The notes beneath the pieces were generated by a model. That model worked only from the letters and a program-made list of their open reading frames with translations, had not been told where the DNA came from and searched no databases. The position numbers and the translations under genes were made by a program. This document shows positions 1 to 64,000 of a stretch of 64,000 bases of DNA, one piece after another. Source of the DNA: a virus; IMG/VR virus record IMGVR_UViG_3300005534_000012, positions 1 through 64,000 of that record, one strand, 5' to 3'. Each line of letters opens with the position of its first letter. The first letter of the stretch is position 1.

Positions 1-1486
1 CATCGTGGTAGGCTTCGCCTATAGCCTCGACCTTAGCCGGGACACCGTCTGCGCCTTCGATAAGGGTGTTGAGCGACAGGTCGTATGAGCGAACCCAATC
101 CGGTGAAATCGCATTGGGGTCGCCCCCGGCGAGCAGCCACAGGTGGTCGGCATCGTTGTGAATCCACTCGCCGTGAATCTTGACCGGAATGATAATGCCG
201 GGTCTTCGCTCGACCTTTAAGACTTCTTCAAACGGCCGATGCACCCCCGGGAGCCAATCTCCCGGGCGCAATTCATGCGCCTTCATGAGCGTTGGCTCAC
301 TGTCTTCGGGGCGACGAGCCTGGATGATTTCATCCCAAGCGGGGCAGTTGTCTCCACCGCCGCCGTGTGAGCCAGTGTTCCCACCGCCGCCAGAATAGGC
401 AGGCACCGCAACGGGAATGTTGATGTTGATGAGGGTTTGCCCGTCGTAATTTCCATTCATCGCCGCTGGCAATGTGAACATCGCTGTGCCGCTTGCATTT
501 GGCGATTCAAGGGCTTGAACGCCAAGGATGAAATCGTAATACGTCAGGAAATAATACGTCGCGGCAGGCACGACATTGAAGACGGGCCCAGACCCACTGG
601 CAATTTGCACGATGCCCTGGTCTAGTGTAAAGGCTTCGAAGGTCGGCCATGTCGGTTGAATCGTGGCTGTCGTCGAGCCAGTGACATTATAATTGAAAAC
701 GATTGGGTTCTGGATATTGGTGACGAGTGAACCCTGGCCGTTGGCTCCCGACGAGGAGTTCATGATGCCTGCCATACCCGCTTGATAATCGAAAACCGAA
801 CCGTCGTTTCCGGCGGTGTAAACAGTTTCCTTAAGCGGAACCGTCGGGTCCAAAAGACAGGTGTTTTGGTTGTCGTAGAAACGGGCTATGTATGTCCCGT
901 CCACCGAGAAAGTGATGGACCTCTGAAGATAATTGGGCGAGATTGCCGGGAGCATGCTGATGGTGATTGCTAGCGTATGCTTGAGGCGGTCACGCACGGG
1001 ACCATTGACAGAAACGCTCGCGCTCTGCACCACTCCCGCGACGATGCGATGGATTTCGACCTTGCCAGCCGCTGTCCACACGCAGAGATAGCCGTCGTTG
1101 TTGTGCGCACCACCGCTGTTCTGAATCGCCCACCCGACATTAGTGCCGCTCGTTTGGTAACCAGTCCCAGCGCTAAAGATGTTGTTTAGGTATAATGTGG
1201 ATGGCGGAGCCCACGGGAAGGTTGACGAGTCTGTTGCTCCATCAATGCTCACCATCGAGCCGTCGTTTCGCATCATCCCGCCAGGGAAGCGCGTGAGCAA
1301 TGAGACGAGCCCGGTTGTTCCGCCAACCGTTACCGACGAATCAAGTTGTCTTCCGCAAATCTTCTTTTGGGTATTGAGAGGAGCCGTCGCAGCGGCTATG
1401 CCCGTGCTCGGGGCAAGCGTCCGTATGAGCGACTTGCGAGCCCAATCAATGCTGTCAATCGTGGGGCGGCGTGTAGAGGGCCTCAT
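1..1486 (-). CDS. tail protein with C-terminal Hint (intein-like) domain, partial
   Basis: Open from ATG at 1486 (ATGA overlap with the stop of the gene upstream) to the left window edge without a stop, 495 codons visible. Residues 1 to about 365 look like a beta-rich virion protein (many Gly, Ser, Thr, Asn). A Gly-rich linker follows, and from Cys381 the sequence matches the Hint fold: a leading Cys, an ELRPGDW block near 406-411 (usual Hint consensus: LxxGDxV) and a DHLW block at 447-450 (block B-like DH). Known: Hint domains self-cleave or splice; they occur in inteins, hedgehog proteins and some phage tail proteins. Inferred: last gene of the tail cluster, so a tip or fibre protein processed after assembly. 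The right half of the Hint domain lies outside the window, so splicing versus cleavage cannot be judged. Confidence 0.75.
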   Translation of the reverse strand, partial: MRPSTRRPTIDSIDWARKSLIRTLAPSTGIAAATAPLNTQKKICGRQLDSSVTVGGTTGLVSLLTRFPGGMMRNDGSMVSIDGATDSSTFPWAPPSTLYLNNIFSAGTGYQTSGTNVGWAIQNSGGAHNNDGYLCVWTAAGKVEIHRIVAGVVQSASVSVNGPVRDRLKHTLAITISMLPAISPNYLQRSITFSVDGTYIARFYDNQNTCLLDPTVPLKETVYTAGNDGSVFDYQAGMAGIMNSSSGANGQGSLVTNIQNPIVFNYNVTGSTTATIQPTWPTFEAFTLDQGIVQIASGSGPVFNVVPAATYYFLTYYDFILGVQALESPNASGTAMFTLPAAMNGNYDGQTLININIPVAVPAYSGGGGNTGSHGGGGDNCPAWDEIIQARRPEDSEPTLMKAHELRPGDWLPGVHRPFEEVLKVERRPGIIIPVKIHGEWIHNDADHLWLLAGGDPNAISPDWVRSYDLSLNTLIEGADGVPAKVEAIGEAYHD

Positions 1487-3303
1487 GGCAGACAGTAAAT
1501 CCAATCACGATAGACCGAGATGTTCCCGGAGGTGTCTTTCCACCACATCTTCACGACGTACAAAACCCCGGGGACTGCTGTAAAATATAGAGGATACGTC
1601 AGCAGTTGATTGGCTGGACGTGCAATGTTAGATGTGACGACTTGCTGGCTGCTGTCAGACCCGTAGATGGTGATGCTTTCTTGGCCCGGAAGCGCTCCCG
1701 TGGCATACTGGATTTGCAGTCCTCCAGAGGCAGAGAATGTGGACTGGTATGTTCCGCCAGCGGGAATAAGCGTGGCGTTCAAAACCGACATCGCTTGGAT
1801 AGAGAAGTCCAAGGCTCCGTTGGGCGTCACGCCGATTGCAGGCCCGAGATAGAACATTCCCTGTCCGGGGATTGACCCGCCGCCAAGCGTCATCAGGTCA
1901 GCAACCGTGCCGTCCTTAGCAGACAGTTGCCACTTGATGTTATCAAGGACAAAGAAGTCGTTTGGCGTGATTTCCGGTATCACACTTTGGAATGCGATAA
2001 CATCGTTGAGATTCAGTCCCGCGTCGTCCGGCAAACGACACCCCAACAATTTCCCTCGCTTAGATGCCTGCTGAAGCATGTAGTAGGCGACCTTTGAAAC
2101 GGCATATTGCGTTTGCCATGTATTGTCTTGCGCAATCATGTACGCGCGTTTGCCGAGCCCCAGAGGCGGAGGGTTGTTGACATCGTTGTAATTGACGCCG
2201 ACAGCACACAGAATTTGCCCGCAGTTATTATCCCACCCCAGTGCAACGCAGACATTGCGACGGTCGCGGGTAATATCGACTCCAACCTCGGATACTTGTG
2301 CGGCGGCATAGACGCGCTTCGGAACACCGATGATATCGACGTACTGAGAGTTGAGTTTCCCGAACCCATCGACGGTCCAGATGTTCCCGGCGGCCTGCAT
2401 CACCTGCTCGATGACATCGAACATTTTGGACCCTGGCTGGTATGCGAAAAGCGGCGACTCATAGTAGACGCCTGTGATGTCTACGACCTTTCCTACGTCA
2501 GCCACATTGAAATACAGCAGCCCATTGTAAGAATCCAAGTAGTACGACCCGGACGCCGGAGGGAACAGTCCGCCATTAGAGGCTTGGGTCATCGACCCCA
2601 CAGTCATCGTCGAAGCGATGATGTAGCGTTGGGGCAGTTCGAAGACAGAATACTGTTGGCCCGAAGCCGGGGGAATCATCAGTGAAGCGACTGGAGCCGT
2701 TGTCGGATTGGTGAATGAGCCAAGGGTGCCGGACGGCAAGACGAAAACCGAACCGTCGTCATTGACGAGGTCGGGGAAATAAACGACGCCGTTCCCGTTG
2801 GCCTGAGTGTAGGATGCCGTTGAGTTCAGTTGGTTTCCGTTGTCATCATAGATGACGTATTGACCCTTCGAGATGGCGCGGTTTAGAACGTCTATCGCCG
2901 CGTCATTCGGTTTCATGTTATCGTAGATAACGCCATCGAGCATGATGGCGTCAACCAGTTCCTTCAGGTTGTCCGTACATACGTATGACCGAGAGAGCCC
3001 GTTCAACCCGTCAATCGTCGGACTTGGCGCATCGACGAATCCTGTGAAGCATCGCGTCAGCGCTCCGCCCTTGGTTCCTCGATAGGCGCGAATGCGCTCG
3101 CCTTCATATAGGCGCGAGCGTGTGTCCCCCGGCATATCGGGGATGGTAATAGTCAGTGTTCCACTTCGGTGAGTGGCTTGGTCGCCTTCAACTTTCGTGA
3201 TGGGAAGCGTTATCCAGTTCCCACTGCGCCATACTTGAACAAGCACATAGTGCGTGAGTGCTTGTGCGGCGGCGGCCTGCTGAGGTGTTAATGCGGCCAT
3301 CAC
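1483..3303 (-). CDS. minor tail / baseplate hub-like protein
   Basis: 606 aa. The N-terminal part (residues 15-130) has a beta-strand pattern with a segment on tethering to a coordinate-like 'GTLTITIPD..GD....YEGERIRAYRG' theme typical of tail hub (gp27/gpD-like) proteins, where a tensor-like domain describes a perturbation around a ring. No lysozyme or peptidase motif is seen. Overlaps the neighbours by 4 nt on both sides, so it is translated with the Dit-like gene before it and the Hint tail gene after it. Its place directly after tape measure and distal-tail gene is the standard slot for the hub (Tal-like) protein of siphoviruses. The hub assignment rests on position and weak sequence flavour, not on a diagnostic motif. 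Confidence 0.55.
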   Translation of the reverse strand: MMAALTPQQAAAAQALTHYVLVQVWRSGNWITLPITKVEGDQATHRSGTLTITIPDMPGDTRSRLYEGERIRAYRGTKGGALTRCFTGFVDAPSPTIDGLNGLSRSYVCTDNLKELVDAIMLDGVIYDNMKPNDAAIDVLNRAISKGQYVIYDDNGNQLNSTASYTQANGNGVVYFPDLVNDDGSVFVLPSGTLGSFTNPTTAPVASLMIPPASGQQYSVFELPQRYIIASTMTVGSMTQASNGGLFPPASGSYYLDSYNGLLYFNVADVGKVVDITGVYYESPLFAYQPGSKMFDVIEQVMQAAGNIWTVDGFGKLNSQYVDIIGVPKRVYAAAQVSEVGVDITRDRRNVCVALGWDNNCGQILCAVGVNYNDVNNPPPLGLGKRAYMIAQDNTWQTQYAVSKVAYYMLQQASKRGKLLGCRLPDDAGLNLNDVIAFQSVIPEITPNDFFVLDNIKWQLSAKDGTVADLMTLGGGSIPGQGMFYLGPAIGVTPNGALDFSIQAMSVLNATLIPAGGTYQSTFSASGGLQIQYATGALPGQESITIYGSDSSQQVVTSNIARPANQLLTYPLYFTAVPGVLYVVKMWWKDTSGNISVYRDWIYCLP

Positions 3304-4343
3304 CAGTACCTAAAAAATTCGGTGCCGCCGTTGCTTAGGTCAATGCTCGTGCTATGAGCCAGTCCACCATTCGTGTAAAAGTAAACGGTTTGAGTCCCGC
3401 TCGGGAACGGCGGAAAATAGGGGAACGGTGTTCTGCTCCCGGGGGCGGTGACCGTGAAAGTGTAGACCTCAGTCGTTGTCTGGAAGGTAGATGAATAGTA
3501 GTAGCACCGCATTTGCTGTGTGTCGAATATGATGTAATCATATTGGAGAATGGGAGGACCTGTCCACGTAAAGGTCACTCCCGCGCCAGTGCCGTCTACA
3601 TCTTGGGCCGGGTTATTCAGAACGCATTGTGAGAACGGCCCGTTGAATCGGATTTTACCACCCCACGGAGCAGTCCCGAGATTCGAAAACGGGAAAACCG
3701 TAGTGAAGTTGTTCTGCGCCAGAATCCCCCACGCTTGACCGTTCCAGGCAGGCAAAAAATCAAGAGCGTTGATGCCCAGGGGACCACCAAACCATTGCTG
3801 GACCTGTAAGGCTGTAGGAACTGTAACAGGGGGACCCCCGAACCCCCCAATGAGTGGGTTCGGGACTGGATTCAACGAACGGAACCAGGGGTCGACCATG
3901 TGCAATTCAAGTTTCAGGTCTTGTCGATAGCCGCCCTGACCATACCGTGGGTCATACGATTCCTGTGACATCACACTATCGGGAGAATCCACATACACCG
4001 GGGCGGTCAATGCCGGAGCAAGTCCATCAATGAATAGATTCTGCACGGAATCAAAATTCAGAGACGTGAAAGCGGCAGTCATCGTCCGTCGGTCGGCTCC
4101 CTTCCACGTCAGTTCAATATCCCGTGACGGAATTTTCCGGGGAGCCTGCGTCCGACGCTCTGACCCGTCAACCATGTTTTGATACAGGATGCTCGGCTTT
4201 GTGGCCTTGACAGTGATGCTATCTGGATTCCGAGGAAGAACAATCCCTCCGATTTGCCAAGTCGGGCGATTATTCAGCGGAACCCCTCGCTGCCCAGGGA
4301 TTTCGTTGATGAGCGGGTCACTGTAAAATAGTAAGAGTGACAT
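3300..4343 (-). CDS. distal tail (Dit)-like protein
   Basis: 347 aa, predicted soluble and beta-rich, with many aromatic residues and prolines. An early segment carries the phrase pattern 'IGGIVLPRNPDSI' followed by a stretch with basic residues, similar to N-termini of distal tail proteins that form the ring joining tail tube and tip. It begins at an ATG touching the tape-measure stop (1-nt overlap at 4343) and overlaps the next gene by 4 nt. Position straight after the tape measure is the usual Dit slot in siphoviruses. No catalytic motif is visible. A different minor tail role is possible. Confidence 0.5.
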   Translation of the reverse strand: MSLLLFYSDPLINEIPGQRGVPLNNRPTWQIGGIVLPRNPDSITVKATKPSILYQNMVDGSERRTQAPRKIPSRDIELTWKGADRRTMTAAFTSLNFDSVQNLFIDGLAPALTAPVYVDSPDSVMSQESYDPRYGQGGYRQDLKLELHMVDPWFRSLNPVPNPLIGGFGGPPVTVPTALQVQQWFGGPLGINALDFLPAWNGQAWGILAQNNFTTVFPFSNLGTAPWGGKIRFNGPFSQCVLNNPAQDVDGTGAGVTFTWTGPPILQYDYIIFDTQQMRCYYYSSTFQTTTEVYTFTVTAPGSRTPFPYFPPFPSGTQTVYFYTNGGLAHSTSIDLSNGGTEFFRYW

Positions 4344-7300
4344 TATGTCAATGTGCTCACGAAGTCACCACGCAACCGCGCGGATGCAAACGATGAAGCG
4401 TTCATCGCATTGGTCAGGATGTTGGCGAGTTCTGGAATCTGCGCTCTCAATTCCTCAACGCTCGTTTCCGATAGCGTGGAATTCGGGAATAGGTTCACGG
4501 TGACAAACGGAGTCATTTGGGCCGGGGGACCACCGGGGGTTGACGGAGCGGTTGGAACCGTACTGCCGGGAACATAGCCGCCCGCCAAGTGGTTGTAGCC
4601 AGCATTCCCGCCCTGTAGGAAATAGGGAATATTCAATCCAGCCGTTCCGCCCAACAGCATTGTCGTGAACGATGCCGCAAGTCGGTCTGCGTTCTGAGCC
4701 TGTTGCAGTTGGTCGTTCATGGCGCTCTGGAGAATCTTGTCGGCGGCTTCGGTCAGTTGGATATACTCAGCAACACCGACGTGCTTACCAGAGCCGAGCG
4801 TGAAGACGCCGTTCTTCTCTGACGCGATACCGAGGTTCGGTCCCAACGCTTGGAGTTGTTTTAGTATCGACTGTTGTGAGGCGGTGTATCCGCTGAAATT
4901 GCCATTCAATCCAGCGAGGATACCCTCCATTTGCTGAATCTGGCCGCCAGCCATATTGTAGGTTTGCAGATACTGCTGATACCCGGGCATCGTTTGGTCG
5001 GGTCGATACGAGGCTGGAGAGTTGTTGCCGAACAGTCCACCGAGCGCTCCGCCGATAGCACCACCGACAGGACCAAAGAGTGAGCCGATGGCAGAACCAA
5101 CGGTGGCCCAAGTGGAATTCGAACCGCCGCTTCCACCGTTGACCATGCCCGCCACGAGTTGGCCGACCGTGTCGCCGATGGCGAAGTTCTTTTCGTAGGC
5201 GGCGATACCGTTCATTTGGTTGTAGTAAGACTGCGCCGAATCAGTAAGGCCCGCTGGCTCTGATGCAATCCCGGTATAGCCCCCGGAGATGTTGTTGCCG
5301 CTACCGTCTTGCGCAACCGTGGGTAATGCATCGCCGTTGCTCTGCATCTGGTTCAGCACGTATTGCAGGCTGGAATCAATGCTGTCTAAGGACGAGGCGC
5401 TTGAGCCCACTGGCCCCAGATTGTCCGTGGCCGACGCTGAAGCGACTTGGACGCCCTGGGTATTTTGTTGATTGTTTTGTTGCTCTGCCTTGATGATGGC
5501 GTTAGCCGCATCCACAAGTTTCGCCGCCGCCTGACGGTGGTGGTCGGCCGCAGTTTGGTGTGCATGCAGAATGTCGTTGATGTGGACTTCTTTGACTTTT
5601 TCCGTCGAAGCCTTGAGGTCTGTTACCGCGCTTTTCAGCAGTATGGCGTTTTCGTGGTTCAACTGGGCATCGGTTTCGTGAATGCCCTGTTTGCCAAACG
5701 CCTGCTGGAAGAATCCGCCAACATTGTTCGACAGACTGTCGAACAGCGCGGCAACTTCGCTCTGAAGGAATTTCTGAACGAAGGTACGGACGAAGGTGCC
5801 CACGATACCCGTGGACATGTGGAGTCTCGTCATCACCTGCGTGATGAATGCGTCGAATTCTCCGCCGATGGCATCGGTTGCGGCCTTGCCAGCGTTACGC
5901 AAGGACTGGTCGAGGTCCACGCCCCACTTCGCTTGCTTGATGCGGAGTTGGTCGATTTGCACTCCCGTGTCTTGAATCGTGTGCTGAAGGTTGACCAACT
6001 TGTCCTTTTGATTGTCAAGGTCTACGTTAGTCTGCTTCAACTGCCCATCGAGTTGCGTATAGAGCGCGATGAGGTCTTGGCACTGCTTGGTTTGGCCGAG
6101 CCCAGCGTCTTGCAGTTCCTTAATCTTGATGCCAAGCGCGTAGACTTGGTCGTTCAGTTCTGAACGCTTCTTCGTCTCTTGGTCGATTTCGTCGGACAGT
6201 TGGTGACGATACGACAACTCCATGTTGTATTCGTGCGCGAGTTCTTGAATCGTCGGATATTCTTTATTCTTGCGCTCGTCGGTCAACAGTTGCAGTTTGC
6301 GGTCGAAGGTGTCAGCCGCTTCGCCAGCCTTATTGAACATGTCAGCCAACGCGGCCCCAGAGGCCGTGTCGGTCGCGTCCATTTTGAGGGCGGACTTCAG
6401 GAGTTCTTGGTCCTTTTTCGCCGCAGCAGCAACAGCGGCCAGATGCTGTTCTGCCGCTACGATGTCTGCCTTATTACCCCAAATCGGAATATTCTGTCCG
6501 CCGGGGGTTATCATGTCAATCCAACCGTTGTGGATGACACGACCCTGCTTTTTCTGCTCTGCTTCGACGGCCTTGACGAAGTCTATGATTCCCTTGATGG
6601 CGCTTTCTTTGATAGCCATGACCGCATCGTAAACGGTCTTCGCCTTCTTCGCCTTCGAAGAATTCATCAGGTTTTCGATGGCATCGCCAGCAGCAGCGTA
6701 GTCTGGGTTCTGGTCTACTTCTCCGCTGTCTGGAGAGTTGAACCCACTGTCGGTTTGTGACTTAGCCGCACCGCCAACGCCGTATTGTTTATAGATATTG
6801 CGCTGGAACGATGACGTTTGCTGATGAAGGAGGTGTTCATGTGCCTCCCAATATGACTTCCCAGCGGCTTGTGCGTCATCTCGTGCGGCCTGCTGATAGG
6901 CAGCGTCGAATGCTTCGTGTCCTTCTTTGCCCATTTTGGCAAAGACCGGAACGACGCTTTGCTGCCACCACTTGCCGATGTTTTCGCCAAGCGTCTTGAT
7001 GTCGTTGAACCATGCAACGGGATTGAACAACGCATCTAAAACGATTTTAAGTGTGGTTTTTCCCCACGTTTCAAGGTCTGGAGTGATTCCTTGGAACCAC
7101 TTCAGTACGTCTGCAGCCCACCGCTGAATAGCCGCGCCTGCCTCATCGAGGCCCTTGTGCACGTAGTACGACAGGCGACCGAAGAAGCCAGTGACTTGCT
7201 GCCAATGCGTGACGATAAGGGCTGCCCCAGCGACAACCGCGCCGATAATGAGGGGCCATATTCCGATGAGCCCGACAAGTACGTCGGTCACACCGACGAC

Positions 7301-9415
7301 GGCGGTGCGAACAATGTTCCAGGCGCTGATGAAGGGACCACCGAGCGAGCGAGCAACGCCAGCAAGTGAGTATTCCATCTTGCCAGTTACGGCATTGGCA
7401 ACTCCCATTTTGGCGAAGAATCCACTTGTTGCTTCTTCGGCCTTGGCGAACATCGGCCCGATTTCGATTGCGATGCCGACCATTTTCACAAGCGAGCCAC
7501 CAACGATTGCGATGGGGCCCATGACGAGCGACAGGGCCGTTCCGAACAGTGCGGCCTCAACCGCTGCCTTTTTGATGGGTTCTGGAAGTGCCATGAACCA
7601 ATCAATGAAACGCCCGATGCCGTCAATTGCCTTAGACAGGTCCGGCTCGATTTGTTTGAACAGGCTTAACCATGCCGCCTTGACTTTGTTCTCAAGGTCG
7701 ATGGCCTTACGCTCAATGTCGTTGATACGCGCTTCATACGCCTTGTCGGTTGAACCCGACGCGGTCATTCTCTCTTGTTCGCGTTGCATTCCGGCAGGAC
7801 CGATTTGCGCGGCCTTAGTCGTCAACGCGGCTAAGTTGGGAATCGCCCATAGACCGCCAAGCGTGGCGAGAACGTGAGCGGCTTCCTTTTGCTTGCCCTC
7901 AGCATTCATTGCTTCAATGGCTTTGCCGAGCGAGGCCAGCACTTCATACGGGTCACGCATGCGACCAGACTTGTCGTACATGCTGGCGCTGACGCCTTCG
8001 CTCTCCAGCGCGTTTTCGACCGCCTGCATGGCCTTCGGGTCCTGCGCCTGACGAGCGAACATACGCTTCAGGGTTTGACCCGCATTTGTTCCGGTGACTT
8101 TCACTTGAGCAAGCGAAGCGACCATCTCTGCGACTTGGTCGAAGGACAGGCCGAGTGAATGCGCCAGCGGGCCGAACGCCTTGAACGACTCTCCGGCCTT
8201 GCCGATTTCCGACGCCGTAGACAGAGCGATGTTCGTGAAGGTGTCGCTGACGTGCTGATAATTGCGCTGTGTCTCGGCCAGCGACTTGCCGGGATAGAAT
8301 TGTGAGATGGCCGCGTTCATGTTGTACGCGGCTTCTTCAGGCGTTATCTGTTCGCCACGGCCCTGTGCGACGAGCATCGTCTTGATGTACGTCTCGAACA
8401 TCTTGTCAAGGTAGGCGCGGTCCTGGTCGTTGTTCGCCCGCAATCCCTCGGGCATGGACGAGGTGAATTTGTATGCGCCAGCGATGACATCTTCCATCGG
8501 AACGCCCGCTTTTTGCGCAAGTTTCGTCACATCATCGCGGAACTTCTCTGCTTGGTCTGCCGCGCCCGGGAATGCTGTCGCCATCCGGCGCAGTGAATCG
8601 TCCATCTCAGCCGCGCTCTTGACGCCCGCACCAAGTACCATCGCCAGGATGCCCCCGGAAATGGTCGCGGAGTAGCCCCACGATACGACCTTCCGGCCGA
8701 CGTTCCGCCACTCCATGCCGAGGTTGGACATCGCCTCTTGCGCGGCTTTTTCAGAGGCGATTATCTTCTCTTGCTGCGCCGCCATTTGAGCGGCCTGCGC
8801 CTCGTTGTTCACCATGCCGCCGTACATGCCCATCGGCACGGTGGCCTCAGCCGCAGACAGCGTTCGCCCGGAGCCCATGCCCCGCTTCATGTAGGCTTCT
8901 TCGGCGCTGGGGGCTCCGGCCATGAACCCGCCGAACTGCCCACCTCCGCCGTAGATGGAAGCCATCAATGCGCTGGCTTCGCGCGTGAGCGCCATGCGCT
9001 CGTCCATCGTCGCACGGAACAGTGCGGTCGTCTTCTCTATGTTCGCGGCTTCAATACGAGCGGCTTCGTTGGAAGCGCTTATCTGTGAATCGTAAGCGGC
9101 GGAGATTTGCCCGATTGATTCTTCGATGGCAAGGTTGAGTTTGACAAACTTCTGAGCCATCGAGGCGGCTGCTGCGCCGCCCTTGCCGTTGAGGCCATCG
9201 AACAACTCGTTGAAGGTGGCTCCAAGCGCACCAATCTGCTTTTGAATCTCGCCAAGAGACGCCTTGAGCCCCTGGAAAACCGGAGCACTCGTAGAGGTGG
9301 CCGCGCTTTGGAATTGAGCAACAGACTGACGCAATGCGTCAACCTGTTGCTTCATCTCCGATATTGCACTCAGATTCTCCGCGAGAATCTGGAGTTGCAC
9401 TTGGACCTTAGCCAC
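4343..9415 (-). CDS. tail tape measure protein
   Basis: 1690 aa, the longest gene in the window. It determines tail length and is thought to help DNA enter the cell. N-terminal coiled coil (about 1-65), a TP901-type core around 235-560 starting at a Gly/Ala-rich hydrophobic stretch followed by AAEMDDSLRR, hydrophobic segments near 615-650 and 718-740, a second long coiled-coil zone around 1000-1180, and a Gly-rich hydrophobic tail segment near 1440-1462. Composition and length are typical of tape measures. Start is GTG at 9415 overlapping the TAA of the gpGT reading frame (GTGGCTAA), which couples its translation to the chaperone. Tail length by the usual 1.5 angstrom per residue would be about 250 nm. 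Confidence 0.95.
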   Translation of the reverse strand: MAKVQVQLQILAENLSAISEMKQQVDALRQSVAQFQSAATSTSAPVFQGLKASLGEIQKQIGALGATFNELFDGLNGKGGAAAASMAQKFVKLNLAIEESIGQISAAYDSQISASNEAARIEAANIEKTTALFRATMDERMALTREASALMASIYGGGGQFGGFMAGAPSAEEAYMKRGMGSGRTLSAAEATVPMGMYGGMVNNEAQAAQMAAQQEKIIASEKAAQEAMSNLGMEWRNVGRKVVSWGYSATISGGILAMVLGAGVKSAAEMDDSLRRMATAFPGAADQAEKFRDDVTKLAQKAGVPMEDVIAGAYKFTSSMPEGLRANNDQDRAYLDKMFETYIKTMLVAQGRGEQITPEEAAYNMNAAISQFYPGKSLAETQRNYQHVSDTFTNIALSTASEIGKAGESFKAFGPLAHSLGLSFDQVAEMVASLAQVKVTGTNAGQTLKRMFARQAQDPKAMQAVENALESEGVSASMYDKSGRMRDPYEVLASLGKAIEAMNAEGKQKEAAHVLATLGGLWAIPNLAALTTKAAQIGPAGMQREQERMTASGSTDKAYEARINDIERKAIDLENKVKAAWLSLFKQIEPDLSKAIDGIGRFIDWFMALPEPIKKAAVEAALFGTALSLVMGPIAIVGGSLVKMVGIAIEIGPMFAKAEEATSGFFAKMGVANAVTGKMEYSLAGVARSLGGPFISAWNIVRTAVVGVTDVLVGLIGIWPLIIGAVVAGAALIVTHWQQVTGFFGRLSYYVHKGLDEAGAAIQRWAADVLKWFQGITPDLETWGKTTLKIVLDALFNPVAWFNDIKTLGENIGKWWQQSVVPVFAKMGKEGHEAFDAAYQQAARDDAQAAGKSYWEAHEHLLHQQTSSFQRNIYKQYGVGGAAKSQTDSGFNSPDSGEVDQNPDYAAAGDAIENLMNSSKAKKAKTVYDAVMAIKESAIKGIIDFVKAVEAEQKKQGRVIHNGWIDMITPGGQNIPIWGNKADIVAAEQHLAAVAAAAKKDQELLKSALKMDATDTASGAALADMFNKAGEAADTFDRKLQLLTDERKNKEYPTIQELAHEYNMELSYRHQLSDEIDQETKKRSELNDQVYALGIKIKELQDAGLGQTKQCQDLIALYTQLDGQLKQTNVDLDNQKDKLVNLQHTIQDTGVQIDQLRIKQAKWGVDLDQSLRNAGKAATDAIGGEFDAFITQVMTRLHMSTGIVGTFVRTFVQKFLQSEVAALFDSLSNNVGGFFQQAFGKQGIHETDAQLNHENAILLKSAVTDLKASTEKVKEVHINDILHAHQTAADHHRQAAAKLVDAANAIIKAEQQNNQQNTQGVQVASASATDNLGPVGSSASSLDSIDSSLQYVLNQMQSNGDALPTVAQDGSGNNISGGYTGIASEPAGLTDSAQSYYNQMNGIAAYEKNFAIGDTVGQLVAGMVNGGSGGSNSTWATVGSAIGSLFGPVGGAIGGALGGLFGNNSPASYRPDQTMPGYQQYLQTYNMAGGQIQQMEGILAGLNGNFSGYTASQQSILKQLQALGPNLGIASEKNGVFTLGSGKHVGVAEYIQLTEAADKILQSAMNDQLQQAQNADRLAASFTTMLLGGTAGLNIPYFLQGGNAGYNHLAGGYVPGSTVPTAPSTPGGPPAQMTPFVTVNLFPNSTLSETSVEELRAQIPELANILTNAMNASSFASARLRGDFVSTLT

Positions 9416-10180
9416 TCTTAAACAAGTCCTCTATCGCTTCGTCAAGTTCGTCAGGCTTCAGGTCGAACAGTTCTGCGGCTTGTGGGTCGCGCCGCCGCGC
9501 CATTTCGACCTTTTCCTTCGGGTCGAGGTCTGACGGATAGTCCGTCCGGTTGCTGTCCGCGCCCGCTGTTGCTTGACGTTCCTGGTCAAGAAGGTATTCG
9601 ATGTCGGACACGCGGTCAAGAAAATCCAAATACGACCACTGCTCTACTTGCTCGGGGTCGATTCGGAAGTACCGGGCAACTGAAGCGACGAGACGACGAA
9701 GTTTTAGGTTGTCGACTCCTGCGGCTCCGCTGTCTCTAACGCTTTGCCCCTTGGTGTCTTTGCCGAACGCTTTGAGGAAGTAGGGTTTGTGGACTCTCGC
9801 TCCTCCGCTTCCTTGGCATACGTCTCATTGAAGGCGTTGTGCGCGGCAAGCAAGAGCGGGTAGGGAGCCTCCTCAGCGAGGTCCTTATTGATGCCCCTGT
9901 CCGCCAGTTGCTTTTGCTGTTGTTCGCTGACGGCAAACCACGGCTCGCTTGCGTCTTCGGGGTCGCAGCACAGCGTCTTGGCGACGTAAAAGACAATCGG
10001 GGGGATGAGTTCGAGGTCTACAGAGTCAGTCGAACGACCGTCCTTGCCCATGCTCTTGAGCATGAGGGCACGTTTTTTCGTGATATCGGTCATCTCGGCA
10101 ACCGTCGGCATGCGCAGGCCGATGGTTATTCCCTGGAAGTCGAACGTGGTCGGTTTCTCGACGAAGCGCTTGATGGACAT
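9408..10180 (-). CDS. gpGT-like tail assembly chaperone made by -1 frameshift
   Basis: Predicted fusion of 257 aa. Ribosomes start at ATG 10180, read 133 codons of the gpG frame, slip back one base on AAACCCT (9788-9782) and continue in the -1 frame to the stop at 9408. The downstream frame is open back to a TGA well upstream of the slip site and encodes a convincing charged protein (KLRRLVASVARYF, EQVEQWSYLDF, acidic C-terminus), although it has no good start codon of its own. Known: lambda-type gpG/gpGT pairs lie directly before the tape measure and chaperone it; the shift gives a minor long form. Position, overlap geometry and a canonical X XXY YYZ heptamer in the right frame all agree. 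Confidence 0.85.
9704..10180 (-). CDS. gpG-like tail assembly chaperone, short form
   Basis: 158 aa, starting at ATG 10180 (AGGAAAGAGGATAAC just upstream gives a good ribosome-binding site); a longer in-frame extension to 10420 exists but is only the shadow of the neighbouring gene. Begins MSIKRFVEKPTTFDFQG, continues as an alpha-helical protein and ends in a Thr/Ser/Glu-rich tail beyond the slip site. Same frame as the first half of the gpGT product. Role by position: binds the tape measure during tail assembly. Confidence 0.85.
   Translation of the reverse strand: MSIKRFVEKPTTFDFQGITIGLRMPTVAEMTDITKKRALMLKSMGKDGRSTDSVDLELIPPIVFYVAKTLCCDPEDASEPWFAVSEQQQKQLADRGINKDLAEEAPYPLLLAAHNAFNETYAKEAEERESTNPTSSKRSAKTPRGKALETAEPQESTT
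9782..9788 (-). other. -1 ribosomal slippery heptamer A AAC CCT
   Basis: On the minus strand the heptamer AAACCCT is positioned as A|AAC|CCT in the gpG frame, so both tRNAs can re-pair on AAA and CCC after slipping. The gpG frame stops 78 nt further on at 9704 while the -1 frame stays open to 9408. No strong downstream stem was checked by computation. Confidence 0.8.
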
Positions 10181-10181
10181 G

Positions 10182-10487
10182 TTATCCTCTTTCCTTGGCC
10201 CGACGAATGACTCGTTCGGGATTGACTTTTTCCTTAGCGTGGTTACGTGAGACGTTGTAGTATTCCAGGTGGTTGTTGATGACCCGGATACAGTTGTTGC
10301 CCGCTGTACGAATGCGCGACTTGAGATGCTCGACGCCCTTTTCATCAAGGCCGAGGTTGTTCGCGTAGTCGCACAACGAACCAAATTCAAACTCGATTGA
10401 GGCCCGAACCTGAATCTCAAACTTCGTTTTGGCGGTCGGCTCCCCCCGAATCGGGAGGGTGTCGTTTATGCTGGACTCGGTTGACAT
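10182..10487 (-). CDS. tail-region protein of unknown function
   Basis: 101 aa, ATG at 10487 inside the end of the preceding glycosyltransferase gene, stop immediately before gpG. Mixed alpha protein with several Arg/Lys-rich segments at the C-terminus (RVIRRAKERG). Not recognised. Its place between tail tube and gpG suggests a small tail-assembly factor, but nothing in the sequence proves it. Confidence 0.75.
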   Translation of the reverse strand: MSTESSINDTLPIRGEPTAKTKFEIQVRASIEFEFGSLCDYANNLGLDEKGVEHLKSRIRTAGNNCIRVINNHLEYYNVSRNHAKEKVNPERVIRRAKERG

Positions 10488-11539
10488 ATATTTACCCCCT
10501 GCAAAACTTGCAGCATGAGCGCTCCCAATTCTTGCGGTTGCATCTTGGCAGCAATTTTGCTGATATTGTCGGCGAGTTTTTTCGTATTCTCCTCATCCCG
10601 AAGCGCAAGAAGAACGTCCCGGACGACCTTTGGCGTTCCCCCCGAGAACAGCAATGCGGTCGCCCCATGCTGAAGGTACATCTCGTATGCCCCGAGTTGG
10701 GGAGCACATGTCGCTCTCCGTGCGGCAAACGCCGCTGACAAGTACGCGGTCATTCCGCCGTGCGACGGAACCTGAGCAACGAAGACCCGCTGCCCGAACT
10801 TGGCACACGAGAGCAACTCCTCGTAGGAAGAAACGGGCTGCATCTCGATATGCGTTAGTGTTTTGCTTTCGGTGATTTGCGTGGCGAGTTTACGGAAGTA
10901 CGAGTTTTCACCCGTCTCACCATATCCCGCTACGAGAACCCTGTTGTAGCCCTCGACACCGAGGACAAGCGGGAGAAGGGCATTTTCAATGCCGCTGCCT
11001 TCGTTGAAGTCCGCAAGCACCGTGATGTCGAAATTCGGAACCGCCCCGTGCTTGGCGTCGATGATGGGCGACGGCCAGATAAGGGGCTCGACGCCGCATC
11101 GCCCATAAAGGCGGTCAACCGCGTCCGCCGCCTGATGTGACGGCACAAGGACCCGCTGTGCTTTACCCAGGGTCGCCAGCACCAGTTTGCGACGAAGCAT
11201 TGGATGGTGAGCCAGCCAGAAGGACGTGCCGCCAATGACCGGGGCATTGTGACAAACGACAGAGAACGGCTGGTGCTGCGTCGGGTGTGTGGCGAAGTTG
11301 TACGCCACATAGAGCGAATAAAGGTCGGGACCGAGATGGACAACCGGAAAGTCTCCGGCCCACTTGGTCGCGTAGAGTTTTTCAATCTCTGCGAAGAAAG
11401 ACCGACTTCCGGCCCATCCGCCATCAGGTCCCAGCCATTCTTCTTCTGGCGGGACTTCCAATACCGACACGGGGCCGTTCTTCATCGAGACGACAAGGTC
11501 GTTGAGAAACTTGTCGCGGGTCGCAAGGATATGGTACAT
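10466..11539 (-). CDS. glycosyltransferase-like protein (GT-B type)
   Basis: About 357 aa. Start chosen at ATG 11539, preceded by GGAGG and overlapping the stop of the small gene upstream; a GTG one codon earlier is possible. The C-terminal half resembles GT4-type glycosyltransferases: a domain beginning FDITVLADFNEGSGIENALLPLV, then a region near residues 255-310 with alternating Gly and small residues (SHGGMTAYLSAAFAARRATCAPQLGAYEMYLQHGATALLF) where the donor-sugar binding 'G..E.mA.G.p...' block would sit. The canonical EX7E is not clear. With the next glycosyltransferase at 11684-12910 it is placed inside the tail operon, so a sugar added to a virion protein is a reasonable inference. Substrate unknown. 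Confidence 0.6.
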   Translation of the reverse strand: MYHILATRDKFLNDLVVSMKNGPVSVLEVPPEEEWLGPDGGWAGSRSFFAEIEKLYATKWAGDFPVVHLGPDLYSLYVAYNFATHPTQHQPFSVVCHNAPVIGGTSFWLAHHPMLRRKLVLATLGKAQRVLVPSHQAADAVDRLYGRCGVEPLIWPSPIIDAKHGAVPNFDITVLADFNEGSGIENALLPLVLGVEGYNRVLVAGYGETGENSYFRKLATQITESKTLTHIEMQPVSSYEELLSCAKFGQRVFVAQVPSHGGMTAYLSAAFAARRATCAPQLGAYEMYLQHGATALLFSGGTPKVVRDVLLALRDEENTKKLADNISKIAAKMQPQELGALMLQVLQGVNICQPSPA

Positions 11540-11694
11540 CACTTGCCTCCCCGTTTGACAAGTGCGCCCGTGAATAAGAATTCATGACACGACTGGCAGT
11601 GTCGGGTGATGAACAATTCAGGATACGCTTCGCCTGTCGATGTATGGGTCGCCAACAGCGCACACTTAATGTGTATCCACCACTTACGAAGCAT
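11539..11694 (-). CDS. small zinc-binding protein
   Basis: 51 aa, too short for most gene callers. ATG at 11694 lies inside the last codons of the upstream glycosyltransferase; the TGA at 11541-11539 overlaps the ATG of the downstream glycosyltransferase. Carries a C11 and an HCQSCHE cluster (residues 32-38), consistent with a small zinc ribbon. Fits tightly between two glycosyltransferases with coupled starts on both sides, which supports it being real. Function unknown. Confidence 0.65.
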   Translation of the reverse strand: MLRKWWIHIKCALLATHTSTGEAYPELFITRHCQSCHEFLFTGALVKRGGK

Positions 11695-12910
11695 GGGGAA
11701 TCGCCTGAAGGACCGCATCCCATAGGGGCATGATGCGAGAGCATTCGTACTGTTGCATCTGCGTGGCTCCGATGGCTCCGAGTTTGTCGCGGTAATCTCG
11801 ATTGTCGTACAGGTAACACAACTTCTGGACGAGCGCGTCTACGTCTGAGGAGAACCGAGCGATGCAAGCCCCGTTGTCGGAGTGGGTTATATGCGATGGA
11901 ATCAATTCGAATGGGTGCGCGGCAAACTCGATATTGGAGGTGTTCTCACTGACGAGCGCCGGAACGCCGCATGCTCGCGAGCGGATAGGCGGAAGGCCCG
12001 CTCCCTCTCCAATCGTCGTCAGGACGCAGACATCGAGCGAGCGATAGAGATTGACCATCCCCTCCTCGGTCAGTTGACCGACATCGTTCTGCGGATGGAT
12101 GGTATTCTTCTCAAGACCGTTCCGGTAAATCAGTTCGGGGATTTGGAACCCGCCGTGAATCATCACGTCCCATGTCGTCCAAGGGAGAACGAGTACGTCG
12201 TCTCGCATCTTCACAAATTTTCCGCAGGCTTCGAGGAATTCGTCGAAGCGTTTGCGGTATTGATTCGTCGCTATCATGCCGACGATGAACTTGTCCTGCG
12301 GTAGATTCAACGCTTTACGCGCTTCAGCGCGGTCGCCCGGACAATAGATTTCAGGATGGGCGATGGGGATGAAGGGAACTCGCAGACCCATGTCTCGCAA
12401 AATGCCCGCTTGGGCATAGCGCGAATACGTGATGGGCACGTCGAACGAGGAGATGGCCTCATCCAGGCCTGCCGCCAGGAACTTGTCCTGGTATAGTCCG
12501 TCTAGCGGGAAATACGCAATGTGCGTGAAGTTCCGGCTGTCTCGATTGAGGATTTCCAAGGTTCCGGGGCGGGCCTGCGCCACACCGGGGTCAGCCTCTG
12601 GCTGTCCCATATAGCGGACCATCCACACGTCATACGACGAGATGACGACATCTGCCTTGGTCATCTCCAGGGCATGCTTGATGTCGAGTTGACCGAACCG
12701 CGTCTCTTGGTTTTGCGCGTTCACGCGCAGGAGTCGGTGTCGCCACGGGCATTCAGATTCAGTGACGCCGGAAGTCCATCCATTGAACCCCAAGCACAAC
12801 TGCCACACTTCATGCCCCTGGTCGTGCCAGTGGCGAAGGATATGGCGCAGTGACTCGTTGATGCCCGTGGCCCCGTGGTCGCTTAGGCCGAGGATTACGC
12901 GACGTTCCAT
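11684..12910 (-). CDS. glycosyltransferase, GT4-like
   Basis: 408 aa from ATG 12910 (GGAGAAAGC just upstream; a longer in-frame extension runs over the tRNA-like remnant and is not credible). Begins MERRVILGLSDHGATGINESLRHILRHW, a Rossmann start with a Gly-rich loop as in GT-B enzymes. The C-terminal domain shows the typical donor-binding sequence: YRSLDVCVLTTIGEGAGLPP then RACGVPALVSENTSN, matching the GT4 'E..G.p..EAmA.G.PvV' pattern with the second Glu changed to Arg-Ser. Known family role: transfer of a sugar from an activated donor. Inferred: virion decoration, because the gene is inside the structural operon next to the tail tube gene. Confidence 0.75.
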   Translation of the reverse strand: MERRVILGLSDHGATGINESLRHILRHWHDQGHEVWQLCLGFNGWTSGVTESECPWRHRLLRVNAQNQETRFGQLDIKHALEMTKADVVISSYDVWMVRYMGQPEADPGVAQARPGTLEILNRDSRNFTHIAYFPLDGLYQDKFLAAGLDEAISSFDVPITYSRYAQAGILRDMGLRVPFIPIAHPEIYCPGDRAEARKALNLPQDKFIVGMIATNQYRKRFDEFLEACGKFVKMRDDVLVLPWTTWDVMIHGGFQIPELIYRNGLEKNTIHPQNDVGQLTEEGMVNLYRSLDVCVLTTIGEGAGLPPIRSRACGVPALVSENTSNIEFAAHPFELIPSHITHSDNGACIARFSSDVDALVQKLCYLYDNRDYRDKLGAIGATQMQQYECSRIMPLWDAVLQAIPHAS

Positions 12911-12973
12911 GCTTTCTCCGACGATACTTTTGCCGCGCGACAGGCGTGCGAATTCACTTATTCGACGTATGCC

Positions 12974-13000
12974 TGGAGGCTCGGCGGGACTCGAACCCAC
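12974..13000 (-). other. tRNA 3'-end-like remnant (T-arm and acceptor strand)
   Basis: On the minus strand, GTGGG + TTCGAGT + CCCGC forms a perfect T-arm with the invariant TTCRA loop, followed by 7 nt like an acceptor strand and then CCA one base out of register. No matching 5' half (an AGGCTCG-like strand with D-arm) is seen within about 100 nt upstream; that space is filled by a terminator hairpin. A partial pairing of GAGGC (in the hairpin) with GCCTC would only give a D-armless tRNA-like fold. Most likely a remnant or a tRNA-like/attachment-type sequence, not a working tRNA. Confidence 0.45.
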
Positions 13001-13018
13001 ATTTCACGCCTGTCGCGA

Positions 13019-13049
13019 CAAATAGAATAGCCGCCTCTTTCGAGGCGGC
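13019..13049 (-). terminator. rho-independent terminator hairpin
   Basis: Minus strand: 8-bp perfect stem GCCGCCTC / GAGGCGGC with a GAAA tetraloop (13030-13049) followed by TATTCTATTTG. Sits after the stop of the 13079-13366 gene. Confidence 0.8.
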
Positions 13050-13078
13050 CAGTCGGCACGTCGAATCGTCCGGGACGA

Positions 13079-13366
13079 TTACATCTCGTCGGCGAGTTTT
13101 TGACCTGTCGCGATGACCCAGGCCGCGCCCTCGTTCTCGAAGCCGTTGAGCGCCTGCGCGATAGCCGGGGCAATCGACGCCAGGGTGCTCTTGATAAGGC
13201 CCTGGAGGAACACAGGAGCGCTTACGACGACACCCGTGATGGTGGCCTGAACTGCCGCGTCTTCCTTTGCCTCGAACGAGGCGAGGACCGTGGCTTCCTC
13301 TTGTTTCGCATACGCGACGAGCGCTTCGGCTTCCGGCTTCAGCGCATCCAGAATCGGGTTACCCAT
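13079..13366 (-). CDS. small protein of unknown function in tail cluster
   Basis: 95 aa from ATG 13366, preceded by AAGGAGAAAGCC. Begins MGNPILDALKPEAEALVAYA; a long amphipathic helical N-terminal half, then a hydrophobic stretch (about residues 43-75, TGVVVSAPVFLQG onward) that could insert into a membrane or pack as a helix bundle. Flanked by hairpins on both sides, so it forms its own small transcription unit between the tail tube gene and the glycosyltransferase. A holin-like or tail-associated role are both possible; no motif decides. Confidence 0.65.
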   Translation of the reverse strand: MGNPILDALKPEAEALVAYAKQEEATVLASFEAKEDAAVQATITGVVVSAPVFLQGLIKSTLASIAPAIAQALNGFENEGAAWVIATGQKLADEM

Positions 13367-13423
13367 TGGCTTTCTCCTTGCAAGTGAGAGTAGAGCGAGT
13401 TTTCGAAGGACTCCCCTATAATA

Positions 13424-13462
13424 TAGCAACCTCCCGCAGCCCTAAACAACGGGAGGTTGCTA
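13424..13462 (-). terminator. 13-bp perfect inverted repeat
   Basis: TAGCAACCTCCCG (13424-13436) and its exact complement at 13450-13462, loop 13 nt. On the minus strand it follows the tail-tube stop (13481) and is followed by TATTATAGGGG, which is only weakly U-rich. Terminator or leader hairpin. Confidence 0.55.
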
Positions 13463-13480
13463 CTATGGAACAGTTGTTCG

Positions 13481-14218
13481 TTAGTAGGCGTAGATGGTCA
13501 GGATGTTGGCGGCCGTCGCGGAGGCCGGAGCCACCGTGAAGGTCACTGTGGTCGTCGAGGAGGTCGAGCCGACCGTGTAGTCGACCGTTTCCTTCAGGAC
13601 CGTCAACAGCGGCGTCTCCACGCGAATCGTGTAGTAGCCGTCGCCCAACTGACGAGCCTTCTGCGAGAGCACGTAGGCAGTCGTCGAGCCGTTGCCCGTG
13701 AACTTGTCGAACTGGATGCCAGCGATGTTCACGAACCGACGCGGACGCTTGCACTTGCCCGAGATGTCAACCGCCAGCACCTTGTCGACTTCGAGGTCCC
13801 ACGACTCTTTCTCGACCTGGACGTTCTGGTAGATGCAGAAGCCTTGGTAGGTTTCCGTCAGCGTACCTTCGGTGCCAGGGGTGATGAGACGCTCGACCAC
13901 GTCGAAGACCGACGGGAGCGCGGGAACCTCGCCGACGAACGCGGCAGTCGTGGTGACAGGCGTGTTAGCCGCACCATTTGAGATACCCGTCTGACCGAGC
14001 GCAGCGGCAAGGCCAGCGTAGGAGATGACGCTATACGCGATGGACAGCGTCGTCTCGGGAATCTTTTGGTAATACTCGACGATATTCGGGTCGCCGATTT
14101 CGAGAACTTTCTCAAGCGGCGTCGAAATGTCGGATTTGGCCGTCTTGATGAGGCCGATACCGACAGCGGAGCCGTTGGCATACCAACGTGCGTACCGACC
14201 GCCTTTAATAGTTGCCAA
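13481..14218 (-). CDS. major tail (tube) protein
   Basis: 245 aa, start TTG at 14218 with GGAGG upstream. Sequence is rich in beta-strand-forming and small polar residues, has a segment like KSDISTPLEKVLEIGDPN near the N-terminus and a C-terminal repetitive Thr/Ser/Val part resembling an Ig-like or tube C-terminal domain (GSTSSTTTVTFTVAPASATA). Size and position (after the neck/tail-completion genes, before gpG/gpGT and tape measure) are those of the tail tube subunit of siphoviruses. No paralogue is seen in the window. Confidence 0.7.
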   Translation of the reverse strand: MATIKGGRYARWYANGSAVGIGLIKTAKSDISTPLEKVLEIGDPNIVEYYQKIPETTLSIAYSVISYAGLAAALGQTGISNGAANTPVTTTAAFVGEVPALPSVFDVVERLITPGTEGTLTETYQGFCIYQNVQVEKESWDLEVDKVLAVDISGKCKRPRRFVNIAGIQFDKFTGNGSTTAYVLSQKARQLGDGYYTIRVETPLLTVLKETVDYTVGSTSSTTTVTFTVAPASATAANILTIYAY

Positions 14219-14299
14219 CGTCGTATCCTCCGAGCGAACTGGCTGTTGCGACTAAGAAAATAGCCAAGTGACAGCCCGGAACGAGGGACGACGAGACGA

Positions 14300-14803
14300 C
14301 TAGGGGTTCGGGTCTGAAGTCGAACGACTGATGAAAAACGACCACGTATAGTCGCTTGCATAAAAGCCCGTAGGCTGCACAAAATTCCGGGGGTGACGCG
14401 ACCCCGCGCTTCGCAATGACATCCCGTATTGCGAGAAAATGTACGCCCGTCGGTCCCGAGCGAATAGCAACCGTTGCTCCATCTCGTCCTGAGCGGCGAA
14501 GGTATTCGAGAAGACGGTGAACCCAATCGTCGCCATGACGAGGGTAACGGGGTTCCCGTTTGTATCGGGCCCCATGAAGAAATTTTCGCTCAGGTGGTCG
14601 GGCTGAATCGCCAGGATGATTTTCGTCAGGGGGAGGGTGAGAAGTCCGGTATCTGGATTGTTGACGGATTCATCACCGCCCAGGCGGATGTCCACGACGA
14701 CCGGGTCGAAAAGCGGGGACCCGCCCCCGGGAATGGTCATCTCCGGGTCGTTCAACGCCGCCAGGAATTGATTCTTAGCAAGGAGCGGTAGTTGTTCAGC
14801 CAT
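14300..14803 (-). CDS. tail terminator / neck protein candidate
   Basis: 167 aa from ATG 14803, which overlaps the end of the previous gene; a start 18 nt further upstream (GTG-type frame extension) is possible. Mixed alpha/beta with DPVVVDIRLGGDESV and a later FFISRSTSDPNP tail. Tail terminator (gpU-like) genes usually lie exactly here, directly before the tail tube gene. No diagnostic residue; assignment is by order. Confidence 0.5.
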   Translation of the reverse strand: MAEQLPLLAKNQFLAALNDPEMTIPGGGSPLFDPVVVDIRLGGDESVNNPDTGLLTLPLTKIILAIQPDHLSENFFMGPDTNGNPVTLVMATIGFTVFSNTFAAQDEMEQRLLFARDRRAYIFSQYGMSLRSAGSRHPRNFVQPTGFYASDYTWSFFISRSTSDPNP

Positions 14804-15488
14804 TTGGCGTCCACTCCACATAGTACGCGCCCGAAGCGTCCAACTCTCCGCCGTCTTCGTCTGACACGCCGACTTCTACCATGTCTCCATCGCCCACGGC
14901 ATAAGAAACCATTCGAGCGACGAACGCTTCGATGACGGAAGGCACTTCAGCGGCGATACGTTCAGCCGCCCTCGTCATCCACGGGCGACCCGGCACGAAC
15001 CGGCCAGTCGGGTGCCCGAAGACCCATTGCGTGTAGCCGTTGTGCACCATGCCAGCGTAATCAATGACAAGTTCACGGCCAGTCGGTCCCTTCGAACCTG
15101 GAGATTCCTTCCAGGGACGGGGCGAGTCGTCGCCCTCGGCTTTCATATTCGGGTCGATGTCGATAGTGATGAGTCCGATGATACCGCTCATCGCGTCTTG
15201 CGGGGCGATACGATGGGCCGCCAAAAGCGGTCCTGCTCCCGGAATGGCTGTCTCACATTCCTCACGCGCAATCCTCAACATGAGCGGAGCGACGACCGAG
15301 CGGTTCATTGCAGCCAAAATCTCGTCAATGCTCTCCTGGGAGAGAGCAGACATGCGAGCGTAGACATCGTCCATCCACTTTCGCGCTTTTGCACCGGGGT
15401 CGATGTCAATGGTGATAGACGGAGCATCGCCGATGCCCTGAACCTGGAGCGGTTGCGAACCGACGAATACGCGGTTGAAGGAAGCCAT
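14796..15488 (-). CDS. HK97 gp10-like tail completion / neck protein candidate
   Basis: 230 aa. An N-terminal helical region (around residues 36-80) precedes a stretch GRPWMTRAAERIAAEVPSVIEAFVARMV near 175-200 that resembles the conserved end of HK97 gp10-type neck proteins (arrangement F/W-L-x-A-A-x(6)-I). Four-nt overlap with the gene on either side. Expected to join head and tail. Moderate confidence from position and this one motif. Confidence 0.55.
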   Translation of the reverse strand: MASFNRVFVGSQPLQVQGIGDAPSITIDIDPGAKARKWMDDVYARMSALSQESIDEILAAMNRSVVAPLMLRIAREECETAIPGAGPLLAAHRIAPQDAMSGIIGLITIDIDPNMKAEGDDSPRPWKESPGSKGPTGRELVIDYAGMVHNGYTQWVFGHPTGRFVPGRPWMTRAAERIAAEVPSVIEAFVARMVSYAVGDGDMVEVGVSDEDGGELDASGAYYVEWTPNG

Positions 15489-16003
15489 TATGCATTCCCT
15501 CGGGCGAGTTGCAGGCCCTTAGACAGCGTACAGGCCAAGCCAATCGTATCGTCTCCGACGTTCATCGGAAGCACCCGGGTGACGTTGTATGTGTCACCGT
15601 TGGGCGCAGTGATGAGGTCAGGTCGAATCAACTGAGAGTCCGCGCGCGGGGCGAAGATGTTCCCCTTATAGTCGTGGTTGATGACCTTGCAGAACATCAC
15701 CGCATCACCGATGTCTAGACGGCCCAGGTCCTTGACGAGTTGGATGAAGTTGCCACCCGAGCCATAAATGCCATGACCAGGCTGCAAGTCAGCGAACATG
15801 AAATAAACCGCCGTCTGCGGGGTATTGGGCGTATAGCCCGTGCCGCCGCACAGCGGACAGAACTCCGAGCATGCATTCCGGTTGGGGACGAGGTTCGGAC
15901 AATTATACGCAAGCGCCCGAGTGAGTTTCTTCTTCACCGGGGCGAATCGTTCAAGGTCCCGTTCGAATTCCCACAGTCGGGCACTGCGACCCTGGATACT
16001 CAC
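15488..16003 (-). CDS. zinc-finger neck-region protein
   Basis: 171 aa if started at GTG 16003, which overlaps the TAG of the small upstream peptide; longer in-frame readings only shadow the neighbouring gene. Contains a CPNL...CSEFCPLCGGTGY cluster (DnaJ-like CxxCxGxG) near residues 33-55, so a structural zinc site is likely. The rest is beta-rich and ends just before the gp10-like gene. Known families of phage neck proteins sometimes carry such a zinc ribbon (similar to lambda-like DUF proteins). Precise role unknown. Confidence 0.65.
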   Translation of the reverse strand: MSIQGRSARLWEFERDLERFAPVKKKLTRALAYNCPNLVPNRNACSEFCPLCGGTGYTPNTPQTAVYFMFADLQPGHGIYGSGGNFIQLVKDLGRLDIGDAVMFCKVINHDYKGNIFAPRADSQLIRPDLITAPNGDTYNVTRVLPMNVGDDTIGLACTLSKGLQLARGNA

Positions 16004-16080
16004 TATCCACCGCCGCACACAGGACAATAAGACCATCCCTGGTCTGAACAGATGGGGCACGGCTGATATGTCGGCTGCAT
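16003..16080 (-). CDS. 25-aa CxxC/CxxC mini-protein
   Basis: ATG at 16080 overlaps the TGA of the upstream gene (TGATG) and the TAG at 16005-16003 overlaps the GTG start of the downstream gene. The peptide holds CPIC and CPVCGGG, i.e. a complete four-Cys zinc knuckle in 25 residues, and continues the theme of the next gene (CPLCGGTG). It may be a real tiny protein or the displaced first half of a zinc domain. Coupled starts on both sides favour translation. Confidence 0.45.
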   Translation of the reverse strand: MQPTYQPCPICSDQGWSYCPVCGGG

Positions 16081-16790
16081 CAGAAGAACCCGCCGCCGAA
16101 CAGTCCGCCGAGCAAGACGCGCTCGTCGGGGGTGACGAGGTCATCATTGAAGACCTTGGTGTCGAGGTCTTGCACAACGACGTTGAAGGCGCGGATGGGG
16201 CCACGCAGCAAGATACGATAGCGCTTGTAAAGCGTATCCCACTTGGCAGCGTTCAACGCCCAATCATCTGACTTCTTCGTATCGTCGATGATGACGGTGC
16301 CACGTCGATATTTCTCACTCGTCTCGATGTCCGCAGAGACGAGCGCATCACAGGCGAGGTGCGCGGCCTTCATGATTTGCGCCATCTTGGCAAGGTCATT
16401 GAACGCAACGCCGGACGTGGTCGTCGAGCCATAAGGATATGTCGGGCCAAGGTCTTGCGAAACGATGAGCCCAGAGAACCAACATGAGGTGGATGCGGCA
16501 GACGACCCGAGCCGCGAATATGTGTATTGAGACGTTATCGCCGTGCCGATATCGGGCTTCATGCCGCCCGGTATCGTCCAGTCCAGCGAGCCGTAGTTGA
16601 TGTTGAAGTCCGTGCCGAGGACGAACAGATGGGGGGTTCCCGATGCCGTCCCCGACAAGGACAGAAATGAAACGACCTCACGACGCGACAAATCGTAGTA
16701 CGGGGTTCCGTCGTAGTAATACGGGTCCGCATACGGACGCTCAGGCAACTGCAATAAGTTGCGCAGGTCGGTTGTCGTGAGGAGTTGCAT
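16080..16790 (-). CDS. head-tail connector/adaptor candidate
   Basis: 236 aa. Begins MQLLTTTDLRNLLQLPERPYADPYYYDG, an N-terminal helix often seen in head-tail adaptor proteins (gp6/gp15-like), followed by a beta-rich part and a helical segment with NDLAKMAQIMKAAHLACDALVSADIE (about 135-165). The Gly/Phe-rich C-terminus (LLGGLFGGGFF) is unusual. Adjacent coupled genes on both sides. Adaptor role is inferred from order. Confidence 0.5.
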   Translation of the reverse strand: MQLLTTTDLRNLLQLPERPYADPYYYDGTPYYDLSRREVVSFLSLSGTASGTPHLFVLGTDFNINYGSLDWTIPGGMKPDIGTAITSQYTYSRLGSSAASTSCWFSGLIVSQDLGPTYPYGSTTTSGVAFNDLAKMAQIMKAAHLACDALVSADIETSEKYRRGTVIIDDTKKSDDWALNAAKWDTLYKRYRILLRGPIRAFNVVVQDLDTKVFNDDLVTPDERVLLGGLFGGGFF

Positions 16791-17437
16791 TAGGCTTCGG
16801 TGTGCTCCGCTTCCGGCTCACCCTGCGGGCGCGGAGGACGACCCCGACGATTGGTAGACGGAGGGGCCTTCAAAGCGGCGGTACTCGTCTGGTCAACGCC
16901 CTCGCCACGCGCCGCACTCTCCTCAGCAATGCGCTGACGCTGTTTTGCAGCCGCGCGAGCCTTCTGGAAATCGGGAGCGTGTTCGAAGTCGTCGATAAAC
17001 TCGGCCGTCGGTTTCGTCGGCTTGTTGGGAGCCCAGACGATGCGCTCCTTGCGTCTTGCCCATACATCGGGATATAGTTCCTGCATCTTCTCGTCGGGCA
17101 CCCGACGAATGACTCCCGTTTGCAACGCAAGATTCAAGTCGTCGCACGTTCCTTCCGCATCAATGCGGTCGAACGCGCACTCGACCTCTTGGTCTTTTTC
17201 CTTGAGGTCGAAGGAAACTTTGTGCGTTGGAATCTGAACAGGGTCCGGCATCTCTCCGACACCGTTCACCTGATTAGTCATTGAGTCAATAGTGACGATG
17301 GGACCCGGAATTCGGATTCCGGTGACGGGACTTGTGTAGTGCCCCGGCTGCGTATGCTGGTAAAACGCTCCGGGCTCGACACGCTCGATGACGATTTTAC
17401 TCGCATCCACCGGGCGGGTGCGTTCCTTGATAGCCAT
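16790..17437 (-). CDS. structural-region protein of unknown function
   Basis: 215 aa, ATG at 17437 with AAGGAGAAAGCACAA upstream. The first 150 residues are mixed and the last 60 are charged and low-complexity (KARAAAKQRQRIAEESAARGEG, GRPPRPQGEPEAEHTEA). Overlaps the connector candidate by 1 nt. Possibly a head-associated or head-tail-joining factor; not recognised. Confidence 0.65.
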   Translation of the reverse strand: MAIKERTRPVDASKIVIERVEPGAFYQHTQPGHYTSPVTGIRIPGPIVTIDSMTNQVNGVGEMPDPVQIPTHKVSFDLKEKDQEVECAFDRIDAEGTCDDLNLALQTGVIRRVPDEKMQELYPDVWARRKERIVWAPNKPTKPTAEFIDDFEHAPDFQKARAAAKQRQRIAEESAARGEGVDQTSTAALKAPPSTNRRGRPPRPQGEPEAEHTEA

Positions 17438-17473
17438 TTGTGCTTTCTCCTTGACGGGCTGGTAAGTAAGAAC

Positions 17474-18382
17474 TTAGTCTAGTCGGCTCGTTGGGGCAGG
17501 CAGACCGTATGACGACAGCCACCGCTCAGAACCCGGAGGAATGAGCCCCCGCTCGTTCATGTACCGGATGAGAGCATTGCGCCACATTGGCTTGTTCTTG
17601 ATGCGCGAGGAAGTCATCGCGGCACACAGTGGGACGGGTACGGCATATTCAGCGTTTGAGGTACGCTTGACCTGTCCCTTAGAACTCAAGAACGTGTAGA
17701 TGAAATCGGCGAGGCCGAAGTACGTCGTCGCCCCCTCATTGTTCCCGTGATAGATACCGGGCGGCTGATTCACGATGTCAAGGATAAGAGACGCCGCATC
17801 TCGATTGTATGTCATCGAGAAAACCCAGTCGTCGCGCATGACCATTTGGTCGTCCATCAGGGCACTTTCAATGATGTGGTCGACGACATTCGTCCCCTGG
17901 TAGGCGAAGGGACCGAAAAGATGGGCCAAACGCACGATATACCCTTTCGGGTATCGAAGTGTCATGACTTCGCCAAGCCGCTTTGCGCGACCGAAAGCAT
18001 TGATTGGGCCCGTGATGTCTTGCTCGGTGTACGGTTCCCAACGCGCATCGAGGATATGCTGCTTCTCGCCGCTGAAAACCATATCGCTTGAGACATAGAT
18101 GACGGGGATGTCATACTTTTCCGCAGCGCGGCATACTGTTTGCGCCGAAATCCCCATGAGCGCTGTCGCCATCCCGGGGTGATACTCGGCCTCGATATAG
18201 TTGTGACTTTGAACAGCGTGGATAATCAGGTCCGGCTTGTGGGCGTCAACCAACGTGTTGATGACTCCGTTGTCGACGATATCGTGATGGCGACCATAGC
18301 CATACGCGGGCCCACGCGCTCTTGCCAAGGCGTGTAACGCGCGGCCAAGGTGTCCGGTTCCCCCAAATATCAGGGTCTTCAT
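17474..18382 (-). CDS. SDR/RmlD-like nucleotide-sugar reductase or epimerase
   Basis: 302 aa from ATG 18382 (the upstream in-frame extension lacks support). Rossmann motif GGTGHLG at residues 7-13, a VSSDMVFSG strand where RmlD-type enzymes have the catalytic Ser/Thr, and INAFGRAKRLGE where the family normally has YGxxK. The catalytic Tyr is therefore Phe here while the Lys is kept, so activity may be altered. Known family role: reduction or epimerisation of nucleotide sugars such as dTDP-4-keto-rhamnose. Neighbours are FkbM and GT9 genes, so it probably helps prepare or modify a sugar used on the virion. Confidence 0.75.
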   Translation of the reverse strand: MKTLIFGGTGHLGRALHALARARGPAYGYGRHHDIVDNGVINTLVDAHKPDLIIHAVQSHNYIEAEYHPGMATALMGISAQTVCRAAEKYDIPVIYVSSDMVFSGEKQHILDARWEPYTEQDITGPINAFGRAKRLGEVMTLRYPKGYIVRLAHLFGPFAYQGTNVVDHIIESALMDDQMVMRDDWVFSMTYNRDAASLILDIVNQPPGIYHGNNEGATTYFGLADFIYTFLSSKGQVKRTSNAEYAVPVPLCAAMTSSRIKNKPMWRNALIRYMNERGLIPPGSERWLSSYGLPAPTSRLD

Positions 18383-18429
18383 GGTACTCTGGAACATAGG
18401 TCCAACAGCAGTATCGGCGGACCCCGACC

Positions 18430-19044
18430 CTATTGCGCCCGATACCATCGGTTTAACCCGTCAAATTCGAGGAAATCGTATCCCGCTTCGACGACGAGAT
18501 GGTCCCACGAGTCCCAATCTGGGATGTCGGTCGCAGGCACGGTCGCCTCGATAACAAGGATTTTTGGTCGTAATTTCGTCCAATCGTTGCCTCGAATGAC
18601 CTTTTCTTCCCATCCTTCTACGTCAATTTTCATAAAATCGACTTCAGTCGCGATTTGATTCGCGATGGATGCGAGCGGGAAGACGGGGACAGAAATCGTG
18701 CGAACCGCCGAGCCGTGGTGCCCGAGCGCTGTGGCGTACTCACGTCGGCCAGTGGACAGCCCCGTATTCTCGATGATGTGGAATTCCAGGAATCCCTTTT
18801 CATCACCGACGGCCCACGGCAGATTGATGTCGCGTGGTCGCGCATCTTCGAGCAACAAGTGGTACGCCGGATTGGGCTCGAAGTTCATCCCACTCCATCC
18901 CCGGTCATAGAACCACTTCGTCACCGAATCAACGGACGGGTGCCATGCCCCGATGTCGATATAGAACCCCGGGCGGCTCAAATCCACAAGACTCGCGAGT
19001 TTCTCATCCTCGCCATGTTGAGCAAAGAAGCCCGGACTAGCCAT
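18430..19044 (-). CDS. FkbM-family methyltransferase
   Basis: 204 aa from ATG 19044, which overlaps the TAA of the GT9-like gene (GAGGTGGTA upstream). Shows the FkbM layout: FYIDIGAWHPSVDSV (SAM-binding motif I, about residues 28-42) and DFMKIDVEGWEEKVIRG (motif KIDVEGxE, about 137-153). Known: SAM-dependent O-methylation, often of sugars. With a glycosyltransferase on one side and an SDR on the other, the likely job is methylating a sugar in a virion glycan. Confidence 0.85.
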   Translation of the reverse strand: MASPGFFAQHGEDEKLASLVDLSRPGFYIDIGAWHPSVDSVTKWFYDRGWSGMNFEPNPAYHLLLEDARPRDINLPWAVGDEKGFLEFHIIENTGLSTGRREYATALGHHGSAVRTISVPVFPLASIANQIATEVDFMKIDVEGWEEKVIRGNDWTKLRPKILVIEATVPATDIPDWDSWDHLVVEAGYDFLEFDGLNRWYRAQ

Positions 19045-19793
19045 TACCACCTCACGGGGTCGGGCGACGTGCGATAGTCTCCGGTTAGCATCTGTCCGGT
19101 GACCACATATCGGACATTCGGCATGACGAAATAGCGGTCATTGTAGGCCGCAGTCGTGATGAGGCAGTAAGTTTCATCTTCGCGCACGGCCGACGCGACC
19201 ATGTGGCCCCCAGAATCCATCGTCAAGAATCGACGGCACGAAGCGACGATGTCGATATATTCGTGCAGGTTCGCCACGACATAGGGGGCGGAGTTTCCTA
19301 TTCCGGGCCGCGTGTAGAACTTTGAAGCAAGAACGGTCACGGTTTCATCAGGAGCGTATCGTTGGACAAACGCACTGATGACACCGTTTAGATACTGCTG
19401 AGAGATGGAGCACGGGTCAAGAACGATTTTGGTCTGGAAGTCTTCGCGCATCTGGGGCTCGTAGTAAATCCGAGGATACGGTCTGCGCCCCGGCGGGAAG
19501 TGCTGCGGCGGGATACCATGAAGGCGCTGGATGAACTCAATCGGATTTTCTTGGAATCTGGCCTGCGAGAAGAACTCCTTGTCGTGAACGCATCCCGCAG
19601 TTGGCATCTCGGTCGAGACGCCTTGGATATACGGATTGCTATTGTAGAGCAAATCGTACACTTCAGGGTTTCGGGCCTTCGTCTTGTCAGAAACGAAGAC
19701 ATCATATCCCATTTCGGTCAACCGCGCCGGGAGGGTTGAATAGAGAAGACCGTCGCCCAGGCCCCCGCGAGGCTCGTAAAGGACGGCTTTCAT
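19044..19793 (-). CDS. GT9 (heptosyltransferase-like) glycosyltransferase
   Basis: 249 aa, shorter than usual GT9 enzymes (~330). Starts MKAVLYEPRGGLGDGLLYSTLPARL, matching the GT9 N-terminal 'GxxGDxxxxxPxxxxL'; near residue 193 DSGGHMVASAVRE matches 'DSGxxHxAxA'. Known: transfer of a heptose or related sugar from an ADP donor. Overlaps the NDT-like gene upstream by 4 nt and FkbM downstream by 1 nt. Acceptor unknown. Confidence 0.75.
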   Translation of the reverse strand: MKAVLYEPRGGLGDGLLYSTLPARLTEMGYDVFVSDKTKARNPEVYDLLYNSNPYIQGVSTEMPTAGCVHDKEFFSQARFQENPIEFIQRLHGIPPQHFPPGRRPYPRIYYEPQMREDFQTKIVLDPCSISQQYLNGVISAFVQRYAPDETVTVLASKFYTRPGIGNSAPYVVANLHEYIDIVASCRRFLTMDSGGHMVASAVREDETYCLITTAAYNDRYFVMPNVRYVVTGQMLTGDYRTSPDPVRW

Positions 19794-20239
19794 GAGAACA
19801 ACGCCCCGACGACTGCAATCGCCTCATCCAATGTCGGAAGCACGAACCCTGCCGCCTCTCGAATCATCGAGTGATTGTGGACGTTGTCTGGGCTCATAAC
19901 GACGGCTAGGGGCTTGCGAAACGCATGGGCCCACGCGATTTCCATGACTGAGCCGATGCTGACCTTTTCCGCTCCGTCGAAATTGGCAATCACCGCGTCA
20001 CAGCGGTAGGAGTCCCAAAAGTCTCGCGTCATAATGCCGCGCTGCGACGAGAGCACCTCTCCGGGATAAGCATCAGCAATGCGCGTTTCCTTAAGGAGAT
20101 AGTCCTTATGGCGCATCGGCGACAGGCCCCGAACCCCAAATTCGGCCAATCGTTCAACGGCATATTCCCGCCAGTCAGTGCATTGACCAAAGGTGCATCC
20201 GGTAATGGGTCCACAAAGATAAACGGTTGGTTTCATCAT
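19790..20239 (-). CDS. nucleoside 2-deoxyribosyltransferase-like protein
   Basis: 149 aa. Starts MMKPTVYLCGPITG and has TDWREYAVERL, GLSPMRHKDYLL, CDAVIANFDGAEKVSIGSVMEIAWAHAFRKP: the order and spacing of the nucleoside deoxyribosyltransferase (NDT/DUF4406) family, including the catalytic-type Glu in SVMEIAWA. Known: cleaves or exchanges the base of 2'-deoxynucleosides. In this context it may serve nucleotide salvage or release of a sugar donor. Upstream is a terminator hairpin, so it opens the sugar cassette. Confidence 0.75.
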   Translation of the reverse strand: MMKPTVYLCGPITGCTFGQCTDWREYAVERLAEFGVRGLSPMRHKDYLLKETRIADAYPGEVLSSQRGIMTRDFWDSYRCDAVIANFDGAEKVSIGSVMEIAWAHAFRKPLAVVMSPDNVHNHSMIREAAGFVLPTLDEAIAVVGALFS

Positions 20240-20244
20240 ATCCC

Positions 20245-20280
20245 AGAGAATAGGAAAGGCCCCGTCGTTGTGACAGGGCC
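20245..20280 (-). terminator. rho-independent terminator after the 20305 gene
   Basis: Minus strand: 9-bp stem GGCCCTGTC / GACGGGGCC (one G-U pair) with ACAAC loop at 20258-20280, followed by TTTCCTATTCTCT. Confidence 0.8.
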
Positions 20281-20304
20281 CCTATTTCCAACCCGGGACT
20301 AAGC

Positions 20305-20643
20305 CTATTCGAGGACGCCGTCGTCCGTATGCGCCCCTGCGTCCGGCTCTGCGCCGCTATTCCAGGCGTCTGAAGACGCCACCGCTACCGCTGCGAAATG
20401 GCTGATACCCGTGGCGTTGTCGTCACCCCGTTGGAGTTGCGCGGCCACACCGGGACGCTCCTCGCGCATGCGGATACGAGCGATGCCCTTCGTCATATCA
20501 GACGAGGACTGTACGACCTGGCACGAGACGGTCGGCCCCACCGAGTCGATAACGACGCCCGACGCCAAAAGTCCGGTCAACTGGACAACGTGGTCGCCGG
20601 ACGTGCCGTCCGTGGTATAGACGGCAGAAAGTGAATATGACAT
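20305..20643 (-). CDS. small capsid-associated protein candidate
   Basis: 112 aa, ATG 20643 with ACAGGAGGATTACC upstream. Starts MSYSLSAVYTTDGTSGDHVVQL; beta-rich, Ala/Thr/Gly-rich, ending in an acidic low-complexity tail. Lies right after the major capsid gene and between two hairpins. Similar small Gly/Thr-rich proteins next to capsid genes often are decoration proteins; not proven here. Confidence 0.55.
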   Translation of the reverse strand: MSYSLSAVYTTDGTSGDHVVQLTGLLASGVVIDSVGPTVSCQVVQSSSDMTKGIARIRMREERPGVAAQLQRGDDNATGISHFAAVAVASSDAWNSGAEPDAGAHTDDGVLE

Positions 20644-20662
20644 GGTAATCCTCCTGTGACGC

Positions 20663-20693
20663 TCAAGAAAATAGGCTCGTCGTTAGACGAGCC
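20663..20693 (-). terminator. hairpin plus TATTTTCTT, between capsid and next gene
   Basis: Minus strand: GGCTCGTC-TAAC-GACGAGCC (8-bp stem, 20674-20693) followed directly by TATTTTCTTG. Textbook terminator form, but it is one of a series lying just 5' of structural genes (see findings). Confidence 0.75.
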
Positions 20694-20717
20694 CACCTTC
20701 TTCTGACTGTCAAGCCT

Positions 20718-21845
20718 TCAAAAAGGCATCCGGCTCAGGGCCTGCGTGTAGAGCACTGCCGGGATGTAGCACTTCGTCACCTGGGCACGCTCCGTCTGGC
20801 GCTGGATGACCTTTTCTTCCTCCAGTAAGAGCGGCTGCTCGATGAACTTGACGCCAGCGAAGCCCTTCTGACCAGCGAGCAGTTCATTGTCGGGCATCTG
20901 CTTCGTGATGTAGATGTCCAACCCGAGGAAGTGGCTGATGACGCCTGAGTCAAGGACCTTCGATGCCATCGGGCCAGCGTTCAGGTAGTTGCTCACCTGC
21001 GAGATGAGCAGGAACTTCGCATACGACAGCGGCGACAGAACCATGAAGTCGGCCTTGTAGTTCCGGTTCGCGATGTCGGTGACGAGGTTGACGATGTCGG
21101 CGAAGACCAACGTGCCAGCCGCGACACCCGACCCACCCGTGTTCGACTGCGAGGTCGAGACAGGCGTGTTGATTGCCGCCGCAGCAGGCTGGGAGCCTTG
21201 CGCGACTTGCGCCGGGATACCCGTGCGAAGCGTGTTCAGGGTGTCAAGGTCTTCCTTGAGCGCCATGCGCATGCCGAGACGGGCGAGGTCCAACTGCATG
21301 AGCGGGTACGGCGTCCGGCGCTGTTGCTCATACGTGAAGCCGAGGCCACGGCCAATCTTCTTCACGAAGTGAGTGCGCCGAGTGACGATACCCTGGTCGT
21401 CTGGAATCGCGACACCTTGCGCGATTTCATAGACCTGACCCGAATCTTCGAAGGTTCTGATGACCACGGACTCGCGGTCAATCGGAATCTCCGTGACGAA
21501 GTTACTCGTCACCATAGCGTTCAGGTTCGCCATGAGAATCGTATCGAGGAACAACTCCGGTATCGTGCCGCGCACGTCATCCGAAGTGAAGAATTCCTCG
21601 AACACGTCGCGAGTCAGGTCGATGCCCAGTTCCTTCTTGTAGAAGGCGGTGGCATCGCCAGCCTTGTAACCACATGCTTCCATGTAGTCCGCAACGCTGA
21701 CACCGGACTCACGCAAGGTGCGTGAGACGGAGCCCTCTGCGAGGTCCGCTATGGGCATTGGTGCGAGGGCAACACCGCCGGACGCAGCCTGGACAGCCTC
21801 GACTGCGGCCTTGAGTTTTTCCTCGTTCAGTTTCGCCTTGAACAT
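20718..21845 (-). CDS. major capsid protein (HK97-fold)
   Basis: 375 aa. N-terminal helical region, then the stretch FEEFFTSDDVRGTIPELFLDTI (about 80-105), an E-loop-like part, ALKEDLDTLNTLRTG helix (spine-helix-like, about 190-210) and a C-terminal NYLNAGPMASKVLDSGVISHFLGLDIYITKQMPD typical of P-domain/A-domain strands. Size, order (after protease-scaffold and a decoration gene) and composition fit an HK97-type major capsid. It may be cleaved by the protease encoded at 22437-24029. Confidence 0.85.
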   Translation of the reverse strand: MFKAKLNEEKLKAAVEAVQAASGGVALAPMPIADLAEGSVSRTLRESGVSVADYMEACGYKAGDATAFYKKELGIDLTRDVFEEFFTSDDVRGTIPELFLDTILMANLNAMVTSNFVTEIPIDRESVVIRTFEDSGQVYEIAQGVAIPDDQGIVTRRTHFVKKIGRGLGFTYEQQRRTPYPLMQLDLARLGMRMALKEDLDTLNTLRTGIPAQVAQGSQPAAAAINTPVSTSQSNTGGSGVAAGTLVFADIVNLVTDIANRNYKADFMVLSPLSYAKFLLISQVSNYLNAGPMASKVLDSGVISHFLGLDIYITKQMPDNELLAGQKGFAGVKFIEQPLLLEEEKVIQRQTERAQVTKCYIPAVLYTQALSRMPF

Positions 21846-21880
21846 CGCTTTGGTTGCTCCTTGGTTTCCGATTGCGCCTA

Positions 21881-21904
21881 AGTGCTCGCTATTACACGAG
21901 CACT
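21881..21904 (-). terminator. 8-bp hairpin upstream of capsid gene
   Basis: AGTGCTCG / CGAGCACT with an 8-nt loop; the minus-strand stop of the 21892 gene falls inside the loop. Followed on the minus strand by TTAGGCGC, so not clearly U-rich. Confidence 0.5.
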
Positions 21905-22437
21905 AAGTCGACGAAAATTGTATCGCCTTGAGCCATAGTCACACCCGGACTGTTACCATCCGAGCCATCGAGCGTCGAATACGCGTGGCCCACGCGCAAC
22001 TCGACGGAGTCGGTGCCGTCAACCCACTTGACGAAACCGTTGAAACCAGTCGTGATGTCCGGCTTGACCGGGTCGCCAGTCTGGAGAGTGCCGCCCGCAT
22101 ACGAACGAACGCGACCAGCGTGGACAACTGGAACCTTGCCGTTTCGCGCCACGACGAATGCGCTGATGTCTTCGGCGAGGACGCCGTAATATCGCGCGGC
22201 CGAGGTGGACGCGGGGACCGTTACCTGGGAGATGGGCACGAGTTTGCCTGTCGCAGATGCGAGCGCAACGGGCATGCCACGATAGCACCCGCCGCTTGAG
22301 GCTAGCGGATTGAGGTCCGTCGCCTGATTCGCAGCATAGGTGCCAGCCGCCCAAGCCGGGTCAAGGAAAGCGTCTGCTCGCCGGGAGAAAGACTCATCAA
22401 CAACGACAGCGTTGATGCGAGTGAACGTGGTAGCCAT
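21892..22437 (-). CDS. capsid decoration / head protein candidate
   Basis: 181 aa, ATG 22437 touching the stop of the protease-scaffold gene. Gly/Ala/Val/Thr-rich with ASATGKLVPISQVTVPAS and GVLAEDISAFVVARNGKVPVVHAGRVRSYAG, a beta-rich protein similar in flavour to head decoration (gpD-like) proteins. Position between scaffold and major capsid is typical for that role. Confidence 0.6.
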   Translation of the reverse strand: MATTFTRINAVVVDESFSRRADAFLDPAWAAGTYAANQATDLNPLASSGGCYRGMPVALASATGKLVPISQVTVPASTSAARYYGVLAEDISAFVVARNGKVPVVHAGRVRSYAGGTLQTGDPVKPDITTGFNGFVKWVDGTDSVELRVGHAYSTLDGSDGNSPGVTMAQGDTIFVDLVLV

Positions 22438-24029
22438 TACTTATTCGTCTCCTTGGCCTGGGGTCCGATTGGGGTGGAAAGGCGACCGCGCTTGGGTTTG
22501 CTCGAAGCCGTCTTACCGTCCGCCGAGGTTTCGAACTGAACACCCATCTCTCTCAGACGAGATTTGGAGTCTAGTTCGACCCGTTTCGCGCGCTCCTCAC
22601 GGGTTTCGGTCTTTCCCGTTGCCACGAAAATCGTCTCGCGCACGACCTTTAGCGCTGAATAATCTAGTCCCGAAATCTCGGTGGAATAGGCTTTCCGGTC
22701 CTCGGGAGCCTTGAGTCCCTTTTTGATTGCGGTTTCGACACACTCATTCTGAAGGTCCGCAAGAATCTTGCGACCCAGTTCAGCGGCCTCTTTGGCTTCG
22801 TTGACGGCCTCTGCCGCCTTATCTGTCACGGCTTTGATGGCCGATTCCGCCTGCTCGCGAACGCCCTTGAGCGTTTCCGCGTACTGGCCCTCGTCCATCT
22901 TGACCGTCTCGGTGTTGCCTTCGCGCTGGCAAACCGGGCATTTGCTCTCGCCGAACAGTTTGAACGCTGAGTTAGCAGACGCGGTCGCCACGGGGGCAAT
23001 CGTCTTGTCGCGCTCCTCTTGGGCCTTCAGAAGTTCAGCCTCGGCCTTCTCCTGTGCGGTTTTGGCTTCGGCAGCCTTGGCCTCAGCGTCGGTTTTGGCT
23101 TTCTCAGCATCGGCGAGTTTGGCTTTCAGGGCCTCTTTCTCGTCATCGGGCTCGTCGTCGGCATCGGCCGCCGCTTTGCGAGCGGCTTCCTCGTCCTCAA
23201 CCGCCTTCGCGACCGCCGCCTGGGCATCGGTCAACGCTTTTTGTGCGGCCTTGAGGTCTTCTGCCGCCTGCTCCTTAGTTTTCATAACAGCCTCCGAGAG
23301 TGATTTGAACGAGCCACCCAGCGCCTCGCGCAGGGACAAACGACGATACTTTCCTTCCTCGTCATCACTCATAACATGAGCCACAACCGAGCCAGGAACA
23401 GCAACAGCCGACAATTCAAGGGGTTCGAACGCGCCCTTGGTCTTGACGATGGCCTCGATGCCTTCGTATTTTTCACCAGGATAGTGCTCGTTATTGCACG
23501 GGAATTTCTCACTGCAAATCGAGCAAACGGCTTCGGGAACCATGACGTGAATCGAAGACTCCCGCAGGAGTCCGGCGTCAAGTTTCTTGATGAACGACTC
23601 TATCTCGTCAGAGACGTTGCGAGCCGTATAGACATGCACGAGCGTTCCGGTCGTGCCCCAGGGCGTTTTGACAAGCGTCGAACGGTAGATTCGAGCATGC
23701 TGAGACGCCGCATTGAGCGCATGGTCAGCACTCCCTAGGAGGCTGCTCGCTGCGCTCGCGTTGAAAAGATACGGAATACCTTCCCACTTTTTCGCTGAGA
23801 GTCGCTGGCTTTGCGCGGTGTATTGGACCTTATTCCGCGTCGGCTCGTCGTCGATAGCGAGCACCGGGAATGTGTAAAGTTCGCCGCGCTCAAAAGGGCG
23901 TCGCGTATATTTGTTGATGAGCGCCAATTCCTCGTCGGAAATGGCTTTGCCCGTGCGGGCTCCCTCGGCGAAAATCGTCGCTGGGAGAACGCTATTGTGG
24001 ATAGTTTCCCAAAAGTTTTCGATGCGCAT
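22437..24029 (-). CDS. prohead protease fused to scaffold
   Basis: 530 aa. Residues 1-230 resemble S78/U9-type prohead proteases: GTLVHVYTARNVSDEIESFI, GLLRESSIHVMV, then FEPLELSAVAVPGSVVAH where the family shows 'ExSxVxxPA'. Residues about 255-370 are a long Ala/Glu/Lys coiled coil, the scaffold part. Two Cys pairs are notable: CSICSEKFPC near 165 and CPVC near 375, suggesting zinc sites, and the C-terminus is basic. Known: protease processes scaffold and capsid during maturation. Exact catalytic residues cannot be fixed without alignment. Confidence 0.75.
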   Translation of the reverse strand: MRIENFWETIHNSVLPATIFAEGARTGKAISDEELALINKYTRRPFERGELYTFPVLAIDDEPTRNKVQYTAQSQRLSAKKWEGIPYLFNASAASSLLGSADHALNAASQHARIYRSTLVKTPWGTTGTLVHVYTARNVSDEIESFIKKLDAGLLRESSIHVMVPEAVCSICSEKFPCNNEHYPGEKYEGIEAIVKTKGAFEPLELSAVAVPGSVVAHVMSDDEEGKYRRLSLREALGGSFKSLSEAVMKTKEQAAEDLKAAQKALTDAQAAVAKAVEDEEAARKAAADADDEPDDEKEALKAKLADAEKAKTDAEAKAAEAKTAQEKAEAELLKAQEERDKTIAPVATASANSAFKLFGESKCPVCQREGNTETVKMDEGQYAETLKGVREQAESAIKAVTDKAAEAVNEAKEAAELGRKILADLQNECVETAIKKGLKAPEDRKAYSTEISGLDYSALKVVRETIFVATGKTETREERAKRVELDSKSRLREMGVQFETSADGKTASSKPKRGRLSTPIGPQAKETNK

Positions 24030-24065
24030 GACTGACGAAGAAAATAGTCATGCGACGAGACGAGA

Positions 24066-24239
24066 TTAGGCGGGAGCGGGCTGAGGGGGTACGGACTCTA
24101 CAACTTGGCCGTTTTGGATGGTATTTAAGCGTCGGCAGTGTTTATTCGGGCATTTGACCTGAAGTGTCAGTTCAGCCACCAGGGCTCCCTGAAACTTCAG
24201 GTTTATGCGGTTGCAGTTGGGACAGCGAACCTCTATCAC
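24066..24239 (-). CDS. Com-like zinc-finger protein
   Basis: 57 aa from GTG 24239, overlapping the TGA of the metallophosphoesterase gene (GTGA). Holds CPNC and CPNKHC pairs around residues 6-35, then a Pro-rich tail. This matches the Mu Com family, a zinc-finger RNA-binding regulator of mom translation, widely found in phages without Mom. No Mom-like gene is seen nearby; a structural zinc protein is an alternative. Confidence 0.65.
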   Translation of the reverse strand: MIEVRCPNCNRINLKFQGALVAELTLQVKCPNKHCRRLNTIQNGQVVESVPPQPAPA

Positions 24240-25564
24240 GTCAACCGCGATTCGTAACGCTTCCCGTTGTAGAAGGCCGACCCGTTGACGATACGGACAG
24301 GAGTAAGGTCGAAATCGTTGGGACCGCCGTCTTCGAGGTACGTCACGACGAGCATCCCCTGTTGCCAATTCTGACGAACTCCAACGGCAGGGATTGCACT
24401 GCGCATTCGTCGCTGGCGGATGTTGTCCACGGGTTCGTCGACTCGACATAGGCATCCCACGCCAATACGACCTCGTTCGACCTTTTCACCAAAAAGGTGA
24501 ACAGTCCGCCATTCCATTTCGCGTCGGTGGTTGTCCCCGTAGATGATAGTGGCTCGTTCTTCAGAAACTTTTGAAGGCTGATGTTGGAAGGCCAGATACG
24601 GAGCGAGGCGGACAACACCTCCGGGCCACGCCGCCGAATATCGAATTCCCATCTCGTCCAATCCGAGGAGCATTGGAACAGAGTGGATGGGCCACGCATC
24701 CGGTTTCTCCTTACCCTCAAGCCACGCTCTTTTGATGCCATGCGCTGCAAGAGCGTTTTTGATGATGAGGTTCGGAAGACGCGCTTCGTGGTTGCCTTCG
24801 CAATAGTCCTGCTGGACCTGTGGACCACAGGCAGATTTTTTCTCGGCCAACCAGCGCTTCGTCCGATTTAGTGTCATCTGGGTCGTCCGCTGGAATTCCG
24901 CCTGCTGTGGATACTTGGGCTGCCATTCGGCGAGGTCCATCACGTCGCCGCCCTCAATCGAGCGGTCGGGGCGGATATCGTGGCAGATTTGCAACACGAC
25001 ATCCATCGCATGCTCGTCATGGAACGTCTCATACGAAGTCGCGGGGATGGATTCTTCGCCTATCTCGTCACGCCAGTAGCCGATTTGGTTGTCGGCCGTG
25101 ATGACGGCGACCTTGAGATTCTCGGGGCGGATGCGAGCCTTTCCCGTATAGCGGATAACGGCAGGCGGAGCGGGTTGGACAACAGGCCATTTCGGGCCAT
25201 CCTTCCATGTCGGTTCGAAGACGACCGACATATTCGGAAGGTCAACGGTCTGAATTTTGTTGTCTTCGTCCTTGATGAACCCTCGATGGGTTCCAATGCG
25301 GACCTTCTTGATGTCGCCGACCGCATCCGGGTCGATGTTGTTCTTAGCCAGCAAATCCATGATGTGCTGCGACTTGCGAAGCAAATCATCACCGTTGCCC
25401 AGCGTGTCAACCTGACGGGGGCCAACGATTTTATTCAATCGCTGTTTAACAGTGGAGGCTGCGAGTCCAAGGTGACGGGCTAGGGCTGCTGCGTTATTCT
25501 TGTGTTCCTTCAGTAACGCTTTCAAAGACTCGTCCGACAAGTTTGCGAGTATCGTCTTCGACAC
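24236..25564 (-). CDS. HTH plus calcineurin-like metallophosphoesterase
   Basis: 442 aa. Residues 1-45 form a helix-turn-helix (ALARHLGLAASTVKQRLNKI). The rest carries metallophosphoesterase signatures: AVITADNQIGY, EGGDVMDLAEW (GD), DYCEGNHEARL (GNHE) and VVRLAPYLAFQHQPS. Start GTG 25564 lies 71 nt inside the portal gene; a shorter start would lose the HTH. Packaging-operon phosphoesterases of this type are common in phages with unknown substrate. The fused HTH suggests binding to DNA or to another protein. Confidence 0.8.
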   Translation of the reverse strand: MSKTILANLSDESLKALLKEHKNNAAALARHLGLAASTVKQRLNKIVGPRQVDTLGNGDDLLRKSQHIMDLLAKNNIDPDAVGDIKKVRIGTHRGFIKDEDNKIQTVDLPNMSVVFEPTWKDGPKWPVVQPAPPAVIRYTGKARIRPENLKVAVITADNQIGYWRDEIGEESIPATSYETFHDEHAMDVVLQICHDIRPDRSIEGGDVMDLAEWQPKYPQQAEFQRTTQMTLNRTKRWLAEKKSACGPQVQQDYCEGNHEARLPNLIIKNALAAHGIKRAWLEGKEKPDAWPIHSVPMLLGLDEMGIRYSAAWPGGVVRLAPYLAFQHQPSKVSEERATIIYGDNHRREMEWRTVHLFGEKVERGRIGVGCLCRVDEPVDNIRQRRMRSAIPAVGVRQNWQQGMLVVTYLEDGGPNDFDLTPVRIVNGSAFYNGKRYESRLT

Positions 25565-27176
25565 CGGGGTCCTCCATTACGCGCTGAAGCAAAGACAATG
25601 CCTCATGGCGCTTGCCTTTCGGTCGCTTATCGGGCGTCGGGGCTGACCGATTCTTCCCCTTCGGACCTTTTTTGCTGTCACCAACCTTCGTATTGACGGG
25701 CTTCTTCGCGACAGGCGTACCGTCTGGATTGACCTTATTCGGGTCAACTTGCGGCGGTAACGCCTCGGGGGCCGCAGCCTTATCGACCGGACCACCCTTG
25801 AACCCGCGCGTGGCATGGCGAGCCCCGGTGTCTTGGTCTATGAATCCGGCCTGCACCGCCGCCGCGCCGTTCGAGATATTGTATTCGTTGGTCCGCGCTT
25901 GTGCCTCAGCACCTTCGGTGTCGTGGTCCTTGAACGTCATAGTCGCGTGGTCATCGAGGTGACGCAGTTTGGCGAACTGCTTCAACGCAGGCGTCAGCAT
26001 GACAGTGACGCGCGTTCGGATGTATTCCACAAGCGACTGTGAGACTTGCCATTGCAACTGCGCCATGATGGGGTTGACCGTTGTGTCGCGCCCAAGCGGA
26101 CCCGGCGACATCCCGAGCACGGGCCAGAACTGGTCTTCGATATGTTTCTGGGCCGATGTCGGGTCAATCTGGTGCCCCGACGGTCCCGCATACTCAAGTT
26201 TGGCGTCAGGCGTATGCAAAAACGAGTCAGTCGGATTGAGCGCGGCAATCTTCGTATTGAGGTCTGCCATCGCCTCATTGACTTGCTCTTGTGTCTGCTG
26301 CTCCTCGGGAACGTATGTGATATTGAGGCGCGGAACGTGCTGGTGCAGCATCTCCGCGACATCCTTTTCCATCTGCAACTTGATTTTGGTCACAAACGGC
26401 AACGATGCCATCGGTGGCTTGCCATAGGCATACCACGAATCGGTGTTGCACAGCCCGCAAAGAATCTCGTCTTTGTCGAAGAACGTCGGAGTCGTCGGCA
26501 CTCCCCCGAAAATGAACTCGCTCGGGCGATGCAGGAGTTGGATGTAACCCTGAACATTGAGGTCCTTGTCACGCAATTTTCGAATCGCCGTCGCGCGAAT
26601 CGGACGGAACGTGATTTTCGGACCATTCTCCGGGTCGATGACGACGACCGGAGCGCGATATGAATTCGCCAGCGTCAGCAGTTCGAACGTGACCGAGCGA
26701 ACGACCTCGCTAAAATCAACTTCGGGGTCTTCTATCATGCCTTCTTGAAAGGCTTCTTGGATTTCAGGGTCGGGATGCTGAAGCGCGAACCCTTCGACGA
26801 TGAGATTGGCAACGGTGTTGAACGTGCCAGAAATCATCGTGACCGAGTCACGCATTTCTTCCATGAAGGCTAGGTCGTGGAGAAGCGGCTCCCAATACCA
26901 ACCATACGCCATCCACAACTGTTGTTCAGCGGCCTGACCGCCGAGTAGCGCCCCCTTGGGAATCTGAAGTTTTTTACCCGGGCCAGTCTTCGCATCAGCG
27001 GCTTGCTTGATTTCGTAAAAGCGTTCGCCCGTCAGTTTCTTGAGGGTCTTGTCGAGGTCGCGCAAAAGCGACTCGTCACGCGAGTGCCCATAGGGCCGAA
27101 TCTGCGTCTCAAGGTGACTACGACCCTTCGGTATGCGCTTAGGGTTCTTTGGGCCACGTTCAACACGGGTGTTCAT
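25494..27176 (-). CDS. portal protein
   Basis: 560 aa, ATG 27176. Typical portal layout: DSVTMISGTFNTVANLIVEGF core helix, NSYRAPVVVIDP strands, IRKLRDKDLNVQGYIQLLHRPSEFIF wing, and the stretch KHIEDQFWPVLGMSPGPLGRDTTVN, PALKQFAKLRHLDD near residues 340-400. C-terminus is a Pro/Lys-rich low-complexity tail that overlaps the metallophosphoesterase start. Lies directly after the large terminase as expected. Confidence 0.9.
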   Translation of the reverse strand: MNTRVERGPKNPKRIPKGRSHLETQIRPYGHSRDESLLRDLDKTLKKLTGERFYEIKQAADAKTGPGKKLQIPKGALLGGQAAEQQLWMAYGWYWEPLLHDLAFMEEMRDSVTMISGTFNTVANLIVEGFALQHPDPEIQEAFQEGMIEDPEVDFSEVVRSVTFELLTLANSYRAPVVVIDPENGPKITFRPIRATAIRKLRDKDLNVQGYIQLLHRPSEFIFGGVPTTPTFFDKDEILCGLCNTDSWYAYGKPPMASLPFVTKIKLQMEKDVAEMLHQHVPRLNITYVPEEQQTQEQVNEAMADLNTKIAALNPTDSFLHTPDAKLEYAGPSGHQIDPTSAQKHIEDQFWPVLGMSPGPLGRDTTVNPIMAQLQWQVSQSLVEYIRTRVTVMLTPALKQFAKLRHLDDHATMTFKDHDTEGAEAQARTNEYNISNGAAAVQAGFIDQDTGARHATRGFKGGPVDKAAAPEALPPQVDPNKVNPDGTPVAKKPVNTKVGDSKKGPKGKNRSAPTPDKRPKGKRHEALSLLQRVMEDPGVEDDTRKLVGRVFESVTEGTQE

Positions 27177-27202
27177 GTCGACTTAGAAAGTAGCCGAGCC
27201 GA

Positions 27203-28996
27203 CTACCGAGGCTTGAACCCCATAAAATTCGGGGAACGCTCCCGCAAGAGGGGCATCTGGGCGACCCAATATGCGGCTCCGGCCATCGCGTCGATAACGT
27301 CTTTCGAGCCGCCCAGCGGGTGGTCGATTTTCTTGCCGTTCTGAATCCGAAGCGAACGCCACTCCCGGTAGCCAACGCAGACGGGCGAAGGGTCCTCGTC
27401 GTTGAGTGGGTCGCCGTCCGGGTAGATGAAACAGCGACCGTCCATGACGAATTCTTTGAACGTGTCGTGAACCTCGGTGTTCCGGTCTACGGAAAGTAGT
27501 TTGACGATGTCTTCTTCCTTGATTTTCTTATCGGGGTCTTGCCAGCGGTCGCGAACCTGACGTTTCCCGAGGACCTTGTCCATGATTTGCCGGGAATCGA
27601 CCGACTGCCAGCCGTCATACGACAACGCCCAAATCTTGTGACCCCGCTGTTGGATAGCCTGGACGTACTCACGAATGTCGCCGAAGTTGATTTCCTTCTC
27701 ACCCTCGGTCGGGGCGAACTGTTTGATGAGCGTGAAAACGCACGTCGGGCGCTCTATCGGCAACCACAGGTCCTGAGAGCGGCCACAGGCGATACACGCC
27801 TGCGCCTCACGGAAGTTGAATTGGTTACACGGACAGCGCTTCACCGTGACGGGATTTCCCTGCCGCGCCATCGCGAAGCCGCACTTGTCCTTATTCAAGC
27901 CAAGGTCGATATGGATAGCATAGAAACGCGCCGGGAGCCCGTAGAACGTATTTTCGAACTGCCCATACTCGTTGTATGGTTTCGTCAGCCCGAGTTTCCC
28001 GCCAGCCGCGATAGCCTTCAGGTAGAACTCAGGAGACTTGATGTATCCGTCAACGGCAAACGGCGGGTCACACTCATACATCGCCCGAGCCATTTCGGGG
28101 TTGCGGGCGTAGTCTACGTCGAAGTCTGATTTCTTAACGCGCGGGTTGACCTCCCACGTCGCTAATGGGCCGCTCGTCCAGCCCCAAGTCGTATTCTCGT
28201 TCTCCTTACGCTTCGTTTGAGTAAAGTCGTTGATATAGCGAGGGTAGGAGATAATGACCAATTTACCCACGCCAGGAAATCGAGAGTTAATGCTAGTGCG
28301 AAGAACTCGATAAATGGCATCGGCGGCTTTCTCCGTTTTCTGCCCCTCGGCTTTATTCATGGCTCGAACGACATTGGTGTCCTTGAACGCCGACGCTTCG
28401 TCCATGACGGCGTAATACATGTTCTTGCCTTCAACCGCATCGCCGTCAGCAGCGGCTGAGATGAATTCTATCTCGTGGTCGAATTTGATGATGGTCGACT
28501 GGATGTCATATTTGCCTTGGAACCATTTCGACCCACGAAGCAATCCCTTGACCTGATTGAGATAGACGCCCTTCGCTTGGTCTTTGACGTAAGCGACGTT
28601 CACGAGTTGGAATCCGGTATTGGGAGCGAGCCCGTAATAAGCATACGGGTCCTTCAGGCACAACAATGAGTACGTCTGGCGCAGTCCCCCGAGCGCAGAC
28701 AGGAAATCCTTGCCAGAACCCTTGCCCCACTCGGCGACGAATTCAATCTTCTGGTTCGTTCGCGGGTCGATGTCGTCCATCGCCTCCAGCATACCGAACT
28801 GCTTATCAGACAATGTGACGCCAGATGCCGACCGATGGGGATTCAACCCCATGTATTCACGGTCGTACAACCAAACGTCAAGCGGGGCGCGTTCTTCTGC
28901 CCACGTATCGGAGAAATGGACCGAGGGCGGTGGAAGCGACTCGAACCAATCGTCTATCGTGGTTAGAAGCAGAGGGTTAGACGGTTCTTTTGGCAT
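27203..28996 (-). CDS. terminase large subunit
   Basis: 597 aa, ATG 28996. ATPase: EWGKGSGKD Walker A near residues 88-96, YYAVMDEAS Walker B near 196-204. Nuclease: YAIHIDLGLNKDKCGFAMA with metal-binding Asp near 360, SYDGW near 460 and GGSKDVIDA near 565. Unusual: within the nuclease domain two CxC/CxxC pairs (CPCNQFNFREAQACIACGR, about 385-405) look like a zinc-ribbon insertion. It cuts the concatemer and drives DNA into the capsid with the small terminase and portal. Confidence 0.95.
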   Translation of the reverse strand: MPKEPSNPLLLTTIDDWFESLPPPSVHFSDTWAEERAPLDVWLYDREYMGLNPHRSASGVTLSDKQFGMLEAMDDIDPRTNQKIEFVAEWGKGSGKDFLSALGGLRQTYSLLCLKDPYAYYGLAPNTGFQLVNVAYVKDQAKGVYLNQVKGLLRGSKWFQGKYDIQSTIIKFDHEIEFISAAADGDAVEGKNMYYAVMDEASAFKDTNVVRAMNKAEGQKTEKAADAIYRVLRTSINSRFPGVGKLVIISYPRYINDFTQTKRKENENTTWGWTSGPLATWEVNPRVKKSDFDVDYARNPEMARAMYECDPPFAVDGYIKSPEFYLKAIAAGGKLGLTKPYNEYGQFENTFYGLPARFYAIHIDLGLNKDKCGFAMARQGNPVTVKRCPCNQFNFREAQACIACGRSQDLWLPIERPTCVFTLIKQFAPTEGEKEINFGDIREYVQAIQQRGHKIWALSYDGWQSVDSRQIMDKVLGKRQVRDRWQDPDKKIKEEDIVKLLSVDRNTEVHDTFKEFVMDGRCFIYPDGDPLNDEDPSPVCVGYREWRSLRIQNGKKIDHPLGGSKDVIDAMAGAAYWVAQMPLLRERSPNFMGFKPR

Positions 28997-29165
28997 GTTC
29001 GAGGCAGGCTTCCCCTATAATCCCGAAAACAATACGGAGGAGAATGGCTGGAACCAATATCCACCACGAGTGATACCAAACTCCCACGAGAAATGTAAAC
29101 GTCAGAAAGACGTTCACCGCTCCGACAAAACCTGTCAGCAATGCTGCTGCGGCCTGATGAGTCAT
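28977..29165 (-). CDS. small membrane protein (possible holin)
   Basis: 62 aa from ATG 29165 (GGAGACACAAA upstream), overlapping the terminase start. Two hydrophobic segments (about 6-27 AALLTGFVGAVNVFLTFTFLV and 31-52 WWILVPAILLRIVFGIIGEA) separated by a short loop. Size and topology are compatible with a holin. No endolysin is seen in the window, so lysis is not proven. Confidence 0.6.
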   Translation of the reverse strand: MTHQAAAALLTGFVGAVNVFLTFTFLVGVWYHSWWILVPAILLRIVFGIIGEACLEHAKRTV

Positions 29166-29407
29166 TTTGTGTCTCCATCCACAAGGCGAGTATGATGCCC
29201 AACGCGAGAACATATAGGGCCGCCCATCCCAGCGTCTTGAGCATCTTCAAACGCTGTTTCGGCATCGAAACTATCGAGTGGCGATGGGCGAGCAAGTATA
29301 AGGCCCAAGACCGCCCCCAAGAAGAAGGTCCCGATAGCAGTCATATAACCGATGAGACTTACGGTCCCGCTCGATATACACGGTATAACGAAAAGTAAGA
29401 GGCTCAT
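29162..29407 (-). CDS. small membrane protein candidate in nested cluster
   Basis: 81 aa, ATG 29407, TGA overlapping the next ATG at 29165. Hydrophobic region about 17-41 (IGYMTAIGTFFLGAVLGLILA), then an acidic segment. The same stretch is also covered by another plausible reading frame: ATG 29265, starting MPKQRLKMLKTLGWAALYVLALGII and running to 28963 with a strong membrane helix and GC-rich third positions. Which of the two frames is used cannot be decided by eye; both being used is possible as in Rz/Rz1 pairs. Confidence 0.4.
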   Translation of the reverse strand: MSLLLFVIPCISSGTVSLIGYMTAIGTFFLGAVLGLILARPSPLDSFDAETAFEDAQDAGMGGPICSRVGHHTRLVDGDTK

Positions 29408-29576
29408 AGGGAAACGCCACTCCCGCGAGTTCGTACTCGCAAAGATGCCTTAGGGATGAAACGCAGGGACTGCTTTTGCTAATCCCGCTTGACCCGGGCG
29501 GCACACCGACATTGACCAAAATCCATCCGGCAAGCAACCCGACGATAAAAATGAGAAACAGCGACCTAAACGGCAT
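29271..29576 (-). CDS. signal-anchored small protein candidate
   Basis: 101 aa from ATG 29576 with AAGGAGACAGAAA upstream. N-terminal MPFRSLFLIFIVGLLAGWILVNV is a clear signal anchor or signal peptide, followed by a periplasmic-type part with several Cys. TAG at 29271 lies 5 nt before the ATG 29265 of the alternative frame, which suggests coupling. Start overlaps the end of the small terminase gene. Possible lysis-related role by layout only. Confidence 0.5.
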   Translation of the reverse strand: MPFRSLFLIFIVGLLAGWILVNVGVPPGSSGISKSSPCVSSLRHLCEYELAGVAFPYEPLTFRYTVYIERDRKSHRLYDCYRDLLLGGGLGPYTCSPIATR

Positions 29577-30225
29577 TTTCTGTCTCCTTGTATTCAGCAT
29601 CAATAACGTCTGTCGGGGGCGGTAACGCTACGGGCTCTGCTTTCTTGAACTTCCCGCGCAGCGCCGCAATCGCATCGTAAATCTTCCCATATAGTTCAGG
29701 CGACTGTTCCCGCACGATTTCAAGAATCGTGTTCTGCGTCGTCTGGTAGAACTGCACATTGAAGTTGATGCTTGTCTTCTCACCGACGAGTTTGAGCAGT
29801 TCGGCCCGCTGTTTTGAGATTTGGCTGAGTTGCGAAATGATGACCGGGACGTATCCCGGACGCTGCATCCCGGTCAGCGGTTTCCCAGTCTGCTCGCCCG
29901 TTTCAGGGTCCCGCTCATATATCGGTTCGCCTTGACTATCCACCCGAACGACGATTTTGGTCGCCCAATCGAGCATCTCGTTCAGATTATCGGCATAGGC
30001 GTCCAGTTTGCGCAGTTCTTCATGCGTTCTGGCGACGAAGTCTTTGATGAACTGCTCGTCGGGAACCCCGTCGCGCATCCGCAATTCGATATATTTGACA
30101 TCGGCCCGGATGGTATCGGGGGAACACCCAAGTTTTTCGGCAATCCGGGGAACGGTATATCCCCGGGCATACCATTTAGAGACGGCCTTCAGCCGCTCAA
30201 CAACGTCGTAGTTGGGCATACCCAT
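29566..30225 (-). CDS. terminase small subunit
   Basis: 219 aa if started at ATG 30225 (or 217 at 30219; a longer in-frame version to 30312 runs into the divergent promoter region). HTH near the N-terminus: KWYARGYTVPRIAEKLGCSPDTIRADVKYI. Then a coiled-coil oligomerisation region (ISQLSQISKQRAELLKLVGEK) and an acidic C-terminus. First gene of the packaging operon and upstream of TerL, as usual. Binds the phage pac/cos DNA. Confidence 0.75.
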   Translation of the reverse strand: MGMPNYDVVERLKAVSKWYARGYTVPRIAEKLGCSPDTIRADVKYIELRMRDGVPDEQFIKDFVARTHEELRKLDAYADNLNEMLDWATKIVVRVDSQGEPIYERDPETGEQTGKPLTGMQRPGYVPVIISQLSQISKQRAELLKLVGEKTSINFNVQFYQTTQNTILEIVREQSPELYGKIYDAIAALRGKFKKAEPVALPPPTDVIDAEYKETENAV

Positions 30226-30282
30226 AAAGTAGGAAGGTGTGAATGTCCGACGAAGTGACGATATATATGTGGGGACACAACC
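30226..30282. promoter_or_regulatory. divergent intergenic region, likely promoters
   Basis: 57 nt between the minus-strand packaging operon and the plus-strand genes. AT-rich TATATATGT sits about 20 nt before the ATG at 30283, with GGGGAC as ribosome-binding site. No clear -35 pair was found by eye. Confidence 0.35.
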
Positions 30283-30477
30283 ATGCTGAAGAACCGTGGT
30301 CAAATCAAGCACATCCTCGACGACTTCGAAAAGCAGACCGGAAAACGACTGTCAAATCTCGACGAGGAACTTGAGGGAGAGCCTCCCGTCGCTCCAAAAG
30401 GCCGACCGAAAGGAAGCAAGGACCGTGACAATCGCAAGCGCCGTATATCTCATCTGCCGAGGGTGCAAGGTCGGTAA
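30283..30477 (+). CDS. small AT-hook-like basic protein
   Basis: 64 aa, ATG 30283 with TGGGGACACAACC upstream. N-terminal helix (KHILDDFEKQTGKRLSNLDEEL) then a basic tail containing GRPKGSKDRDNRKRR, an AT-hook-like GRPKG. Likely DNA-binding by composition. Overlaps the start of the next gene. Real function unknown. Confidence 0.6.
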   Translation: MLKNRGQIKHILDDFEKQTGKRLSNLDEELEGEPPVAPKGRPKGSKDRDNRKRRISHLPRVQGR

Positions 30478-31204
30478 ACGCTATTCCATTGAGGATGAGT
30501 CTTCAATGGCGAACTCAGACTTTGGGGAAAAACACCGTCTGCACGATGGCGGCGTAGACATGGTCACTGAGGAAGTCTTTGTAACGGAACAGATGAACGA
30601 TGGCTATTCAGACCTTGACGGCATTGCTAAGGCGTTGCCATTATACCGAAAGGCGGGACAGCCTGGACTGTCCCCAAGCGGCGTTCCTGCTCCATTTGGC
30701 GTACCTGCGAAAGTAACGCCACGACCTCATGCTACCGTCAACACCGCACCTCCCATCACGCTCGACAGTCGACCGTCATGGGACGAGTATTTCCTCAATC
30801 TCGCCGCAGTCGTCGCAACGCGAGGAACTTGCTCTCGACTACAAGTGGGCGCGGTTCTGGTCAGTAAGGACCGTCGCATCTTGTCAACCGGATACAACGG
30901 AGCCCCCGCAGGCACTCGTCACTGCAATCACACACCAGATGGTGGTGATTTAGACAGCGGACATTGCTCTATCGCTGAACACGCAGAAGGGAACTGCCTA
31001 CTCTACTCTGACTTTACGGCGCGGCAAGGTGCGACGATGTATCTGACGTGCCAACCGTGCTTACGGTGTTGTCGGCAGATGGTGACATCGGGGGTGACGC
31101 GGGTGGTATTCCGGGCGCGATATGGAGCATCGCTTGACCCGATTGAACGGCTATGTGCGGAGGCAGGGGTCCATTTGGTGCACGTCGCTTCGCCCACCAC
31201 TTAG
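30425..31204 (+). CDS. dCMP deaminase with N-terminal extension
   Basis: 259 aa from GTG 30425 (AAGGACC upstream, overlapping the previous gene); ATG 30506 is an alternative start. The catalytic part is the last 140 residues: WDEYFLNLAAVVATRGTCSR, then EHAEGNCL (H-A-E zinc/proton motif) and YLTCQPCLRCC (CxxC zinc ligands), the classical deoxycytidylate deaminase pattern. Known: makes dUMP from dCMP, raising dTTP supply. The N-terminal ~110 residues, with a CRGC pair near the start and an otherwise acidic and Pro-rich linker, have no obvious counterpart in the family. Confidence 0.85.
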   Translation: MTIASAVYLICRGCKVGKRYSIEDESSMANSDFGEKHRLHDGGVDMVTEEVFVTEQMNDGYSDLDGIAKALPLYRKAGQPGLSPSGVPAPFGVPAKVTPRPHATVNTAPPITLDSRPSWDEYFLNLAAVVATRGTCSRLQVGAVLVSKDRRILSTGYNGAPAGTRHCNHTPDGGDLDSGHCSIAEHAEGNCLLYSDFTARQGATMYLTCQPCLRCCRQMVTSGVTRVVFRARYGASLDPIERLCAEAGVHLVHVASPTT

Positions 31205-31280
31205 CAACCCATCCGGCGACCAATGAAAACGCCGCGCTTTCTACATAACTGAAAGCCGTCGATTCAATCATATTCTTCAT
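31014..31280 (-). CDS. small membrane protein candidate, antisense to the deaminase 3' end
   Basis: 88 aa, ATG 31280 overlaps the TGA of the 44-aa gene upstream (TGATG), which argues for translation. N-terminal hydrophobic region (about 12-30 FSYVESAAFSLVAGWVAKW) then a basic and Pro/Ser-rich part. It overlaps the last 190 nt of the dCMP deaminase on the other strand, so only the first third can be free of constraint. Real or not is uncertain. Confidence 0.4.
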   Translation of the reverse strand: MKNMIESTAFSYVESAAFSLVAGWVAKWWAKRRAPNGPLPPHIAVQSGQAMLHIAPGIPPASPPMSPSADNTVSTVGTSDTSSHLAAP

Positions 31281-31414
31281 CAGAACTCTGTTTCCTCACA
31301 CCCATCGTCAACGATAGATTCAATTTCTCCCACTTCGTCCTCTAACTGGTCACACAATACACATGCGCACCCGACTTTATGAAATTTTTGGGGCTTACTC
31401 GCATACCCGCACAT
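31280..31414 (-). CDS. 44-aa Cys-rich protein
   Basis: ATG 31414 preceded by CCGGAGGACGGACT, a very good ribosome-binding site. Contains M-C-G-Y at the start and CACVLC (residues 16-21), then an acidic C-terminus with one more Cys. TGA overlaps the start of the next gene. A small metal-binding regulator or virion-associated peptide is possible; family unknown. Confidence 0.65.
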   Translation of the reverse strand: MCGYASKPQKFHKVGCACVLCDQLEDEVGEIESIVDDGCEETEF

Positions 31415-31470
31415 AGTCCGTCCTCCGGGAAATTGGCTCTTAGAGAGCCTAACCGGACTAGGTGACGGGC

Positions 31471-31737
31471 CTACCCCTCGTCGTTTTTAGCGAACCGAGC
31501 GAGTCCTATTTCCGTCAGGCGGTATTTCGGGTGCTGACGGGTCAATTTCGTAGAATGGAATTCTAACAGCCCCTTCTCGACGAGGCGACGAAGGGCGCAT
31601 CGGGTAGCGTTGTCAGTCGCCTGCAAATCTTGCTCTGGGTGGTCGTTGAAAAACTCGGCGATTTCACGCGCAGATTTGTCTGGATTTTCGTGGACGTATG
31701 CAAACAGAGCGGTTTGCCGAGCATTCAGGTCGCTCAT
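31471..31737 (-). CDS. winged-helix DNA-binding regulator
   Basis: 88 aa. NARQTALFAYVHENPDKSAREIAEFFNDHPEQD (helix-turn-helix start), CALRRLVEKGLLEFHSTK (recognition helix) and LTRQHPKYRLTEIGLARF (wing), a complete winged helix of the MarR/ArsR-like type. Start ATG 31737 overlaps the stop of a 32-aa gene. Divergent from the plus-strand virion genes at 31917, so it may regulate them or the middle-to-late switch. Confidence 0.8.
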   Translation of the reverse strand: MSDLNARQTALFAYVHENPDKSAREIAEFFNDHPEQDLQATDNATRCALRRLVEKGLLEFHSTKLTRQHPKYRLTEIGLARFAKNDEG

Positions 31738-31832
31738 GATTCTCCCTTGATTGTTTCTTTGGCAATTTCTTCAAGCAACAGCCTGCGCCGAAAGTCAGCA
31801 CACATTTCGAAAAGTTCTTCGTACCAAACCAT
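31734..31832 (-). CDS. 32-aa leader-like protein of the regulator operon
   Basis: ATG 31832 (GCGGAGCA upstream) to TGA 31734, which overlaps the regulator ATG. Begins MVWYEELFEMCADFRRRLLLEEIAKE, a single amphipathic helix. Coupled translation with the winged-helix gene. Function unknown. Confidence 0.55.
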   Translation of the reverse strand: MVWYEELFEMCADFRRRLLLEEIAKETIKGES

Positions 31833-31916
31833 TGCTCCGCATAATATAGTCGTGTCGTCCAACGCGACGACTAGACTAGATTCTTGCTTGTCACCATCTC
31901 GCTCAGGAGACAAGCA
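31833..31916. promoter_or_regulatory. divergent control region with inverted repeat
   Basis: Between minus-strand start 31832 and plus-strand start 31917. Contains GTCGTC..GACGAC (31855-31875 zone), CTATATTATG towards the minus gene and TAGACTAGATTCTTGC towards the plus gene, both matching the hairpin-plus-U-rich element found before other structural genes. A second stem GCTTGTC..GACAAGC encloses the AGGAG ribosome-binding site of the 31917 gene and could control its translation. Confidence 0.45.
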
Positions 31917-32831
31917 ATGCCCGCAATTACCGAACGCCTTTCAGCCCAACGAACAAGCGTTCGTCCGCGCCCGCTAACCCTCAAAGCGCTCGGGGAAGAC
32001 ATTCGCCATCTGCGAAGTGGTGTTTTGGATGTCGGTTCGTTCATCAACGGCTACCGTAAACAATACAACCCTGTCGAATTTCTCATCCATGACGCGAAGG
32101 GCAATCTCAAAGCCGTTCGGCGTTCGCACAATCTTCGAACCACGATGGGCCGCGACCAGTGGCAACGCCTCTCTATGGCGGGCGACATCACCGCGAACGC
32201 AACAGGTTACACTGGCGTAACGGGCACAGCGTCTTCTGCCCCCAGCGCAACGACGCTTACCAATTCTGGCGCGGCATTCCCGACCTCCGGCGGTGTCAAC
32301 GGCTCACTTCAGGGCCACATCATCGTTTGTCCGGTAGCGGGCGTCTATGGCGTCATCATGTCCAACACGGCAACGGTCATCACCGTCGACCAGTGGTACA
32401 ACATGGCGTCCTCGTCCGGCGCAGCCGGAACAACTCCCTCGAACGGTGCAGCGTATGCGATTCTTCCGTTCGCTGGGGCCGCGCTCTGGGTCGGCCTAAG
32501 CACGAACTCGGCCGCCGCAGCAGCGGGCGACGTTCTGCGTACCGCAGACGGACTGTTCGCAGACGGCACGACAGGAGCCGCAGCCACTGAACAAACTGGG
32601 AGCGGCCTTGCTCGGGCGTTCATTCAACCGACCTTTTCAGCCGGACAGTATCTTTTGTCGAAAGTTTTCACCTACACGGGCTCATCGTCAGTCGCCATCG
32701 CCAAGGTCGTCATGTGCAACTCCCTTGCAGCGGCTGGCTCACTTCTATTCCTTGAATCACTCTTGCCTGCCGTGGGCACCGTCGCCCAAAACGGCGACAC
32801 CATCACCATAAACTGGACGGTGACACTATGA
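31917..32831 (+). CDS. virion structural protein, Ser/Thr/Ala-rich
   Basis: 304 aa from ATG 31917 (AGGAGACAAGCA upstream). N-terminal part basic (SAQRTSVRPRPLTLKALGEDIRHL), then a Gly/Ala/Ser/Thr-rich beta protein with low-complexity TTGAAATEQTGSG-like loops. Heads a cluster of plus-strand virion genes. Perhaps capsid fibre, head or tail decoration. No defining motif. Confidence 0.6.
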   Translation: MPAITERLSAQRTSVRPRPLTLKALGEDIRHLRSGVLDVGSFINGYRKQYNPVEFLIHDAKGNLKAVRRSHNLRTTMGRDQWQRLSMAGDITANATGYTGVTGTASSAPSATTLTNSGAAFPTSGGVNGSLQGHIIVCPVAGVYGVIMSNTATVITVDQWYNMASSSGAAGTTPSNGAAYAILPFAGAALWVGLSTNSAAAAAGDVLRTADGLFADGTTGAAATEQTGSGLARAFIQPTFSAGQYLLSKVFTYTGSSSVAIAKVVMCNSLAAAGSLLFLESLLPAVGTVAQNGDTITINWTVTL

Positions 32832-33244
32832 GTCCCACCCTTCGCAATGTCCTCATCTTCGCAATCTGTTGCGGGATGATTTACTCCATCGGGCAACCGA
32901 GTAAACCGCAGCCCCTTGGCCCGCTGGCAACGCCAGCGCTTGCCGCTCCCATCACCGATGAAGCGCCCATCGGCCTTGTGAGAGTGAACGCGCCGCTCGT
33001 TCCCGATGCACAAGCGACCATTCCGCCCTACATGCCTCCGGCCTGTCTGCAAATGGGTGGCTGTGCGAACTGCACCTATTTCGCAACGACGCAAATGGTT
33101 CACGAAGTCATCACCTGGAAGAAACTCTCGTGGCCGTGGGTCGGCAATTTCGAAGGCGTCGTCAAGGACATCCCGGCCGCATATTATCAGAAATGGGCCA
33201 AGGGCGGCGCGTTTCAATGCACGACGTGGGTCTACTCGCAGTAA
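32828..33244 (+). CDS. membrane-anchored or secreted Cys-containing protein
   Basis: 138 aa. N-terminal hydrophobic segment LRNVLIFAICCGMIYSI (residues 5-21) followed by a Pro/Ala-rich part with ATPALAAP, which could be a signal-peptidase site. Downstream ACLQMGGCANC and FQCTTW suggest disulfides. 4-nt overlap with the previous gene and one base from the next. Expected at the periplasmic face or in the virion. Confidence 0.6.
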   Translation: MSPTLRNVLIFAICCGMIYSIGQPSKPQPLGPLATPALAAPITDEAPIGLVRVNAPLVPDAQATIPPYMPPACLQMGGCANCTYFATTQMVHEVITWKKLSWPWVGNFEGVVKDIPAAYYQKWAKGGAFQCTTWVYSQ

Positions 33245-33245
33245 C

Positions 33246-34061
33246 GTGGGTTTTTCTTCGTATGACCAACTCATCCAAGCGATAACCGCAAGCGGTCAAT
33301 CGGACCATTACGATTTCTTCAAAGCGGGCACCGCGCCAACAGCAACCGCCGTATGGCACACATGTTGGGCGGACCCCGGTGCACCTGCGGCAGGCGCAAC
33401 TCCCGCTACGACTCCGGGAACCTCATATTCCACGACGGCAGGCGGTATCGGGTTCCCGAACGTCTCAACCAAAACACGCCACATGCTCACATTTGGAGCG
33501 TCTGCGGTGCAGAACTGCGCTTTGATGGTCTACGACCGCCTCGTCGCTGTCTCGGGAATCGGCACGACGACGACAGGTTCGAAAACTATATCGTCAACGG
33601 CCCTCCCGCGCTACACGTCGGGCACAACGGTTCAAGCGTGGCTCGAATTCACAACAGCGTCCGCCACAGGCTCGACGCTTGTTGCTCATCTCCTGTCGTA
33701 CACGGGCGATGTCAACGGCGCAGGGCAAGTCGGAGGGTCAATCACCGCCCCTGCCGCCATCATGAAAATTGGCGATATGGTGGGTCCCATGCCGCTTGCG
33801 GCAGGAGACGCTGGCATCACCGCCATCTCAACGCTCAATGTGGATACGGCCAACACAACCACAGGCATCGTCAATGTCGTACTTCTTCGCCCCCTTGCTT
33901 ATCTGCCAATCATCGGCTCGCAGTGGAACGAGCGTGACATGGTTTTACAACTCGCCGCCCTTGAAAGACTGTACGACGGACATACGCTCGGATTTCAATT
34001 CCTTGCAGGCGCAGCGAGCGCTCAAACGATTTGGGGCAGTCTCCGAAGCGGCTATAACTAA
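33246..34061 (+). CDS. virion structural protein, beta-rich
   Basis: 271 aa from GTG 33246, directly after the previous TAA (a longer reading frame to 33006 is only a shadow). GFSSYDQLIQAITASGQSDHYDFFKAG start, then Gly/Thr/Ala-rich strands and a C-terminal helix (NERDMVLQLAALERLYDGHTLGF). Similar composition to the 31917 protein. Probably head or tail decoration. Weak start support. Confidence 0.55.
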   Translation: MGFSSYDQLIQAITASGQSDHYDFFKAGTAPTATAVWHTCWADPGAPAAGATPATTPGTSYSTTAGGIGFPNVSTKTRHMLTFGASAVQNCALMVYDRLVAVSGIGTTTTGSKTISSTALPRYTSGTTVQAWLEFTTASATGSTLVAHLLSYTGDVNGAGQVGGSITAPAAIMKIGDMVGPMPLAAGDAGITAISTLNVDTANTTTGIVNVVLLRPLAYLPIIGSQWNERDMVLQLAALERLYDGHTLGFQFLAGAASAQTIWGSLRSGYN

Positions 34062-34070
34062 GGGGGCGAA

Positions 34071-35306
34071 ATGTCTGGTAGTTTCGGCCTCCTGACCCGG
34101 ACGAATGATTCAGCCCGGGAAATGGCATTTTTTACGTTTAAGGGACTAAGAAACGGCTATGCCCGGGGATGGTCCCTGCCCCTCACACCGTCTCAGGCCC
34201 AATCACTTATTTACCTCACCGCTGCTTATTCATATTCACCGTCGGATACGCTGAACGCCGTCACCGATACGCCGGGTCAAAACGTCGCACTCGCTCGCTC
34301 ACCAAGCGACACCCTGGGAGCAATCACCGATACCCCGACACAAGAGGTGGCGTTGCCCCGAGCCGTAACCGACAACCTGTCCGCTATAACGGAAAACGTA
34401 AGTCGCGGTGTCAATCTGTCGCGAGCGCTAACAGATGCACTTGCAGCGTTGACCGACACTCCCACTCGGCTCATCGTTCTCGTCCGGTCGGCATCTGATT
34501 CACTGGCCGCCCCGAGCGATACCCCTCAGCAGGCTGTTGGGCTGACTCGCGCTGTCACCGATGCCATTCCGGCTGTATCAGATTCTGTCACCCGGACACA
34601 CGGGGTGCTTCGGGCGGTGACAGATTCACTCGCGGCAATCTCTGATTCCGTCACGCGCGGACTTTCCCTCGTCAGAAATGTGCCAGATGGTCCTCTTGGG
34701 CTGTCCGATACGGTCACGCGGGCGAATCAGTCCTTCACTCGCTCAGTGTCTGACAGCATTCCGGCCCCGACCGATAGCACAACGAGGGTTGTTCGCGTCA
34801 TCCGGGTCGTGACCGACAGCGTTCCGGCCCCGACCGATAGCGTAGTCCGGCTCGCGCAGTCCTTCACGCGCTCGGTGTCAGATATTTTGGGGTCAATTTC
34901 TGACAGTGTGACCCGAAATTCACACATGACGATGTCGGTTTCGGACACCCTGAACGCGATTTCCGAACAAATCACCCGAAATGTGGCCCAAAATCGAGCA
35001 ATTTCGGACATTTTGGGGCCAATTTCCGAAAATTTGACGAGAAATGTCGCAATTTCCCGAAATGTGACAGATTCTATCCCCGCGCCGACAGATTCGGTTG
35101 CTGCGACCTTCGTAAACCTGATTCGGGGAATTTTCAACCGATTTATGGCCGTTTGCAGCACTTTCGTGGCAAAAATGGCCGTTCCAACGGTTTACAATCT
35201 GTACGCTCCGGTCTGCGCGACCTTCAAAATCACGCTTTCGGTCCCACAGACCTACATTCTTCTCGCACCCGTCTGTAAGACGTACATCATAACCGCTGGA
35301 GACTGA
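34071..35306 (+). CDS. long tandem-repeat virion protein
   Basis: 411 aa, ATG 34071 with GGGGGCGAA upstream. From about residue 45 to 345 it is built of some 14-15 imperfect repeats of about 20 residues of the form xRxVTDSxxAxSDSVTRxxxL. After a hydrophobic stretch two to three copies of a different ~19-residue unit (VPxxYxLxAPVCxT) end the protein. Repeats of this type are seen in environmental phage virion proteins and suggest an extended fibre or a beta-solenoid. The last repeats change codon style (see findings). Confidence 0.65.
   Translation: MSGSFGLLTRTNDSAREMAFFTFKGLRNGYARGWSLPLTPSQAQSLIYLTAAYSYSPSDTLNAVTDTPGQNVALARSPSDTLGAITDTPTQEVALPRAVTDNLSAITENVSRGVNLSRALTDALAALTDTPTRLIVLVRSASDSLAAPSDTPQQAVGLTRAVTDAIPAVSDSVTRTHGVLRAVTDSLAAISDSVTRGLSLVRNVPDGPLGLSDTVTRANQSFTRSVSDSIPAPTDSTTRVVRVIRVVTDSVPAPTDSVVRLAQSFTRSVSDILGSISDSVTRNSHMTMSVSDTLNAISEQITRNVAQNRAISDILGPISENLTRNVAISRNVTDSIPAPTDSVAATFVNLIRGIFNRFMAVCSTFVAKMAVPTVYNLYAPVCATFKITLSVPQTYILLAPVCKTYIITAGD
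34210..35100 (+). repeat. tandem array coding for ~20-aa repeats
   Basis: Imperfect direct repeats of about 60 nt. Clear copies: CAGTCCTTCAC(T/G)CGCTC(A/G)GTGTC at 34729 and 34859, and GTTCCGGCCCCGACCGATAGC-like at 34763 and 34817. From about 34890 repeats contain AATTTC-rich segments. Confidence 0.7.
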
Positions 35307-35308
35307 AG

Positions 35309-35614
35309 ATGTCGAACCCCGTCTCGAATTTCATCGTCGCCGGAAGCGCTGGATTCACGTTCAAGGTCTATACCGGAGTCAATCAGACTGGCGCAGTCGG
35401 AACGCTGTACGTCCAGGGCGTCGGAGATGCAAGTCCCCGAGCGCTCTCCATGACGATTGATGGCACCGACAACACGGTGATGAACCGAACTGTGACGAAA
35501 AATGACTTTCCGACAGCCGGAAAGTGCACCGTTCAGTATTTCATGACTGTTGGCGGTGGGGACCCGACGAAAGTCTTGGAGCAAGTCATCGACATCGCTC
35601 CCGCGCTTGCCTAG
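35309..35614 (+). CDS. small virion-associated protein
   Basis: 101 aa, ATG 35309 two nt after the previous stop. Beta-rich: NFIVAGSAGFTFKVYTGVNQTGAVGTLYV, then LSMTIDGTDNTVMNRTVTKNDFP. No signal. Likely a decoration or fibre component because of its place. Unknown family. Confidence 0.55.
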   Translation: MSNPVSNFIVAGSAGFTFKVYTGVNQTGAVGTLYVQGVGDASPRALSMTIDGTDNTVMNRTVTKNDFPTAGKCTVQYFMTVGGGDPTKVLEQVIDIAPALA

Positions 35615-35856
35615 ACCTGTTTGACGAGCGTCAGTTGCGTCGGGGACCCGTCAATGCCAGCCGTGGCTGACGCAGTCGTGGACGCTACCATGTGCAACGA
35701 ATCGCCTGTTGCGGGATTCGTCACCTTATACCGTCCAATATTGGGATAGGTAGACGGAGCCGCTGCCGTATTCGCGCCAGCCGCTGCCGCGCTCACACAA
35801 ACCCAGCCGTCCCGGGTAGAAGAACCAACCGTTGGGGTAAACGGAGTGTCGGACAT
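35611..35856 (-). CDS. small structural-type protein on the opposite strand
   Basis: 81 aa, ATG 35856 with GCTAGAGGAGAATTTTC upstream. Ala/Thr/Ser/Val-rich, similar in flavour to the decoration candidates. It is the only minus-strand gene inside this plus-strand cluster, tail to tail with the 35309 gene (4-nt overlap). Its leader has the hairpin-plus-CTATATTCTT element. Function unknown. Confidence 0.6.
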   Translation of the reverse strand: MSDTPFTPTVGSSTRDGWVCVSAAAAGANTAAAPSTYPNIGRYKVTNPATGDSLHMVASTTASATAGIDGSPTQLTLVKQV

Positions 35857-35880
35857 GAAAATTCTCCTCTAGCGTCCCCA

Positions 35881-35965
35881 AGAATATAGACTCGTCGGCT
35901 CGTCAAACGTGCCGATATACATGTAGAGGCGACTGGTAATGTTGTCCACAGTCGCCTTTCTTTTC
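35881..35965. promoter_or_regulatory. divergent region with hairpins facing both genes
   Basis: Minus direction: GACGAGCCGACGAGTC then TATATTCTTGGGG before gene 35856. Plus direction: 9-bp stem AGGCGACTG / CAGTCGCCT (35927-35935 / 35949-35957) then TTCTTTTC before gene 35982. Terminator-like in form but placed between divergent starts. Confidence 0.5.
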
Positions 35966-35981
35966 ATGAAAGGCAGACCCA

Positions 35982-36413
35982 ATGAAGTTCATGCTCCTCG
36001 CGCTGGCGCTGTGGTTCGGTTCGCTGACCCCTGCGTTTGCCGATGACCGCTTCAACCTCGCTCTCGTCCCCAATGTCAGTGCCAAACCCGGAGGGTCGAC
36101 CAACTACGGTATCGACTATCGAGCGTTCAAAACCCGCAACGACGCTCTTTCGCTCAATGCCGGAATCATCGGTGCCGATGCGTGTCATAAGGCCGCCGAT
36201 AGCGTCGGTCAGAACGCCTGCGTCTTTCGTCCGCAGTTCGAAATCGCGGCCGAAATCAAGATGCCGAGCGGAGCGAAATTCCTTCGCAACGCTGGATTCA
36301 GTATCGGCGCACGTCCGTTCGACAAAATCGACCTTCCCCCGAACCGCAACACGCACACGCTCCAGGGTCAGGTGAATACCCAACTGTTCTATCAGTTGGA
36401 ATTCAATATCTAA
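35982..36413 (+). CDS. exported outer-membrane-like protein
   Basis: 143 aa, ATG 35982 (GAAAGGCAGACCCA upstream). Signal peptide MKFMLLALALWFGSLTPAFA with an AFA cleavage site; the mature part is beta-rich and ends LFYQLEFNI, close to the Phe-ending C-terminus of outer-membrane barrels. Single Cys pair in the middle (C66, C79 region). Known: phages sometimes encode surface proteins for superinfection exclusion or adsorption control. Here inferred, not shown. Confidence 0.6.
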   Translation: MKFMLLALALWFGSLTPAFADDRFNLALVPNVSAKPGGSTNYGIDYRAFKTRNDALSLNAGIIGADACHKAADSVGQNACVFRPQFEIAAEIKMPSGAKFLRNAGFSIGARPFDKIDLPPNRNTHTLQGQVNTQLFYQLEFNI

Positions 36414-36415
36414 CC

Positions 36416-36655
36416 GTGGGGAGGGCCCGCATCCGGGCTCGGAATCGCGGATGCTACACAAAAACGCGCTACCACGACATGCGACAAGCAATGGCAGTCA
36501 TCCGGGCCCGTCAGCGCGGCGGGGCCGGATACCTCCGAGCCTACCAGTGCTTCGCCTGTCACGGGGTCCATATCACCCACACCCACTCAAAAGAAGAATC
36601 GTGGTCGGAATTACAGCAACTTGATGAAGTTGTCGCAAATTCGACAACATCGTAA
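36416..36655 (+). CDS. zinc-ribbon phage protein
   Basis: 79 aa, GTG 36416. N-terminus basic and Arg-rich (RARIRARNRGCYTKTRYHD), then YQCFACHGVHITH, the CxxC...H...H arrangement of small phage zinc-ribbon proteins (typical CxxCxxWHLT). Ends acidic. Possible nucleic-acid binding. Confidence 0.7.
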   Translation: MGRARIRARNRGCYTKTRYHDMRQAMAVIRARQRGGAGYLRAYQCFACHGVHITHTHSKEESWSELQQLDEVVANSTTS

Positions 36656-36669
36656 AGGAACAGCAAACT

Positions 36670-36954
36670 ATGTATAAGGCTCTCTGGCGATTGACGGAAA
36701 TCATAGGCTTGGCGCTCTTGATAGGGCCTTCCGTCTACGCCCTCAACTCGTTCTTCGGACCCTATACCGACTACAACACAGCCGCCATCTGCGCCGTGGG
36801 CTGGCTTGTGATGACGCGAGTCTTACAAACGGCTGAGGTGAACGCCCTCGTCACCGGAATAGAACTGAAAGAATACGTCCCCGCACCCCGTCCGAACACT
36901 CACACCGTCATCGAGGTCGGTGACGAACTGCCCCCCATAAAGGAGGCCCTATGA
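36670..36954 (+). CDS. two-helix membrane protein
   Basis: 94 aa. Hydrophobic segments ~11-31 (IIGLALLIGPSVYALNSFF) and ~37-53 (YNTAAICAVGWLVMTRVL). The C-terminal 40 residues are soluble and acidic. ATG 36670 with AAGGAACAGCAAACT. Overlaps the next gene by 4 nt. Function unknown. Confidence 0.6.
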   Translation: MYKALWRLTEIIGLALLIGPSVYALNSFFGPYTDYNTAAICAVGWLVMTRVLQTAEVNALVTGIELKEYVPAPRPNTHTVIEVGDELPPIKEAL

Positions 36955-37220
36955 ACACCAGCATCCAGTGCGGTGACCTCGCCAAGGACGGCATCACCGG
37001 ATACGAGGGCATCGTCGTCGCTCGGACGGAATGGCTGAACAAGTGCGTCCGCATCACCATCCAGGCGAAGGAAATGAAAGACGGGAAACCCGTCGAGAAT
37101 CAAACCTTCGATGAGGAACAAGTCGTCCTTATCCGGTCGCGGGCGTTTACCCAAACCAAAAGTAAGCAGACCGGAGGCCCCACGCCAGCGCCGTCACGCG
37201 GCCAAGTGACGAAACGCTGA
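36951..37220 (+). CDS. conserved small phage protein (GDxxxDxITGYxG type)
   Basis: 89 aa. Begins MNTSIQCGDLAKDGITGYEGIVVARTEWLNKCVRI, the pattern of a small conserved phage family that starts with Gly-Asp and a TGF/YxG signature. Basic tail with TKSKQ. Coupled to both neighbours. Role unknown. Confidence 0.65.
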   Translation: MNTSIQCGDLAKDGITGYEGIVVARTEWLNKCVRITIQAKEMKDGKPVENQTFDEEQVVLIRSRAFTQTKSKQTGGPTPAPSRGQVTKR

Positions 37221-37396
37221 TGGTGGTGCAAATCCCCGCCCCCAACGAGCCGACTATCCCACGAGAGGTTCGGAAGGGGCGGCCTCGCACGGGCCGAATC
37301 GAAAACTCGCTTGCATACCTGGGCCGCGAGTTGTTGACCGACAGGGCCGTATTCCAACAGCAAGGATATGTCGACGATTCCGTAGGAGGGGACTGA
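37220..37396 (+). CDS. 58-aa AT-hook-like protein
   Basis: ATG 37220 overlaps the previous TGA, TGA 37394-37396 overlaps the next ATG. Contains REVRKGRPRTGRIEN, an AT-hook-like GRP core, and an acidic end. Good coupling supports it. DNA-binding likely by motif only. Confidence 0.6.
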   Translation: MVVQIPAPNEPTIPREVRKGRPRTGRIENSLAYLGRELLTDRAVFQQQGYVDDSVGGD

Positions 37397-37731
37397 TGCA
37401 AGACACGACGCGCAAGGTCATCAACGAACACCGGATACAAGAGATTGACTCCCTGGGCGGCTCGTGTACCTGTCGGTACGTATGGTTTAATTGTGGCGGG
37501 ATTCCCTCCAGCGTCCATTCTTACGGTGCACACCTAGTCGAGATGATAACCCGGGCCTATGTAGCCCAATGGGAAGACCTCCGAGCGGCGACCCAGCGAC
37601 CATCGACGGTTCTTTCGGCCGAAGAATTCGACGCATTCGTCAATGACTGCATCAATGCCGAAGCCGACTCTCGGGGAGGGCTATCGAAAACCATCCAAGC
37701 GGTCAAAGACCGAGTCAGGAGAGCGACATGA
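37396..37731 (+). CDS. unknown small protein
   Basis: 111 aa, ATG 37396 with TAGGAGGGGACTG upstream. Contains a CTCRYVWFNC cluster near residue 24 and a helical C-terminus. Starts and stops overlap its neighbours. Not recognised. Confidence 0.65.
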   Translation: MQDTTRKVINEHRIQEIDSLGGSCTCRYVWFNCGGIPSSVHSYGAHLVEMITRAYVAQWEDLRAATQRPSTVLSAEEFDAFVNDCINAEADSRGGLSKTIQAVKDRVRRAT

Positions 37732-38006
37732 GCATCAAAGAGGTCACGGGCGAACCCCTCCAGGCGACCCTGAAAATTTCAGACCTTCGGCCGATGCTCG
37801 GGAAATTGAACTGGCAACTCCGCCGCATCAACAAAACCATCGTGGTTCAAACGGTAAGCATAGATTCTGAAATCGTCATCGACGTGACGACGAGGAACTA
37901 TGCCGATTGGACCGTGCACTGCGACCGTTGCGACCTGGAATATGCGGCCGGGACCCACGAAAAGGTCTTCTGCCCACGCTGTGACCAAGAGGAGATATAC
38001 TCGTGA
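37728..38006 (+). CDS. zinc-ribbon protein
   Basis: 92 aa. Residues 1-55 mixed, then WTVHCDRCDLEYAAGTHEKVFCPRCDQEE, a clear CxxC...CxxC ribbon at 64-88. Precedes the exonuclease gene with a 4-nt overlap. Possibly an accessory binding protein. Confidence 0.7.
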   Translation: MSIKEVTGEPLQATLKISDLRPMLGKLNWQLRRINKTIVVQTVSIDSEIVIDVTTRNYADWTVHCDRCDLEYAAGTHEKVFCPRCDQEEIYS

Positions 38007-38644
38007 AGTTCGTAGCCATCGACACCGAGACGACGGGACTGGACCCGACCATCAACGGCATCCTGTCCATCGCGGCCTACCACTTCGAAATCGCCCCCAG
38101 CGGGGCGATGACGAAGCCAAAACGGCTGTTCGCGGAATCCTGCAACCCCGGAGATGTCGAGTGGAACGATTGGTCGCTGGGGCAACACGCCATTAACCAG
38201 ATGACCCCCACAACCCTAGAGGGGCAAATGGGACCCCGAGCGCTGGGCTACGAGTTCTACAAAGCGCTGAAACAATACGACACCAATCCAATTACCGAAC
38301 CCTGGCTTCCCATCTACCAGAACGCCGCCTTCGACATCTCGTTCCTTCGTCTGTGCGTCCCACCCGAATCCATGCACCGACTTTCCCGCCGTTACCTCGA
38401 CACGTACACGATGCAATACTTGTGCTTCGGGGAAATCGTCTCTCTCGATGCACTGTGCGAAAAACTCGGGGTGCCGCTGTCCGGATACCACACCGCCGCC
38501 GGGGATGCTCTGGCGACAGCGCTGTGCTTCCAGACCATGTGGAGACTCATGCGGCCCGAACCGATGCAGGCGAGTATTGCACGGCATGGGGTAGCGGGAA
38601 CCCTCGAAGCATCCCGTACTGGCAACGGGCTCCCAACAGACTAG
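38003..38644 (+). CDS. DnaQ-like 3'-5' exonuclease
   Basis: 213 aa. ExoI motif FVAIDTETTGLDP (Asp7, Glu9), ExoII NAAFDISFLR, ExoIII YHTAAGDALATA (His and Asp), i.e. a DEDDh exonuclease. Known role: proofreading or DNA/RNA processing. Last gene before the repeat-rich region. No polymerase is fused or adjacent. Confidence 0.85.
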   Translation: MKFVAIDTETTGLDPTINGILSIAAYHFEIAPSGAMTKPKRLFAESCNPGDVEWNDWSLGQHAINQMTPTTLEGQMGPRALGYEFYKALKQYDTNPITEPWLPIYQNAAFDISFLRLCVPPESMHRLSRRYLDTYTMQYLCFGEIVSLDALCEKLGVPLSGYHTAAGDALATALCFQTMWRLMRPEPMQASIARHGVAGTLEASRTGNGLPTD

Positions 38645-38664
38645 ATGGGACCCTTTTTAATTCC

Positions 38665-38974
38665 GTGTAACGGTACTTAATTCCTGTAATGGTACTTAAC
38701 CCCTTAACTATTAAGGGGTTTTTCTTTGTAACGGTACTTGATTTTGTAACGGTACTGAAATCGTGTAACGGTACTTAAAATATACCCCCCACCCCTATCC
38801 CCACTTATCCCACTATGCGGGAAATATGAAGTCCCGTCACATTTTTATTCTGAAAAATACCAAAAATGTGTTTTGTGGGGCCCCCCACAGCACGCACAAT
38901 CCCACCCCCCGGGACAATGGGGCAGAAATTCCCACTCTGCGGGACAAATTCGTGGTTCTTGTACCGTTACACGG
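38665..38974. repeat. repeat family A: TGTAACGGTAC (6 copies)
   Basis: Direct copies start at 38666, 38685 (one mismatch), 38727, 38745 and 38764; an inverted copy GTACCGTTACA at 38961-38971. Spacings of 19, 42, 18 and 19 nt are close to multiples of two helical turns, so a protein could bind on one face. Candidate iterons or operators. Confidence 0.8.
38700..38727 (+). terminator. strong rho-independent terminator
   Basis: CCCCTTAA-CTA-TTAAGGGG stem followed by TTTTTCTTT. Ends transcription from the exonuclease side, inside repeat array A. Confidence 0.9.
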
Positions 38975-39109
38975 AACCGAGCACTTGACAGTCGTGTGCG
39001 TCCCGCCGTGTGGGAATAAGGGCAGGACCTTGACAAAATGACATTATCGTGCTCCGGGACAAATTGTCCCTATATACGGGACGAAACCCACTATACGGGA
39101 CATAAATTG
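38809..39109. repeat. repeat family B: CCCACTATACGGGACAAATT-like
   Basis: Copies at 38809-38824 (CCCACTATGCGGGAAA), 38931-38950 (CCCACTCTGCGGGACAAATT), 39066-39085 (GTCCCTATATACGGGACGAA) and 39087-39109 (CCCACTATACGGGACATAAA), with half-sites CGGGACAA at 38910 and 39055. Two full copies are 21 nt apart. Each has a near-dyad GGG/CCC centre. Confidence 0.75.
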
Positions 39110-39147
39110 GGCCTTGCGTCCTATACCTGTCCCACGCTACCGTTAGT

Positions 39148-39463
39148 GCATGAAACAGGCAAACTACGTCCCGCAAAGCGGCAAATCTATCGCCTAGTTT
39201 CATGCGTCCGTTAGGACGCGCGCGTTTCTCGCGCTCGCTAGGCCCCGCGTTCGACGTTCCACGTACGCAGGCGGGCGACAGCACCGATATCCCGGGTGAA
39301 AAGGGGCTACCCGTCCCTCGCGCGTGTCAGTAAGCGCGGGGGCAACGATAAGGTAGGTCAGGGAAAAAGCAGACCTGGTTTCCCTATGGCACGGGAAACG
39401 CAGGGAGCGAGAAAGCACAGGGATTCAAATGGAAACCCCTAGGCGGCCCGTCAAACGGCCGCC
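39148..39463 (+). ncRNA. structured non-coding segment / leader
   Basis: No gene on either strand is credible here. Stems: GCATGAAAC (39148-39156) with GTTTCATGC (39197-39205); GCGTCC-GTTA-GGACGC (39204-39219); GCGCG-TTTCT-CGCGC (39220-39234); CGCGC with GCGCG near 39320-39340; GGCGGCC / GGCCGCC (39442-39463). AGGTC (39355-39359)/GACCT (39372-39376) interlocks with AGGGAAA (39360-39366)/TTTCCCT (39379-39385), giving a pseudoknot-like or switching arrangement. Confidence 0.45.
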
Positions 39464-39531
39464 ATGCGTGGCACCTGTACCGGACAGTCATTTGACGCGG
39501 GAAACAGGGCCTTCAAAAGAAGGGGTCTAAA

Positions 39532-39822
39532 ATGTCCATCACACTTGAGACCGAAAACACCACCACAGAAGCAACCGAGAAGAACGTCGGCCCGAGCGTT
39601 AAGGGCTTCTACAACCAAGCCGCCAAGGCAATCGCGGCAGAGGAAACGACCCTGGCGAATGTCGCCTCACAAATCATCGCAGACAGCGGTTCGGCAGTCG
39701 AAGCGATTGCGACCGTCGGAAACGTCACCAAAATGCAAAGAGCGGACTTGGCCCGCGAACAGGCCCGCTTGGACTTCATCCTCGCTCTGGGGAAAGAAGT
39801 CCTGCGGCAGGCGACCGCGTAA
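39532..39822 (+). CDS. helical protein of unknown function, first gene after the non-coding region
   Basis: 96 aa, ATG 39532 with AAAGAAGGGGTCTAAA. Thr-rich N-terminus (ETENTTTEATEKN), then a helical body and an AREQARLDFILALGKEVLRQA C-terminus. Lies alone between two folded RNA regions, so probably under its own control. Not recognised. Confidence 0.7.
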   Translation: MSITLETENTTTEATEKNVGPSVKGFYNQAAKAIAAEETTLANVASQIIADSGSAVEAIATVGNVTKMQRADLAREQARLDFILALGKEVLRQATA

Positions 39823-39841
39823 ATGCGGTATCCAAAAGGAC

Positions 39842-39970
39842 TCCGGCCCCAGAAGGCGACAAATCGCCTTTGGACAGAAGCCGGGAAACGCGCCCCGCGA
39901 TAACAGGCGGGCGGAGGGGGCGACCCTTCCGCCCCCTCAAACCAGGGTATCGGCTAAGGCGGGTATCCTG
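39842..39970 (+). ncRNA. five-stem structured RNA candidate
   Basis: Consecutive perfect or near-perfect stems in 129 nt: TCCGGC/GCCGGG (39842-39847/39880-39885) enclosing AAGGCGA-CAAA-TCGCCTT (39853-39870); CGCCCCGC/GCGGGCG with one bulge (39891-39898/39907-39913); GAGGGGGCG/CGCCCCCTC (39914-39922/39930-39938); CAGGGTA/TATCCTG (39943-39949/39964-39970). No ORF of note. No U-run after the stems, so not simply terminators. No known RNA family was recognised. Confidence 0.55.
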
Positions 39971-40018
39971 CTTTGAGGGACTGCCTCATTCCACAGAAAG
40001 GAATATGTGCCTATGACC

Positions 40019-40102
40019 TAGGTGCCCCTTAGGTGCCCTCGAACCAACCCGGCAATCCACAGGCGCATAGGTGCCTGCCAAAATGGCATCTCATTAGGTG
40101 CC
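40019..40102 (+). repeat. four copies of TAGGTGCC
   Basis: Exact TAGGTGCC at 40019, 40030, 40058 and 40095, spacing 11, 28 and 37 nt, in the non-coding stretch before gene 40179. A tiny ORF (ATGTGCCTATGA at 40004) precedes them. Operator or RNA-binding motif possible. Confidence 0.6.
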
Positions 40103-40178
40103 CTCGTTATTCACACGGAAGGGCGCGGACGAAAGTGTCGCGCCTTTCGGCGTGCATAACGCACGGAAGGGAGTACCC

Positions 40179-40322
40179 ATGAAAACCCTACGGGAATTGG
40201 TGGATTTTTCCAAGGTGGAAGCATCCACTGCGGCGTTCAGCGCCAAAATGGTCGAAGGAATCCAGGCCCGCCTCGCACAGGCGAAACAAGCAAGCGAATC
40301 AGCCGAACACAAACGCGGCTAG
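40179..40322 (+). CDS. 47-aa protein
   Basis: ATG 40179 with GGAAGGGAGTACCC upstream (an upstream extension to 40098 reads through the repeat region and is not needed). MKTLRELVDFSKVEAS then an Ala/Lys-rich helix. Unknown. Confidence 0.55.
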   Translation: MKTLRELVDFSKVEASTAAFSAKMVEGIQARLAQAKQASESAEHKRG

Positions 40323-40336
40323 AAAGCAGCATATCC

Positions 40337-40696
40337 ATGCACACCGGATGCTGTCACGTCAAATACGTGAGCGGATATCCGGTCGCGTTCTGCGCCACAC
40401 CTGCCAAATGCAAACTGAAGTTCGAAATGGGCCTGCCGAAGTGGATGGCAGACCTGTACGACGTTTGGCAGGGCGCAGACGTGACCCTGATTCAGCCCGA
40501 CAGAAAGATGCACAACTACAGCGGCAAAATCAGGTTCTGCACACGTCATGCGAAAGCAATCATGCAAGGTAGTGAGGCAACGCAAGAGCGCAACCTGCGC
40601 CGTGCAATCCAGGACGTGTTCGACTATCTTAACCACAAGGCCAAATTCGCGGCTAGATTCACGCGCACGGTCAGTCAGGAATTGGTGGTAGCATGA
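40337..40696 (+). CDS. Cys/His-containing early-type protein
   Basis: 119 aa. TGCCHVKYVSGYPVAFCATPAKCKL at the N-terminus (Cys cluster), C/H in RFCTRHAKAI, and a basic helical C-terminus. Probably metal-binding. Coupled to the next gene (ATGA). Confidence 0.65.
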   Translation: MHTGCCHVKYVSGYPVAFCATPAKCKLKFEMGLPKWMADLYDVWQGADVTLIQPDRKMHNYSGKIRFCTRHAKAIMQGSEATQERNLRRAIQDVFDYLNHKAKFAARFTRTVSQELVVA

Positions 40697-40824
40697 GAGC
40701 GATGAATTGGCGTGAAGAACGCCTCGCACGAGTCAAAGCGCAACGAACGCGCACGATTCTGCGCGGACTAGCGCGGCGGCTGAAAGCGCTCTACCAAAAG
40801 GCCCTATGGGCTGGGCTGGCATAA
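40693..40824 (+). CDS. 43-aa Arg-rich protein
   Basis: ATG 40693 overlaps the previous TGA; TAA at 40822-40824. Very basic (RAMNWREERLARVKAQRTRT...), an amphipathic helix. Likely nucleic-acid or membrane binding. Confidence 0.55.
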   Translation: MRAMNWREERLARVKAQRTRTILRGLARRLKALYQKALWAGLA

Positions 40825-40837
40825 CTAGACACCCGTT

Positions 40838-40900
40838 CTGCCCGTGAAAGCGGGCAGTATGGCACATTCCAGCGGACGGCATGTATATGCGCGTTGGAAT
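40838..40900 (+). ncRNA. folded intergenic RNA segment
   Basis: CTGCCCG-TGAAAG-CGGGCAG (40838-40857), then ATTCCA/TGGAAT (40866-40871/40895-40900) enclosing GCAT-GTAT-ATGC (40879-40890). Short, just before gene 40927. Leader structure or small RNA. Confidence 0.35.
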
Positions 40901-40926
40901 AGCCGATAGCAAAGGACGGTGTCGAA

Positions 40927-41097
40927 ATGTGGGATAAAAACGACCCGCAATTCATCAGCGAACCGACAGACGCACTTGAGCAAGCGCGTCAAATCATCAA
41001 ACGTGAGAACGCGCGTTTAGCGCTGAATCACGTCTCAAACGCCAATGCTGAATGGCACAAGAAAATGCAACGGCTGTTCGGCGACACGAATGGCTAA
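40927..41097 (+). CDS. 56-aa helical protein
   Basis: ATG 40927 with AAAGGACGGTGTCGAA upstream, TAA overlapping the next ATG. MWDKNDPQFISEPTDALEQARQ then a charged helix ending in LFGDTNG. Unknown. Confidence 0.6.
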   Translation: MWDKNDPQFISEPTDALEQARQIIKRENARLALNHVSNANAEWHKKMQRLFGDTNG

Positions 41098-41359
41098 GGC
41101 CAAGGTCGGCGGCATACCGACGTATGCGCGTGACCACAAGAACAGGCTCATGGGCCGCGTGGCCCAAATCTGCCAGCGATACGCAGACGGCACCATGCAG
41201 GTGAGATTGCACGGACAACGTCGGCCCGTGTTAGGTGCCCACATTCCAGGCTACGGATTCATCATGGGTGATGAACAACAGATTTCCACCTTTAAGCGCA
41301 AACATGTGAAGCAGGAGGTCGACACATGGGAAGAAAGCGCCCTGCTCGCGAGGCTCTAG
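41090..41359 (+). CDS. unknown basic protein
   Basis: 89 aa, ATG 41090 overlapping the previous TAA. MAKAKVGGIPTYARDHKNRLMGRVAQ start, beta-rich middle, basic throughout. A ribosome-independent internal 40-aa ORF starts in its end (41326). Function unknown. Confidence 0.6.
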   Translation: MAKAKVGGIPTYARDHKNRLMGRVAQICQRYADGTMQVRLHGQRRPVLGAHIPGYGFIMGDEQQISTFKRKHVKQEVDTWEESALLARL

Positions 41360-41448
41360 AAAGCATCGCGAAATTCCTCATCCTCGTCGCGCTGTTCTAT
41401 GGTGCGGTGTGGATTGCCGTCAAATTCACACCGCTCAATTCGTGGTGA
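41326..41448 (+). CDS. 40-aa single-span membrane peptide
   Basis: ATG 41326 with a perfect AGGAGGTCGACAC site. Hydrophobic segment FLILVALFYGAVWIAVKF (residues 18-35). Overlaps the end of the previous gene. Small phage membrane peptide. Confidence 0.6.
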   Translation: MGRKRPAREALESIAKFLILVALFYGAVWIAVKFTPLNSW

Positions 41449-41465
41449 GAAGGGACAACGCAAAA

Positions 41466-41621
41466 GTGAAATACAATCTTATGCCGCTTCTCCAAACCAT
41501 CTGTGGGCTCATAATTCTCATCTTCGGCCATAGCGACCAATATCTGGTGTCACTGGGATGCACAATCCTCATCTTCGCAAGGCTGGATAGAATCGAGGAT
41601 AAAATTGATGGGCTCAAATAA
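41466..41621 (+). CDS. 51-aa membrane protein
   Basis: GTG 41466 (AAGGGACAACGCAAAA upstream) or ATG 41481. Two hydrophobic stretches (LLQTICGLIILIFG, YLVSLGCTILIF), charged C-terminus. Unknown. Confidence 0.55.
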   Translation: MKYNLMPLLQTICGLIILIFGHSDQYLVSLGCTILIFARLDRIEDKIDGLK

Positions 41622-41642
41622 GAATGATGTGGGGGCCATAAG

Positions 41643-41840
41643 ATGAACGTCTCAGACCACAAGTGCAGAACGCTCATTTTTGGGCTTCACACCTCGCAGC
41701 GCGAAAAAGACCTAGCGATGGACCTACTCGAAGCGCGCGATGCGATTAGACGGATGCGAGAAAACCTGAACAGAATAATAAAACAGGCAAACTTTCTCAT
41801 CCGCGCAATAGAAACTATCGACACGAAGAAGGGAGCCTAA
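41643..41840 (+). CDS. helical protein
   Basis: 65 aa, ATG 41643. LLEARDAIRRMRENLNRIIKQANFLIRAIETI is a long coiled-coil-like helix. One Cys near the start. Unknown. Confidence 0.55.
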   Translation: MNVSDHKCRTLIFGLHTSQREKDLAMDLLEARDAIRRMRENLNRIIKQANFLIRAIETIDTKKGA

Positions 41841-41847
41841 AAAGAAA

Positions 41848-42051
41848 ATGTCAAGTGGGTTAGCAAACGCGGTCAAGACAAGCAAAATGCCGTTCGCACC
41901 GCGCCACCACCACCACATCGCTGAAACAGAACAGCAAGGTGGTGCGCATCGCATCGCTAAACGCGCGAAAGCAAAACTGGCGCGTAAAGCACGGCAGATA
42001 CAGCGGACGCGAGACAAGTCGCAACGCTGTAACCGCAACAAGCGAGGTTAA
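41848..42051 (+). CDS. small very basic protein with poly-His
   Basis: 67 aa. Contains PRHHHHIAE and a lysine/arginine-rich tail (RIAKRAKAKLARKARQIQRTRDKSQR). Nucleic-acid binding likely by charge. Unknown family. Confidence 0.55.
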   Translation: MSSGLANAVKTSKMPFAPRHHHHIAETEQQGGAHRIAKRAKAKLARKARQIQRTRDKSQRCNRNKRG

Positions 42052-42053
42052 CC

Positions 42054-42293
42054 GTGCGCAACTTTCGCTTAGGCAAATTCAATCCAACAGACAAATTCAA
42101 GAAACTGTGCGCCATGACCGAGGAAGTAGGCATGCGTCGCTGTGCGGTCGCCGCAGGCATGCTGGCGCTCTACATAGGCGACGAAGACCTGACGCTGTTC
42201 GTTGATTACCTCATAGAAGACGGCATCACAAAAGAGGGCCTCATCTACCTCGCCAAAGCATGCCTAGACGGCATCGCTGATATATCAGAGTAA
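42054..42293 (+). CDS. helical early-type protein
   Basis: 79 aa, ATG 42054. AMTEEVGMRRCAVAAGMLALYIGDEDL suggests an HTH-like or helical bundle. No firm match. Confidence 0.6.
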   Translation: MRNFRLGKFNPTDKFKKLCAMTEEVGMRRCAVAAGMLALYIGDEDLTLFVDYLIEDGITKEGLIYLAKACLDGIADISE

Positions 42294-42307
42294 GTAGGCC
42301 TAAACGA

Positions 42308-42508
42308 ATGAGACGGCCAACAGTTCTAGAAAATTTCCGTATCGTTACAAAACTTACGCACATCAACGAAACAACACAAAAACTTATTAACGAGTTTATA
42401 GAAAAATTTAACGACCACGGACAAGAAGGGCATTTCGAGGTTCAATATCTAACCTCGTTAACGGGAGCAGAATTGCGGTTTCATTTCTTCTGGGACCACA
42501 TAGAATAA
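42308..42508 (+). CDS. small AT-rich-coded protein
   Basis: 66 aa, ATG 42308. Helical, His/Asp/Glu mixed, ends FHFFWDHIE. Its codons are visibly more A/T-rich than those of neighbours, hinting at recent arrival. Followed by a terminator. Confidence 0.6.
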   Translation: MRRPTVLENFRIVTKLTHINETTQKLINEFIEKFNDHGQEGHFEVQYLTSLTGAELRFHFFWDHIE

Positions 42509-42520
42509 GAAGGACAGCAG

Positions 42521-42555
42521 CCCCCACGAGAAAATCGTGGGGGTTACTTTTTATT
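42521..42555 (+). terminator. rho-independent terminator
   Basis: CCCCCACGA-GAAAA-TCGTGGGGG (42521-42543) followed by TTACTTTTTATT. Ends the small-gene operon 40179-42508. Confidence 0.9.
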
Positions 42556-42587
42556 GTCTAGTCCCAACCTCCAATGCAGGAGCAAAT

Positions 42588-42830
42588 ATGCAAATCACAA
42601 TCAATCTCGACGACGCAATCGTCGACCAGATAGTGCATGCGCGCGAGCAAATGAAAGCATGCGGTGAAGCGATGGGCGCGACGGCGAAAACCGACGCGTA
42701 CAAAGACCACCAAGTGCAACGTGCGTTCTGGAAAGGTGAATACGACCACCTAAGAGAGCGCATCGGAACACTGTGCGCAGACCTGTTCATGCGCCACCTG
42801 TCACGCGATGAGAAGAAAGCGCAACGATGA
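42588..42830 (+). CDS. unknown early-type protein
   Basis: 80 aa, ATG 42588 with TGCAGGAGCAAAT upstream (an upstream extension is not needed). MQITINLDDAIVDQIVHARE: beta strand then helices. Starts a new unit after the terminator. Unknown. Confidence 0.6.
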   Translation: MQITINLDDAIVDQIVHAREQMKACGEAMGATAKTDAYKDHQVQRAFWKGEYDHLRERIGTLCADLFMRHLSRDEKKAQR

Positions 42831-43000
42831 GCACAGACAGATTCCACGTTCCCGAATGGGAACCGTATAAGGCATCGCAAAAGGTGCTTTATTTCGCTCG
42901 CAAACTCACAGGTGAAGATTCCCGCGCAACACAGGAAGCCAGAGCACGGCACAACGAACGTGCTCTGGACCTGATTGAAGCGCTGAAGACGCGCTCATGA
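42827..43000 (+). CDS. 57-aa protein
   Basis: ATG 42827 overlaps previous TGA, TGA 42998-43000 overlaps next ATG. MSTDRFHVPEWEPYKASQ then helix. Charged. Unknown, but its coupling on both sides supports it. Confidence 0.6.
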   Translation: MSTDRFHVPEWEPYKASQKVLYFARKLTGEDSRATQEARARHNERALDLIEALKTRS

Positions 43001-43179
43001 GGGTAATCGAAGGCTCTTTTGACGAACCGAAAAACGACGACGCAGACAGAAGGGAATTAAGCACTTCGCTTCCCCACGCATGGCTATACGATGAGAGAAG
43101 ACATCATTACATTTGCACAACATGTGGCATCACTACTGGGGAGGGGGCGACTCGCCTCGTATTTGGGGGGTGCTCATGA
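42997..43179 (+). CDS. xFxEP-motif zinc protein, copy 1
   Basis: 60 aa. Begins MRVIEGSFDEPKNDD and has CTTCGITTGEG plus a Gly/Cys end (FGGCS), i.e. a CxxC zinc site. Nearly identical start and end to the next gene, so the pair is a tandem duplication. One of seven proteins in the window with an N-terminal F-x-E-P motif. Confidence 0.7.
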   Translation: MRVIEGSFDEPKNDDADRRELSTSLPHAWLYDERRHHYICTTCGITTGEGATRLVFGGCS

Positions 43180-43361
43180 GGGTAATCGAAGGTTCTTTTG
43201 ACGAACCCATCCACCACGACCCCCCACTGGCGCTTCCCCACCGATGGGACTACAACAATGGAGCAAGCCGCACCCAGGCGCAGTATTATCGTTGCCAAGA
43301 CTGTGATATAACTGCACCAAACGGTACACGCCTTGTGTTTGGGCATTGCAGGCCGCAATGA
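43176..43361 (+). CDS. xFxEP-motif zinc protein, copy 2
   Basis: 61 aa, ATG 43176 overlapping the previous stop. MRVIEGSFDEPIHHDPP, CQDCDITAPNGTRLVFGHCRPQ. Same motif and fold plan as copy 1 with diverged middle. See findings. Confidence 0.7.
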   Translation: MRVIEGSFDEPIHHDPPLALPHRWDYNNGASRTQAQYYRCQDCDITAPNGTRLVFGHCRPQ

Positions 43362-43621
43362 TAAATGGGCGCGAACACGAGCGCATGGTGCGCAGGGCAA
43401 TCGACGCAGACAAAATCGCGGCCGAGAACAATCGTGAAATGGACCAATGCAAACTGTGTTACACAGACTTGGCGACATTTCACGATACAGAATTCTTCTA
43501 CGAATGGGTGACACCAAGCGGGCTACGAATGCGAGCGCATCCGTGGTGCACACCGAAAGTCATGCAGGCGTATGCGACGAAATGCAACATCAAAAGCGCC
43601 AAAGCGAAAGGATGGAAATAA
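43358..43621 (+). CDS. Cys/His early-type protein
   Basis: 87 aa, ATG 43358 overlapping the previous stop. MINGREHERMVRRAIDADK helix, then CKLCYTDL and HPWCTPKV: a CxxC...HxxC zinc site. Basic C-terminus. Nucleic acid or protein binding. Confidence 0.65.
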   Translation: MINGREHERMVRRAIDADKIAAENNREMDQCKLCYTDLATFHDTEFFYEWVTPSGLRMRAHPWCTPKVMQAYATKCNIKSAKAKGWK

Positions 43622-43840
43622 GTGTCTATCAGAATAGACGACGAACTACAACGGAACACAGTCAAACGATGGCGGATTTGGAAAGCCGCTGTCAAACTGC
43701 TTTCGTCTTGCTACTATCTCGAAGAAAACCACAGTTACCACTACGACGAGAATGCAAAAATGACGAAAGTCAATCAGAACGGGGTAAACGGCTTCCTTGT
43801 CCCCATCGTCGTTTTCGTTCCTGAACACGACTGCGAATAA
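43622..43840 (+). CDS. unknown protein
   Basis: 72 aa, GTG 43622 directly after the previous TAA. MSIRIDDELQRNTVKRWRIWKAAV, then aromatic beta part. Followed by a hairpin. Unknown. Confidence 0.55.
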   Translation: MSIRIDDELQRNTVKRWRIWKAAVKLLSSCYYLEENHSYHYDENAKMTKVNQNGVNGFLVPIVVFVPEHDCE

Positions 43841-43844
43841 CAAC

Positions 43845-43864
43845 GCGCGGGAGCACTCCCGCGT
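43845..43864 (+). other. short hairpin
   Basis: CGCGGGA-GCAC-TCCCGCG, 7-bp stem, before gene 43943. Followed by TATGG, not U-rich. Possible leader structure. Confidence 0.5.
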
Positions 43865-43942
43865 ATGGTTCTCAAGCGGCGACACCGTGAGAGAGCCCCC
43901 AATATGGGAGTGCACTCAACCAACAAAACGAAAGAGGAATCA

Positions 43943-44164
43943 ATGCCCACACCGTTTCAACTCAAGCGGACCTATCTTTTCGCGGACGGGACCGAAATCG
44001 AATTCGAGTCCGTGAAGAAGGTCAAGATTCAGGACAATGGCAAGCATGTCATCACGCTGATGAGCGGAAAGCGCGTCATCGTGAACAACGACTATCGGAC
44101 GTGCACCATCGAGGGTGAGCGCCCATCGTCAACGCATGGTCGTTCCCCGCAGAGAGTGCGGTAG
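43943..44164 (+). CDS. small beta-rich protein
   Basis: 73 aa, ATG 43943 (GAAAGAGGAATCA upstream). MPTPFQLKRTYLFADGTEIEFESVKKV, a compact beta protein; basic tail. Unknown. Confidence 0.6.
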   Translation: MPTPFQLKRTYLFADGTEIEFESVKKVKIQDNGKHVITLMSGKRVIVNNDYRTCTIEGERPSSTHGRSPQRVR

Positions 44165-44266
44165 TCTCCAACCCACGCGGAACGCGGGGGGCGCAAGCCC
44201 CTCGTATGATTGCTGAGGGCTAAACCCATACGCAATCCCTTCTAGCGTTTCGCTGAAAGGAATATC

Positions 44267-44497
44267 ATGCAACAACCAGACTGCCCAAACTGTCTGGTCA
44301 ATCGACATGTCGCACCGCGCATCAATACGCAAGCACTCTATTGGTGCGCTATTTGTAAGACCACATTCGAAGGACCAGAGAGAACGCACAATCGAAAGCG
44401 TAAGGCAAAAGGCCAACGCAAATTCGAAAACTACACGCTCGATGAACTGATGGCAACAGTGCATCGAATGACTCACACGCCGAAAGGAGCAACATAA
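44267..44497 (+). CDS. zinc-ribbon protein before the amidoligase
   Basis: 76 aa, ATG 44267 with GAAAGGAATATC upstream. CPNC near the start and CAIC near residue 27, then a basic part. Directly precedes the amidoligase gene. May be a partner of it. Confidence 0.65.
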   Translation: MQQPDCPNCLVNRHVAPRINTQALYWCAICKTTFEGPERTHNRKRKAKGQRKFENYTLDELMATVHRMTHTPKGAT

Positions 44498-44499
44498 CC

Positions 44500-46095
44500 G
44501 TGCCAACGCCAGTTGCTGAAGAAGGACCGAAACGATACTCTGGGTCATTGTCAATGGCAAAGCGTATCGTTTCGGCCATCAAAAGAGGACATCAGCAGTC
44601 CATCCGAACCGTCTTCCTCGAATTCAACCTCAAGCGCCACCAAGGGCCCAAATACGTAAGGTGGCTCCGCAAGGCCATCGGAGTCTCAATCAGCGTTTGC
44701 GCCGATTGCAACAGTCCGTCGATTGCAAGCCTCACGCGAACGCTCACGTCAGAGGCAAAGCGCGTGTGCCCGCATTGCGCCCGCAATTACACCCATTGTC
44801 AAGAGTGCCAAACGACGTTCCTGCGAACCGCGATGCATATAGACGAATATCGGGCGATATGCATTCCGTGTCGTGACAGATTCTACAGCCGATGCACGAT
44901 ATGCGAAGTCCTCTGGCGACAATCAGAAATGTCCTCAAGAGACAGAAGCATTTGTGCGCACTGTTTCATGAGTCGCCCGCGCGACCTCGATTTCAACCCC
45001 CGGCTCTTGGGAGAGCCGCCCAACATCGCAGGCCACGGAGACAACGTGCTGGGATATTGTGCGCCATTCCCACGTCCAAAAGACGGCATCTTGCTCGGCG
45101 TCGAATTAGAGGTCGAAGTCCAAGGATTGGGCTCGCCGAATAGAGATGGCGATGGGCGCTTGATTTCAAGCAGTGTCGTGCAAGAAGTCGCCACGCACAC
45201 GCATACGTTGCTTCATGAAGATGGGCGACGATTCGCGTTCCTCAAACAAGACGGCTCACTGAGCGGATACGCAGGCGGTTTCGAAATCGTCAGCGCACCC
45301 GCAGGACTCGACGACCACGCAAGAATATGGCGGCGATTCTTCCAAGAGCGCAACCAACGCTTGCGGGGGCACGAATCAGGCAACTGCGGCATGCATATCC
45401 ATATCGGCCGATATGGCATGTCATTTCCTCCATTTCTAGAGCCGATTGAAAAGCGCAAACCAACCGTGCCCGGATTATCGCCGGGGGTTCGTGAGAGTCG
45501 AACGCGACTTGGCGAAACTGCGGCCCATCTGTGGCGCATGTGGCAGTTTCTCAGTCACCCAGACCATTACGGACTCGTAACCGACATCGCAGGACGAAGC
45601 CTCACCACAGGCAACGGCGGGAACTTCGCGGCGATACGCAGAGACGACAGGCGCTCCACCGCCCGAAGCGTCAAGCCGCAATATCAATCGGGCGCAAGCA
45701 GACGCTACATGGCGTTGAATTGGCTGAACGACAACACGGTCGAATTCAGAATGTTCAATTCAACGCTCAACTACAATACGTTCATGAAGAACCTCGAATT
45801 CGCGCATGCTCTGGTCATGTTCACGCGACCAGGGAGAATCGCGTTCATCCAGAAACAATGCCTCAAGGAATTTTTTGAATTCGTCAAGGACGAACGAAAA
45901 ACGTATCCTGCGTTATTCGCCTTCCTGGGATTCAAAAACTACGGGCACGGAATGTTCAAGGTCAAACCGCGACCCGTCGCCATGCAAGAAACCCAACAAC
46001 AGGCTCCACAGCCAACAACACTCGCTGTGCCAACACCTGAAATCGTGGATGCACAGCCAACAACGACAAGGAGACGCCGCATAGTATGTGCGTAA
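44500..46095 (+). CDS. zinc-finger amidoligase (GS-like carboxylate-amine ligase)
   Basis: 531 aa, GTG 44500. Residues 67-155 carry six CxxC pairs (C67/70, C90/93, C100/103, C121/124, C132/135, C152/155), a compact zinc array. Residues ~198 onward match the Amidoligase_2 family: GVELEVEV (200-207), KQDGSLSG (249-256), FEIVSAP (261-267), NCGMHIHIG (295-303) and later TVEFRMFNSTLNYNTF. Known: such enzymes use ATP to join a carboxylate to an amine and often co-occur with class II glutamine amidotransferases. The next gene is one. Target unknown; the zinc array suggests recognition of nucleic acid or protein. Confidence 0.85.
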   Translation: MPTPVAEEGPKRYSGSLSMAKRIVSAIKRGHQQSIRTVFLEFNLKRHQGPKYVRWLRKAIGVSISVCADCNSPSIASLTRTLTSEAKRVCPHCARNYTHCQECQTTFLRTAMHIDEYRAICIPCRDRFYSRCTICEVLWRQSEMSSRDRSICAHCFMSRPRDLDFNPRLLGEPPNIAGHGDNVLGYCAPFPRPKDGILLGVELEVEVQGLGSPNRDGDGRLISSSVVQEVATHTHTLLHEDGRRFAFLKQDGSLSGYAGGFEIVSAPAGLDDHARIWRRFFQERNQRLRGHESGNCGMHIHIGRYGMSFPPFLEPIEKRKPTVPGLSPGVRESRTRLGETAAHLWRMWQFLSHPDHYGLVTDIAGRSLTTGNGGNFAAIRRDDRRSTARSVKPQYQSGASRRYMALNWLNDNTVEFRMFNSTLNYNTFMKNLEFAHALVMFTRPGRIAFIQKQCLKEFFEFVKDERKTYPALFAFLGFKNYGHGMFKVKPRPVAMQETQQQAPQPTTLAVPTPEIVDAQPTTTRRRRIVCA

Positions 46096-47363
46096 TCATT
46101 CACAAACCAGCCGAACGAGAACTGACCGAATGGACCCTTCGGGAGGGACTACGCCGAAATTCAGACGGATGGGGGCTAGTCGCATATCCCGAAGGGCGCG
46201 GCTCAGAACCCGTCATCCACAGGGGACTGACAGGTATCGACGATTTCCTCAAGACGTATGAGCCATACGCCAAGGGCGTCGAAACAGTCATCCATTTCCG
46301 TTTTGCAACTCATGGCCTGAAAGACCTGGAGAACTGTCATCCGTATGACGTGGTTCCGGGCGTGGTCATGATGCACAACGGAATCTTGAGCGTCAAAACG
46401 CCGGACAAGGACCTGTCAGACACCGGGCATTTCGTCCAACTCATCAAGCCAATGCTCGAAGAAGACCCCACAATGGTCGAAAAAGAGCACTGGCTGAAGA
46501 TGGTCGGCGAACTAATCGGCAAGGGCAACAAACTCGTCTTCATGACAAAGAACGGCGTGTTCTACGTCAACAAAGAACAAGGCTCAATCGACAAAGACGT
46601 GTGGTTCTCGAACAGCACGTTATTCTATTCCACGCCGTCTTCATATAAACAGCCGCCGTATGGCGTCACGCACTACGGATACGGATGCCAAATAGATGAA
46701 GACGACTGCTACGACCTGGGAACTGTTTCAGACTCCTTTCGCAAATATAAAAGAGGCAAGCGAGGGAGTCGCAAGCCGTCGGCTTTTACGCCGACTACGC
46801 CTCCAGCAAGCCCGAAACCGGCGCTGAAACCCGGGACTTATACCGCGAACACGGTCCCGGTCAGCACCTATCAGCAAGCACAGATAGACGAGAAATGGAG
46901 AATGTTCTACACGACATCGGCAAACGAGTTAGCGGCTCGTGCGGAGCCGATGGAAGAACAGTACGTCTGTCTGTGGGGCGAGATGATGGTGAAACGTCCC
47001 CAAGAAATCTACGATTTCGTGTATAAGCATCCGTGGCTTGCGACCTACATGCTGTATGTGATGGGTCGCCAGGAGTTGATGGGCGACAAGGTCGATATGG
47101 CCGTCGAACTGCAACTCAACGAGAATGCCGAACACGACATCTATTTGCGGAAGCAAAAAGAGGCCGACGAAAAAGCGATTGAGGCCGCAACCAAAATCGC
47201 TCAAGAAGCCACCCGTCAGGGTATCGAACTGAACGGTTGCTCGGCGGCACAGATACAAGCACAGATAATCGCGGGCAATCCGTTGACGACGAAAGAAGAC
47301 ATGGTCGACGGAATCCCGATTATCCGGCCTCCGCAGGCTCAGGCCCCTGTAATCGTACTATGA
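46086..47363 (+). CDS. class II glutamine amidotransferase-like protein
   Basis: 425 aa, ATG 46086 overlapping the amidoligase stop. N-terminal nucleophile pattern Met-Cys2, NSDGWGLVAY at 25-34, HFRFATHG at 70-77 and HNGIL at 97-101: the signature set of N-terminal-nucleophile glutaminase domains. The C-terminal ~170 residues are unlike known amidotransferases: a Pro-rich linker and a helical part. Known role: releases ammonia from glutamine for a partner synthetase. It probably feeds the amidoligase. Confidence 0.85.
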   Translation: MCVIIHKPAERELTEWTLREGLRRNSDGWGLVAYPEGRGSEPVIHRGLTGIDDFLKTYEPYAKGVETVIHFRFATHGLKDLENCHPYDVVPGVVMMHNGILSVKTPDKDLSDTGHFVQLIKPMLEEDPTMVEKEHWLKMVGELIGKGNKLVFMTKNGVFYVNKEQGSIDKDVWFSNSTLFYSTPSSYKQPPYGVTHYGYGCQIDEDDCYDLGTVSDSFRKYKRGKRGSRKPSAFTPTTPPASPKPALKPGTYTANTVPVSTYQQAQIDEKWRMFYTTSANELAARAEPMEEQYVCLWGEMMVKRPQEIYDFVYKHPWLATYMLYVMGRQELMGDKVDMAVELQLNENAEHDIYLRKQKEADEKAIEAATKIAQEATRQGIELNGCSAAQIQAQIIAGNPLTTKEDMVDGIPIIRPPQAQAPVIVL

Positions 47364-47959
47364 TTACGATACAGGAAGCCAGGACAAGCGCAGAAAAGCG
47401 CTCGCAATTCCTTGAGGAGTTGCAACGCGCATATAGGCCTGCGCTTGTCCGCTTCATCAAGGAACATCCGCTAGACGACACAAGCGATGCATCGCAAGAT
47501 GTCATCGTTCAAGGGTTTCTCTACCGGGCGAATCGAGCGATTGATTCTGTGGACCTTGATGACGACGGTCGCGGAAACCATGACCCGGCGGCCTATTGTG
47601 CGGCACAGGGAATGTACGGCGCGAGAGACGCCGTGCGTTCCCTGACGCACGAGCGGCACAAAGTGCACAAGAACACTGTCCTGTTCCCCACTGCCGCCGA
47701 AATGGCACAGTGGGGATTCGACAAAGAAGAACCAGACGTTGCAGACGACGTATGCTTCAAGCGAGACATGGAAGAATTTCTGGAGTGGCTAACCACGCCG
47801 GAAAGAGACGTCTGCAACTTGCTGGCGCTAGGCTACGGACGAAAACCACAAGGCATTGTGGAAATTGCTAACATCCTCGATACGTCCATCGTGAGAGTGA
47901 AAAACATTCTCTCGCGAGTACGTATCAAGGCCACTATTCTGCTGAAAGCAGGCACATAA
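47360..47959 (+). CDS. sigma-70-like (ECF-type) factor
   Basis: 199 aa from ATG 47360 (overlaps the previous TGA). Region-2-like helix LQRAYRPALVRFIKEHPLDDTSDASQDVIVQGFLYRA, and a region-4 HTH: LEWLTTPERDVCNLLALGYGRKPQGIVEIANILDTSIVRVKNILSRVRIKA. Known: phage sigma-like factors redirect host RNA polymerase to middle or late promoters. May recognise the leader elements seen before structural genes, but that is speculation. Confidence 0.7.
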   Translation: MITIQEARTSAEKRSQFLEELQRAYRPALVRFIKEHPLDDTSDASQDVIVQGFLYRANRAIDSVDLDDDGRGNHDPAAYCAAQGMYGARDAVRSLTHERHKVHKNTVLFPTAAEMAQWGFDKEEPDVADDVCFKRDMEEFLEWLTTPERDVCNLLALGYGRKPQGIVEIANILDTSIVRVKNILSRVRIKATILLKAGT

Positions 47960-47985
47960 TCGACTTCGCTGAACACGGCGCGGAA

Positions 47986-48198
47986 ATGGAAATCTTTTCC
48001 GACCAAATGAATGACGGTCGGAAAAGACGCTACAATATCTACGCCCTACGACTGGTCTGGTATCCTATCATCTTTGGATGGATAGGAATATGCTTATTCG
48101 GAATGTGGTGCGGATGGTGGGTCGCAACGATACCGCTCATCGGCGGTTTCCTTGCGCTCGCCATGACGCACAGGAGGTTCTATCGTGGCACCCTATAA
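47986..48198 (+). CDS. membrane protein
   Basis: 70 aa, ATG 47986. Two hydrophobic segments around YALRLVWYPIIFGWIGICLFGMWCGWW and ATIPLIGGFLALAM. Overlaps the next gene by 14 nt. Unknown. Confidence 0.6.
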   Translation: MEIFSDQMNDGRKRRYNIYALRLVWYPIIFGWIGICLFGMWCGWWVATIPLIGGFLALAMTHRRFYRGTL

Positions 48199-48415
48199 AT
48201 TAGAAACGACAGATTTCGAGGAGCCGAAACACAAAGACACAGACGAAGCGCAATTCATGCGCCTCAATCAAGAATACTCCGAGGAGGATGAATACGAATA
48301 CTCCGAGGAGGATGAATACGAATACGCAGACTACGATGAGGAGGAAGGTTACGTTTCTTTCCAGTGTTCCGACCCGACTTGCCCAGAATGCAATCCAAAC
48401 GGGAACGAGGAATAA
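48185..48415 (+). CDS. xFxEP-motif acidic protein
   Basis: 76 aa, GTG 48185. Starts with DFEEPKHKDTD at residues 10-20; middle is strongly acidic with a 24-nt tandem repeat coding SEEDEYEY; ends SDPTCPECNPNGNEE (CxxC). DNA or ribosome mimicry is imaginable because of the acidity; not shown. Confidence 0.7.
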   Translation: MAPYKLETTDFEEPKHKDTDEAQFMRLNQEYSEEDEYEYSEEDEYEYADYDEEEGYVSFQCSDPTCPECNPNGNEE

Positions 48416-48852
48416 TGCTTCTACAGCAGCCTCCTACATTAGATTTCAAGGAACCCGAAGCGGTCGACTACTTCCTCACGACCACCCAGCGGGCAATTGC
48501 AAGGTACATTGAGCGTCCAATCTCGCTAGAGAAAATACGGGAGATTCGCCTTGAGATGAACCGCTCACCAGAGTTTGCTGACCATATAGCGCGACACAGC
48601 CAATATAACCAGCCAAGTTTAATCTTGAAGGCGCGGACAACGCTTCTCGGTGCCATGCGAAACAAGATTCCAAACTTTGTCCGCCTTTACTCAGATAAAA
48701 TTGGCGGCACCATCTACCTCACAGGATGGTATGACGCAACCATATCTCTACGAACGCGCTACCTCCCGACCTTCTTAACAAGTCGCGTGATGGGCGAAGA
48801 ATTTCATTTCGCGTTTGACCCATTTCTAAGGAAAGTGAAGGTATTCTCTTAA
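48415..48852 (+). CDS. xFxEP-motif protein, larger
   Basis: 145 aa from ATG 48415. LDFKEPEAVDYFL at residues 9-21, a helical body and a beta-rich second half with GGTIYLTGWYDATISL. Overlaps previous stop by one base. Unknown. Confidence 0.65.
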   Translation: MLLQQPPTLDFKEPEAVDYFLTTTQRAIARYIERPISLEKIREIRLEMNRSPEFADHIARHSQYNQPSLILKARTTLLGAMRNKIPNFVRLYSDKIGGTIYLTGWYDATISLRTRYLPTFLTSRVMGEEFHFAFDPFLRKVKVFS

Positions 48853-49038
48853 ATGATGGTGCTCAATAAGGACGACTTTGCGGAACCGCAACACAACGAC
48901 CCGCCGCAAAGCGAAAACAGAAACCTCCACATTTGGATTCCATTCAGCAGGGGCATAATGGTTTGCGAACGCTGCTTGCGTAGAACGCAAGCATCTGTGC
49001 CCTCACGCATCGGCTGTACGCCAAGGCGACCCCGCTAA
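48853..49038 (+). CDS. xFxEP-motif zinc protein
   Basis: 61 aa, ATG 48853. DDFAEPQHNDPPQ near the start, CERC and a later Cys, ending with basic residues. Adjacent to two more members of the same family. Confidence 0.65.
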   Translation: MMVLNKDDFAEPQHNDPPQSENRNLHIWIPFSRGIMVCERCLRRTQASVPSRIGCTPRRPR

Positions 49039-49235
49039 TGGCAACAGCGGCAAGGGTTTTTGAGGGGACCTTTGACGAGCCCAAACACAGAGAGCCAAGG
49101 GCCCACTCATGGACGAACCATTATGCTCAAACGCCACATAGGCCACTGACGTACCGATGCATCCACTGCGGAAAGGTCGCCACCGTTGACGTGATTTACT
49201 TAATAAGGTATGAAGAATGTCTCCCTATAAACTAG
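49038..49235 (+). CDS. xFxEP-motif zinc protein
   Basis: 65 aa, ATG 49038. GTFDEPKHREPRAHSW near residue 10, CIHCGKV (CxxC), ends YEECLPIN. Same plan as 42997 and 43176 (motif plus single CxxC). Confidence 0.7.
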   Translation: MATAARVFEGTFDEPKHREPRAHSWTNHYAQTPHRPLTYRCIHCGKVATVDVIYLIRYEECLPIN

Positions 49236-49591
49236 ACAACGACGACTTTGAGGAACCGCAACACAACGATACGGAAATCCCCAGACACGATTTGAGTCGC
49301 CCACGCGAGGGGATATCGTTTGACCTTTTTGACCGTGCAAATACGCTGGCAATGGCAGACCAATACCGTCAGATGGCCGAAAACATGGAAAGACTATATA
49401 ATACCGCGCCAGTCTCCACAGCCAGCACACAATCCGTACAATTTGACCAAGCCGCTCTCGACCAAGTGGTGCGGGAACTATTTAGCCCGATAATCGGCGA
49501 CATCCCAGACGAAGAAGAAGACAACGAAGAAGAAATAGAATACCAGCCGGGGTGGGGCGTTGAATCTCTAGAGGACGATGTAACTGAATGA
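49217..49591 (+). CDS. xFxEP-motif acidic protein, larger
   Basis: 124 aa, ATG 49217 inside the end of the previous gene (19-nt overlap). MSPYKLDNDDFEEPQHNDTE, N-terminus very similar to 48185. Helical middle and acidic C-terminus (DEEEDNEEEIEYQPGWG). Likely regulator or adaptor. Confidence 0.65.
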   Translation: MSPYKLDNDDFEEPQHNDTEIPRHDLSRPREGISFDLFDRANTLAMADQYRQMAENMERLYNTAPVSTASTQSVQFDQAALDQVVRELFSPIIGDIPDEEEDNEEEIEYQPGWGVESLEDDVTE

Positions 49592-49737
49592 GTCGCGCTA
49601 AAAAGATTAGACCCCCGGGCCAACGAGGGCCGAAGCCCGCGCAAGATTCTACCTCATTATTCCACACTACGGAACCATTTCGTCATTTTGTCCTGCTTTT
49701 CGGCATATTCAAGCGTTTTCGTCAAATCTTCATATAG
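49588..49737 (+). CDS. 49-aa basic protein
   Basis: ATG 49588 overlaps previous TGA. MSRAKKIRPPGQRGPKPAQ start, then an aromatic/hydrophobic end (FRHFVLLFGIFKRFRQIFI). May be only partially real: the C-terminal part runs into the repeat at 49735. Confidence 0.45.
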   Translation: MSRAKKIRPPGQRGPKPAQDSTSLFHTTEPFRHFVLLFGIFKRFRQIFI

Positions 49738-49942
49738 GTGCACTTCATTTTGCAATCGTTCGAATCTTCGTTTCTGCATCAGGACCGAGAATTCGAACGT
49801 GAACACAAGCAGAGAAAGCGAATGAGCGAAGCGAATCGTTTTTCGATGCGTGTTCGACACACACTGATTTCTGTTCCTTCTTGTGCAATGCGACATTTGT
49901 CGTAGGTGCACTTTGATTTGCAGTTGCGTCAATCCTTGGTGG
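49734..49942 (+). repeat. imperfect direct repeat around TAGGTGCACTT
   Basis: TAGGTGCACTTCATTTTGCA (49735) and TAGGTGCACTTTGATTTGCA (49914), about 179 nt apart, in a 244-nt stretch with no convincing plus-strand gene (49738-49981). A minus-strand ORF exists there but lacks a good start. Confidence 0.55.
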
Positions 49943-49981
49943 CGTGACGTGACGATATGTCTATAGAAAGGTGGCTCATGA

Positions 49982-50611
49982 ATGTCGCAATGCAATCACG
50001 ACCTTGCAAAAAGAGTCGTACCAGGCGTCTTCTACTGCTCCGACTGTGGTAGTGGGCTCGATGTGGATTTCGAAACCATTTCTAGCGATGCACTCGAAGT
50101 GGCACTGGCGGCTGCCGAGGCGGATAAGGCCGCTTCCGCTGAAAGTGTTGCGCAAACGGGCGTACGACAAGACGTACGTCAAGCGGGCGCAGAGGTCGCT
50201 TCAGAGTCAGGGGGTGGAGTATCTGTCACCGACAAGTCAAAAAGCAAAAAGCCTAAAAGACCGGGCCGTCCCCGAACAAGACCGATACCGCAAACTGTGC
50301 CAATCGGAGTTTTGTCGGAACACGTATCTGATAGACGCGAAGAACCGCACCCGGTCCAAGTTTTGCCCCCCATGCCAGAAGATTCGGGAGCGCAAGTTGG
50401 CGACCGACCGAGCCCGCAAGCGTCGTCAGGAATACAAGCCGGAACGAATGTGAACCCGTGGGAAGAAATGCATTGCCCGAATTACAACGCTATAGGCGGC
50501 GGGTGTGACGGCTTCATGCGCACCTACGATGCACACGTCGCTGGCATGTTCATGATGAAATGCGACGTGTGCCCTGCGCAAGTCGTCTGCATGCCCAACG
50601 GGCCGAACTGA
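49982..50611 (+). CDS. double zinc-ribbon protein with long linker
   Basis: 209 aa, ATG 49982. N-terminal ribbon CNHDLAKRV...YCSDC, Ala/Asp/Glu linker, then a basic KSKKPKRPGRPRTRP segment, and a C-terminal ribbon CPNYNAIGGGC...KCDVC. The C-terminal ribbon could also be a separate gene started at GTG 50452 that overlaps the stop of the frame-shifted ORF at 50453. Which arrangement is used is open. Confidence 0.55.
   Translation: MSQCNHDLAKRVVPGVFYCSDCGSGLDVDFETISSDALEVALAAAEADKAASAESVAQTGVRQDVRQAGAEVASESGGGVSVTDKSKSKKPKRPGRPRTRPIPQTVPIGVLSEHVSDRREEPHPVQVLPPMPEDSGAQVGDRPSPQASSGIQAGTNVNPWEEMHCPNYNAIGGGCDGFMRTYDAHVAGMFMMKCDVCPAQVVCMPNGPN
50145..50453 (+). CDS. overprinted Cys-rich basic protein candidate
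   Basis: Up to 102 aa in the +1 frame relative to the 209-aa gene (start GTG 50145 or earlier ATG 50088). Strongly basic with LCQSEFCRN...KFCPPCQK, a CxxxxC...CxxC zinc pattern, ending GTG/TGA-coupled with the GTG 50452. Looks more like a real protein than the same stretch of the other frame. Confidence 0.5.
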   Translation: MLRKRAYDKTYVKRAQRSLQSQGVEYLSPTSQKAKSLKDRAVPEQDRYRKLCQSEFCRNTYLIDAKNRTRSKFCPPCQKIRERKLATDRARKRRQEYKPERM

Positions 50612-50790
50612 TGTTGTTTTTCAAAAACCTAGAAAGCATGGTACAGCAGGCGCAGACCGTAGTGTGGCGGGTCAAATGTCAGCACTGCGGGAGCGAATAC
50701 GGCGTGATGATAGACAGAGCGCCGCTTTACTGTAGCGCCTGCGGTGAGGTCAATCCGCTCGTCACACCGATGTCGATGAAAGGAACCTGA
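50611..50790 (+). CDS. small zinc-ribbon protein
   Basis: 59 aa, ATG 50611 coupled to previous TGA. CQHCGSEY ... YCSACGE, a clear four-Cys ribbon. Unknown role. Confidence 0.7.
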   Translation: MLFFKNLESMVQQAQTVVWRVKCQHCGSEYGVMIDRAPLYCSACGEVNPLVTPMSMKGT

Positions 50791-50791
50791 A

Positions 50792-51040
50792 GTGAGATAC
50801 TGGACAGGTCGGTTGCTTATCGCCCTTGGAATCACGCTGTTGGTGTGTATGTTCGCATACTACGATGTGTACGGCTCGATTTTGGTTTACCGATTTCAAA
50901 ACGACTGCGCCGATGTAAGCGGTCATATCATGAGCGATGGCGGCCCGAGCAGTGTATGCGTCGATAGCAGTTATAATCACGATTTGTTTCGCGCCCCTGT
51001 CATGTGGCCCATGCACAACTATCCGGGAGCGTCCAAATGA
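50792..51040 (+). CDS. membrane protein
   Basis: 82 aa, GTG 50792. N-terminal hydrophobic helix LLIALGITLLVCMFAYYDVY. Later part has two Cys and could be periplasmic. Unknown. Confidence 0.6.
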   Translation: MRYWTGRLLIALGITLLVCMFAYYDVYGSILVYRFQNDCADVSGHIMSDGGPSSVCVDSSYNHDLFRAPVMWPMHNYPGASK

Positions 51041-51330
51041 TGCAAGCAACGCCGCAGACGACCTCACAGATAGCGTACCAGCGTTCAAGGCGCGGTTCGC
51101 AGGACAGACTTCGGCGCATTGAATCATTCGTCCGCAGTCGGGGAATAATGGGCGCGACGGGTGACGAGATAGAGATTGAACTGGGAATCAAGCACCAGTC
51201 GCTTGGTCATCCCCTTCTCCAACTGCGAGAGAACAACGTCCTGTGGAACAGCGGAAAAACTCGCCCCACTCGCTCGGGGTACGCCGCCATCGTGTGGGTG
51301 CATCGTTGGTATAAATTGGAGGGACATTGA
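51037..51330 (+). CDS. winged-helix-like protein
   Basis: 97 aa, ATG 51037 overlapping previous stop. RLRRIESFVRSRGIMGATGDEIEIELGIKHQSLGHPLLQLRENNVL: an HTH/winged helix. Possibly transcription regulator of the early zone. Confidence 0.65.
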   Translation: MMQATPQTTSQIAYQRSRRGSQDRLRRIESFVRSRGIMGATGDEIEIELGIKHQSLGHPLLQLRENNVLWNSGKTRPTRSGYAAIVWVHRWYKLEGH

Positions 51331-52061
51331 GAATAGTCTGCATCAGCGATACGCATACGTATGGCCCGATAATGCAACGCCCGATACCATTGGGCGACGT
51401 GCTCATCCATTCTGGGGACCTAACATTTCGAGGCACAGAAACCGAGGTTCGTGCGGAGTTAACGTGGCTGGCATCGCAACCGCATGAGAACAAATTGTTC
51501 ATCGCGGGAAACCATGACTTCTTCTTCGACCCCAATCATCCGGCCGAATTTCGTGGGTGGAAACTGCGCCCGCATATCGAGGTTGCAGATATGCTTGCTG
51601 AATTGCCGGGGTTGACATATTTGGAAGATTCGGGTGTTCTCATCGACGGAATCATTTTCTACGGTTCTCCGTGGCAACCACCGTTCTATGATTGGGCGTT
51701 CAATCTGGGGAGTCGTGGAAATCCTTCGGCGCAGGAGGTGTGGTCGAACATTCCCCTAGATACGAATGTGCTCATCACGCACGGCCCCCCGGCGGGAATA
51801 CTCGATTGGACCTATGATACGATGCGTAAACCCCACTATCTAAACAATGATGAATATGATTTTGGGGGACGAGACAATCGTAAGGGGTGCCCCGTTCTGC
51901 GAGAGAAGATTGCAGAATTGAAACAATTAAAACTCCACACATTCGGCCATCTTCATGAGGCGTATGGTTTTGAAGAACGAGACGGTGTGATGTTCTTCAA
52001 TGCCGCTATCAACACCCGCGAATATGAGCCGATAAATCCCCCAATGGTATTTGACCTATGA
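51327..52061 (+). CDS. calcineurin-like metallophosphoesterase
   Basis: 244 aa, TTG 51327. CISDTHTYG (D, H), HSGDLT, GNHDFF, LITHGPP, FGHLHEAYG: the complete five-block metallophosphoesterase set, close to the MPPED/YfcE-like group. Known: two-metal phosphodiesterases on nucleotides or nucleic acids. Separate from the HTH-fused one at 24236. Confidence 0.9.
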   Translation: MRIVCISDTHTYGPIMQRPIPLGDVLIHSGDLTFRGTETEVRAELTWLASQPHENKLFIAGNHDFFFDPNHPAEFRGWKLRPHIEVADMLAELPGLTYLEDSGVLIDGIIFYGSPWQPPFYDWAFNLGSRGNPSAQEVWSNIPLDTNVLITHGPPAGILDWTYDTMRKPHYLNNDEYDFGGRDNRKGCPVLREKIAELKQLKLHTFGHLHEAYGFEERDGVMFFNAAINTREYEPINPPMVFDL

Positions 52062-52207
52062 TAATCTCACAGAAACAAGTCGCCCAAATCGTCCGGTCTT
52101 ATATGCTTAACCCGGAGCCGACATTAAAGTCGCTTGAGTGGTATATGACTGAAGCGTTACGCGAGGCGGGCCTTGACGTTGAGCCATATCAGGAGGCACC
52201 GAAATGA
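52058..52207 (+). CDS. 49-aa protein
   Basis: ATG 52058 overlaps previous TGA; TGA 52205-52207 overlaps the next ATG. MIISQKQVAQIVRSYMLNPEPTLKS, helical. Unknown. Confidence 0.6.
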   Translation: MIISQKQVAQIVRSYMLNPEPTLKSLEWYMTEALREAGLDVEPYQEAPK

Positions 52208-53304
52208 CCGACTTCTCTGAACTGCCGAAGAAGTGGCGCGACCAAGCAGTAATGCCGGGTTATACCGATGATTCCCGCCAAACTCTCTACGAGTGCGCCA
52301 ACGAACTCGACGAGGCGATAGCCCAACACAAACCCGCACCCCCGGACGGCACCTGGGAGTTGACGCTCAATAAGTATCAGCGCGACAACCTCATGTGGCT
52401 TATCGGACTGTGCGGCTATCCGTACCCCGAGAACGAACCCATCGGTGACTTCCCGTTAGCGAATACGGGAGATTGGCTTGGAGAGGTCTATAACCCTCTG
52501 GCCCCGGGAGGCGATGTTTCTCCGAACATTTCGCGCCAGAGCGTTCAAGATAGAATTGACTGCAGTCACGAAATAAGTCGCAGGCTTATCGGGGACCTGA
52601 CGAGGCGGTTGGATGACGCGCAGACATATAACGAACGACTCCTCGAAGCCATCCGTGCGCTCTACTATGCAGGCGTGTGGACGTGTGACAGGGACGTGGA
52701 CGAGGCCGCACTTTGGACGGCGGTGCGTGACGCGGCTGGATTCCCGCCCGGACAATCACCGAAGCCGGGCGCACCCCCGAAGGTCGTGGTGAGCGACCGC
52801 ATCAAGCAAATCCAAGCCGACCCATCTGGAGACAGAACCCGCCGCGCATTAGAAAAGCAGTTGAACGCGCTAGAGGGCGGGGTCGTGGTGAGCGATGAGG
52901 CGCGGGAACGAGCGGCCCTCGCTGTGGCAAGAAAGTTTGTACCTAGCGCGGTTGCGCCGTCATCCGCAGAATACGCGGCCGTAGATGCGGTCCTCGCCGC
53001 GCTACAACCCGAGGAGAAGATACTGCGCGATGGTTCCGGCGTTGCTCATTGTTGCGCGACTTGCGGCGTAAATCTCCAAAGTCTGTCGGAACGACAATGC
53101 GCTAAATGCAGGCTCGCGGACCCTGGACGGTATGCGAAGTTGGTGGCGCGCTCCCGACAAGTGGTAGCAGATTGGCGCGACGAGCGTTCGAAAACCAACA
53201 ACCTGATGATGTTGAAATCACTTGGACAAAACCTCTGCGGGGCACTTCACGAAATGATTGGGACCATCGAAGAACTGACGAACCGCACCAAGACGACGCC
53301 GTGA
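52204..53304 (+). CDS. large early-type protein with C-terminal zinc site
   Basis: 366 aa. First 190 residues mixed with helices; Arg/Ala-rich middle (ALAVARKFVPSAVA). C-terminal CCATCGVNLQSLSERQCAKC (CxxC...CxxC) near 285-305 then a helical tail. Multi-domain, unknown. GTG of the next gene overlaps its stop. Confidence 0.65.
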   Translation: MTDFSELPKKWRDQAVMPGYTDDSRQTLYECANELDEAIAQHKPAPPDGTWELTLNKYQRDNLMWLIGLCGYPYPENEPIGDFPLANTGDWLGEVYNPLAPGGDVSPNISRQSVQDRIDCSHEISRRLIGDLTRRLDDAQTYNERLLEAIRALYYAGVWTCDRDVDEAALWTAVRDAAGFPPGQSPKPGAPPKVVVSDRIKQIQADPSGDRTRRALEKQLNALEGGVVVSDEARERAALAVARKFVPSAVAPSSAEYAAVDAVLAALQPEEKILRDGSGVAHCCATCGVNLQSLSERQCAKCRLADPGRYAKLVARSRQVVADWRDERSKTNNLMMLKSLGQNLCGALHEMIGTIEELTNRTKTTP

Positions 53305-53450
53305 GTATTTTATGTTTCTTCGGTTTGCACGACCGCAGTCGCGAGGGCCGATTCGACCGCGTAAGCGAGTACCTGTTCAACTGCGGCATGAGCAAGGCGA
53401 TTTGGTATCGTTGCCCGAGATGCGGGCGGAATTATTGCGTGTTCGTATGA
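53301..53450 (+). CDS. 49-aa zinc protein
   Basis: GTG 53301 coupled to previous TGA. CGMSKAIWYRCPRCGRNYC: zinc knuckle. A conserved style of small phage protein. Confidence 0.6.
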   Translation: MSILCFFGLHDRSREGRFDRVSEYLFNCGMSKAIWYRCPRCGRNYCVFV

Positions 53451-53475
53451 GCACCAAGACGAAAGGCACGACGAA

Positions 53476-53634
53476 ATGAACCGCTGCGCTCTTTGCGGCC
53501 TGTTCTCCAAGTGGAAGTATCTAAGACGGCGCGATAACGGCATCCCGTGGGACTTCTACGGCGCGGATGAGTGGATGGAACACGCGCCCGGACACGGCTG
53601 TGCGGCCGGACTGAACAAGGGAGAGAAGGCGTGA
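53476..53634 (+). CDS. 52-aa zinc protein
   Basis: ATG 53476. MNRCALCGLFSKWKYLRRR, one CxxC, later HGC. A 10-residue ORF (53447-53479) starts just before. Unknown function. Confidence 0.6.
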   Translation: MNRCALCGLFSKWKYLRRRDNGIPWDFYGADEWMEHAPGHGCAAGLNKGEKA

Positions 53635-53696
53635 GCACGTTTGAGGTTCCCCGCGATGCGGCGGCTCAAGCAGAAAGAGAAATGAATGGAATTTAA
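53631..53696 (+). CDS. 21-aa leader-like peptide
   Basis: GTG 53631 overlaps previous TGA; TAA overlaps the ATG of the nuclease gene. MSTFEVPRDAAAQAEREMNGI. May be a translational-coupling leader rather than a functional protein. Confidence 0.3.
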   Translation: MSTFEVPRDAAAQAEREMNGI

Positions 53697-54978
53697 GCAC
53701 CTGTCAGCCTCCAGCATCAACAAATACGTTGATTGTCCGGCGGCGTGGCTGAATGCATACGACGAGAACACTCGCGTTCGTACAAGCAATCAATATACCG
53801 AGGCTGGAACCCTAGTCCACGGGGCCGCAGAGCGCTGGCGTGACCCGAAAAACGGCTATCCCCAGACTCTAGAGGGCCTCCACGAGGCGTACTACGCCGC
53901 GTGCTCGCAAGAGCGGGTCACTGAAAGTCTTGCCGTTTTTAAGCGCGGCTATGACCTGTGTGCGAAGTTGTTCGAGATGGAATGCACAAACCCCGTAGTA
54001 CCAATCCACGTCGCCACTACAATCGCCGTAGAACACGCCTTTGACGGTTTCATCTTGGGAAAGTGGACACGTCCGGTAAAAGGATTCATCGACCGAGTTG
54101 CGACGATAGACCGTGCGCAGGGGCCACAATTCCTGACGCTTATTATTGAGGACTACAAGACGGGGCGCGTCAAGGACAAGGACGAGTTGACGAGCAAGGA
54201 TGTCCAGCCCACCCTCTATTACCTTTACGCTAAACATGTTCTCATCCCCCAAATCGAAAGCCAAGTCGCAATGAATGGCGAGCATTTCAAGGTCGTGAAA
54301 ATAGTGCTCGTCTGGACGTATATCGACGAACAAGAAGTCGTCACCTTGTCAGACGAAGACTTCGATGAAGACAAATTCGTCAAATACCTCGACGGTATCA
54401 GTGCGAAGATGCTTCGGGACGTTGAAGATAGCGAAATGGCCGAACATCAGGGGTTGTCAGAAGCAGAGTTTCTTGCGAATCGGGAGAAAATCAACCCGTA
54501 CTGCTCATGGTGCCCTCGGATGAATTCATGCCAAACCTTCCAGCGCATGCTGAGGATGAAGGCCGTGAACAACATGGCCGACCCGAATTTGAACTGGGAG
54601 GAGTGGTTCAAAGAACGCGAATCGTTCTCGTCGGTGCGTAAGTATGCCGATGAGCGCGTGAAACAGATGGATGCGGACTTCCGCATGTATCTACAGCAGG
54701 AAAAACTCGACTACGTTGGAGTGGGTAATCGGCTATGGCATGCCGACTATCAAAACGCCTCCGACTATGACACCCAGAGGGTTCGGGAAATCTTGGGGAC
54801 AGAGTTTCTGCTTCTGAACACTTCTATAACGAAGAAGGCGGTAGAGGCCGAGGTCAGTCGCCTCCGGGCGCTTCTGCCCCCGGAAGACTTCGCAGAAATA
54901 CAAGCACAACTCGACAAGGCCCTCATTCCCCATCGTGGGCCGTCGGTGGTTCGTTCACGCGCTATGAAAGGAAAATGA
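53686..54978 (+). CDS. PD-(D/E)XK nuclease, Cas4/RecB-like with Fe-S cysteines
   Basis: 430 aa. LSASSINKYVDCPAAW (N-terminal motif, C17), GTLVHGA (His45), VKGFIDRV (Asp), IIEDYKTG (D-x-K active site), and YCSWCPRMNSC (C273, C276, C282). C17 plus the later trio has the Cas4-type 4Fe-4S arrangement. Known: 5' end resection or DNA processing. Next genes are ssDNA-binding, RecA and RuvC, so it probably generates recombination ends. Confidence 0.85.
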   Translation: MEFKHLSASSINKYVDCPAAWLNAYDENTRVRTSNQYTEAGTLVHGAAERWRDPKNGYPQTLEGLHEAYYAACSQERVTESLAVFKRGYDLCAKLFEMECTNPVVPIHVATTIAVEHAFDGFILGKWTRPVKGFIDRVATIDRAQGPQFLTLIIEDYKTGRVKDKDELTSKDVQPTLYYLYAKHVLIPQIESQVAMNGEHFKVVKIVLVWTYIDEQEVVTLSDEDFDEDKFVKYLDGISAKMLRDVEDSEMAEHQGLSEAEFLANREKINPYCSWCPRMNSCQTFQRMLRMKAVNNMADPNLNWEEWFKERESFSSVRKYADERVKQMDADFRMYLQQEKLDYVGVGNRLWHADYQNASDYDTQRVREILGTEFLLLNTSITKKAVEAEVSRLRALLPPEDFAEIQAQLDKALIPHRGPSVVRSRAMKGK

Positions 54979-55214
54979 TGAAACTGTTACGACATCGCGC
55001 TTCCAAGCGGAAGGTCGATTTTGCGACATGGTACGATGCGGACCATATCCGCATCCAAATGCTGCCCGCAAAGGCGGCGTACACCCAGCGGGCGGAAATG
55101 TACGAAGCCTCAACAGACGGCAAGCATTGGGTTCCGGTGGCTGAAGTGTTCCCGAAACCGCAGACCTTCACAGACCAAAGACCGCACTACGTCCACACAA
55201 GGAAGGCGTTATGA
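54975..55214 (+). CDS. small protein in recombination operon
   Basis: 79 aa, ATG 54975 overlaps the previous stop. MMKLLRHRASKRKVDFATW, basic N-terminus. Coupled to the next gene. Unknown. Confidence 0.55.
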   Translation: MMKLLRHRASKRKVDFATWYDADHIRIQMLPAKAAYTQRAEMYEASTDGKHWVPVAEVFPKPQTFTDQRPHYVHTRKAL

Positions 55215-55669
55215 GGCTCGGATTCAATCTCAAGGAAGACCCGCAGGGCATCCTTGAATCTGTCGGGTCAACCCTGTGCTCGGTTCGAGGAGTTGACGAC
55301 AAGCGAACGCTATTCCTTATCGGAGTAACGTCTCCGCTCAACAACGTCGGTGCCTTTACCGAAGCACACGTAGAAATGATTCGCAATATGGATGCGTTGG
55401 CTGTCTTCTTCTACGAAGAAGCGTTCGACGTTTCCCATTTTGCGGAATTGTCACCCGTCCAGAAATTCTTCGTCCGGGGCGTCGAAGACCAACTTGCCCG
55501 CAAGGTGGTTTACGTCGGTTGCTTTGCCACCCCGACGAAGATTCAATGGGTGGACGTGCCGTCTGACGACAAAGACAGGTGGCGCGGGCAGAATAAAGAA
55601 GATGTCATGGATGCCGTTATCAACGGTGTGCTTGACGATATATCAGCAGAAAGAGGTGCTCATGAATAA
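55211..55669 (+). CDS. unknown protein in recombination operon
   Basis: 152 aa. Alpha/beta with EDVMDAVINGVLDDISAE near the end; no catalytic motif. Partner of the next gene, which overlaps its last 8 nt. Unknown. Confidence 0.6.
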   Translation: MRLGFNLKEDPQGILESVGSTLCSVRGVDDKRTLFLIGVTSPLNNVGAFTEAHVEMIRNMDALAVFFYEEAFDVSHFAELSPVQKFFVRGVEDQLARKVVYVGCFATPTKIQWVDVPSDDKDRWRGQNKEDVMDAVINGVLDDISAERGAHE

Positions 55670-56849
55670 CAGCGGATGGGGGAGACTCGGTAAGGATGCC
55701 CCGCGTGACAGCGGCCTTCCCTTTGTCAATTTCAAGGACGGTGAGGTCGTTCGCGTCCGCCTCATCGCAGGTCCGGGGAAATACGCAGAACCCCAGCAAC
55801 GGTGGCAACACTGGGCCCCGAGCGATGCGAAGGTCGCGGGAGCGGTGTCGTGCGCTGGCCTACGCCAGGGGTGTATCTTCCACGAAGGTCCGCTTGCGTG
55901 GCGGTCCAACGGCCCGTTCTACATGAACGCCATCCAATACACGACCGACAAGGATACGAAGGCCGTCACCCGCACCATTTTGGTGATGCGGATGAATCGG
56001 ACGATTGGAGACGCTATCAAAGACCAATCGTTCAACATGCTGGGTATCGACCCGGCCGAGGTGGACTGGCTCATCAAGCGCTCAGGCTCGAAAAAGGAAG
56101 ACACACGCTACGAGGTCACTCGTGCGCAAAACGTCATGGACCCCGGTCCAATCGACCTGTCTCTCTTTCCCGTGCAAGAAGCGTATGCGGACAAGAACGT
56201 GCCGCAACTCATCGACTACGACCTGTTCGACGGTGTCCGGCCGATGACGGCGCTTGAACAGCGGGCGTGGTTCCAAGCCAACGTCCTCGGCGAGGAACAA
56301 GAGGCATTGCCGGGGGCTCCCGCGCAGACCGCACTTGGGGCCCCTGCTCCTGCGCTGTCTTCGCCGGAGAAGAACGTCACGCCGCGCCCTGCCCCGCAAA
56401 TCGGGCTGTCCACGTCACCCCCGCCTGCCCCGCCTCCGACAGAACACTATGCGGCCTTGCCGGACCCGTGGCAGATGGGAACCTCGATGGGTGAACTGCC
56501 GACGCCGAAACTCGAATGGATTGTGCAACAGGGCACAAACGCCGGGTTCCAGCAGAAGCACGTTGATGCGGCCACTTCGATTCTCCAAGACAGGGGGGTC
56601 ATTCCGAGAGGTGTGCCATTCAGCACGTTCAGCGGAATCGAGGCGCTATCGAACGACGAATTGCAGGCAAAAATCCGCAAATACGTCGGAGATTCACCGA
56701 TACTGTCAGGCGTCGGGGAGACACGCAAGTTCTTCACCTACGCTGGCGGGTCTGCGCTTCGAACCCTCCCGCGTGAGGGACTGCTAAAACTCGTTGCCTT
56801 GATTGACCAGGGTGACGACGCTGTGAGGGCCGTGGTACATGCCGCGTAA
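55662..56849 (+). CDS. ssDNA-binding protein, gp32-like candidate
   Basis: 395 aa from ATG 55662 (GAAAGAGGTGCTC upstream). Residues about 20-170 look like an OB-fold ssDNA-binding domain with EVVRVRLIAGP and CAGLRQGCIF, as in T4 gp32-type proteins; then an Ala/Pro-rich linker (residues 210-270) and a C-terminal helical part. Position directly before RecA supports the role. The OB assignment needs structure. Confidence 0.6.
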   Translation: MNNSGWGRLGKDAPRDSGLPFVNFKDGEVVRVRLIAGPGKYAEPQQRWQHWAPSDAKVAGAVSCAGLRQGCIFHEGPLAWRSNGPFYMNAIQYTTDKDTKAVTRTILVMRMNRTIGDAIKDQSFNMLGIDPAEVDWLIKRSGSKKEDTRYEVTRAQNVMDPGPIDLSLFPVQEAYADKNVPQLIDYDLFDGVRPMTALEQRAWFQANVLGEEQEALPGAPAQTALGAPAPALSSPEKNVTPRPAPQIGLSTSPPPAPPPTEHYAALPDPWQMGTSMGELPTPKLEWIVQQGTNAGFQQKHVDAATSILQDRGVIPRGVPFSTFSGIEALSNDELQAKIRKYVGDSPILSGVGETRKFFTYAGGSALRTLPREGLLKLVALIDQGDDAVRAVVHAA

Positions 56850-57984
56850 AGCCAAACCTGCGGCAGACAAGAAGGGAGGCGCGAAAGCGCCTCCGTCTTC
56901 TCGTCCTGTCGTTGACATCGCCGCTATCAACAAGATGGTCGTCAAGGAATTTGGCGATGAGGCGATTCCAACGGTTGAATCGCTCCGTAATATCCCCGTG
57001 ATTTCAACGGGACTGCTCTCGCTCGACCATGCCCTCGGCGTTGGTGGATGGGCGCTCGGTCGCCTGCATTCGATTGAGGGGCCCGAACACAGTGGTAAGA
57101 CGGCTCTTGCGTTGCTCGGAATCGCGCAAATCCAGCGCGAAGACCCCAACGCGATTGTAGCCTTTATCGACATGGAAAAGACGTATTCATCATCGCTTGC
57201 CAAGTTGTGCGGCGTTGATATCGACTCCAAAAAATTGCTCATCTATCAGGTCCCCAACGCCGAAGATGCGCTTTTGCTCGTGACAAAACTCCTCGGGTAT
57301 GAGGATGAAAACGGAAGATGGGTTCGCAAATATGAAGCGGCGGTCAAGGCGATATGCTACGACAGTTGGGCGGGGTCTGCCACCGAAACCTCGGGGATGG
57401 CTCCTCTCTCCAGGGTGGGAGCGAATTGGCTTCCGCAGATTTCTGGAATGCTGGCCCACACGAAAACAATCTTCTGGATGATTAACCAAGTCCGGCAGAA
57501 ACCCGGCGTGATGTTCGGCGACCCCGAATACTCGCCCGGGGGCCAGACGCTCAAACACGCGCAGACGACGCGGCTGTGGGTCCATAAGCGCGGGCCAGTC
57601 GAGAAAGACGACAGCGGGCGGCGTACAGGTCACACGATGGAATTGAAGGTGGACAAGAACAAACTTGCCCCGCCCTTCGCCAAAGTGTACGTGGACCTGA
57701 ACTACGTTCGAGGGTTCGATAAGATTTCCGACGCTTATGCCTGCTCCCAAATCCTGGGGATGGATTTCCATGAGCGTGTCGGCGGGAACAAAATCGTTTT
57801 TGACGACATCGAAGCGAATGGCGAGAAAGCGTTTTTCGATGAACTGAGGACCGACCCGGAAGCATTCGACAAGTTTATGGAGGTGGTTCGACGTGGCATC
57901 GAGGCCCAAAGAGAAACCGCTGTCAGAGTCCCCACGGTGGTTGCAGAAGATGGTGACGTACCTGAACCTCAAGGGGACGACTGA
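56839..57984 (+). CDS. RecA/UvsX-like recombinase
   Basis: 381 aa, ATG 56839. Walker A GPEHSGKTAL (about residues 80-89), Walker-B-like ICYDSWAG near 175, and a long N-terminal lysine-rich start. Strand exchange protein. Lacks some C-terminal RecA features and has an acidic tail. Neighbours RuvC and UvsW complete a recombination-dependent replication set. Confidence 0.9.
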   Translation: MPRKAKPAADKKGGAKAPPSSRPVVDIAAINKMVVKEFGDEAIPTVESLRNIPVISTGLLSLDHALGVGGWALGRLHSIEGPEHSGKTALALLGIAQIQREDPNAIVAFIDMEKTYSSSLAKLCGVDIDSKKLLIYQVPNAEDALLLVTKLLGYEDENGRWVRKYEAAVKAICYDSWAGSATETSGMAPLSRVGANWLPQISGMLAHTKTIFWMINQVRQKPGVMFGDPEYSPGGQTLKHAQTTRLWVHKRGPVEKDDSGRRTGHTMELKVDKNKLAPPFAKVYVDLNYVRGFDKISDAYACSQILGMDFHERVGGNKIVFDDIEANGEKAFFDELRTDPEAFDKFMEVVRRGIEAQRETAVRVPTVVAEDGDVPEPQGDD

Positions 57985-58492
57985 GCGCGTCTTAGGAATC
58001 GACCCCGGAACGGCCAATCTCGCTTACTGTTTTTTCCGTCCGGGAAAAGACGGGGACCTCATAGTAACGGGTAAAATCGGTACAGAGCGCCCATTGCCCG
58101 TGGGGCTGAAGGTCGAGGCTCTCATCACGCAGTTGGCCGCGTATGTCGAGCCCTGGTCCCCGACTCTTGTCGTGAAAGAGGGGCCAGCATACGGCATGCC
58201 GATGAAGGCCGTTGAAATGGGGCGCATTCATCAGGCCATAGACAGATTTGCTTTTGAGCGAGGTATCCCGCTTATCGAACTATCTCCGCAGTCGATTCGC
58301 TCATTCATCGGGTCCAAGTCCAAGAGCGATACGAAACTTCGACTGTTCCAAAAATACGGTGTCGAGTTTCGCAGTGAGGATGAGGCCGACGCTTATGCCA
58401 CCGCCAGGGCAGGCATCGCTCGCTGGAACGGTGAGTTGAAAACTGCAAAAGAGAAGGCCGCTGAAAAACGAGCGGCCAGAAAGGCAGGATAA
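57893..58492 (+). CDS. RuvC-like Holliday-junction resolvase
   Basis: Up to 199 aa from GTG 57893, or 180 from ATG 57950, which fits the family size and avoids most of the overlap with recA. Catalytic pattern: GIDPGT (Asp37 in the longer numbering), VVKEGPAYG (Glu), SEDEADAYA (two acidic residues). C-terminus is Lys/Ala-rich. Resolves recombination junctions or packaging substrates. Confidence 0.85.
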   Translation: MASRPKEKPLSESPRWLQKMVTYLNLKGTTERVLGIDPGTANLAYCFFRPGKDGDLIVTGKIGTERPLPVGLKVEALITQLAAYVEPWSPTLVVKEGPAYGMPMKAVEMGRIHQAIDRFAFERGIPLIELSPQSIRSFIGSKSKSDTKLRLFQKYGVEFRSEDEADAYATARAGIARWNGELKTAKEKAAEKRAARKAG

Positions 58493-58849
58493 TTGCTGAC
58501 ACTTGATACGATTCTCGACCGAGCCGATGAAGACCCGGACTACATCATCGACGAACTGTCAAACATCATTGACAACCCGAAAATGGAGATTCCGGCGTCC
58601 TTTACGAAAGTTCAGGACGTTCTTATCGGCCAAGAACTGCAATCGTACTACATCGGGATGTACGGCTTCCTCATCAGCCTATGGGGATGCGTCCGAGTCA
58701 ATGCTGGTAAGGATTCCAACCGCATCGCCGTGCGCGATTTCCTTGAGAAAGCCGCATCGGTGTGCAAACTCAAATACGAAGCCGCGTCACGGGGCCTGAC
58801 CGGGTTCCAACTCTTGCAAGAGGAAGCCAAAGATGTCCGACGCATCTAA
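58493..58849 (+). CDS. unknown protein
   Basis: 118 aa, TTG 58493 with AGGATAA upstream. LDTILDRADEDPDYIIDELSNII, helical. No motif. Belongs to the replication operon. Confidence 0.6.
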   Translation: MLTLDTILDRADEDPDYIIDELSNIIDNPKMEIPASFTKVQDVLIGQELQSYYIGMYGFLISLWGCVRVNAGKDSNRIAVRDFLEKAASVCKLKYEAASRGLTGFQLLQEEAKDVRRI

Positions 58850-59291
58850 ATTCAACCCGATTGTGCACCTCGTCAAGGTCTTCCGACGGAAGCCGGAAGA
58901 TTTTAGCACCCCGTGGTGCACAATCGTCATGAATCCAGAGCCCTCGAAAGAGGCGAAACCGGGGCTCTGGAGGCGATACTCCTTAGAGTTTTACCGCCCT
59001 CAACGCCTGCCGGAAGTGTTGGAAAACGGCATCATTGACGTGCTGACCGCGCTTATGACGACATATTCGTGCCTGAAGGTCAATAAGCCGATGGATGCGC
59101 TCAAGCGTAAGGAATTGGAAGCGCTCATCGAACAGGCACAGGCGCGTGACATTTACGAGGCCTTCGATGCCTATGTCGATTTAATCGACATTCAGTACGA
59201 CCGCCTATCAGATATTCCAGATACGATAAAATGGATTGGAGGTGACGGCAATGGTCCACGTAGTTCTCGGCCCGACAAGGTCAAGACTTGA
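58833..59291 (+). CDS. unknown replication-region protein
   Basis: 152 aa. Start overlaps the previous gene by 17 nt. FNPIVHLVKVFRRKPEDF then helical with an acid-rich DAYVDLIDIQYDRLSD. Overlaps the helicase start. Unknown. Confidence 0.6.
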   Translation: MSDASKFNPIVHLVKVFRRKPEDFSTPWCTIVMNPEPSKEAKPGLWRRYSLEFYRPQRLPEVLENGIIDVLTALMTTYSCLKVNKPMDALKRKELEALIEQAQARDIYEAFDAYVDLIDIQYDRLSDIPDTIKWIGGDGNGPRSSRPDKVKT

Positions 59292-60753
59292 AGGACCGAT
59301 TGACGAAGCGCACCTTAACCACCTCCGAAAGGAATTGTCGTTTCTTCAACAAGGCGCGTGGTTCTCACAGAGTTATCGCAATAAGCAGTGGGATGGCCGC
59401 ACCTATTTCTTGACGAGGATAAAACGGGAATTCCCCACGGGCCTTGCGGCTCGGGTCATCCAACTTCTCCAGGCGCTCAAACTCGACTACCAAATACAGG
59501 ACGCAAGGGCGCAGTTCGACAGCGGGGCTGTCCAGTATATGCCGACGCGCAACGAATTTGTCTTGCGCGACTATCAAAAGGAAGCGGTTGACACCGCGCT
59601 ACGTCACGGAAGCGGCGTTTTGCGGATGGCGACCGGAGCAGGAAAAAGCGCTGTTGCTATCTCTATCGTGGCCGAGTACGAACGACCCGCTATCATTCTC
59701 GTCCATCGGCGTGACCTCATGTATCAGATGCTCGACATGCTTCGGGGTGATGACCGAGATGGGCGACGGGTTCCGGGTATGTGCCTGTACCCCGAGTTGG
59801 TGGGCCAGGTCGGGGGAGGCGTCTATGCTCCTAACCTTATCACAGTTGCAACCGTTCAGACACTTTGTGCCGCTCTAGGAGTCACAGGAGATGACGAAAC
59901 AGACGAGTCGGATGCTACTGGGGCTCGTCGCTTCAGCGACAGAATTGAAAGATGCCTGTCAGAGGCTCAAGTCATTGTCGTCGACGAATGTCACCACGTA
60001 CCCGCTAATACGATTTACGAAATCCTCAAACGCGCAATATCGGCCCCCTTTAGATTTGGCCTATCGGCAACTGACTGGCGGGACGACGGATGCGATATGT
60101 TCATTGAGGCGGCTCTTGGACCTCGCATCGTCAATATCTCACTGTCAGAACTTATTGGTCGAGGCTGGCTCGTCCCGCCGAAAATCCAGGTCTTCGATAT
60201 CGAGGCCCCGCGTCAAAAATACGAAGGCCCGGAAAGATGGTCGTCCGTCGAAACGCACTTCATTGTCAAAAATGAAGCGCTGAACCAACAGTCGGCAAAC
60301 ATCACTCGCAAATGGCATGCGGCGGGGCGCACAGTGCTGACCCTGGTCAACCGCATCGCCCACGGGAAACGAATGGCGGAATTACTCAATGGAAACAATG
60401 TACGCACTGCTTTCCTCTCCGGCGACGATAGCGACGAATTCCGTAAGGCTACACTCGATGACGTCCGCTCAAAGAAGATTCGTTCTCTGGTGGCTACTTC
60501 GATTGCTGATGAGGGCCTTAATTTGCCATCGCTCGACGCGGTTAATCTCGTGGGAGGTGGAAAATCATCCACCAAATTGTATCAACGCATCGGCCGAACC
60601 CTCCGGCCTGCCCCCGGGAAGGAATACGCTGTGGTCGCTGACTTTATGGTCGGAGGCCATGAATGGCTAGAAGAACACGCCCGCATCAGGGAGAACATGT
60701 ACCATCGTGAGCCCGCGTTTGAAATCGTTCCGTCGAGCGTAGACTTGGTATGA
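59251..60753 (+). CDS. UvsW-like SF2 helicase
   Basis: 500 aa from ATG 59251 (TTGGAGGTGACGGCA). Helicase motifs: Q-like RDYQKEAV, I MATGAGKSAVA (Walker A), II VVDECHHVP (DECH), III FGLSATDW, V VATSIADEGLNLP, VI YQRIGRTLRP. Known: UvsW unwinds recombination intermediates and R-loops. N-terminal ~110 residues are family-like with an N-terminal extension. Confidence 0.9.
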   Translation: MVHVVLGPTRSRLEGPIDEAHLNHLRKELSFLQQGAWFSQSYRNKQWDGRTYFLTRIKREFPTGLAARVIQLLQALKLDYQIQDARAQFDSGAVQYMPTRNEFVLRDYQKEAVDTALRHGSGVLRMATGAGKSAVAISIVAEYERPAIILVHRRDLMYQMLDMLRGDDRDGRRVPGMCLYPELVGQVGGGVYAPNLITVATVQTLCAALGVTGDDETDESDATGARRFSDRIERCLSEAQVIVVDECHHVPANTIYEILKRAISAPFRFGLSATDWRDDGCDMFIEAALGPRIVNISLSELIGRGWLVPPKIQVFDIEAPRQKYEGPERWSSVETHFIVKNEALNQQSANITRKWHAAGRTVLTLVNRIAHGKRMAELLNGNNVRTAFLSGDDSDEFRKATLDDVRSKKIRSLVATSIADEGLNLPSLDAVNLVGGGKSSTKLYQRIGRTLRPAPGKEYAVVADFMVGGHEWLEEHARIRENMYHREPAFEIVPSSVDLV

Positions 60754-61241
60754 CCTTCATGTGCCGTCAGGCCCGCAATAGGCTTGGCGCAGAGCCGTGG
60801 ACGCACGAACGCCAACTGCAAATCGAAATGCTTCTGTTGGCTTCGGCGGGCTACAGCAGACCGCTCGACCAGCATGCGGAGATTCTCTATGAAATCCAGA
60901 CTGACTACTTGGTTGACGACTACCCGGTGGAAGACCTTATTGGGCTGGCGGACCTCGTATGCAAGTATGAAGCGAAACTCATTCGGAGAACAATGCTTGA
61001 AATACGGCCTCGTGGCGTGTATTCTATTCGTTATCTGTGTGGCGCTTTACGGCGTGACGACGGGCGGATTATCGCCGAGGCCCGTCGTGAAACCCGTATC
61101 CAGGACCTTGTTACCCGTTCAACTCGACTCACCGTTGACGACAACCGCGACACTTACCAAGATGTCGATGCCGTGGAATCCATGTGGAGAGAGTTGGAAA
61201 CCGATGATAGGATTCAGCAAGTGATTGATGAAGCGACTTAG
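60750..61241 (+). CDS. unknown protein before primase
   Basis: 163 aa, ATG 60750 overlaps helicase stop. Helical, acidic; DDYPVEDLIGLADLVCKY. Unknown. Confidence 0.6.
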   Translation: MTFMCRQARNRLGAEPWTHERQLQIEMLLLASAGYSRPLDQHAEILYEIQTDYLVDDYPVEDLIGLADLVCKYEAKLIRRTMLEIRPRGVYSIRYLCGALRRDDGRIIAEARRETRIQDLVTRSTRLTVDDNRDTYQDVDAVESMWRELETDDRIQQVIDEAT

Positions 61242-63798
61242 GTCAATCGACGCAGTCAAGGAAGAACTGCGCAACGCGACCGACATGGTCGCGCTTATCG
61301 GTCGTTATGTCGAGTTGCACCAACAGGGCAAGAATTTCTTCGGGAAATGCCCTTTCCATGAGGACGACAGCCCGTCGTTCAATGTCACGCCGTCAAAGAA
61401 CGTCTGGTCGTGCCTTGGCTGTCGTCAGGCCGGGGACGTGTATCGCTTCATCGAGAAATTCCACCAGTGTAGTTTTCTCGACGCGATTGAGATTATCTCT
61501 GAACTGACCGGGTTCAACCTCGCGCCCTTCTACCGGGAATTGACGCCAGAAGAAGCGCTCCTCTCGAAGTGCTACGAGGCCACGTCGAAAATAGCCGACG
61601 CTCTGTGCGACGAGTTGACGCTCCATCCCGAAATCATGGATTGGTTCTACGAGCGCGGAATAGGACCGCTCTCACTAGAGCGCTTCAAGGTCGGCTACTG
61701 TCCATCTGTGGCATGGATTGAGGAAAAGGTCGAGGCGGGTCTTTTACAGATGATAGAGCCGTCCGCCGCAAACCGTGAGGCGGTTTTTGGCGGACACATA
61801 CTCTACCCTCAATTTACCCCGTCAGGCGAAGTTTGGGGCTGGTATGCTCGAACGGATGGCAAGCCCAAATACCGAGGGCCAAGCCGGGAGTCCTTCCTGT
61901 TCAGTGGCACGGCGCGTCTGTACGGCTTGCACCTTGCCCGCCGTATGCCCGGAGTCAGAGAATCCGGTCTTGTCCTCGTAGAAGGCTTCAATGACGCGAT
62001 TGCGGCCCAACAATACGGTTTCCCTGCGGTAGCAACTTGCGGCACCGAACTTACGGCGGACCATATACAGACGCTTCAGGCTCACTCGATTAGCAAAGCC
62101 ATTGTCGTCTTCGATGGCGATGACGGCGGGCGCTCCGGGATGATGCGGCTGGCTCTCCGTGCGCACGAGGTCCACAACATCGACCTCAAATTCGGAACCA
62201 TACCGGGCGACCCGGATGAGTTTCTGACGCAACGAGGCGGGGAGGCGTTCGCACAGGTCCTCAAGGACGCTGTCTACAGTATAGAGTACGTCCTGACCCG
62301 TAACGAAGATGGTGACCTGTCGAGCACCACCGCGCAACTCGACTTTCTCAATCGGGTACGGCCATTCGTTCTCGCGTACCCGCGCAATTCCATCTACAGA
62401 GGCATCGCCAGCAGGCTTCTCGCTGACCGACTGAACCTCAATGTCGACGCGATTAGCGATTTTCTCGATGAGGGAATGCGGGATGACCCGCTCGTTTCGA
62501 TTTCGGGAGAGCAAATCGTTCTCGCCGGACTCTTGGCCGACGCTGGCAATTTCATCAGGATGCCCGAACTGCGCGCGGATGACTTTGCCCTGGGTCGCCA
62601 TAAGGTTTTGTTCTCCCTATTGCGTGAATTGTACCACGATGGCGTTCCGGTAAACGAAGATATTGTTTTGACCGAAGCGCGGAACAGGCAGATGGGCCAA
62701 CACGTCTTCGACCTTATCGAGCGGCTTCACTCTGTGACTGTTTCCAATATCGAGTATCATTATTCAGACATACGCGAAAAATCCTTGCGCCGTCGTGCTA
62801 TTGACATCAGCACCAATTTCGGTTCCGTCATACGGGATATGCAACAGCCTGCCGCGCAGTCGCTTGCTCAATTAAGCGAAAGCGTCACGGGACTGGTCGT
62901 GAGGCCGACGCGCAATGTCGTTGTCTCGGGCGCGGTGGCAACGGACCTTGCCGTGACGCAGATGCAAGAGCGGATGGCGTCTCCAAGCGCCATCCGGGGA
63001 CTCTCGCTTGGCCGAGACTGGTCTTACCTCAATGGATGGATTTCGGGCCTTGGTCCGGGTCGGGTTCACCTCCTGGCGGCCCTCACAGGGGTCGGCAAGA
63101 GCGTTATCGGCCTTGCGAACTGGGTCCACTGTCTATCAATCAAGGACAACGGCCCGAAAGCCGCAGGCATCATCTTCGCGATGGAAATGAGCGCTTCAGA
63201 GAACCTGTCGCGGCTTGCGGCGATTGAGAGCGGGGTTCCACAGGCGCACATTCGAGACGGCCGTTTCGTCTCGAACGAGACAGCAAAAATGGTCATCGAA
63301 GCATACGCGAAAATCAAGAAAGCAAAACTGACGTGGGTCGAGCGGACCCTTTCGATGCCGGATATTGCCTTCCAATGTCGGATGCTCAAAACGAAGGGAC
63401 TGCTCGACTACGTCGTCATCGACTATATGCAGTTGCTCGATTTGTCTCCGTACAACGACCGTTGGAGCAGAACGGAAAAATACTGTCAAGCGTCCAGTGA
63501 CTTGCACGACTTGGCCGAAGACTTGAATGTTCCCATAGTCGCGATAGCCCAACTCAATCGCAATGCGTATGAAGATGAGATTTCTACTGCGCGGGATATT
63601 GGGGAATGCTTTCGGATTTATCAGGACTGTCATGTTTGTTACACCTTGACCCGACACGGAGAAAATCGCTTGGTCGGATTCCTAGACAAGAATCGGGACG
63701 GTGTTTCGAACATGGCGTGTGAACTGTATTACGACAATGCTCCCGGGACGGCAACCCTTCGGGCCCGGGAGCAGAACGTCAGAAACATGACGATATAA
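61228..63798 (+). CDS. fused DnaG-type primase and DnaB-type helicase
   Basis: 856 aa from ATG 61228. CHC2 zinc finger: C41, H44, C62, C65 (CPFHED...CLGC). Toprim: VLVEGFNDAIAAQQYG near 250 and FDGDDGG near 295. DnaB N-terminal helical domain around 420-520, then RecA-like ATPase with GVGKS Walker A near 620 and YVVIDYMQLL near 729. Known: both functions are usually separate proteins; fused forms as in T7 gp4 exist but with a T7-type primase. Start is weakly supported; TTG 61225 is possible. Confidence 0.9.
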   Translation: MKRLRSIDAVKEELRNATDMVALIGRYVELHQQGKNFFGKCPFHEDDSPSFNVTPSKNVWSCLGCRQAGDVYRFIEKFHQCSFLDAIEIISELTGFNLAPFYRELTPEEALLSKCYEATSKIADALCDELTLHPEIMDWFYERGIGPLSLERFKVGYCPSVAWIEEKVEAGLLQMIEPSAANREAVFGGHILYPQFTPSGEVWGWYARTDGKPKYRGPSRESFLFSGTARLYGLHLARRMPGVRESGLVLVEGFNDAIAAQQYGFPAVATCGTELTADHIQTLQAHSISKAIVVFDGDDGGRSGMMRLALRAHEVHNIDLKFGTIPGDPDEFLTQRGGEAFAQVLKDAVYSIEYVLTRNEDGDLSSTTAQLDFLNRVRPFVLAYPRNSIYRGIASRLLADRLNLNVDAISDFLDEGMRDDPLVSISGEQIVLAGLLADAGNFIRMPELRADDFALGRHKVLFSLLRELYHDGVPVNEDIVLTEARNRQMGQHVFDLIERLHSVTVSNIEYHYSDIREKSLRRRAIDISTNFGSVIRDMQQPAAQSLAQLSESVTGLVVRPTRNVVVSGAVATDLAVTQMQERMASPSAIRGLSLGRDWSYLNGWISGLGPGRVHLLAALTGVGKSVIGLANWVHCLSIKDNGPKAAGIIFAMEMSASENLSRLAAIESGVPQAHIRDGRFVSNETAKMVIEAYAKIKKAKLTWVERTLSMPDIAFQCRMLKTKGLLDYVVIDYMQLLDLSPYNDRWSRTEKYCQASSDLHDLAEDLNVPIVAIAQLNRNAYEDEISTARDIGECFRIYQDCHVCYTLTRHGENRLVGFLDKNRDGVSNMACELYYDNAPGTATLRAREQNVRNMTI

Positions 63799-63814
63799 GG
63801 ATAGGAGGTTCATT

Positions 63815-64000
63815 ATGTCTCAAGGTATCGCGTTCGGTGGTCACAAGTGTGCGGGCAAGGATGAAGCGCTGGCTTATGTCTTGGCGACTCGTGCTAACTT
63901 CATGACCGTGCGCTGTAAAACGCCCATCGTGCAAGGCTACGAGTATTGGAAATCGCAGGGCAACGCCGTCCAGTGGCTTCCAGACGGGACTGCGGAACAC
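63815..64000 (+). CDS. P-loop kinase (dNMP-kinase-like), truncated
   Basis: At least 62 codons, cut by the right edge. ATG 63815 with TAGGAGGT seven bases upstream. P-loop-like AFGGHKCAGKDEAL: the G-x(4)-G-K-D pattern of phage deoxynucleoside monophosphate kinases. Expected to phosphorylate dNMPs for replication. Only the N-terminus is visible. Confidence 0.6.
   Translation, partial: MSQGIAFGGHKCAGKDEALAYVLATRANFMTVRCKTPIVQGYEYWKSQGNAVQWLPDGTAEH

Follow-up and report, generated by a model that had tools for sequence, protein, structure and literature searches.

The capsid-targeting sequences of phages (T4 internal proteins, Alt; SPN3US gp53/gp54) can be regarded as a described precedent for proteins that carry one tag on unlike bodies, with an N-terminus of 10-20 residues on different or diverged proteins. 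Cleavage by prohead proteases follows xxE motifs, and proteins that have diverged can still have N-termini in common, identical ones in the case of SPN3US gp53 and gp54 (PMC5694885). TraR/DksA-type proteins are small phage transcription effectors of zinc type whose acidic N-terminal motif is functional, and TraR combines DxxDxA with a C4 finger (PMC9239242). RiPP precursors, in turn, have a constant N-terminal recognition part, a variable remainder and a modifying-type enzyme in the same run, a layout paralleled by the phage locus described here.

This locus, a run of small genes with a common N-terminal motif, departs from each of these systems. Capsid-targeting sequences belong to head proteins and are cleaved after xxE, whereas the motif proteins have Glu-Pro and are encoded outside the head region; unlike TraR/DksA, they show neither DxxDxA nor CxxC-x17-CxxC; and where RiPP precursors have short cores, they have remainders that are zinc-ribbon-like or acidic proteins (60-124 aa). 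An amidoligase paired with a class-II amidotransferase, as known from phages, is present here, but the other pair-bearing phages examined lack the motif family. An earlier note on this DNA knew of no described family with this design, which holds for the motif within the collections searched, but not for the design as such.

The gene run and its N-terminal motif

The DNA analysed (the window, 64,000 nucleotides) is most of a 67,473-base IMG/VR record of a tailed phage. Its proteins gave only distant matches in phage records, at about 25-31% identity; relatives of the phage sought via TerL or the amidotransferase amounted to none or to a single 36% match, and no tRNA was found.

Table 1. Features of the window, and loci with the FETNSSS module in other phages (positions of the latter are those of the locus named)
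Feature	Position	Strand	Remarks
Strong terminator-like hairpin	42519..42545	+	consensus scan only
Motif gene 1	42997..43179	+	60 aa; MRVIEGSFDEPKNDD, then HxW-CxxC-C body
Motif gene 2	43176..43361	+	61 aa; MRVIEGSFDEPIHHD; paralog of gene 1 over its full length, 56% identity
Amidoligase (Amidoligase_2)	44500..46095	+	PF12224 E=1.1e-6, above cut-off; relatives in 69 viral loci
Class-II glutamine amidotransferase-like	46086..47363	+	N-terminal MC; GATase_4 E=5.5e-5, just under cut-off
Sigma-70-family-like, divergent	47357..47959	+	TIGR02937 E=8e-7, below cut-off; phrog_1740 E=6e-4
Motif gene 3	48185..48415	+	76 aa; DFEEPKHKD; acidic, net -23; ends CSDPTCPEC...
Doubtful member	48415..48852	+	145 aa; DFKEPEAVD, lacking the H; body of another kind
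Motif gene 4	48853..49038	+	61 aa; DFAEPQHND, then HxW-CxxC-C layout
Motif gene 5	49038..49235	+	65 aa; TFDEPKHRE, then HxW-CxxC-C layout
Motif gene 6	49217..49591	+	124 aa; DFEEPQHND; body acidic (net -24) and without Cys
Terminase, major head protein, tape measure		-	
Primase/helicase, helicase, UvsX-like recombinase, exonuclease		+	
FETNSSS locus L105	4258-6506		
FETNSSS locus L116 (MK250019.1)	3912-7280		
FETNSSS locus L117 (MK250024.1)	4581-7580		
FETNSSS locus L118 (NC_008562.1)	5998-7804		

All seven ORFs listed in the earlier note (named here by their start positions) are present at the starts given there, on the + strand, with FxEP starting at residues 8-12. Six of them (42997, 43176, 48185, 48853, 49038 and 49217) give a tag consensus of roughly nine residues, [DST]F[DEA]EP[KQI][HN]x[DE]. 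Among ORFs of at least 40 aa in the window, FxEP was seen 10 times within the first 20 residues, against 1.02 expected from within-ORF shuffles (n=200, maximum 4). When each member was sought with a profile of the N-terminal 19 residues of the others, the six were recovered with E values of 9e-5 (42997), 1e-6 (43176), 9e-6 (48185), 8e-5 (48853), 0.02 (49038) and 1e-5 (49217), the best unrelated frames lying at E 0.3-4. The seventh ORF, 48415, came out only at rank 74 with E=91 and was not recovered; its DFKEPEAVD could be a relic or due to chance, and by this test the family proposed in the earlier note stands for six of its seven members. The 48415 protein has no match to a known family, and its fold model (pLDDT 42) is too poor for use. 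Finally, a 19-column profile of all seven, compared with the six-frame translation of the window, scored no further ORF.

The junctions of these genes are tight and operon-like, with ATGA at 42997, where it overlaps the gene upstream, and at 43176, and TAATG at 48415 and 49038; the start of 48853 directly follows a stop, 49217 overlaps by 19 nt, and 48185, with AGGAGG before its GTG start, by 14 nt. Between the two clusters of motif genes lie those of the amidoligase, the amidotransferase-like protein and the sigma-70-like protein, the second overlapping the first and the third overlapping the second. With a strong hairpin upstream (Table 1) and no + strand terminator of comparable strength from 42545 to 49591 in a consensus scan, both clusters may belong to one shared transcript. 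As for coding signal, the own frame has the best codon usage of the six for all motif genes except 43176, and the scores of the zinc-type genes are poor in absolute terms.

Bodies of the motif proteins and selection on their N-termini

An alignment of the 42997, 43176, 48853 and 49038 proteins shows H, W, C, C and C as invariant, and each protein has four candidate metal ligands (invariant H27, C40, C43 and C59) instead of the lone CxxC zinc site of the earlier note; all four are probably zinc-binding. The arrangement HxW-x(6-25)-CxxC-x(8-22)-C, a pattern drawn from these four, occurs in no other of 971 six-frame ORFs. A fold model built on the four sequences (mean pLDDT 66) shows a featureless N-terminus (pLDDT 55) followed by a body hairpin (pLDDT 77-84), and its comparison with known folds gave weak zinc-ribbon-type matches (best E 0.83). 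Searches of Pfam and PHROGs with all seven proteins, and of NCBIfam and PADLOC with subsets, gave no curated or clear-threshold match, only sub-threshold zinc-ribbon hits. Two other members, 48185 and 49217, have 18 N-terminal residues in common and are both strongly acidic, without the HxW-CxxC-C layout. Gene 48185 also contains two identical 24-nt tandem copies at 48272-48319, with EYSEEDEY repeats.

Profile tests found the bodies far less alike than the N-termini. The body of 49038 is weakly like those of 42997 and 43176 (11 of 3000 shuffles reach its score), and that of 48853 was not recognised by profile (892 of 3000 shuffles). The bodies, described too strongly in the earlier note as completely different and unrelated, fall into about three classes; 42997 and 43176 are paralogs over their full length, four members show one ligand layout and two are acidic. 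As judged from the sequences, the layout shared by four proteins and the acidity shared by two indicate a duplicated gene family in which the tag has been retained while the bodies diverged or were replaced. Four of the six bodies may belong to one family, and part of the body difference would then be ordinary divergence. Plain paralogy would go further and regard the N-terminus as the slowest-evolving part, with the same intramolecular role in each copy and no common partner, as could be expected from the tandem duplicates 42997/43176 and the zinc-ligand layout common to four. This reading seems rather unlikely, given that 48185 and 49217 retain the motif on acidic bodies lacking that layout, and that the motif His would be superfluous as a zinc ligand: four others are available, and one zinc-type member has Asn instead.

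Codon by codon, F, E and P are invariant at positions 1 and 2, whereas position 3 varies, which argues that the N-terminal stretch is old and has been kept for its amino acids. For FxEP, pS is 0.71 against a pN of 0.08 over 15 pairs, which are not independent. The N-termini of 48185 and 49217 give pS 0.77 and pN 0.19 (Fisher p 5e-4), values that, like those for FxEP, are imprecise because they come from few codons, and 42997 and 43176 give 0.55 and 0.31 over 52 codons (Fisher p 0.012). Together with the contrast between N-terminus and body in the leave-one-out tests, these values support the view that a short motif is held by selection on proteins with diverged remainders. The same region forms direct repeats of 49 nt (42993/43172, 88%), 58 nt (48186/49218, 72%) and 32 nt (four copies), and the two long ones start at the start codon, or at most 4 nt from it, and end after about 16-20 codons. 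Such placement could suit an element in DNA or RNA that spans the start codons, an operator or translational control, and is translated by chance, but free third-position variation with unchanged amino acids makes this extremely improbable, and the reading was rejected by the codon test.

Distribution of the motif and comparison with other phage loci

The phage-wide search for the N-terminal motif called for in the earlier note was run and gave no family in IMG/VR, GTDB genomes or phage records. Exact-pattern scans of IMG/VR (DF[DE]EPxHxD, F[DE]EPKHxD and VxEGxF[DE]EP; 16 stretches) found no credible N-terminal match in a small gene, a similar scan of GTDB genomes (12 stretches) no credible small gene with the motif at its N-terminus, and tblastn of the proteins or of the N-terminal peptide against phages no credible match. 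The exception in the pattern scans is a doubtful, unrelated-looking ORF with the motif near its N-terminus (L005). Judging from these collections, from which close relatives of the record may have been left out, the family is apparently an orphan, confined to one genome. A 1215-aa protein (L038 570 and L039 5977) starts with MAEQFEDPIIIGDKNxEPPIVIEGDFEEPI, which resembles VIEGSFDEPI of 43176; as a relative of the motif it was discarded, the likeness being probably due to chance.

For the amidoligase, the comparison set comprised 72 loci, namely 69 viral amidoligase loci together with L004, MW202733 and MT839723. The overlapping amidoligase and amidotransferase pair (44500-47363) recurs in dozens of viral contigs, and amidotransferases are common in the loci of amidoligase phages (54 matches). 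None of the 72 loci contained a member of the motif family, and a zinc-type profile run against the whole records behind 41 of them was negative except for one weak match of 25 positions (G020). In L004, from about 950 to 9990, many short genes seem to have similar G+C-rich stretches, possibly dispersed repeats, in front of them, the ends of these stretches lying close to the start codon.

By the measure of likeness at the N-terminus against likeness in the body, the window was the only one among the 72 loci with small genes alike in the former and unlike in the latter. The same test also flagged L105, where genes share MKRQIRxGVFETNSSS. This module, roughly M[KR]xQ[IV]RxxVFETNSSSxH, occurs in Prevotella Lak phages, Microcystis phage LMM01 and IMG/VR contig 3300018495_000097, on one to five genes per phage (five and four in the Lak phages, one in LMM01), whose bodies form several groups that show no similarity to one another. 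Next to these genes in three loci, and separated from them by one gene in LMM01, lies a radical SAM gene whose C-x3-C-x2-C cluster is followed by a GKH[GA]D motif; FETNSSS looks like a tag or leader for the radical SAM enzyme. No mention of the string was found in a literature search. As in our phage, a short N-terminal motif is present on neighbouring genes with unlike bodies, and by analogy the module is a second precedent for the shared-tag design, unrelated to the FxEP tag; in contrast, its motif is different, recurs in several phages and lies beside a radical SAM gene. The record of our phage gave no match to the FETNSSS N-terminus, nor to PF04055 (radical SAM), a search that also missed the divergent genes seen by motif in L105, L116 and L117, so that a divergent radical SAM gene may have escaped it in our record as well.

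Possible roles of the common N-terminus

The reading that we prefer, and to which we give about an even chance, is that six (perhaps seven) duplicated small proteins have retained their N-terminus to dock on one common partner. The family arose by gene duplication inside one run of early-type genes, with the first 12-20 residues kept and the remainder diverged or replaced. The N-terminal stretch would probably be a short unstructured linear motif that docks all members on one partner protein, where the bodies would supply different activities. The partner could be a protein of the host, or it could be encoded in this gene run, with the amidoligase/amidotransferase and the sigma-like protein as candidates, of which the enzyme pair between the clusters is the nearest. 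A common binding partner had been suggested in the earlier note, alongside a targeting signal or processing site, and these roles are inferred. The evidence that points to docking comes from one genome.

The enzyme pair could have another role, with the motif as a leader-like tag for the amidoligase/amidotransferase and the small proteins as substrates, amidated or cross-linked via Asp/Glu carboxylates. Both sides share a gene run in which the pair is flanked by the two clusters, the motif includes one Glu that never varies and one Asp/Glu that hardly does, two of the proteins are strongly acidic, and in each of the four loci examined the unrelated FETNSSS tag, on unlike bodies, has a radical SAM enzyme close by. 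We consider this reading unlikely, since the 72 loci and 41 whole records, in which the pair is common, gave no family member beyond the one weak partial match. However, the amidoligases of the other loci show only 22-32% identity, which leaves room for a joint change of tag and enzyme. That the phage modifies a set of its own small effectors, chosen by their shared N-terminal tag, through the enzymes of the same run seems a little more doubtful still; if true, then together with the FETNSSS/radical SAM loci, this would make a recurring phage design of an N-terminal tag by which many unlike small proteins are offered to a modifying enzyme.

A capsid-targeting sequence, which would carry the proteins into the prohead and be cleaved after FxE, has the same architecture, with an N-terminal stretch of 10-20 residues common to different proteins. 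It is nevertheless a very improbable explanation here, because Pro follows Glu in every member and would normally block cleavage, the four head-region proteins checked do not contain FxEP, and the motif genes have early-type genes as neighbours, with the head genes on the other strand. Equally improbable are TraR-like effectors of RNA polymerase, with the acidic N-terminal motif in the secondary channel and a zinc ribbon on the rim: small phage zinc-type proteins with an acidic N-terminal motif and a sigma-like gene nearby would fit, but DxxDxA does not occur in the first 25 residues and each protein has at most one CxxC.

To return to docking on a common partner, many small orphan phage proteins have functions that cannot be guessed from sequence. 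A search rule of alike N-termini and unlike bodies picked, among the loci tested, only this family and, via a further lead, the FETNSSS group. A tag retained on orphan proteins would point to one shared partner, so that one pull-down could be enough to assign all six orphan genes together.
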